Source: a virus
DNA: 20,643 nucleotides
Strand: one strand, 5' to 3'
Virus record (IMG/VR): IMGVR_UViG_3300023278_002047
Coordinates: 1 to 20,643 of that record
This document shows positions 1 through 20,643 of this stretch, piece after piece. The notes below the pieces were generated by a model, which saw only the letters and a program-made list of their open reading frames with translations, searched no databases and was not told the origin of the DNA. Position numbers and translations under genes: made by a program. The first letter of the stretch is position 1. Each line of letters starts with the position of its first letter.

Positions 1-681
1 GCCGCCTAAATATTGTCCATATGAACCCGGATCAAATATATAATCATGATCGTCTTGAAAATTAGGAACCGTTGGTAGCGGGCAGAACATGCGATTTAAA
101 TTCGCCACATGCAATAACGACATTTCGCTTACGTGATCAAACCCGAACTCCTGCATTAGCCACTGCTCCCCTTGTTCCAGTAATTGATTGAAGAAGAGAC
201 ACATATATCTTGTGTGTTGTGGTGTAGGAATATGAGCAAAAGCGAAAGTTACCTGATTTATAGACATGGGAGTCAGGCTCAACAATGTCTCCGTAGGAAC
301 ATCTTTGAGATCACCATAAATTAGGACATCATTCTCAAAGTGAAACGCATCGTAAATACGTTCTCTATTGAGATGTTCATCCAAGTAGTAAAGGCGCTCA
401 CAAGTCCTGTGCCAGAAAAGTTCTGGACTAGGATATGAAGTGTTGGGAGTACCATGTCTGCTGAAATTACAGACTTTATTGAACTCCGTTATGACTTCTC
501 CATTAGAAAGTTCATCTTGAGGAATCCAGTTCACTCCAAATTCTTCAAATAAAGGTTGGTCATCTTTACAAATAAAATCAAAACCAACATCTGGATTAGT
601 TTGTCTTGCTTTTTGGATTGAAAATCTAACGTAGTCTGGTAAAGCTCCTCCGTCAGATATAAAAGTGTTTACTATTTTCAT
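1..681 (-). CDS. Putative glycosyltransferase, 3' end cut by window edge
   Basis: The frame is open from an ATG at 681 to base 1, giving 227 residues without a stop, so the C-terminus is missing. It begins MKIVNTFISDGG. Residues 114-123 read HFENDVLIYG, a beta-strand followed by an acidic patch resembling the DxD-type metal and sugar-nucleotide site of GT-A enzymes. Near the edge it has FDPGSYGQYLGG, a motif I associate with phage and bacterial GT-like proteins. There is no signal peptide or membrane segment. It starts 2 bases after the preceding stop, and the upstream TGGA is only a weak ribosome site, so it probably depends on translational coupling. Glycosyltransferase is inferred from the motif and from its place in a sugar-gene run. 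Donor and acceptor are unknown. Confidence 0.6.
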   Translation of the reverse strand, partial: MKIVNTFISDGGALPDYVRFSIQKARQTNPDVGFDFICKDDQPLFEEFGVNWIPQDELSNGEVITEFNKVCNFSRHGTPNTSYPSPELFWHRTCERLYYLDEHLNRERIYDAFHFENDVLIYGDLKDVPTETLLSLTPMSINQVTFAFAHIPTPQHTRYMCLFFNQLLEQGEQWLMQEFGFDHVSEMSLLHVANLNRMFCPLPTVPNFQDDHDYIFDPGSYGQYLGG

Positions 682-683
682 AT

Positions 684-1403
684 TTAAGTCCAAGTGTGAA
701 TTGTGAATAGGTCTACATTAGTATCGCCCTTGTACATGTTTATCGCTGATCTAATTTCGTCATGTGACCACTGCTTGTATTGTCCATGGGTCTTTGTTTT
801 TGTGTGAGTGTGATTATACATTTGAGGATGTGTTTTTGCTACATAGTTTCCATAGGTTTCAAACTCAGAGAACAAATATTCTTCATTCACCAAAATTTCA
901 TTGAGGTCGTTTACAAACGTCTTCAGGTCTGGTAGCATTTCTCGGCACACATTCTTATCAAACAACATAAAGTCATTTATGTACGTATGATTAACCTGCC
1001 TACCAAATCCGAAGTATATTTCCATTAGACTAAAATATGGGATATGATGTTGATCTCTATCACTAATAAAGAAGTTTGGTTTTCCTCCAGCAAAGACATC
1101 AATAGGACGATTGAAAATTAGATCAGAATCTATACACATGTAAAGATCATTCATTGTTACGTCTTGAAAGGTCTTTATTAACTGCTGATAGATCCAATTA
1201 GGTCTACTAAACTTAACTTCGCTTATATCTAAGTCAATGACTTCCGAATCTGTCAGACATACAAAATTATCGGAAAGTGCATGGTCGGGCGTGACCAAAT
1301 ATATGTCATGAGGCATTGGGTTTAGCCACCTCATAGACTCAAGACAGTATTCAATTTTAGTATAGTCTTTTGGGTGTGATAATATAATAGCGTCGTATCT
1401 CAT
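684..1403 (-). CDS. GT-A-like glycosyltransferase (DUF6492-like)
   Basis: This 239-residue protein begins MRYDAIILSHPKDY. An N-terminal alternating strand/helix pattern leads to YMCIDSDLIFNRP (residues 88-100), whose D-S-D matches the DxD metal site of GT-A glycosyltransferases. Further on, FFISDRDQHH, NDFMLFDK and SEFETYGNY recall the DUF6492 family of GT-like proteins. I recognise that family by pattern only. The start is well supported: AAGGA lies 6 bases before the ATG. It begins immediately after the stop of the upstream gene, with no gap, as expected for a translationally coupled operon. No transmembrane segment is visible, so it is probably cytosolic. Its role in the glycan pathway is inferred from context. 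Confidence 0.65.
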   Translation of the reverse strand: MRYDAIILSHPKDYTKIEYCLESMRWLNPMPHDIYLVTPDHALSDNFVCLTDSEVIDLDISEVKFSRPNWIYQQLIKTFQDVTMNDLYMCIDSDLIFNRPIDVFAGGKPNFFISDRDQHHIPYFSLMEIYFGFGRQVNHTYINDFMLFDKNVCREMLPDLKTFVNDLNEILVNEEYLFSEFETYGNYVAKTHPQMYNHTHTKTKTHGQYKQWSHDEIRSAINMYKGDTNVDLFTIHTWT

Positions 1404-2276
1404 TTATATTCCTTGCAATATGTCTAATTCTTGATGTGGACAAACAATACCTTCAAAGTTTATATTTTTAAGAGAAAGCCTTTTACCGTCTTGAAATTCA
1501 TCCCTAAGATCCAAAGGTACATAGTTGTATTTGTCTCCATTCCTATTTTTTATTTGATCTTGAACTCTGTTGTTCGGTGAATTAACCACACAGCTGTGTT
1601 CAGGACAGGCCATTAATGGCGAAAGAGCAAAGAAATACATCTGCAACTTTGCCTCGAATTCGTTTGGTGTTTGGTTCCAAGCATACTTTGCTCTAGGTAT
1701 TACTCCATAGTTATCATAATGTTTATTCAGCACACATAACTCTTCAACAAACTTTTTCATATCACTAGCTTTGAATATATGTCCGTCTACGGAAAGTGGG
1801 TAAGACCAATAGCCCCCAACAGGCAATGTTGTTCTATTCCATACTATCATATTGCCAAGAGCACTTGCCTGATTAGGTAGTGAATCTTGCCTCAATATTC
1901 CGTCTCCGTAGTCTCGCATAGTCGTGTTTTTGCCTAATCTTAGCGAGATGCACGCTATTTCATACTCGTTAGAAAGCCTAATATCTTCCTCTGTTATGCT
2001 GAGCTTTTGGTACATTATATTGTCATCAGTAAAGAAGCAAACGTAATCTGATGCAGAAGTTACAGCATTAAGAATGTCTTCAAATATACTATGAGACTGT
2101 CGAATAAACGTGACATCCTGATGTTCGGACATCAACATATCATAAGATTCTACGTGCTCTTTGGATACAGTGTATATTACATTAATATCGGGCTCAAGAG
2201 TGTGTGCCTTTATACTGTTTAGGGTTAGGTCTAGCTGTAAAGCTCTGTCTTTGCTAAACACGATTGAGGTAAACAT
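1404..2276 (-). CDS. GT-A-type glycosyltransferase, substrate unknown
   Basis: I chose the ATG at 2276 (290 residues, MFTSIVFSKDRALQL). It has a perfect AAGGAG 7 bases upstream and places the first beta-strand (TSIVFSKDR) at the N-terminus, as GT-A enzymes do. A longer open frame reaches 2327 but adds an unstructured stretch and has no comparable ribosome site. Residues 10-35 resemble the GT2-like start in which several primers fan out (RALQLDLTLNSI). CFFTDDNIMY (80-89) supplies the acidic DDN metal-binding site. The protein overlaps the epimerase gene by 23 bases. A late conserved-looking segment (NEFEAKLQMYFFALSPLMA) may be the acceptor side. The fold call is by motif. Sugar and acceptor are not determinable. 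Confidence 0.7.
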   Translation of the reverse strand: MFTSIVFSKDRALQLDLTLNSIKAHTLEPDINVIYTVSKEHVESYDMLMSEHQDVTFIRQSHSIFEDILNAVTSASDYVCFFTDDNIMYQKLSITEEDIRLSNEYEIACISLRLGKNTTMRDYGDGILRQDSLPNQASALGNMIVWNRTTLPVGGYWSYPLSVDGHIFKASDMKKFVEELCVLNKHYDNYGVIPRAKYAWNQTPNEFEAKLQMYFFALSPLMACPEHSCVVNSPNNRVQDQIKNRNGDKYNYVPLDLRDEFQDGKRLSLKNINFEGIVCPHQELDILQGI

Positions 2277-3210
2277 CAAACTGCTCCTTGTTTTCCATAA
2301 ACCAATGTACCGTAGACTCAAGGCCATCCAACAGATCTACCTTTGGCTCGTAGTATAATCTCTCTTTAGCTCTACTTATGTCTAGCTGTCTTCGGGGTTG
2401 CCCATCTGGATAATCAGAATTAAAGTATATGGAGCCTTCGTAGCCCATGACTTGTGCAATCGTGTGCGCTAGGTATTTTATCTGTATCTCACCACCAGTT
2501 CCTATATTGATTGGTTCTGGAGAAACATCTTTTTCAAGAGCTAGTTTCACAGCATGCGCACAGTCGTCTACATATAAAAACTCTCTACTTGCTTCGCCAG
2601 TACCCCAAACTTCTACGGCTTCCAAATCAAACTTTATAGCCTTGTAAAATTTGAGTATGAGCGCTGGAATAACATGGCTTATGGCAGGATCAAAGTTATC
2701 GTGAGGACCATACATATTAACAGGAATGAGGTTAACGCCGTTAAAATCGTATTGCTTATGATAAGATTGCACCAGCTGCATAAGTGATTTCTTGGCAATG
2801 CCGTAAGGTGCGTTTGTTCCTTCGGGGTATCCATTCCAAATGTCCTCTTCTTTAAACGGTACAGGTGTAAATTTAGGATAAGCACAAACAGTTCCAACCA
2901 TTACAAATTTCTCAACCTTACTAAGCCTAGAAGCTTCAATAGTATTAGTGCCCATAACCAGATTATTGTACATGAACAGTCCGGGATTTTCTTTGTTTGC
3001 TCCTATACCTCCAACCGTAGCGGCAAGATGAATTACTGCATCAGGCTTTTCTTTCTCAAAAAAATCAAAGGTTTCTTCGTAGCAAGTTAAATCAACTGAT
3101 CTACCTATAGACAACAAATTATTATAGCCATGCGAAGTGAGCCTATCAACAACAGCTTTACCCAAAAAGCCTGTTCCTCCAGTTATCAAAACCTTCTTGT
3201 CTTTATACAT
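2254..3210 (-). CDS. fcl: GDP-L-fucose synthase (SDR epimerase/reductase)
   Basis: This 318-residue extended short-chain dehydrogenase should convert GDP-4-keto-6-deoxy-mannose to GDP-L-fucose with NADPH. Residues 10-17 (TGGTGFLG) are the GxxGxxG dinucleotide site. The catalytic Tyr136-x3-Lys140 (APYGIAK) falls at the same numbers as in E. coli GDP-fucose synthase. Cys109 and His179 also match its active-site residues. The catalytic Ser107 is replaced by Thr (VGTVCAYP), a variant I believe occurs in many bacterial homologues. MYGPHDNFD and REFLYVDDC are further family signatures. AGGAG lies 8 bases before the ATG, and the gene overlaps the upstream stop by 8 bases. GDP-mannose 4,6-dehydratase, which makes its substrate, is not in the window. 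It may lie nearby or come from the host. Confidence 0.9.
   Translation of the reverse strand: MYKDKKVLITGGTGFLGKAVVDRLTSHGYNNLLSIGRSVDLTCYEETFDFFEKEKPDAVIHLAATVGGIGANKENPGLFMYNNLVMGTNTIEASRLSKVEKFVMVGTVCAYPKFTPVPFKEEDIWNGYPEGTNAPYGIAKKSLMQLVQSYHKQYDFNGVNLIPVNMYGPHDNFDPAISHVIPALILKFYKAIKFDLEAVEVWGTGEASREFLYVDDCAHAVKLALEKDVSPEPINIGTGGEIQIKYLAHTIAQVMGYEGSIYFNSDYPDGQPRRQLDISRAKERLYYEPKVDLLDGLESTVHWFMENKEQFDVYLNRV
2284..2289 (-). promoter_or_regulatory. Shine-Dalgarno AAGGAG that fixes the start at 2276
   Basis: The minus strand reads AAGGAG, then a 7-base spacer, then ATG at 2276. It lies inside the 3' end of the GDP-fucose synthase gene. It decides between the 290-residue start at 2276 and an upstream extension to 2327. 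Confidence 0.8.
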
Positions 3211-4246
3211 TCATTTCTCTCCTAGTTTTGGACCAGCCATCGACTATACCTGTAGCTTCTTGCGTGTATCCAAAGTAATTCAGTATATCTGCCACCCTAT
3301 GGAAATTGGTATGATTGTCCAACAAAAACTGCTGCCCCTGTGAGGCCAATCCTTGACGCTCTTCTTCGTGACTTAGGTAGTAATCAATCTTTTCTCTAAA
3401 GTCTTGAGGGTTTTCTGCGAACACAACACCATTGCCGTTAAATATTTTTGCAATAGATGTTATATTGTCGGACACACAAAAGCCTCCTGCACACAAAATC
3501 TTAAAGCATCTTTCATTTATATCAAAACCATACTGGTGTGCGTGTGGCTCACTGAGGTTAGGACATACCTTTGCGGAGACAAAAAGGTCTTTAATCTTTG
3601 CATCTTGTATAAAACCACAGTACTGACTTATATGCCAAGGCTGGTTCCCAAAAACTTTGATATTATATTTATCTACTGGGTAACATAAAGGAGTTAAGAA
3701 TTGGTCTATCACAATCCCTTTGTGTGGCCAATAGCCACCAACGAATCCAATATCACAAGCCAGTGACTCATCATACTGACCGCCAAAATATTCCTGTACG
3801 TCGCCACACATTATCAGCGATTTAGCGTCTATTCCTATTTTAGAATAGTTTGAATGAGTTTGATCCACAGCATCTTGATCGTAATGGATATGGACAAAAT
3901 CTGGCTTACCAGTTTCATCTTTCATTCTTTTTAGGACTTCTAACTCTTGTTCAGTAGCATAGAGAACATTCAATCTTGGGTCTCGTTGAAAATCTCCCCA
4001 GTCTCCTGCTCGCAGTCCAACTTTAAGGTGCGGTCTTTCATATATACATTTGATTAGATCCGATGTCAAATTATAAGACTGACCGAGGAACACATCAGGT
4101 TCAAGCAAATCAAATGCGTCAAAAGCCGACATGCTTTTACAGTCCCAAAATTGGGCTTTTATGCCAACGGAATTGAATGCTCGCAACCAAGACAGTCTTT
4201 GAAAATAATGGGCGTGCATCCCATCACTAGATATTAAAATTTTCAT
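3203..4246 (-). CDS. CgeB-like glycosyltransferase (GT-B, Glyco_trans_1_2 type)
   Basis: The protein has 347 residues and begins MKILISSDGMHAHYFQRLSW. The N-terminal half looks like a degenerate Rossmann domain that lays out a path for the acceptor. The C-terminal half carries INERCFKILCAGGFCVSDN (243-261), followed by GNGVVFAENPQDFREKIDYYLSHEEER. This is the characteristic pattern of the CgeB/Glyco_trans_1_2 domain: a helix with R and E contacting the donor, then a small-residue strand, then a loop. It should transfer a sugar from a nucleotide donor in the cytosol. The start overlaps the upstream nucleotidyltransferase by 20 bases and the ribosome site is weak (AAAGA), suggesting coupling. 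The family call is fairly firm. The linkage is unknown. Confidence 0.75.
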   Translation of the reverse strand: MKILISSDGMHAHYFQRLSWLRAFNSVGIKAQFWDCKSMSAFDAFDLLEPDVFLGQSYNLTSDLIKCIYERPHLKVGLRAGDWGDFQRDPRLNVLYATEQELEVLKRMKDETGKPDFVHIHYDQDAVDQTHSNYSKIGIDAKSLIMCGDVQEYFGGQYDESLACDIGFVGGYWPHKGIVIDQFLTPLCYPVDKYNIKVFGNQPWHISQYCGFIQDAKIKDLFVSAKVCPNLSEPHAHQYGFDINERCFKILCAGGFCVSDNITSIAKIFNGNGVVFAENPQDFREKIDYYLSHEEERQGLASQGQQFLLDNHTNFHRVADILNYFGYTQEATGIVDGWSKTRREMNV

Positions 4247-4934
4247 TCTTTAAATCTTTCATGCAATCTATTTCTAATATTGAAACGTTCTGCGGTTCTA
4301 TAACCTTGATGTTGCCGCCTTTATTTATTATAAGGTTGAGGGCCTCAAAAGTCAACATCTTTTTTGTTTCTTCTGAGTGTTTAATGAATATTTGTCTCAA
4401 TAGCTTTAGCTCTTTGCCGCACAGATAAACTATCTGACACCATTTTAAATCCAATCCATGAGAGAAAATAGTGGCTTTATTTTTAACCTTAGTAAGTCCG
4501 ACCTCTCTATCGTTCATAGTTGACAAAGATGCCAACACGAAAGATCTGGAGTAATCTAAATTTTCAAGCAGGCTTTGGGAAAAGTAAAGATCTCCATGAA
4601 AGAAGAGTATGCTGTCAGAATCTGAATTGTTTACAACCAACCTCATTGTTTCTGCTGATCCGGTAGTCTCATAAAGTTGATTCTCTACATACCTGATGCC
4701 ACCGCTAAGCTTCTTAATAACTTTATTTGCTTCTACGCCAAGACCTATGATTATTTCTGGATTCAAGAAAGCGTTTCTTACAATGGAAACTTGGTGCTCA
4801 AGCAGAATCTTGCTACCTATCTTCAGTAGACTTCTAGGCTCATTCGATTTTATTCTATTCCCAACTCCCGCAGATAGCACACCAACAGTAGTCGTAATTG
4901 AATCTTTCTTAATTTTTTGAATAAATCTGTTCAT
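4227..4934 (-). CDS. Sugar nucleotidyltransferase-like protein
   Basis: The protein has 235 residues. Residues 18-27 (GVLSAGVGNR) match the G-x-G-x-R loop that binds the nucleoside triphosphate in sugar-phosphate nucleotidyltransferases and LicC-like cytidylyltransferases. FFHGDLYF (111-118) supplies the metal-binding Asp. The usual Pro-Lys after the loop is Pro-Arg here (NEPRSLLKIG, Arg34), which may lower or alter catalysis. Residues 90-97 (TTGSAETM) resemble the base-recognition segment. It probably activates a sugar or alditol phosphate for the neighbouring transferases, but neither base nor sugar can be assigned. It overlaps the GT2 gene by 26 bases and the next gene by 20. The ribosome site is weak. 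It is somewhat short for a full pyrophosphorylase. Confidence 0.7.
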   Translation of the reverse strand: MNRFIQKIKKDSITTTVGVLSAGVGNRIKSNEPRSLLKIGSKILLEHQVSIVRNAFLNPEIIIGLGVEANKVIKKLSGGIRYVENQLYETTGSAETMRLVVNNSDSDSILFFHGDLYFSQSLLENLDYSRSFVLASLSTMNDREVGLTKVKNKATIFSHGLDLKWCQIVYLCGKELKLLRQIFIKHSEETKKMLTFEALNLIINKGGNIKVIEPQNVSILEIDCMKDLKNENFNI

Positions 4935-5745
4935 TGCGGCTTCTTATTCTATTGGCATTATCTTGAAATATTTCTGTAGTCATTTTCATAGACTGATTAA
5001 GTCCAGTTTCTCTGACATATGAAAGCGGTTCTGCGACATGGGACATCATACATACATTTGAGAGTCTAAGCCATAGATCGTAGTCTTCTGTACATCCTAT
5101 AAATTCTTGACTTCCGGGGCCATGCAAATTGCTATCATAAAACTCTTGATTGTCTAATATAATCTTTGATAGATAGTTCTTTTTTATAATCCCAGCGCTA
5201 TGTACGATACATTGTTTCTCTAATTCAAATTTAGAATATGGATATTTGTATTCGTACTTTTCATAGTCATTGTAAGTATAAGACTTATGTATAATATAAT
5301 CTGAATATGTTACACCTATTTCGTCATGCTCGACTAACTTTTCTACTTGCTTTGAAACCTTGCTAGGGTGATAAAGGTCATCTGCGTCAAGAATGGCAAA
5401 ACAATCAGCCCATTCCCAAGCTTCCCATATCGCTACATTTCTAGCGGTACTGGCTCCTGAATTTTCAATACGGTAACACCATAGATTCAAGTCGCTGCAT
5501 TGAAATAGTTCCATCGTGCCACTGTAATATGGCTCTTCTATTTCATGTGCATCTATTGTGGAAGATATGTCTTCTGATGCATAGCCTATTAACTTTTCCC
5601 AAGAACCATCAGATGAGCCGTCATCAATAACATAGATACGCATTCGACCTTCATAGTCTTGCTCCAAAGCGCTTGAGATAGCATCTAAAACATAGTCGCC
5701 ATAATTATAGTTAGTAATTATAACCGCAACATTAGGAAGGCTCAT
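4909..5745 (-). CDS. Family 2 glycosyltransferase
   Basis: This is a clear GT2 enzyme of 278 residues. Residues 7-16 (AVIITNYNYG) form the first strand. VIDDGSSDGS (39-48) binds the nucleotide. The DxD metal site is in AILDADDLYHP (Asp120-Ala-Asp122). Glu220-Asp221 in CTEDYDLWLRL supplies the likely catalytic base. All key GT2 motifs are intact, so activity is likely. There is no membrane segment, so it is a soluble transferase. The start is convincing, with GGGAGG 9 bases before the ATG. It overlaps the upstream gene by 14 bases and the nucleotidyltransferase by 26. The donor may be the product of that neighbouring nucleotidyltransferase, but this is inference from adjacency only. Confidence 0.9.
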   Translation of the reverse strand: MSLPNVAVIITNYNYGDYVLDAISSALEQDYEGRMRIYVIDDGSSDGSWEKLIGYASEDISSTIDAHEIEEPYYSGTMELFQCSDLNLWCYRIENSGASTARNVAIWEAWEWADCFAILDADDLYHPSKVSKQVEKLVEHDEIGVTYSDYIIHKSYTYNDYEKYEYKYPYSKFELEKQCIVHSAGIIKKNYLSKIILDNQEFYDSNLHGPGSQEFIGCTEDYDLWLRLSNVCMMSHVAEPLSYVRETGLNQSMKMTTEIFQDNANRIRSRNEQIYSKN

Positions 5746-6538
5746 TGATAAATTCCTCCCATGTTATTAAGGTGTCTGGATCTGACGTATTCATTTTCTT
5801 TATCTTGTCTAAAAAAGATAGTGTTATCTCTTTGCCTGTTTCTTTGTGCTTTAACTTTCTATTCCCATCCAAGAACTTATATATGGCAGTCTGGAATATC
5901 ATCCCATTCAATTCATTATAAGGCTCTACAAAGACGAGTCTTTTCATATCTACATTGATTCTATCATTAATTTTTTCTAGCAGGTCTAATCTAATATTTT
6001 CGCCACTTGTAGTTACATAAGCCCATCCATTTTTAGCGTGCCTAAATGCTTCATCTAAGAGGAAGTCATCTTTGTCTTCTACTAAAGTTTGTACAATATG
6101 AAACTCTGTTTGCTCAAAGTCAAAATTGTCCCTTAGCAATTCATGTAGCTGTTCATTATATTCAACCCTTGAGTTTATAACGGCCAAGTATCGAACAAAG
6201 CCAAATGTTTGATTTTTGATGTCTTCCAACGTTACTTTTAGTCGGTCAATCATACCTTCTTCGTTATCCAAAAACACAAAGAGTCCCACTCTAGGAGATA
6301 CTTCGCTCATCACAGTTTTAACTAGGTCTTGTTTTTCTTGCTTTTTTAGAACAGCTTTCCATTCATCTGGTCTATATGTGTTACAAAATCTATTAAATAT
6401 ATAATGATGCCTATCGCCATCTAAAAGGTAATCACCTTTAGGGTTTAGCTTTTCAATCCTATTGAGCTTACATCCAGTTTGTGTGTCTTCGGTATACTTA
6501 GCAAACACACAACCTTTACAGTTAGTTTGAATTTGCAT
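5732..6538 (-). CDS. Degenerate GT2-like protein with four-Cys N-terminus
   Basis: The protein has 268 residues. The N-terminus carries a cysteine set: Cys7-x2-Cys10-x12-Cys23 and Cys52 (NRFCNTYRPDEW). This suggests a small zinc- or iron-sulfur-binding module. From about residue 83 a GT2-like Rossmann pattern appears (RVGLFVFLDNEEG, then TLEDIKNQTFGFVRYLAVINSR). Where active GT2 enzymes have the DxD site, this protein reads AYVTTSGENIRLD, with no DxD. It is therefore probably a binding or scaffold protein, or an inactive transferase. The start has an ideal AAGGAG 8 bases upstream. It overlaps both neighbours (17 and 14 bases). I have no named family for it. The GT2 relationship is an inference from the strand pattern. 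Confidence 0.55.
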   Translation of the reverse strand: MQIQTNCKGCVFAKYTEDTQTGCKLNRIEKLNPKGDYLLDGDRHHYIFNRFCNTYRPDEWKAVLKKQEKQDLVKTVMSEVSPRVGLFVFLDNEEGMIDRLKVTLEDIKNQTFGFVRYLAVINSRVEYNEQLHELLRDNFDFEQTEFHIVQTLVEDKDDFLLDEAFRHAKNGWAYVTTSGENIRLDLLEKINDRINVDMKRLVFVEPYNELNGMIFQTAIYKFLDGNRKLKHKETGKEITLSFLDKIKKMNTSDPDTLITWEEFINEPS

Positions 6539-6965
6539 TGGCCACTCTCCTTGAAATTATGATGCTTTGCATTGTCTCGGCATCTAGAGTCATCTCTTCA
6601 ATTTTTAAATTACTATTCTTTATAATTTCTGTAATCGCATCAGTGTTGAGTACACATCCTATTGATGGGGAGTCCTCGAATAGCATTGAGTTCATATCTG
6701 TTAAAGACATGCCAGTCTTATTATACTTGTATGAAAGTAAGTCAATATCCTTTTGGTATATTACCAACTTTGAGTTCAGTCTCATTTTTGATACAATCTT
6801 TTGTAAGATGTGTCCCAAGCTCTCAAAGTTAAAAGCAGATAGGAAGCTATCAACAATTATATCAGTTGCCTCATTGTTGTCTACAATAGAGTCAATGGTG
6901 GAAATATCACTTATCCAAGTGTGACTCTTGCTCTCTGGGTCTATATGTGAAAGTATGATTTTCAT
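6522..6965 (-). CDS. Truncated methyltransferase-like protein, SAM motif absent
   Basis: The protein has 147 residues. DIIVDSFLSAFNFESLGHILQKIVSKMRLNSKLVIYQ (about residues 35-71) resembles the second half of a class I methyltransferase. There the acidic strand, the 'His-Phe' loop, a helix and the LKPGG-type turn before strand 5 follow each other. The first half of such a fold, with the glycine-rich SAM-binding loop, is missing. The protein may therefore be an inactive partner or a specialised small fold. The ATG shares one base with the upstream stop (TAATG), and an AAGGA lies 13 bases upstream. It lies directly before the degenerate GT2-like gene, and the two may act as a pair. The function is not known, and the homology is a weak pattern match. 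Confidence 0.45.
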   Translation of the reverse strand: MKIILSHIDPESKSHTWISDISTIDSIVDNNEATDIIVDSFLSAFNFESLGHILQKIVSKMRLNSKLVIYQKDIDLLSYKYNKTGMSLTDMNSMLFEDSPSIGCVLNTDAITEIIKNSNLKIEEMTLDAETMQSIIISRRVANANSN

Positions 6966-7984
6966 TATTTTTTATAATTCCTTATAACCTTAATAAACAG
7001 ATCGTTCCAGCTTTCAGTGAACCTGTCTAAACTGTAATTATCTTTAATCGTGTTTCTTGCATTTTCGCCTAGCCTTCTAGCTTCCTGTGGATTATCAAGT
7101 AAAAATTGACAATGCTCCCTAAGCTCATCTGCTGTATTTGCCAGTAAACCATTTTCATTGTGTGTAATAATTTCTGGAATCATACAGTTGTTGGTGCTTA
7201 CGATTGCACAGCCACAGGCCATTGCCTCCATCAGCACGGTCGGTACGGGAGAGTGTATAGAAGTGTTCAGAAATACCGAAGAGCTCTTGTATGCGTCTCT
7301 TAGGTCTTCTATACTCTCTGCAGGCTCAGAAAATCCGGGACTACTACCAAGAACTTTGATTGGCAGTGTACCATCATCAGTTCTTATTATTTCGTTCCAA
7401 AGATTCCAACCACAGCACCAATCTCTATTAGGCCACTCATTGACAACAGAAAGTAAGACATTTTCTCTTCCTAGCTCTTCACCTGTTTGCCAGAAGTCGT
7501 AATCCATGCCATGCTCAATGAAACCGGTGCTATCACTTTCCTCGTTACCCCAAGCTCGCATATTGTTATCGGATATAAAACTATTGTAATCAACAGGTGT
7601 CGAGTTGAACGCAGAAACTTGTTGTGGCACATCAAATCTAATATCAGGCAGAACATGCGTATGTCTAAGGACTGGTATGTTGTACATAGCCTGTAGATTC
7701 TTAGAGAATTGCAGTCTTTCGCAACTCGTATGACATAATATTAAATCAAACTGCACATGCCAAGGCAAGATTTCTATTTGCTGATAGTTGTCTGGAATCT
7801 CACCATAATCTTCATTCCATGTCTTTCCACGAGCTATAGAATAAAAATTGTGCCCAGTTCTGCATAGGTTCTGTTCATATCTTTCATGCGTACAAAACGT
7901 TAATATATTCAGCTTATCTGAATTTTTCATTGTTGCACGACGAACCATAGATTTTATAGAGGTTTGATTTGGCTGACTAGCCAT
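6965..7984 (-). CDS. GT4-like glycosyltransferase (GT-B fold)
   Basis: The protein has 339 residues. The first 25 are polar and probably flexible (MASQPNQTSIKS...). The first strand is LNILTFCTHERYEQNL. The C-terminal donor domain has the GT4 core SPVPTVLMEAMACGCAIVSTN (about 245-265), followed by PEIITHNENGLLA. In the E-x7-E signature the second Glu (Glu253) is kept, but the first is Ser245. Many retaining GT4 enzymes of this subtype tolerate that. The start is clear, with AAAGGAG 7 bases upstream, and overlaps the preceding gene by 8 bases. It is a cytosolic retaining transferase by family, with donor unknown. It is one of three GT4-type genes encoded in a row. Confidence 0.85.
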   Translation of the reverse strand: MASQPNQTSIKSMVRRATMKNSDKLNILTFCTHERYEQNLCRTGHNFYSIARGKTWNEDYGEIPDNYQQIEILPWHVQFDLILCHTSCERLQFSKNLQAMYNIPVLRHTHVLPDIRFDVPQQVSAFNSTPVDYNSFISDNNMRAWGNEESDSTGFIEHGMDYDFWQTGEELGRENVLLSVVNEWPNRDWCCGWNLWNEIIRTDDGTLPIKVLGSSPGFSEPAESIEDLRDAYKSSSVFLNTSIHSPVPTVLMEAMACGCAIVSTNNCMIPEIITHNENGLLANTADELREHCQFLLDNPQEARRLGENARNTIKDNYSLDRFTESWNDLFIKVIRNYKK

Positions 7985-9083
7985 GAAGCAACTCCTTTAA
8001 TTGTCTACCAACTTTTCTGTTACTATAATTCTGTGCTTTAGATTGAGCATTTGCACAAATTAAGTCATATTTTTTTCTATCATTTTTGTATGTTTCATAG
8101 GCAACCCTCATTGCAGAGGCTAGATGTTCTATACTTGGCTCCATCCACTTAGTGTGTGAAGTATACATGTAGTCCAAAGAGTCTGTAGCGCTATAGCAAG
8201 GCTTGGCCTCTGACTCAACTTTCCATCCATGACAGAAATCATCCATCCCAGTATTTCCAGTATAGATCACTGGTATACCAATTGCCATAGATTCAAGGGC
8301 TGGGATACACCAAGCCTCTCCAAAGCTAGGCATAACAAAACATTGACACTTAGACATCAATGATAGCAGGTGTCTATCTTCTAAATGTCCAGCAATTGCA
8401 ATCTCGTTTTTATATTTAGTTCTTATTTTTAGTCCCGACTTCACAGATTCAGAAAGATTCTTAAATGCCTGTAGAGTTGAATCGGTTGATAGGCCACTCC
8501 TGTTTATCTTAAGCATTAAGTTAACAGGTTCCGAAGGATGAAACTCTGTATGAAAAGCTCTCAATAGACCTTCGATGTTTTTTCTGTTTATTAGCTCTCC
8601 CACAAAACAAAAGTTGAAGCAGCCAGCAAACTCTGTGGCGTCAGCACAATCTTCTATATTAGTATACTTAGATATGTCGAGCGAGTGCGGAGCAATCTTT
8701 ACTGGGACTCTTACTCCGCTTTTATGGCAAGCGTCAATCATCTGCTCGTTTGGAACCCAGACTTCATCCATCATGTTAATATGTTTTTGCCACATAGTCT
8801 CAGTAAACGTTACCGTCTCTGTCACAAAGAACCCAATATTTTTAAGTTTGGAATTGTAACTATATAGTGGAGGCAGTGTGTGGTATATACAGGCGTCACA
8901 ATCTTTCTCGCTCTTTTGTTCAAGCTCAGTTATAATGGGATGTATATCTTTATGAGAATTATTGAACGTGATTGCTCTTGGTACTACATCTACACCAGCA
9001 GAATGTAAAGCCAAGATGTTGTTTAGTGATGCATAGCCCCAACCAGTTCTATCTTTATAATTACCGATGTAAAGTGTTTTCAT
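7977..9083 (-). CDS. GT4 glycosyltransferase (GT-B fold)
   Basis: This is a 368-residue GT-B enzyme. The N-terminal domain opens MKTLYIGNYKDRTGWGYA, with the Gly-rich turn GWGYASLN that contacts the donor phosphate. The linker and second domain follow from about residue 155 (FNFCFVGELINRKNIEGLLRAF). The catalytic signature is SFGEAWCIPALES, with Glu256 and Glu264 forming an intact E-x7-E, followed by MAIGIPVIYTGNTGMDD. All expected GT4 elements are present, so it should be active. AAAGG lies 7 bases before the ATG. The start overlaps the previous gene by 23 bases, and the end overlaps the next GT4 by 8. The sugar cannot be predicted. Confidence 0.9.
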   Translation of the reverse strand: MKTLYIGNYKDRTGWGYASLNNILALHSAGVDVVPRAITFNNSHKDIHPIITELEQKSEKDCDACIYHTLPPLYSYNSKLKNIGFFVTETVTFTETMWQKHINMMDEVWVPNEQMIDACHKSGVRVPVKIAPHSLDISKYTNIEDCADATEFAGCFNFCFVGELINRKNIEGLLRAFHTEFHPSEPVNLMLKINRSGLSTDSTLQAFKNLSESVKSGLKIRTKYKNEIAIAGHLEDRHLLSLMSKCQCFVMPSFGEAWCIPALESMAIGIPVIYTGNTGMDDFCHGWKVESEAKPCYSATDSLDYMYTSHTKWMEPSIEHLASAMRVAYETYKNDRKKYDLICANAQSKAQNYSNRKVGRQLKELLHG

Positions 9084-10716
9084 TTTGTAACCTTTGTATT
9101 CTCATGTTTTCCCATTGGTTGTGAGTTTGTCTCATTTTAACCATATACTCATACGCTTGTTCTATATCGAATGGACTCCAGTTTCTAATACCGTTCTCCA
9201 TATGCGACTCATTAAAATACCAATCTTGACTCGTGCTAGTCGCTGTGCATTTGTAAAGCAAATCCCTCAATGTTCTTTTCCACTGGTAATTTCCAATCCA
9301 TTCTGGTTTTCTTAAAACAGACTCAAATAGAAAATTAGCTTGGTCTTTAACTGTTATGTCTTGAGGTATGGAAGGAGCAGGTTCAAATAACCTTGGCGGT
9401 GAATACCAAGTTTTAGAAGGGTCTTTCACCGGCATTGAAGCAAAGTAATTAGCCCAAACATCTGCGGTATTATCCCAGTTATATCTCTGTAAGGTTTTTT
9501 GCCTCATGCCAAAACCCATTTGTTTTAGCTGCTCTTTGCGAAGGCTATAAAGCTCTATAAACTTCAGCAAGGTAAATTCATTATTCGGAATAGCTCGCTT
9601 ACATCCCGTTTCACATTCGGTCTGTAGCGTTAATAAAGGAACTTTTATTGCTCCAATGTTATCACCAACTGAATCCATGGCGGAGTATGAAACTGTCATA
9701 ACTGGAACCCCAGACTGGCTGGCTTCAAGCTGCGGCATTCCAAAACCTTCACTATTTGCATATTGAATATAAAGATCAAAAAGATTGTATATTTTAGCTA
9801 GTTCTTCTTCTTCAATTTTATTATTAACGCCGACGAGCTCACCTCTAAAAGAGTTGCATGCGCGACAATGATTTATTGTATCTTTGAAGAATGACGGCTC
9901 TATATGGCCACACTGCTTACACTTATAAGTAAACAAAACCCTATTCGTAAGATCGTATTCCTGTAGCAGGTCAGGTATTTCCCAGCCAACATCTGGAAAA
10001 TATGTGTGACAATACAAAAAAGCATTACTAGCTTTTGTGGAGTCTAAAAATTCTCTAAATGTCTTAAACAGGTCAGGATAGAGTTTACGCCTTTGATTTC
10101 GCATAACCGTACCAATAATAAAGGAATTAGGGTCAAGGCCAGCTAACTCCTTATGTCTTTCTTTGTCACTAACAGGATGATAGTTATGACTAGCACAAGG
10201 CGAAGCAATATCTACAAAGTTGATATCTTTACACTGATTCAACAATACATCCCTACCAAATTCCGAATAGGCAAATACCGCATCAGCAGAAGCAAAGGTA
10301 TCAATCCATTGTTTGTTCTGTGGGAATGCGTCCACTGTTGGCATGATCGTCCAACTATAAAAGTCTCTATAAGTAGACCGCTGTTGGAATTCAAACATCC
10401 ACCAGTCACGAATATCCATGACAAAATCAGGCTTAAAGTCTAATAGCACATGATTAAATGTATACTCGCCAAACTCATGGGTGGGAGAAGCCTTATATGT
10501 GGCCCATTCTTCCGAGTTTTTATCTGGCTGGTTGCCATATATTTTCCAGCCTTTCGCGTTCTGCTTCACGCTCTCGTCATTAGCATAACAGGCAAGTTCT
10601 GCAACTTCAAACCTTGGATCGTCATGAAGTCTAGATAAAAGTTCTTTTGTATAAACAGAATATCCTGTCGGCAACCAATGGGCTTCAGTGCATAAAAGTA
10701 TCTTCCTAGCTCTCAT
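9061..10716 (-). CDS. Large GT4-like glycosyltransferase with inserted zinc ribbon
   Basis: I prefer the ATG at 10716 (551 residues, MRARKILLCTEAHWLPTG), which starts at the first strand. An ATG at 10764 would add 16 residues, and both have weak ribosome sites. The N-terminal domain has the donor turn HWLPTGYSVYTKELL. In the second domain, a Cys-x2-Cys...Cys-x2-Cys set (Cys266, 269, 284, 287) forms a probable zinc ribbon, just after RVLFTYK. It precedes the catalytic core ANSEGFGMPQLEASQSGVPVM with an intact E-x7-E. The C-terminal 110 residues or so are helical, with no recognised domain. It overlaps the sigma-like gene by 11 bases. Glycosyltransferase is firm. The ribbon's job (acceptor or protein binding) is speculation. 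Confidence 0.85.
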   Translation of the reverse strand: MRARKILLCTEAHWLPTGYSVYTKELLSRLHDDPRFEVAELACYANDESVKQNAKGWKIYGNQPDKNSEEWATYKASPTHEFGEYTFNHVLLDFKPDFVMDIRDWWMFEFQQRSTYRDFYSWTIMPTVDAFPQNKQWIDTFASADAVFAYSEFGRDVLLNQCKDINFVDIASPCASHNYHPVSDKERHKELAGLDPNSFIIGTVMRNQRRKLYPDLFKTFREFLDSTKASNAFLYCHTYFPDVGWEIPDLLQEYDLTNRVLFTYKCKQCGHIEPSFFKDTINHCRACNSFRGELVGVNNKIEEEELAKIYNLFDLYIQYANSEGFGMPQLEASQSGVPVMTVSYSAMDSVGDNIGAIKVPLLTLQTECETGCKRAIPNNEFTLLKFIELYSLRKEQLKQMGFGMRQKTLQRYNWDNTADVWANYFASMPVKDPSKTWYSPPRLFEPAPSIPQDITVKDQANFLFESVLRKPEWIGNYQWKRTLRDLLYKCTATSTSQDWYFNESHMENGIRNWSPFDIEQAYEYMVKMRQTHNQWENMRIQRLQNENTLHR

Positions 10717-11188
10717 ATCTTTGTATTTTTCCCACTCCAGAATAGAATAGATTATAATATTCATTTTTGCTTAATGTTAATGTTTCACAGATTTCTTTTC
10801 TGTTAAAGCCCTGCGATTTCATGTCTAAGATAAATGATTCTATAGGCAGCAAACGTTTAGAGCAAGATGCTAATATTTGCTTAAATTCATCTACATAGCT
10901 TTTGTCTTCGTGGCTTATTGAGACAGTGGAGTTTGTGACATTATTATTCTGCCATCTTAATTCTTTTGTTAGGAATCTGTTGAGATGGTTCTTTACTGAA
11001 GAAAAGACATAGGGTCTGAGAGGCCCGATGTTCTCATCAAAACTGCTGATGGCGTTGAAGTATCCAACAAATGCAACCTGCAGTAGGTCTTCAAACTCAA
11101 AGGACTTTGCGTGACCGCCAAATTGTACAACTAAAGAAATTATAACATCAAAATTATCGTCTATAGAAATACAATCACTCTCCTTCAT
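10706..11188 (-). CDS. Sigma-70-like transcription factor, phage type
   Basis: With the ATG at 11188 the protein has 160 residues. FEFEDLLQVAFVGYFNAISSFDE (30-52) matches sigma region 2, where an acidic-D-L-x-Q helix and 'FD' hold core RNA polymerase. It is followed by RPYVFSSVKNHLNRFLTKELR, like region 2.3-2.4. The end (LLPIESFILDMKSQGFNRKEICETLTLS, about 113-140) looks like a region-4 helix-turn-helix. No region 1 or 3 is present. The size is close to T4 gp55, the late sigma, but sequence similarity to gp55 is not obvious to me. It overlaps the SSB gene by 14 bases and precedes the sugar cluster. It could direct late transcription. A longer frame reaches 11266 inside SSB and is less likely. 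Confidence 0.6.
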   Translation of the reverse strand: MKESDCISIDDNFDVIISLVVQFGGHAKSFEFEDLLQVAFVGYFNAISSFDENIGPLRPYVFSSVKNHLNRFLTKELRWQNNNVTNSTVSISHEDKSYVDEFKQILASCSKRLLPIESFILDMKSQGFNRKEICETLTLSKNEYYNLFYSGVGKIQRYES

Positions 11189-11513
11189 CGTCTTGTCTAT
11201 CTTTAAACACTCTAAAGTTTTGAACCCTGAATGTAACCTTTTGTCTCGCTTGACCGTTTGAGTCATTCCATTTTTCCTGTCTGGCTATAGTAGAAACAGC
11301 TATCATGTCACCCTTACTGCACAACTTGTGAATGGTTGTTGCTCCGCTATCCCAAGCAGAAAAATCAAAGAAGTCCACACGCTTAATCTTGTTTCCGTTC
11401 TTATCTTTTCGGTGCTTTTCAATAGCCAGCGAAAATGTTGCCAACTGAGTTGAACCAACATCTTTGATAACAGGGTCTGCTGTTAATCTACCTACAAAAT
11501 TACAATTATTCAT
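11175..11513 (-). CDS. ssb: Single-stranded DNA-binding protein, bacterial type
   Basis: The 112-residue protein fits the OB fold of bacterial SSB. It opens with MNNCNFVGRLTADPVIK, where 'VGRLTxDP' is diagnostic. LATFSLAIEK, RVDFFDFSAWD and the strand KGDMIAVSTIA follow, and it ends with VTFRVQNFRVF. It should coat unwound DNA for the helicase and polymerase encoded upstream. The tail is short and acidic (DDEGE) and lacks the terminal Ile-Pro-Phe that host SSB uses to recruit partner proteins. The start has GGAG 7 bases upstream. It is the only replication gene preceded by a real gap (36 bases), so it may be initiated independently. Confidence 0.92.
   Translation of the reverse strand: MNNCNFVGRLTADPVIKDVGSTQLATFSLAIEKHRKDKNGNKIKRVDFFDFSAWDSGATTIHKLCSKGDMIAVSTIARQEKWNDSNGQARQKVTFRVQNFRVFKDRQDDEGE
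11180..11185 (-). promoter_or_regulatory. AAGGAG misplaced just downstream of the sigma-like ATG
   Basis: A perfect AAGGAG on the minus strand lies immediately after the ATG at 11188 and across the end of the SSB gene, not before the ATG. The only in-frame codon at a normal distance (9 bases) is ATT. Either the ATG at 11188 is used through coupling with SSB, or a rare ATT start is used. The sequence alone does not decide. Confidence 0.4.
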
Positions 11514-11545
11514 AAAAGTACTCCAAATACACTATATATTAACTA

Positions 11546-11558
11546 CAAGCTACGCTTG
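11546..11558 (-). other. Small inverted repeat spanning the polymerase C-half stop
   Basis: CAAGC-GTA-GCTTG forms a perfect 5-bp stem with a 3-base loop over the stop codon, just before the 36-base gap in front of SSB. No U-tract follows, so it is not a standard terminator. It could affect translation or RNA stability, or be chance. Confidence 0.3.
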
Positions 11559-13112
11559 AGACACTTTGTTTATTATTAAACTAGTATCTTTTTTCTTAGA
11601 AACCTGACCCATCACAATAACAGTATTGCCTTCATATAAAAGTTGCTTGTTTTCTTCATAAGCATCTGGAAATACTATTGCGGAATCTAAGCCTGCCGTC
11701 GAATCCTCAACAGATAGGAATGCCATAACCTGTCCGGGGTTCTTGCCATTTTTAGTCTTATATTCACGTAAAGCATTAATATGCACAGCAAGATTTACGC
11801 TTCCCGTTTTGCCTTGCACTATCTCTTTACATGTACAGTTTACCAACGAGCTTTCTACCGCATCAGTTTTTGAGTAACTTAGCGCTGTTCCTAGAAACTT
11901 TATTTCTAAATCTGCGATTTGTTCGGGGTGATCATTTAATTCAAAAGGAGGAGATTCTACTACATTTCTTAAGTCAAAAACCTTTACAAGTCTACGAGAA
12001 GTAATCTTAAGATTATTTATCATATTATCTAAAGACTCTACAAGTGTATGGCTTGTATCATAGTTTTCTTGTAGCCACGTTCTCTCCCTCGCAGATAGAT
12101 CTTTGTAGCTCTTGTACTCATAAAGCATTTGGCTTCGATGCATTCGATTTTTAGTGCCATTGAAAGCCCCAACATTTATTAGAGACTCCATTGAGGTCTT
12201 GTTTATCCTAGCGCCCAAATTGAACAATACATCACACCAAGAAAAGTGAGTAAAAGGCTTTTCCAATTTTTCTTCTAGTTCTGGTATGGCATCTAATAAC
12301 TTTACAGTTTCAGAACTGCCAACACCTTTAACATTATTCACTCCGAAATATATCTTCTCATCAGATATAGTGAAGTTATTGAAAAACTTTCCAAGTCTTG
12401 GTGGCATGACTTCTATATCGTAAAGTTTGGCATCTGATACCAATTCCCTTACCTCTGTGTGGGGATCTGGTTTTCTATCTGCATGACCAAGATAAGCTTC
12501 AAAGAACTCCATCTTGCGGTGTACCTTACAATATGCGCTTCGGTAAGCATTAACAGCATAAGAAACAGCGTGAGATTTATTAAAGGCATACCTGTTAGAC
12601 TTCTCAATCCAACCAAAGATCTCCTCTGCCGCTTCTTTTTCTAATCCGCCGATAGAGATAGCCCCTTGAATAAAAGAACCTTTGATCTGATTCATAAGAC
12701 CGGCTTTCTTTTTGCCAATAGCTTTACGAAGACTGTCTGCTTCTTTAAGGTCAAACCCAGCCAACTGTTGAGCGATTTTCATGGACTGCTCCTGATAAAC
12801 AAGAACACCATAAGTTTCTTTCAAAATTGGTTTAAGGTTTTGATGTAAATACTTAACCTCATCAATGCCAGCTTTACGGTCAACATAATGCTGTGTCATT
12901 GATTTGCCTTCAGTGAAAGCCTTCAGACATCCGGGCCTAATCAAAGAGATTAAAGCAGCTAGTTCTTCGATACTTCTAGGCTGAACTCTTTTAGCCCAAG
13001 ACCTGCCAAGTTGCGACTCTAACTGAAAGACACCTTTTGTTTGTCCTTCACAAATTAAATCCCAAACATTAGAGTCATTATAGTCATCAATATTAAACGT
13101 AGAATTCTCCAT
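11550..13112 (-). CDS. dnaE (C-terminal part): DNA polymerase III alpha, C-half (fingers to OB domain)
   Basis: With the ATG at 13112 this has 520 residues. AAGG lies 9 bases upstream, inside the exonuclease gene. It starts where DnaE fingers begin: the leading FNIDDYNDSNVWDLI equals the DnaE segment before VFQLES (28-33). Then come SLIRPG (56-61), TYGVLVYQEQSM (100-111), ADSLRKAIGKKK (125-136) and YAFNKSHAVSYA (175-186). VNNVKGVG (258-265) is the helix-hairpin-helix region. The C-terminus from about 380 is an OB domain (FLSVEDSTAGLDSAIVFPDAYEE). None of the three catalytic aspartates is here. They lie in the separate N-half gene. I saw no obvious clamp-binding motif. It must associate with the N-half to work. 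Confidence 0.9.
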   Translation of the reverse strand: MENSTFNIDDYNDSNVWDLICEGQTKGVFQLESQLGRSWAKRVQPRSIEELAALISLIRPGCLKAFTEGKSMTQHYVDRKAGIDEVKYLHQNLKPILKETYGVLVYQEQSMKIAQQLAGFDLKEADSLRKAIGKKKAGLMNQIKGSFIQGAISIGGLEKEAAEEIFGWIEKSNRYAFNKSHAVSYAVNAYRSAYCKVHRKMEFFEAYLGHADRKPDPHTEVRELVSDAKLYDIEVMPPRLGKFFNNFTISDEKIYFGVNNVKGVGSSETVKLLDAIPELEEKLEKPFTHFSWCDVLFNLGARINKTSMESLINVGAFNGTKNRMHRSQMLYEYKSYKDLSARERTWLQENYDTSHTLVESLDNMINNLKITSRRLVKVFDLRNVVESPPFELNDHPEQIADLEIKFLGTALSYSKTDAVESSLVNCTCKEIVQGKTGSVNLAVHINALREYKTKNGKNPGQVMAFLSVEDSTAGLDSAIVFPDAYEENKQLLYEGNTVIVMGQVSKKKDTSLIINKVSQA

Positions 13113-13782
13113 TCGCAAACGCCTTTTCAAATTTAGTCTTCTGTGAAATGTTCCGCTGGAACTTCAAAAATTTAATCAATATATTAGCCGTGTCTTTAAC
13201 GTCCTGTAACGCATCGTGAGCGTTCTGCTTGCTCTCTTCTGGAAAACCCATATAGTCTCGCAGAAAGTCCATGCTAAGACTCTTGAAGTCTTTATTGTTC
13301 TCAGTCCAAGAGAAAACCATATCCATCAAGTCCAACTTAAAGATAGGATTGAATACAGTCTGGCGACCTCTTGAGTCGGTAGTCCCGTGCATGTCACACA
13401 TACGCTGAACGATTGGTAAGTCAAAGCCAATGATGTTGTAACCTGCAGCAATAGGAGCAGTATAAGAGCTTTTCTTGAAATTAAACTGCATACAAAAGTC
13501 TTCAAACTTTTTCCAAACAGTTTTTGGTAACGGAGCCTTTGCCAAAGCCTCTCTTGTTTTACCTGTAATTTTTAAAGCTTCTTCTTCTAGAGGATCAAAA
13601 CCAGCCTCAATCGCTTTCTTGTCGTCAAGAATAGGTCTAATCTCGCTATTGAAAATACCGTTGGGCTGAATTGTTAGCTTGCGTCCATGCAAAGCAATAG
13701 CCGCAACTTGTGTCGGTTGTGTCTTGTGTGGATTTCTAGACCCTGTTTCAAAGTCAAAAACAATTATATCTCTGTAATTCAT
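13093..13782 (-). CDS. DnaQ-like DEDDh 3'-5' exonuclease (proofreading)
   Basis: This 229-residue RNase H-fold exonuclease has all catalytic residues. Asp10 and Glu12 are in VFDFETGS (Exo I), Asp121 in AAGYNIIGFDLPI (Exo II), and His189 with Asp194 in NAHDALQDV (Exo III, the DEDDh type). It should remove mismatched 3' nucleotides for the polymerase. The gene sits between the two halves of DNA polymerase III alpha: its ATG overlaps the upstream 75-residue gene by 4 bases (ATGA), and its end overlaps the C-half start by 20 bases. AGAGG lies 9 bases before the ATG. Gene position strongly suggests it is the epsilon-like partner. RNase T-like or DNA-degrading roles are less likely. Confidence 0.88.
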   Translation of the reverse strand: MNYRDIIVFDFETGSRNPHKTQPTQVAAIALHGRKLTIQPNGIFNSEIRPILDDKKAIEAGFDPLEEEALKITGKTREALAKAPLPKTVWKKFEDFCMQFNFKKSSYTAPIAAGYNIIGFDLPIVQRMCDMHGTTDSRGRQTVFNPIFKLDLMDMVFSWTENNKDFKSLSMDFLRDYMGFPEESKQNAHDALQDVKDTANILIKFLKFQRNISQKTKFEKAFANGEFYV

Positions 13783-14006
13783 CTAACATTACCTCTTAAT
13801 TCAATAAATTTATCAACTGCTTCATTAATGTCATAAAACAGCTTACTATACAAATTCTTTTTATTGTCTGAATGTACTTGGTAAACGCCATTGAGTCTAC
13901 CTCTGAATTGAGGAAGAAAATACCTTAGATCACAAAGGCTAACATTTTTATATTCAATCGCGCAGCCAGAAAACAGAACTGACTTATAATCTTCTTTAGT
14001 GCTCAT
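13779..14006 (-). CDS. 75-residue protein of unknown function between pol N-half and exonuclease
   Basis: I do not recognise this small soluble protein. It begins MSTKEDYKSVLFSG, continues through YFLPQFRGRLNGVYQ, and ends INEAVDKFIELRGNVR, a likely amphipathic helix. It has no membrane segment, no zinc motif, and no intein or homing-endonuclease (LAGLIDADG or GIY-YIG) signature. GGAG lies 7 bases before the ATG. The gene overlaps the polymerase N-half by 11 bases and the exonuclease by 4. Its place between the pieces of the polymerase suggests a small accessory subunit or bridge of that complex, but this is inference from position alone. Confidence 0.75.
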   Translation of the reverse strand: MSTKEDYKSVLFSGCAIEYKNVSLCDLRYFLPQFRGRLNGVYQVHSDNKKNLYSKLFYDINEAVDKFIELRGNVR

Positions 14007-15576
14007 CTTTAATCTCCATAATTTTACTTAGTAGGTCGATGCCTAAAATATCAAATTTAACATGTCCTTGATCTTCAAGGTCTCCCATTTCAAATCCAGC
14101 CACAAGGTTCTTGTGTCTATCTTGAACCATAGGACAAACCTCTCTCAATTTATTAGCCGATATAATAACTCCCGCTGCATGTTTACCCTGTGATTTAATT
14201 GTACCCTCGATGTCAATGGCTTGCTCAAAAATTTCTGCTAAAGGCCCGATTAAATCTCCTTCTTGGTTAACCTTACACCATTTTCCTAGATCGCTAGGCT
14301 GATAAGTAAGCGTCCATTTTATTAGTGATTTTTCACCGCTTTCTTCAATTAGGTCGGAAACATCTGCTTCGTTGGGAATATTCTTTGTTATATCATTCAT
14401 CTCAGCGAAAGAAACAGCATTTGTGATACGCATTATTTCTTTTAGTGCCGCTCGACCCTGTAACTTATTAAAGGTTAACATCTGAGATACATTATCTTCT
14501 CCATACTTTGATTTAATATATGCAATAACTTCATCTCGCTTTTCTGCGGGGACATCTACGTCGATATCGGGCAGTGAAACGTGGTCTTCGGTGTTACGAC
14601 CCGCATTGTAGAACCTTTCAAAAATTAAGTCATATTCAATAGGATCAATTTCTGTAATCCCAATCAAATAAGAAATAAGACACCCAGCAGCAGATCCTCT
14701 CCCCGGCCCCGGCAACCAGCCTCGCTCTCTAACGTGATTTACGATATCTTGAACGATTAGGAAATAACCAGACAGGTCTGCACCGAAGATGACATCCATC
14801 TCATTTTTAATTCTGTCAAGATATTCTTGTTTCTTGTCCTCATTGTCCACCTTGCCTGTTTCGGTGAGCAATGTGCGCCATCCATCTCTACATAATTGCT
14901 TTAGATATTCATCCTCAGTGTAACCTTCGGGACAGTCAAATTTAGGAAGCATTGGTTTGCCTAAGATATCATACTCTTCACATTGCTCCGAAATCTCAGA
15001 AACTTTACTTATGATGTCTTCGCTGTACTTGCCCGAGACTTGCTCTGGCGACATTAAGTAATATTTATCTGAAGTAAAAAATCCCTTCAGTTTTTTGAAG
15101 TCATCTTGCTTTAGGCGGTCTTTTACTTTGCCCATTGTAGTCTTCATTCCAGAGCAAAGAAGTATCCTATGTAGTTCAGCATCTTTTGTGTCTGCATAGT
15201 AACTAGGCTGTTGCTTTAATTTATCAATACAAAGCAGGTTCTCACTGTGAGATTTTAAGAGTTTATGAACGACATCATCGCTATAAGAATTTTTCTTAGA
15301 GACTAGATCAATAAGATCAAACCAACCCTCTTTATTTTTTGCTAGGAGTGTCATTGACTTATGACCCTCAAATTCAAATGTACAACCAATAATGGGCTTG
15401 ATGTCATTTTTCTTGCAAGTCTTATAGAAGGCGACAGCTCCAGAGATAGTATTTATATCTGTAATTGCGCAAGATGTATAGCCAAACTTCTTACATTTAG
15501 TTACAAGTTGTTCTGGTTTTGAATAACCTCTTTGTAAGCTAAAGTGAGTTTTATTATTTAGTGGAATCCAATTCAT
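13996..15576 (-). CDS. dnaE (N-terminal part): DNA polymerase III alpha, N-half (PHP, palm, thumb; all catalytic Asp)
   Basis: The protein has 526 residues. The PHP domain (about 1-260) starts LNNKTHFSLQRG but has ITDIN where active PHP metal sites have TDH, so PHP hydrolysis is probably lost. The palm holds GPGRGSAAG (290-298) and LPDIDVD (335-341), with catalytic Asp339 and Asp341. Thumb sequences follow (QMLTFNKLQGRAALKE, about 366-380), then GKHAAGVIIS. The third catalytic Asp is Asp509 in VKFDILGI. Translation stops 17 codons later, exactly where DnaE would enter the fingers. AAGG lies 6 bases before the ATG, and the gene overlaps the previous one by 23 bases. The fingers and C-terminal domains are encoded separately at 13112-11550. 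Confidence 0.92.
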   Translation of the reverse strand: MNWIPLNNKTHFSLQRGYSKPEQLVTKCKKFGYTSCAITDINTISGAVAFYKTCKKNDIKPIIGCTFEFEGHKSMTLLAKNKEGWFDLIDLVSKKNSYSDDVVHKLLKSHSENLLCIDKLKQQPSYYADTKDAELHRILLCSGMKTTMGKVKDRLKQDDFKKLKGFFTSDKYYLMSPEQVSGKYSEDIISKVSEISEQCEEYDILGKPMLPKFDCPEGYTEDEYLKQLCRDGWRTLLTETGKVDNEDKKQEYLDRIKNEMDVIFGADLSGYFLIVQDIVNHVRERGWLPGPGRGSAAGCLISYLIGITEIDPIEYDLIFERFYNAGRNTEDHVSLPDIDVDVPAEKRDEVIAYIKSKYGEDNVSQMLTFNKLQGRAALKEIMRITNAVSFAEMNDITKNIPNEADVSDLIEESGEKSLIKWTLTYQPSDLGKWCKVNQEGDLIGPLAEIFEQAIDIEGTIKSQGKHAAGVIISANKLREVCPMVQDRHKNLVAGFEMGDLEDQGHVKFDILGIDLLSKIMEIKDEH

Positions 15577-16066
15577 GACAATCCTTAAATTTATTCAATT
15601 CTGAAATAGCAACATTATGACAATCTGCTCTAACAACAAAGCCATTAGAAGGGTCTTTCTGGCCTTTCGTAAGTTTGCGAGCTTTCTTAAAATAATCATC
15701 GTGAGTTAACCAACCTAAAACCCACGCTCTTCCCCATCTTTTGTTTTTGTTCTCAATCCTGACAAAAACATATCGGTCGCACTTTTGTTTTGTATTAAAG
15801 TTAGCAACCGAGCAATCATAGTATGGCTTAGGTGGAGAAGTGCATCTTTTTGTTTTTACGTCGTATTTAATTCCATCTTCTGAAACCAGATCATAATCAT
15901 AGGTGTTATTGATTGTACCACCTATAACCACATTTGCAACCTCTTCACCTAAAAACCCAGCAATATTTCCATCGCCCTTCATGATGGAGTTCTTTATAAC
16001 TCCCATCTCTCTAGACTTTGCCCATGCACTCTTTTTCATTTCTTCTGTAATTTTTACTTCAATCAT
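15554..16066 (-). CDS. Small PD-(D/E)XK nuclease-like protein
   Basis: The protein has 170 residues. GFLGEEVANVVIGGT (37-51) has an acidic residue (Glu41) at the place of the first nuclease Glu. NNTYDYDLV (53-61) supplies Asp59, and GIKYDVKTKR (65-74) gives Asp69-x-Lys71, the (D/E)xK catalytic core. The CDRYVFVRIE strand (96-105) then fits the fold. It resembles small phage PD-(D/E)XK endonuclease-like proteins. The substrate is unknown: it could be a repair, recombination or host-DNA nuclease. The start overlaps the upstream stop by a single base (TAATG), with only GAGG ten bases upstream, so it probably depends on re-initiation. It lies between another nuclease and the polymerase, which argues for a replication or repair role. 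Confidence 0.65.
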   Translation of the reverse strand: MIEVKITEEMKKSAWAKSREMGVIKNSIMKGDGNIAGFLGEEVANVVIGGTINNTYDYDLVSEDGIKYDVKTKRCTSPPKPYYDCSVANFNTKQKCDRYVFVRIENKNKRWGRAWVLGWLTHDDYFKKARKLTKGQKDPSNGFVVRADCHNVAISELNKFKDCHELDSTK

Positions 16067-17079
16067 TATCCGGGAGCCTCATAATATCCAACATCGAAAT
16101 CTTCTCTTGTACAGTTTTGTATCGTGTCTAACATACCAAATTGGTCTAAGTGATTACTGACATGTCGGCACATACTTTCATTAGTTCCGGGCCAGTCCGT
16201 CTTACAGAAGTCACATAACTTAGTACACTTCCAGTGAGCCTGATTCCTAGATAGCATTCTTGGGCGAGTCGTCTTCTTGATCTCCTCAAATCTATCCTTT
16301 AGCATACCCAAAAACTTTTGTCTGTCACTTTCTTCAAAACAGATGCTAAAAGGGCCGCCATCTCTAATAAAATATATCGACATAATTGCATCTGCATATT
16401 CAGGGAAGAGCTTAGAAACAGCATAATGATAAAGCATCAACTGAGGGTCTTTACAGAGCTTCTCATAGGTCTTCTCTTCACCAGTTGCCCAATTAAGCCT
16501 ACGCCCAGTCTTCCAGTCGATAACTTCAATTACGCCATCAGACACTTCTGTTACTAAGTCAATCGTGCCCTTGATGGCAAGCTGACCTTCTACCTTTGTC
16601 CCGTCCGGCATATCATATTCATACTTAGCCCAGTCTTCTTCAATCGCAATATCAAACTGAGGCTCAGCCGCAACGATATTCCGTTTTCTAGGATCAAAGT
16701 TGCCGTCCTCATAAGTTAGTGCTTCCCACGTCATCTTATCACAAAACTTATAATCTGCGTTCGTGTAATGGTGAGAGCATGGTATGGTATAATGGTCATA
16801 GCTACGCTTAAGAATTTCGTTTACAAATTTCTTTGTTCCGAGTTTACGCTTGGTAAACTCGACCTCTCCGATAGCGTCATCCTTAAGCAATAGCTCTTGT
16901 TTGTCTTGGTGTAATTTCTTACATCCAGCCAAAACTTCCATGACCTTATGCACGATAGTTCCTAATTGAGCTTTCTTGCCTGAAGTAGTTTGATGACCCA
17001 AAACATAGGTCATAAAATATTGCATCTGACAATACTCAAAATTATTATAACTAGAACTTCTTATGTATGTAACTAACAT
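16066..17079 (-). CDS. RecB/Cas4-like PD-(D/E)XK exonuclease with probable Fe-S cluster
   Basis: The protein has 337 residues. IRSSSYNNFEYCQMQYFMTYV carries the N-terminal Cys17. GTIVH (40-44) holds the conserved His. GTIDLV (171-176) supplies Asp174, and EVIDWKTG (185-192) the (D/E)xK pair. DPQLMLYHYA (211-220) contains the conserved Gln. C-terminal Cys285, Cys289, Cys292 and Cys304 follow. One distant N-terminal Cys plus a C-terminal Cys set is the arrangement that binds a 4Fe-4S cluster in AddB- and Cas4-type nucleases. It should cut DNA ends, for recombination or repair during replication. AAGGAG lies 4 bases before the ATG, and 1 base separates it from the kinase. There is no neighbouring Cas gene, so a CRISPR role is unlikely. 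Confidence 0.85.
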   Translation of the reverse strand: MLVTYIRSSSYNNFEYCQMQYFMTYVLGHQTTSGKKAQLGTIVHKVMEVLAGCKKLHQDKQELLLKDDAIGEVEFTKRKLGTKKFVNEILKRSYDHYTIPCSHHYTNADYKFCDKMTWEALTYEDGNFDPRKRNIVAAEPQFDIAIEEDWAKYEYDMPDGTKVEGQLAIKGTIDLVTEVSDGVIEVIDWKTGRRLNWATGEEKTYEKLCKDPQLMLYHYAVSKLFPEYADAIMSIYFIRDGGPFSICFEESDRQKFLGMLKDRFEEIKKTTRPRMLSRNQAHWKCTKLCDFCKTDWPGTNESMCRHVSNHLDQFGMLDTIQNCTREDFDVGYYEAPG

Positions 17080-17080
17080 G

Positions 17081-17914
17081 TTACTCCTTAATTTTCATGA
17101 TGCCGCCAACGATCTGTGGCCCATCCTCTTGTTTCTCTGCAGGTTCAGTAGCTTCGATTACACTACCGAGCCAACCCCAGCTTTCAAGCACAGACATTAT
17201 TTCTACATTAGTCTCGTGCAAAGTTAAATCCTTATTATCTACAACAGCGTCATAATTTTCTATGAGTTCGCTTTCGGCTTCACTACTGTGTCCATCGTCG
17301 TCAACACCTCTGGTGAGCCGAATAACTTTTCCTCCAGCCCTTTGTACGGCATCAACCTCATTTTGGAATCTGCAATCTGAGATAATAGCGATTAAAGGTT
17401 CTTCGGTGCGTATGTTTTTGACTGTATGTTCAGTCCAAATATCGGGATGAATTTTTCTGCAAACATCTGTTCCAAAATACTGCATAAACTCTCTAGCTGT
17501 CATTCTGCCTTCATCGCTCCCTTCGTATCCGGGCATATTCTCCCAGCGGAACCAAGTCAGTGTATTCTTGTCTGCTTCTGTACCATAGCACTGATTGCGA
17601 TCAAGACCAAATAAACCACTACAAATTTCTTTTAGGGCGCCCGCAAAAGAATAATGCTTAATGAAAGGCCAAATATTTTCAGCCGCCCATAGGCCAAAAT
17701 CCAAGTCGGTTCTAGTAACATCCAAAACACCTTTGTTTGTTTGCTCAGCACCATCAGCATCAGTGGAAATGGTATCTACTATCAGTCTGCCCTGTTCGTC
17801 AATTGCAAAGTCTTTAATAATATTGTAAGACCTCATCTGATATCCATGCAAGAAAGAACAAGCAGAATTTTTACCAGATTGTTTCCTGCCAGCAAAAGCC
17901 AAAATTCTTGTCAT
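17081..17914 (-). CDS. Deoxynucleoside monophosphate kinase (T4 gp1-like)
   Basis: The protein has 277 residues. The P-loop is AGRKQSGKNS (8-17). The family signature REFMQYFGTDVCRKIHPDIW (141-160), followed by PLIAIISDCRFQNEVDAVQ (173-191) and VIRLTRG, matches the dNMP kinases of T4 and related phages. These turn dNMPs into dNDPs to feed fast replication. This protein is somewhat longer than T4 gp1. The extra C-terminal 30 residues or so are acidic and probably disordered (ATEPAEKQEDGPQ). GGGAG lies 8 bases before the ATG. It starts directly after the primase stop. The family match is strong, while the substrate range is inferred from the family. Confidence 0.85.
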   Translation of the reverse strand: MTRILAFAGRKQSGKNSACSFLHGYQMRSYNIIKDFAIDEQGRLIVDTISTDADGAEQTNKGVLDVTRTDLDFGLWAAENIWPFIKHYSFAGALKEICSGLFGLDRNQCYGTEADKNTLTWFRWENMPGYEGSDEGRMTAREFMQYFGTDVCRKIHPDIWTEHTVKNIRTEEPLIAIISDCRFQNEVDAVQRAGGKVIRLTRGVDDDGHSSEAESELIENYDAVVDNKDLTLHETNVEIMSVLESWGWLGSVIEATEPAEKQEDGPQIVGGIMKIKE

Positions 17915-19000
17915 CTATAAAACTCCCTGTAATTTATTAATAATTTGATCTTGTATCTGTTCGACTGTCATATCTCCCACATCCTTCTGGTCGATTTCTG
18001 GCCGGTAGTAATTGAATCTTCTTCCACATCTCTTCAATATTTGCTGTGCTGCTTTTTGGCCAGCCTCATCGTAGTCTGTTAATATTACCACGTTTCTGGC
18101 GCCGCTTCTCTCAAGTAGGATAAGTTGGTCTTCACTTAAACTAGCACCAAAAATACCCACTGTATTAGTAACGCCAGCTTCATGCATCCTCCACACATCG
18201 CCTTGGCCTTCTACTAAAACAATTGTGCCTTTTTTCATTATATCATCTTTGGCGACATTGTACCCATACAAATATGAACTTTTCTTAAATCCCTTACTGT
18301 GCAGCCACTTTGGTTTCATATTCTGGTAAACCGCCCTACCTATACAGGCCACATAATTATTATTCTCATCATAAATTGGAACAACAACACGGCCAGACAT
18401 CGGCTTGCCTCTACCTATGCACATACCTATGTCAAATTTTTCTAGCGTCTCTGGTTTATATCCTCGGTCAATATAGTACTTAGATGGTATATCAAGTTTA
18501 TCAACTATTGTCCCTCTATCTACAGACTGCTCGTGTCGCACAGGCTCTCTTTGAAAAACCTCAAGTATCTTTACGACACTATAGTTTTCTACTGGCTGTT
18601 CAAATTCTATAGTTTCTGGATCTAACCCCAAGAACTTACTACAAAAATAGAATGTTTCCAGCACTCCAACTTCTCGGGCTTTTCTATTTGTTAGCAAGCC
18701 TCTGACAAAACCAAAAGTATTCTTTCCATAGTCTTCATGACAATTAGCAGTCCAGCAATTCCAATTACCTTTAGAGCTTACCCCGTCCGTAAATATAGAA
18801 CAGCCTTCGGGATTATCGCCCCCATGAATTGGACACGGGAAGGCCAACCTGTTTGGGTACTCAATGTAATCAATTTCAAAGTATTTTAGCAAGTCTTCAA
18901 CTCTAGTCGAGAGCTGGTTAGACACTGCTAAGATCTGTTGATTCGTTAGTCGTTTGTTCAAAACCATCATCCTTAATTTTACTTGTCTTATGGGCTTCAT
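17915..19000 (-). CDS. DNA primase, DnaG-type (zinc ribbon plus Toprim)
   Basis: The protein has up to 361 residues. The zinc ribbon is Cys56-x2-His59 ... Cys82-x4-Cys87 (AFPCPIHGG, NCWTANC). The catalytic Toprim domain has VLVEGQGDVW (262-271, Glu264), VILTDYDEAG (305-314, Asp309 and Asp311) and KDVGDM (339-344). It should make RNA primers for lagging-strand synthesis. It lacks the helicase-binding C-terminal domain of cellular DnaG. The start is uncertain. ATG at 19000 has AGAAGGG 10 bases upstream. ATGs at 18970 and 18967 have AAGG too close. A TTG at 18961 has AAGGA at a good distance. The gene overlaps the helicase 3' end in another frame by 44 to 83 bases depending on start. Confidence 0.9.
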   Translation of the reverse strand: MKPIRQVKLRMMVLNKRLTNQQILAVSNQLSTRVEDLLKYFEIDYIEYPNRLAFPCPIHGGDNPEGCSIFTDGVSSKGNWNCWTANCHEDYGKNTFGFVRGLLTNRKAREVGVLETFYFCSKFLGLDPETIEFEQPVENYSVVKILEVFQREPVRHEQSVDRGTIVDKLDIPSKYYIDRGYKPETLEKFDIGMCIGRGKPMSGRVVVPIYDENNNYVACIGRAVYQNMKPKWLHSKGFKKSSYLYGYNVAKDDIMKKGTIVLVEGQGDVWRMHEAGVTNTVGIFGASLSEDQLILLERSGARNVVILTDYDEAGQKAAQQILKRCGRRFNYYRPEIDQKDVGDMTVEQIQDQIINKLQGVL

Positions 19001-20387
19001 TTCTTGTTTGCCCTTCTACAAGTTTACCAAATTTACCAAACATGTTCATATTTATATAGTCTCCGTCATCTAGTCCGGCCCCATGACGAGCTACAATCGG
19101 CACTAACTTTCTATTGCCATGATCTTCGCCATCATCCGCCATCTCTTCATCTGACTTCATCTTAAATATTGTGAAGCTAGTACATAACCATATAAGCCTA
19201 TCAGACCCACTAACGACATCTGTAGACTCCTTAGTAATACCATCCCTATTTAGCTGCACAAAACTCAAACAGGGCACATCATGCTTCACACAGAAGTTAT
19301 GTAGTTGTGTGATCTGAAAGCCCAACACTTGAAACTCCTGCATAGAATTAGAAATACTAGAGGAGTTCATTAATTTCAAATAGTCATAAATAATAATACA
19401 ATCATTTGTTCTGCCATTTTCATCAAACCCAACTTCTTGATGAATCCATTTTCTCATAATCGCAAGTATATTTTCAAAAGGCTGACCAGCAATACTAACA
19501 TAATGATATGGGATATTCTGGAGCTCTTCAGCGGCTTTCTCTACTTTCTCAATGTCTAGATCATTATTAGCGAACTTGCCGCTCGCCAGCTTGTTTATTT
19601 CAACACCACTTACATTCGCAAGCATGCGATTAAGATGATCCTCTTTAGACATTTCTGTATCGAGCATCAAGACTGGTATGTTTAGATTTCTGGAGACATG
19701 CATCGCTACAGCATCACCAAACATCGACTTACCGACTTTAGGTCTTGCAGCGACAAGATCTACACACTTTCTACGGATTCCTCCGCCAATAGCCTCATCG
19801 AAACGAGGAAAGCCAGTGCTGATGCCCAACATTTCATTTTGATTCTCTTTTAAGAACTCAACATATTCGCTGACATCTTCACCAATAATCTTGGGCTTGT
19901 TGTCTGAGCCTTGATATATTTTGGATGTCGCATCTAAAATGGGGGTCTCAATCAAAGAGATGATTTCAGTGATGTCTTCATCACCATTAATTTTATCAAC
20001 CTCCAGTGAACATTTAGCCAAAGTCTTCTTAACATCACGAGCTATCTTCAGCTTCGCTAACTTTGCTCCGTTGACAGGAATGTTATCTTCTAAAATCGGA
20101 GTGTCAAATAAGTATCTTAAGTATCCAGCCTCTTCTTTTATGACATCATAATGATTGAGCTGGTTTGCAGCAGATAGTAGCGAAGAAAGTTCTGCCTTCT
20201 GCGTTGATTCAAGAGACTTCTTCAAGCAGTCAAAGATAACTTGGTTGGTCTGATCCATAAAATGCTCGGTGCTGATATATTCAACCTCAAGCATTGCGTC
20301 AATTCCATATTGACATAGACCAGCAAGCACAGCAGATTCAGCCGCTGCGTCTTCTAATTTATTTTCATTTTGTTTAATTCGTACCAT
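18918..20387 (-). CDS. Replicative DNA helicase, DnaB-type
   Basis: With the ATG at 20387 (MVRIKQNENKLEDAAAE) the protein has 489 residues. The N-terminal domain (about 10-150) is the helical DnaB-N type. The RecA-like motor has AARPKVGKS (213-221, Walker A), MLDTEMS (241-247, motif H1a with Glu), CIIIYDYLKL (330-339, Walker B), FVQLNRDG (376-383) and VARHGAG (432-438, arginine-finger region). It should form the hexameric replication-fork motor and load the primase encoded next. GGGG lies 5 bases before the ATG. A longer frame to 20468 would replace the neighbouring small gene's reading and adds no DnaB sequence. The C-terminal 35 residues or so are polar and unlike the core. Confidence 0.92.
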   Translation of the reverse strand: MVRIKQNENKLEDAAAESAVLAGLCQYGIDAMLEVEYISTEHFMDQTNQVIFDCLKKSLESTQKAELSSLLSAANQLNHYDVIKEEAGYLRYLFDTPILEDNIPVNGAKLAKLKIARDVKKTLAKCSLEVDKINGDEDITEIISLIETPILDATSKIYQGSDNKPKIIGEDVSEYVEFLKENQNEMLGISTGFPRFDEAIGGGIRRKCVDLVAARPKVGKSMFGDAVAMHVSRNLNIPVLMLDTEMSKEDHLNRMLANVSGVEINKLASGKFANNDLDIEKVEKAAEELQNIPYHYVSIAGQPFENILAIMRKWIHQEVGFDENGRTNDCIIIYDYLKLMNSSSISNSMQEFQVLGFQITQLHNFCVKHDVPCLSFVQLNRDGITKESTDVVSGSDRLIWLCTSFTIFKMKSDEEMADDGEDHGNRKLVPIVARHGAGLDDGDYINMNMFGKFGKLVEGQTRNEAHKTSKIKDDGFEQTTNESTDLSSV

Positions 20388-20521
20388 AATAACCCCATAT
20401 TGGCCATAGCATAAGAAAACCACATGAGTGCATGTGGGTAATCTTTTTGCTTTATACATGATCCGCATACAATTACATACATTGCAGCGGAAACAGCGAT
20501 AGCTGTTATGCCTAAATTCAT
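20354..20521 (-). CDS. 55-residue small membrane protein overlapping helicase start
   Basis: The frame runs from ATG at 20521 to TAG at 20354-20356. The protein begins MNLGITAIAVSAAMYVIVCG, a first hydrophobic helix. It then has a short polar loop (SCIKQKDYPH) and a second hydrophobic segment (ALMWFSYAMANMGLLWYEL), so two membrane passes are likely. AGAGGA lies 6 bases before the ATG, an excellent site. The last 34 bases overlap the helicase start in another frame. The ATG overlaps nothing but begins directly after the previous stop. I do not recognise the family. Small two-helix membrane proteins of this shape are common among phage genes of unknown function. A role in lysis or in membrane-associated replication is speculation. 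Confidence 0.7.
   Translation of the reverse strand: MNLGITAIAVSAAMYVIVCGSCIKQKDYPHALMWFSYAMANMGLLWYELNKMKIN
20393..20396 (-). promoter_or_regulatory. Ribosome site GGGG that decides the helicase start
   Basis: GGGG on the minus strand lies 5 bases before the ATG at 20387, within the overlapping 55-residue gene. It supports the 489-residue helicase over the extension to 20468. Confidence 0.6.
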
Positions 20522-20623
20522 TTACATTCCTCTAAAGATATAGAACCCCATACAAATGGTAGCGCTTAAAAATACACCAAGTAGAAAATCTTTCCATTCT
20601 AAAGTTAATGTCTTTTTCATCAT
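20522..20623 (-). CDS. 33-residue single-pass membrane peptide
   Basis: The frame runs from ATG at 20623 to TAA at 20522-20524. It begins MMKKTLTLEWKDFLLG, a positively charged start, and continues with one hydrophobic stretch (FLLGVFLSATICMGFYIF) and a short basic end. AGGA lies 8 bases before the ATG. A second ATG at 20620 is possible. Its stop is immediately followed by the ATG of the next small gene, and the pair shares the same operon style, which argues that it is real despite its size. The function is unknown. The region upstream of 20623 is too short to show whether another gene precedes it. Confidence 0.5.
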   Translation of the reverse strand: MMKKTLTLEWKDFLLGVFLSATICMGFYIFRGM

Positions 20624-20643
20624 CCAAAAAATCCTTTGATCTT

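Follow-up and report, generated by a model that had tools for sequence, protein, structure and literature searches.

An uncultured family of tailed phages, known here from metagenomes alone, carries a run of 20 to 30 glycan-assembly genes in which a fixed core accompanies an island swapped between relatives. Our preferred reading, to which we give a rough probability of 0.5, is that these genes encode a cytosolic assembly line that would decorate a virion protein with a glycan, in the manner of chloroviruses. The window analyzed here is the entire 20,643-base IMG/VR fragment IMGVR_UViG_3300023278_002047.

Twelve minus-strand open reading frames, called mechanically like all genes in this work, occupy positions 1-10716 of the window and overlap or abut their neighbors. 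They close a minus-strand series that begins with replication genes (11175..20468; Pfam and PHROGs matches) in the order DnaB, primase, dNMP kinase, PD-(D/E)XK nuclease, a 170-aa protein, the N part of DnaE, a small ORF, an exonuclease, the C part of DnaE (DnaE-C) and SSB. A sigma-70 region 2 factor follows on the same strand (10706..11266; PF04542, E 7.6e-7), directly upstream of the first glycan-type gene, w12, with which it shares 11 bases; the glycan-type genes then run from w12 to w1. A promoter scan of the window returned a count equal to that of shuffled sequences.

The predicted products of these genes, all on the minus strand, comprise three GT4, one GT2 and one GT-B glycosyltransferase, a nucleotidyltransferase, a GDP-L-fucose synthase, three probable GT-A glycosyltransferases and two apparently degenerate proteins. 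Pfam families support the GT4 assignment of w12 (9061..10716; PF00534, E 5.2e-6), w11 (7977..9083; PF00534, E 1e-12; phrog_2170, E 5.3e-31) and w10 (6965..7984; PF00534, E 2.5e-19), the GT2 assignment of w7 (4909..5745; PF00535, E 4.7e-18), which carries a DADD motif, and the Glyco_trans_1_2 assignment of the GT-B enzyme w5 (3203..4246; PF13524, E 8.2e-23). They also identify w6 as a MobA-like NTP transferase (4227..4934; PF12804, E 4.3e-7), whose AGxGxR motif is conserved across ten relatives, w4 as an NAD epimerase and w2 as a DUF6492 protein. The first gene of the run, w12, combines its GT4 domain with a zinc-ribbon-like Cys4 insertion and a helical C-terminal domain. Its structure model (pLDDT 84) finds its best PDB fold match in the chlorovirus NY2A glycosyltransferase 3oy2 (E 9.4e-19), a kind of GT-B match that is generic for GT4.

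The firmest assignment among the window genes is that of w4 (2254..3210), predicted to be a canonical GDP-L-fucose synthase (GMER/Fcl): it aligns nearly full length with the E. coli GDP-fucose synthetase 1bsv (residues 5-311, E 2.8e-67), and the alignment displays the T-x-C, YxxxK and SHVIPAL residues. The three genes at the left end are probable GT-A glycosyltransferases, a proposal based on motifs, on the DUF6492 membership of w2 (684..1403; PF20102, E 8.9e-9; CIDSDLIF motif) and on the conserved acidic residues of w3 (1404..2276), which belong to a TDD motif invariant in the alignment. The last of them, w1 (1..681), bears an acidic FENDVL motif and lies on the variable side of the locus; its C-terminus is cut by the window edge, and its counterpart in the nearest relative, G003, is 290 aa long and 98% identical. 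Neither w1 nor w3 gave a usable Pfam match, and acidic motifs of the DxD type are what mark both as GT-A-like.

Scans with w12 and with DnaE-C recovered 22 and 79 viral loci, respectively, and nine longer records of 64-154 kb were examined over their whole length. Since most records are probably fragments, absences carry little weight. The 145-kb genome G001 encodes a terminase large subunit, a portal and a major head protein recognized by PHROGs. G003 follows the gene order of the window, most genes being 88-100% identical, and leftward of the window end its run goes on for 10-14 further glycan-type genes. This extension opens with two GT47/GT-B-like enzymes, a GT10 fucosyltransferase with an N-terminal domain, a methyltransferase and a Sulfotransfer_2 enzyme, for which no PDB relative was found by sequence; a small protein after the sulfotransferase reads as cupin-like. 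A two-part methyltransferase and an FkbM methyltransferase fused to a DegT-like part come next. The extension also encodes a GT25-like protein just below the Pfam cut-off and, in the same run as w4, gI, a GDP-mannose 4,6-dehydratase (GMD; PF16363, E 1.1e-109). The run ends with gK, possibly one half of a GT-B enzyme, followed by a NUMOD3-type nuclease, gM and, last, a zinc-ribbon protein. A 13-pair stem and a T run, a strong terminator-like site, stand immediately after gN (L111:19955-19984); such sites number 11, against 3.0 in shuffled sequences. On the opposite strand beyond the terminator lie giant convergent tail-side genes of 729-2850 aa.

The preliminary description of this DNA had proposed a phage-encoded run of about twelve successive overlapping glycan genes passing the left edge. 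The twelve minus-strand ORFs with their Pfam support and purifying selection, and the continuation in G003, bear this out, and the virion genes of G001 together with the convergent tail-side genes confirm a phage origin. The GDP-mannose dehydratase that it suggested looking for nearby is present as gI. Its two reservations fall away: longer contigs hold virion genes, and a chimeric assembly is rejected since many independent contigs keep the same arrangement and order.

A nucleotide search of 50,697 phage records with the whole window found no match, and neither did a protein search of phage isolates with w12; the terminase is about 24-27% identical to the best known phages among the matches listed. 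Microcystis phage MaeS was considered as a near relative and discarded, the resemblance being distant and confined to terminase, helicase, class II ribonucleotide reductase and the structural region. Hits to metagenome-assembled genomes (SAR202, Verrucomicrobiales, Lokiarchaeota, Phycisphaerales, Hydrogenophaga) concern phage-like contigs within bins, and we therefore infer no host from them.

Comparison of about 19 relatives divides the locus into a head (w12-w4) and a tail (gK-gN), both conserved, with a swapped island in the middle. Downstream of DnaE-C, in relatives with enough sequence and with some loci sharing a contig, w12 is present in 65 of 65, w11 in 62 of 62, w10 in 55 of 55, w8 and w7 in 52 of 52 and w6 in 50 of 50. 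Nearly all full genomes keep the orders sigma-w12-w11-w10-w8-w7-w6-w5 and gK-gL-gM-gN, while the stretch from w4 (or w5) to gK varies between them. The core set consists of w12, w11, w10, w9, w8, w6, w5 and gK, with w7 and w4 as usual additions. In the 17 records where both bounds were resolved by script, a count that leaves out G020 with its approximately 20 genes between w5 and gK, the island measures 3.8-14.1 kb and contains 5-18 genes. Clustered at 35% identity, these 203 genes form 87 families, of which 49 are singletons and four occur in at least half of the genomes. Other islands carry genes for a DegT aminotransferase, HAD and NTP transferase proteins, a WavE-like protein, a PIG-L deacetylase, a formyltransferase and galactosyltransferase-like proteins.

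Replacement is visible between close relatives. G001 and G002 share their flanks and have closely similar core genes, with gC at 34% identity and the gD-gI block missing from G002. In the window, w3 is an allele-swapped gene: it is 69% identical to G001 and 55% to the nearest relative G003, to which its neighbors are 96-98% identical, and its dN between window and G003 is 0.34 as against 0.007-0.02 for w4, w2 and w1. At the other extreme, the contig L176, which was binned with a Lokiarchaeota MAG, is island-free and reduced to the core, in the order DnaE-C, sigma, w12, w11, w10, w9, w8, a 125-aa protein, w6, w5, gK, gL, gM, gN and a convergent gene; it includes w8- and w9-like proteins, the w9-like and w10-like ones being identified by position and reading.

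A swappable island with conserved edges is typical of O-antigen loci, and the genes might serve to remodel the host surface, an LPS, capsule or teichoic-type polymer being altered by way of host lipid carriers and flippases so as to block superinfection or grazing, a role that has been proposed for cyanophage P-SSM2. We regard this reading as possible but rather unlikely. The core is retained down to about 44-50% DnaE identity between phages, strongly diverged and presumably infecting different hosts, and an acceptor that travels with the phage fits this constancy better than a host molecule.

The window genes evolve with dN/dS of about 0.02-0.1 in pairs with unsaturated dS, the exception being w3 with 0.16 in one pair; w1 and w2 each stand at 0.04. 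Such strong purifying selection, together with the constant position downstream of DnaE-C, excludes chance as the origin of the arrangement. It extends to w8 (5732..6538, minus strand) and w9 (6522..6965, minus strand), both with a dN/dS of 0.03, measured for w8 between G001 and G002. Alignment and a structure model present w8 as a putative pseudo-GT-A domain after an N-terminal motif of four invariant cysteines (C7, C10, C23 and C52). The model (pLDDT 74, poor over the first 50 residues) matches GT-A folds best (E 7e-7), among them TarS, TarP and PcManGT; no DxD was found in w8, the corresponding position is not acidic in the alignment, and a profile comparison of w8 with w3 gave no match. 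The short w9 lacks a SAM motif and weakly resembles a class I methyltransferase without its first half: a profile comparison aligned it in register with a Methyltransf_11 protein over the second half of the latter (E 0.019, probability 2%). Decaying pseudogenes were considered and rejected for both genes on the grounds of dN/dS and of retention in the most distant relatives. The label of degenerate companions given to them in the preliminary description is apt for their probable loss of catalysis and wrong if decay is meant.

Hydrophobic-segment scans that detected the psbA control revealed no membrane protein with several spans in the loci: of the 203 island proteins, 200 are free of any hydrophobic segment and three contain a single weak one. 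Likewise, no flippase or exporter (Wzx, ABC), polymerase (Wzy), membrane initiating transferase or ligase was found in the loci, which agrees with the earlier remark that transporter, flippase and polymerase are missing. That the target is soluble does not follow from this: the cluster of cyanophage P-SSM2, read as host-LPS modification, proved equally devoid of membrane proteins in the same scan, so that this absence cannot separate a virion acceptor from the host surface. Remodeling of the host surface would need the host to supply the initiating phosphoglycosyltransferase, flippase, polymerase and ligase. The gene content resembles the 15-gene P-SSM2 cluster, in which GMD, fucose synthase and a methyltransferase-type gene are 40-49% identical to their counterparts here, and the literature interprets phage clusters of this type, P-SSM2 included, in terms of the host surface (PMC2984593, PMC7824862).

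DNA hypermodification was also weighed, in which the glycosyltransferases would decorate modified bases of phage DNA against restriction. Phages are known to glycosylate DNA, and the operon start adjoins replication genes and a dNMP kinase. In 16 mostly incomplete records, however, neither a thymidylate-synthase-type hydroxymethylase (Thymidylat_synt, PF00303) nor a C5-cytosine methylase (PF00145) was found, their controls being detected; Tet_JBP (PF12851) was found in none of the 16, its control being detected nowhere. The DNA modification pathways known to us are smaller than this set of about 20 sugar genes, which includes a sulfotransferase and numerous methyltransferases, and we consider this explanation improbable. 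Among the three targets envisaged in the preliminary description, a virion protein is thus favored, the host surface retained and DNA disfavored.

On the preferred virion reading, we infer enzyme activities, core and decoration roles and the acceptor as follows. The twelve-gene run forms the upstream half of the locus, and the core genes would build a common core oligosaccharide to which the island between w4/w3 and gK adds terminal sugars that it then modifies. GMD and w4, assigned by family, would convert host GDP-mannose into GDP-L-fucose, w6 would activate another sugar-1-phosphate, and the glycosyltransferases would build and lengthen the chain. In the nearest relative, GT10 fucosyl transfer, the sulfotransferase and methyltransferases may finish it; in other relatives, the DegT aminotransferase, PIG-L deacetylase and formyltransferase would act in decoration. 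The most likely acceptor is a virion protein present in abundance, in the capsid or a tail appendage, with sugars presumably attached in the cytosol, as is assumed for chloroviruses.

A virion acceptor is favored by core retention over deep divergence and, with due caution for a generic fold, by the match of w12 to a chlorovirus enzyme. It is favored also by distant relatives of w11 in Streptomyces phages, whose related GT4 pairs sit near structural genes in phages of hosts without LPS. Against it counts the position of the locus behind replication genes, outside the structural operon; the analysis linked no virion protein to these genes, and it recognized no oligosaccharyltransferase. A small glycoconjugate, either secreted or kept inside the cell (a storage sugar, an osmolyte or a glycosylated secondary metabolite), in place of a polymer-bound glycan would accord with the GT4 fold relatives of the w12 model, which include MshA, BshA and sucrose-phosphate synthase; about ten glycosyltransferases with variable terminal decorations better suit a long displayed chain, and we deem such a product very improbable. 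More tentatively than the virion reading itself, we suggest that this lineage is widespread and coats its virions, by a soluble route with the conserved core, with a polymorphic fucosylated, sulfated and methylated glycan subject to serotype-like island swapping, w8 and w9 being structural subunits of the assembly complex.

If the chain is carried by the virion, phage serotypes would be set by swappable gene cassettes, with consequences for adsorption, recognition by defense systems and the fate of particles in the sea, and the lineage would offer a bacterial-virus model of virus-autonomous glycoprotein assembly, a counterpart of chlorovirus capsid glycosylation at such scale. If it is placed on the host, phages carry a recombining surface-polysaccharide kit. 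Either way, comparing fixed core with variable island turns a gene list into a testable pathway and ranks its genes for assay.

Several known systems invite comparison. Mycobacteriophages reportedly bear virion glycans on capsid and tail subunits, according to Freeman et al. in 2023, as cited in PMC12619734. To our knowledge they use one or a few glycosyltransferases, whereas the present pathway numbers 20-30 genes and also covers sugar synthesis and sulfation. O-antigen and capsule loci likewise hold a swapped island, with genes for making, transferring and decorating sugars, between flanks that are conserved; unlike them, the present locus is phage-borne and lacks Wzx, Wzy, an ABC exporter and an initiating transferase. 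Chloroviruses encode GMD and GMER, and the glycans on their capsids contain fucose and share a conserved core (PMC5408694). Chlorovirus PBCV-1 and our phages have in common virus-encoded soluble glycosyltransferases, GMD with GMER, a conserved core and variable decorations, here deduced from gene content; the sequence-level homology found extends no further than GT4. PBCV-1 is a virus of eukaryotic algae in which both glycan and acceptor have been demonstrated, whereas ours are predicted from genes. Among bacteriophages, the Moraphages have four core glycosyltransferases (PMC12619734), glycosyltransferase clusters occur across jumbo cyanophages (PMC7824862), cyanophage S-SCSM1 has a cluster of the same type (PMC9602691), and P-SSM2 possesses 24 genes in two clusters read as host-surface (LPS) modification (PMC2984593). 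The P-SSM2 cluster (AY939844) contains GMD, epimerases, GT2, GT1, GT11, GT6 and GT25. As in phages of the P-SSM2/S-SSM type (Kyanoviridae), a contiguous run of several glycosyltransferase families, with GMD, GDP-fucose synthase, epimerases and methyltransferase-type genes, resides here on a genome with virion genes and is polymorphic between related phages. Unlike P-SSM2, these phages belong to another lineage, with a DnaE polymerase in two pieces and without the T4-like cyanophage backbone, and in them the island lies between the parts of a fixed core (w12-w5, gK) that includes the pseudo-enzymes w8 and w9. Cyanophage clusters of a similar kind were already known, and the present locus, in a separate lineage and with its fixed core and swappable island, is a variant of them.

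Contigs of this phage lineage occur in metagenome-assembled genomes (MAGs). Two of these contigs, L176 and L177, were binned in a Lokiarchaeota MAG, with a glycan core that lacks the island, the gene stretch that is swapped between the head and tail of the locus. This binning is possibly due to contamination of the bin, and it is also possible that the two contigs derive from an Asgard-associated virus. The SAR202 MAG OSU_TB57 contains, in one bin, contigs L174 and L178 of the same lineage, together with a terminase at 64% identity and two different tmRNAs, and SAR202 is a possible host lead for these phages. The related phages G001 and G007 encode a tmRNA (L108:5447-5789, minus strand, and L114:3280-3625, plus strand; RF00023, 101-106 bits) whose tag peptide is VEENFALAA.

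Two related phages carry 2OG-Fe(II) oxygenase genes close to the island, on the strand of the tail-side genes (G018:C1:44559-44825 and G022:C1:65566-65829). The tail side of the locus encodes, on the minus strand, a 729-aa protein that has repeated units and is highly enriched in cysteine and proline (L112:2349-4538), for which a Pfam search gave no match. Within the glycan core, the product of w8 (window 5732-6538) combines a GT-A fold devoid of the DxD motif with an invariant four-cysteine motif, and a PDB search by sequence found no relatives of it.

In the window, DNA polymerase III alpha is encoded as two separate proteins (11550-15576), and the stretch between their genes holds a small ORF as well as a gene for an exonuclease. 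The gap exceeds 200 bases in all 99 relatives having both parts, and no intein was visible at either end. In one relative (L179:4377-6575) the C part of DnaE is itself recovered as two separate matches with about 480 bases between them, which may reflect an inserted sequence or an additional split. With respect to the E. coli enzyme, the DnaE break falls between residues ~563 and 592, just past the last catalytic aspartate.
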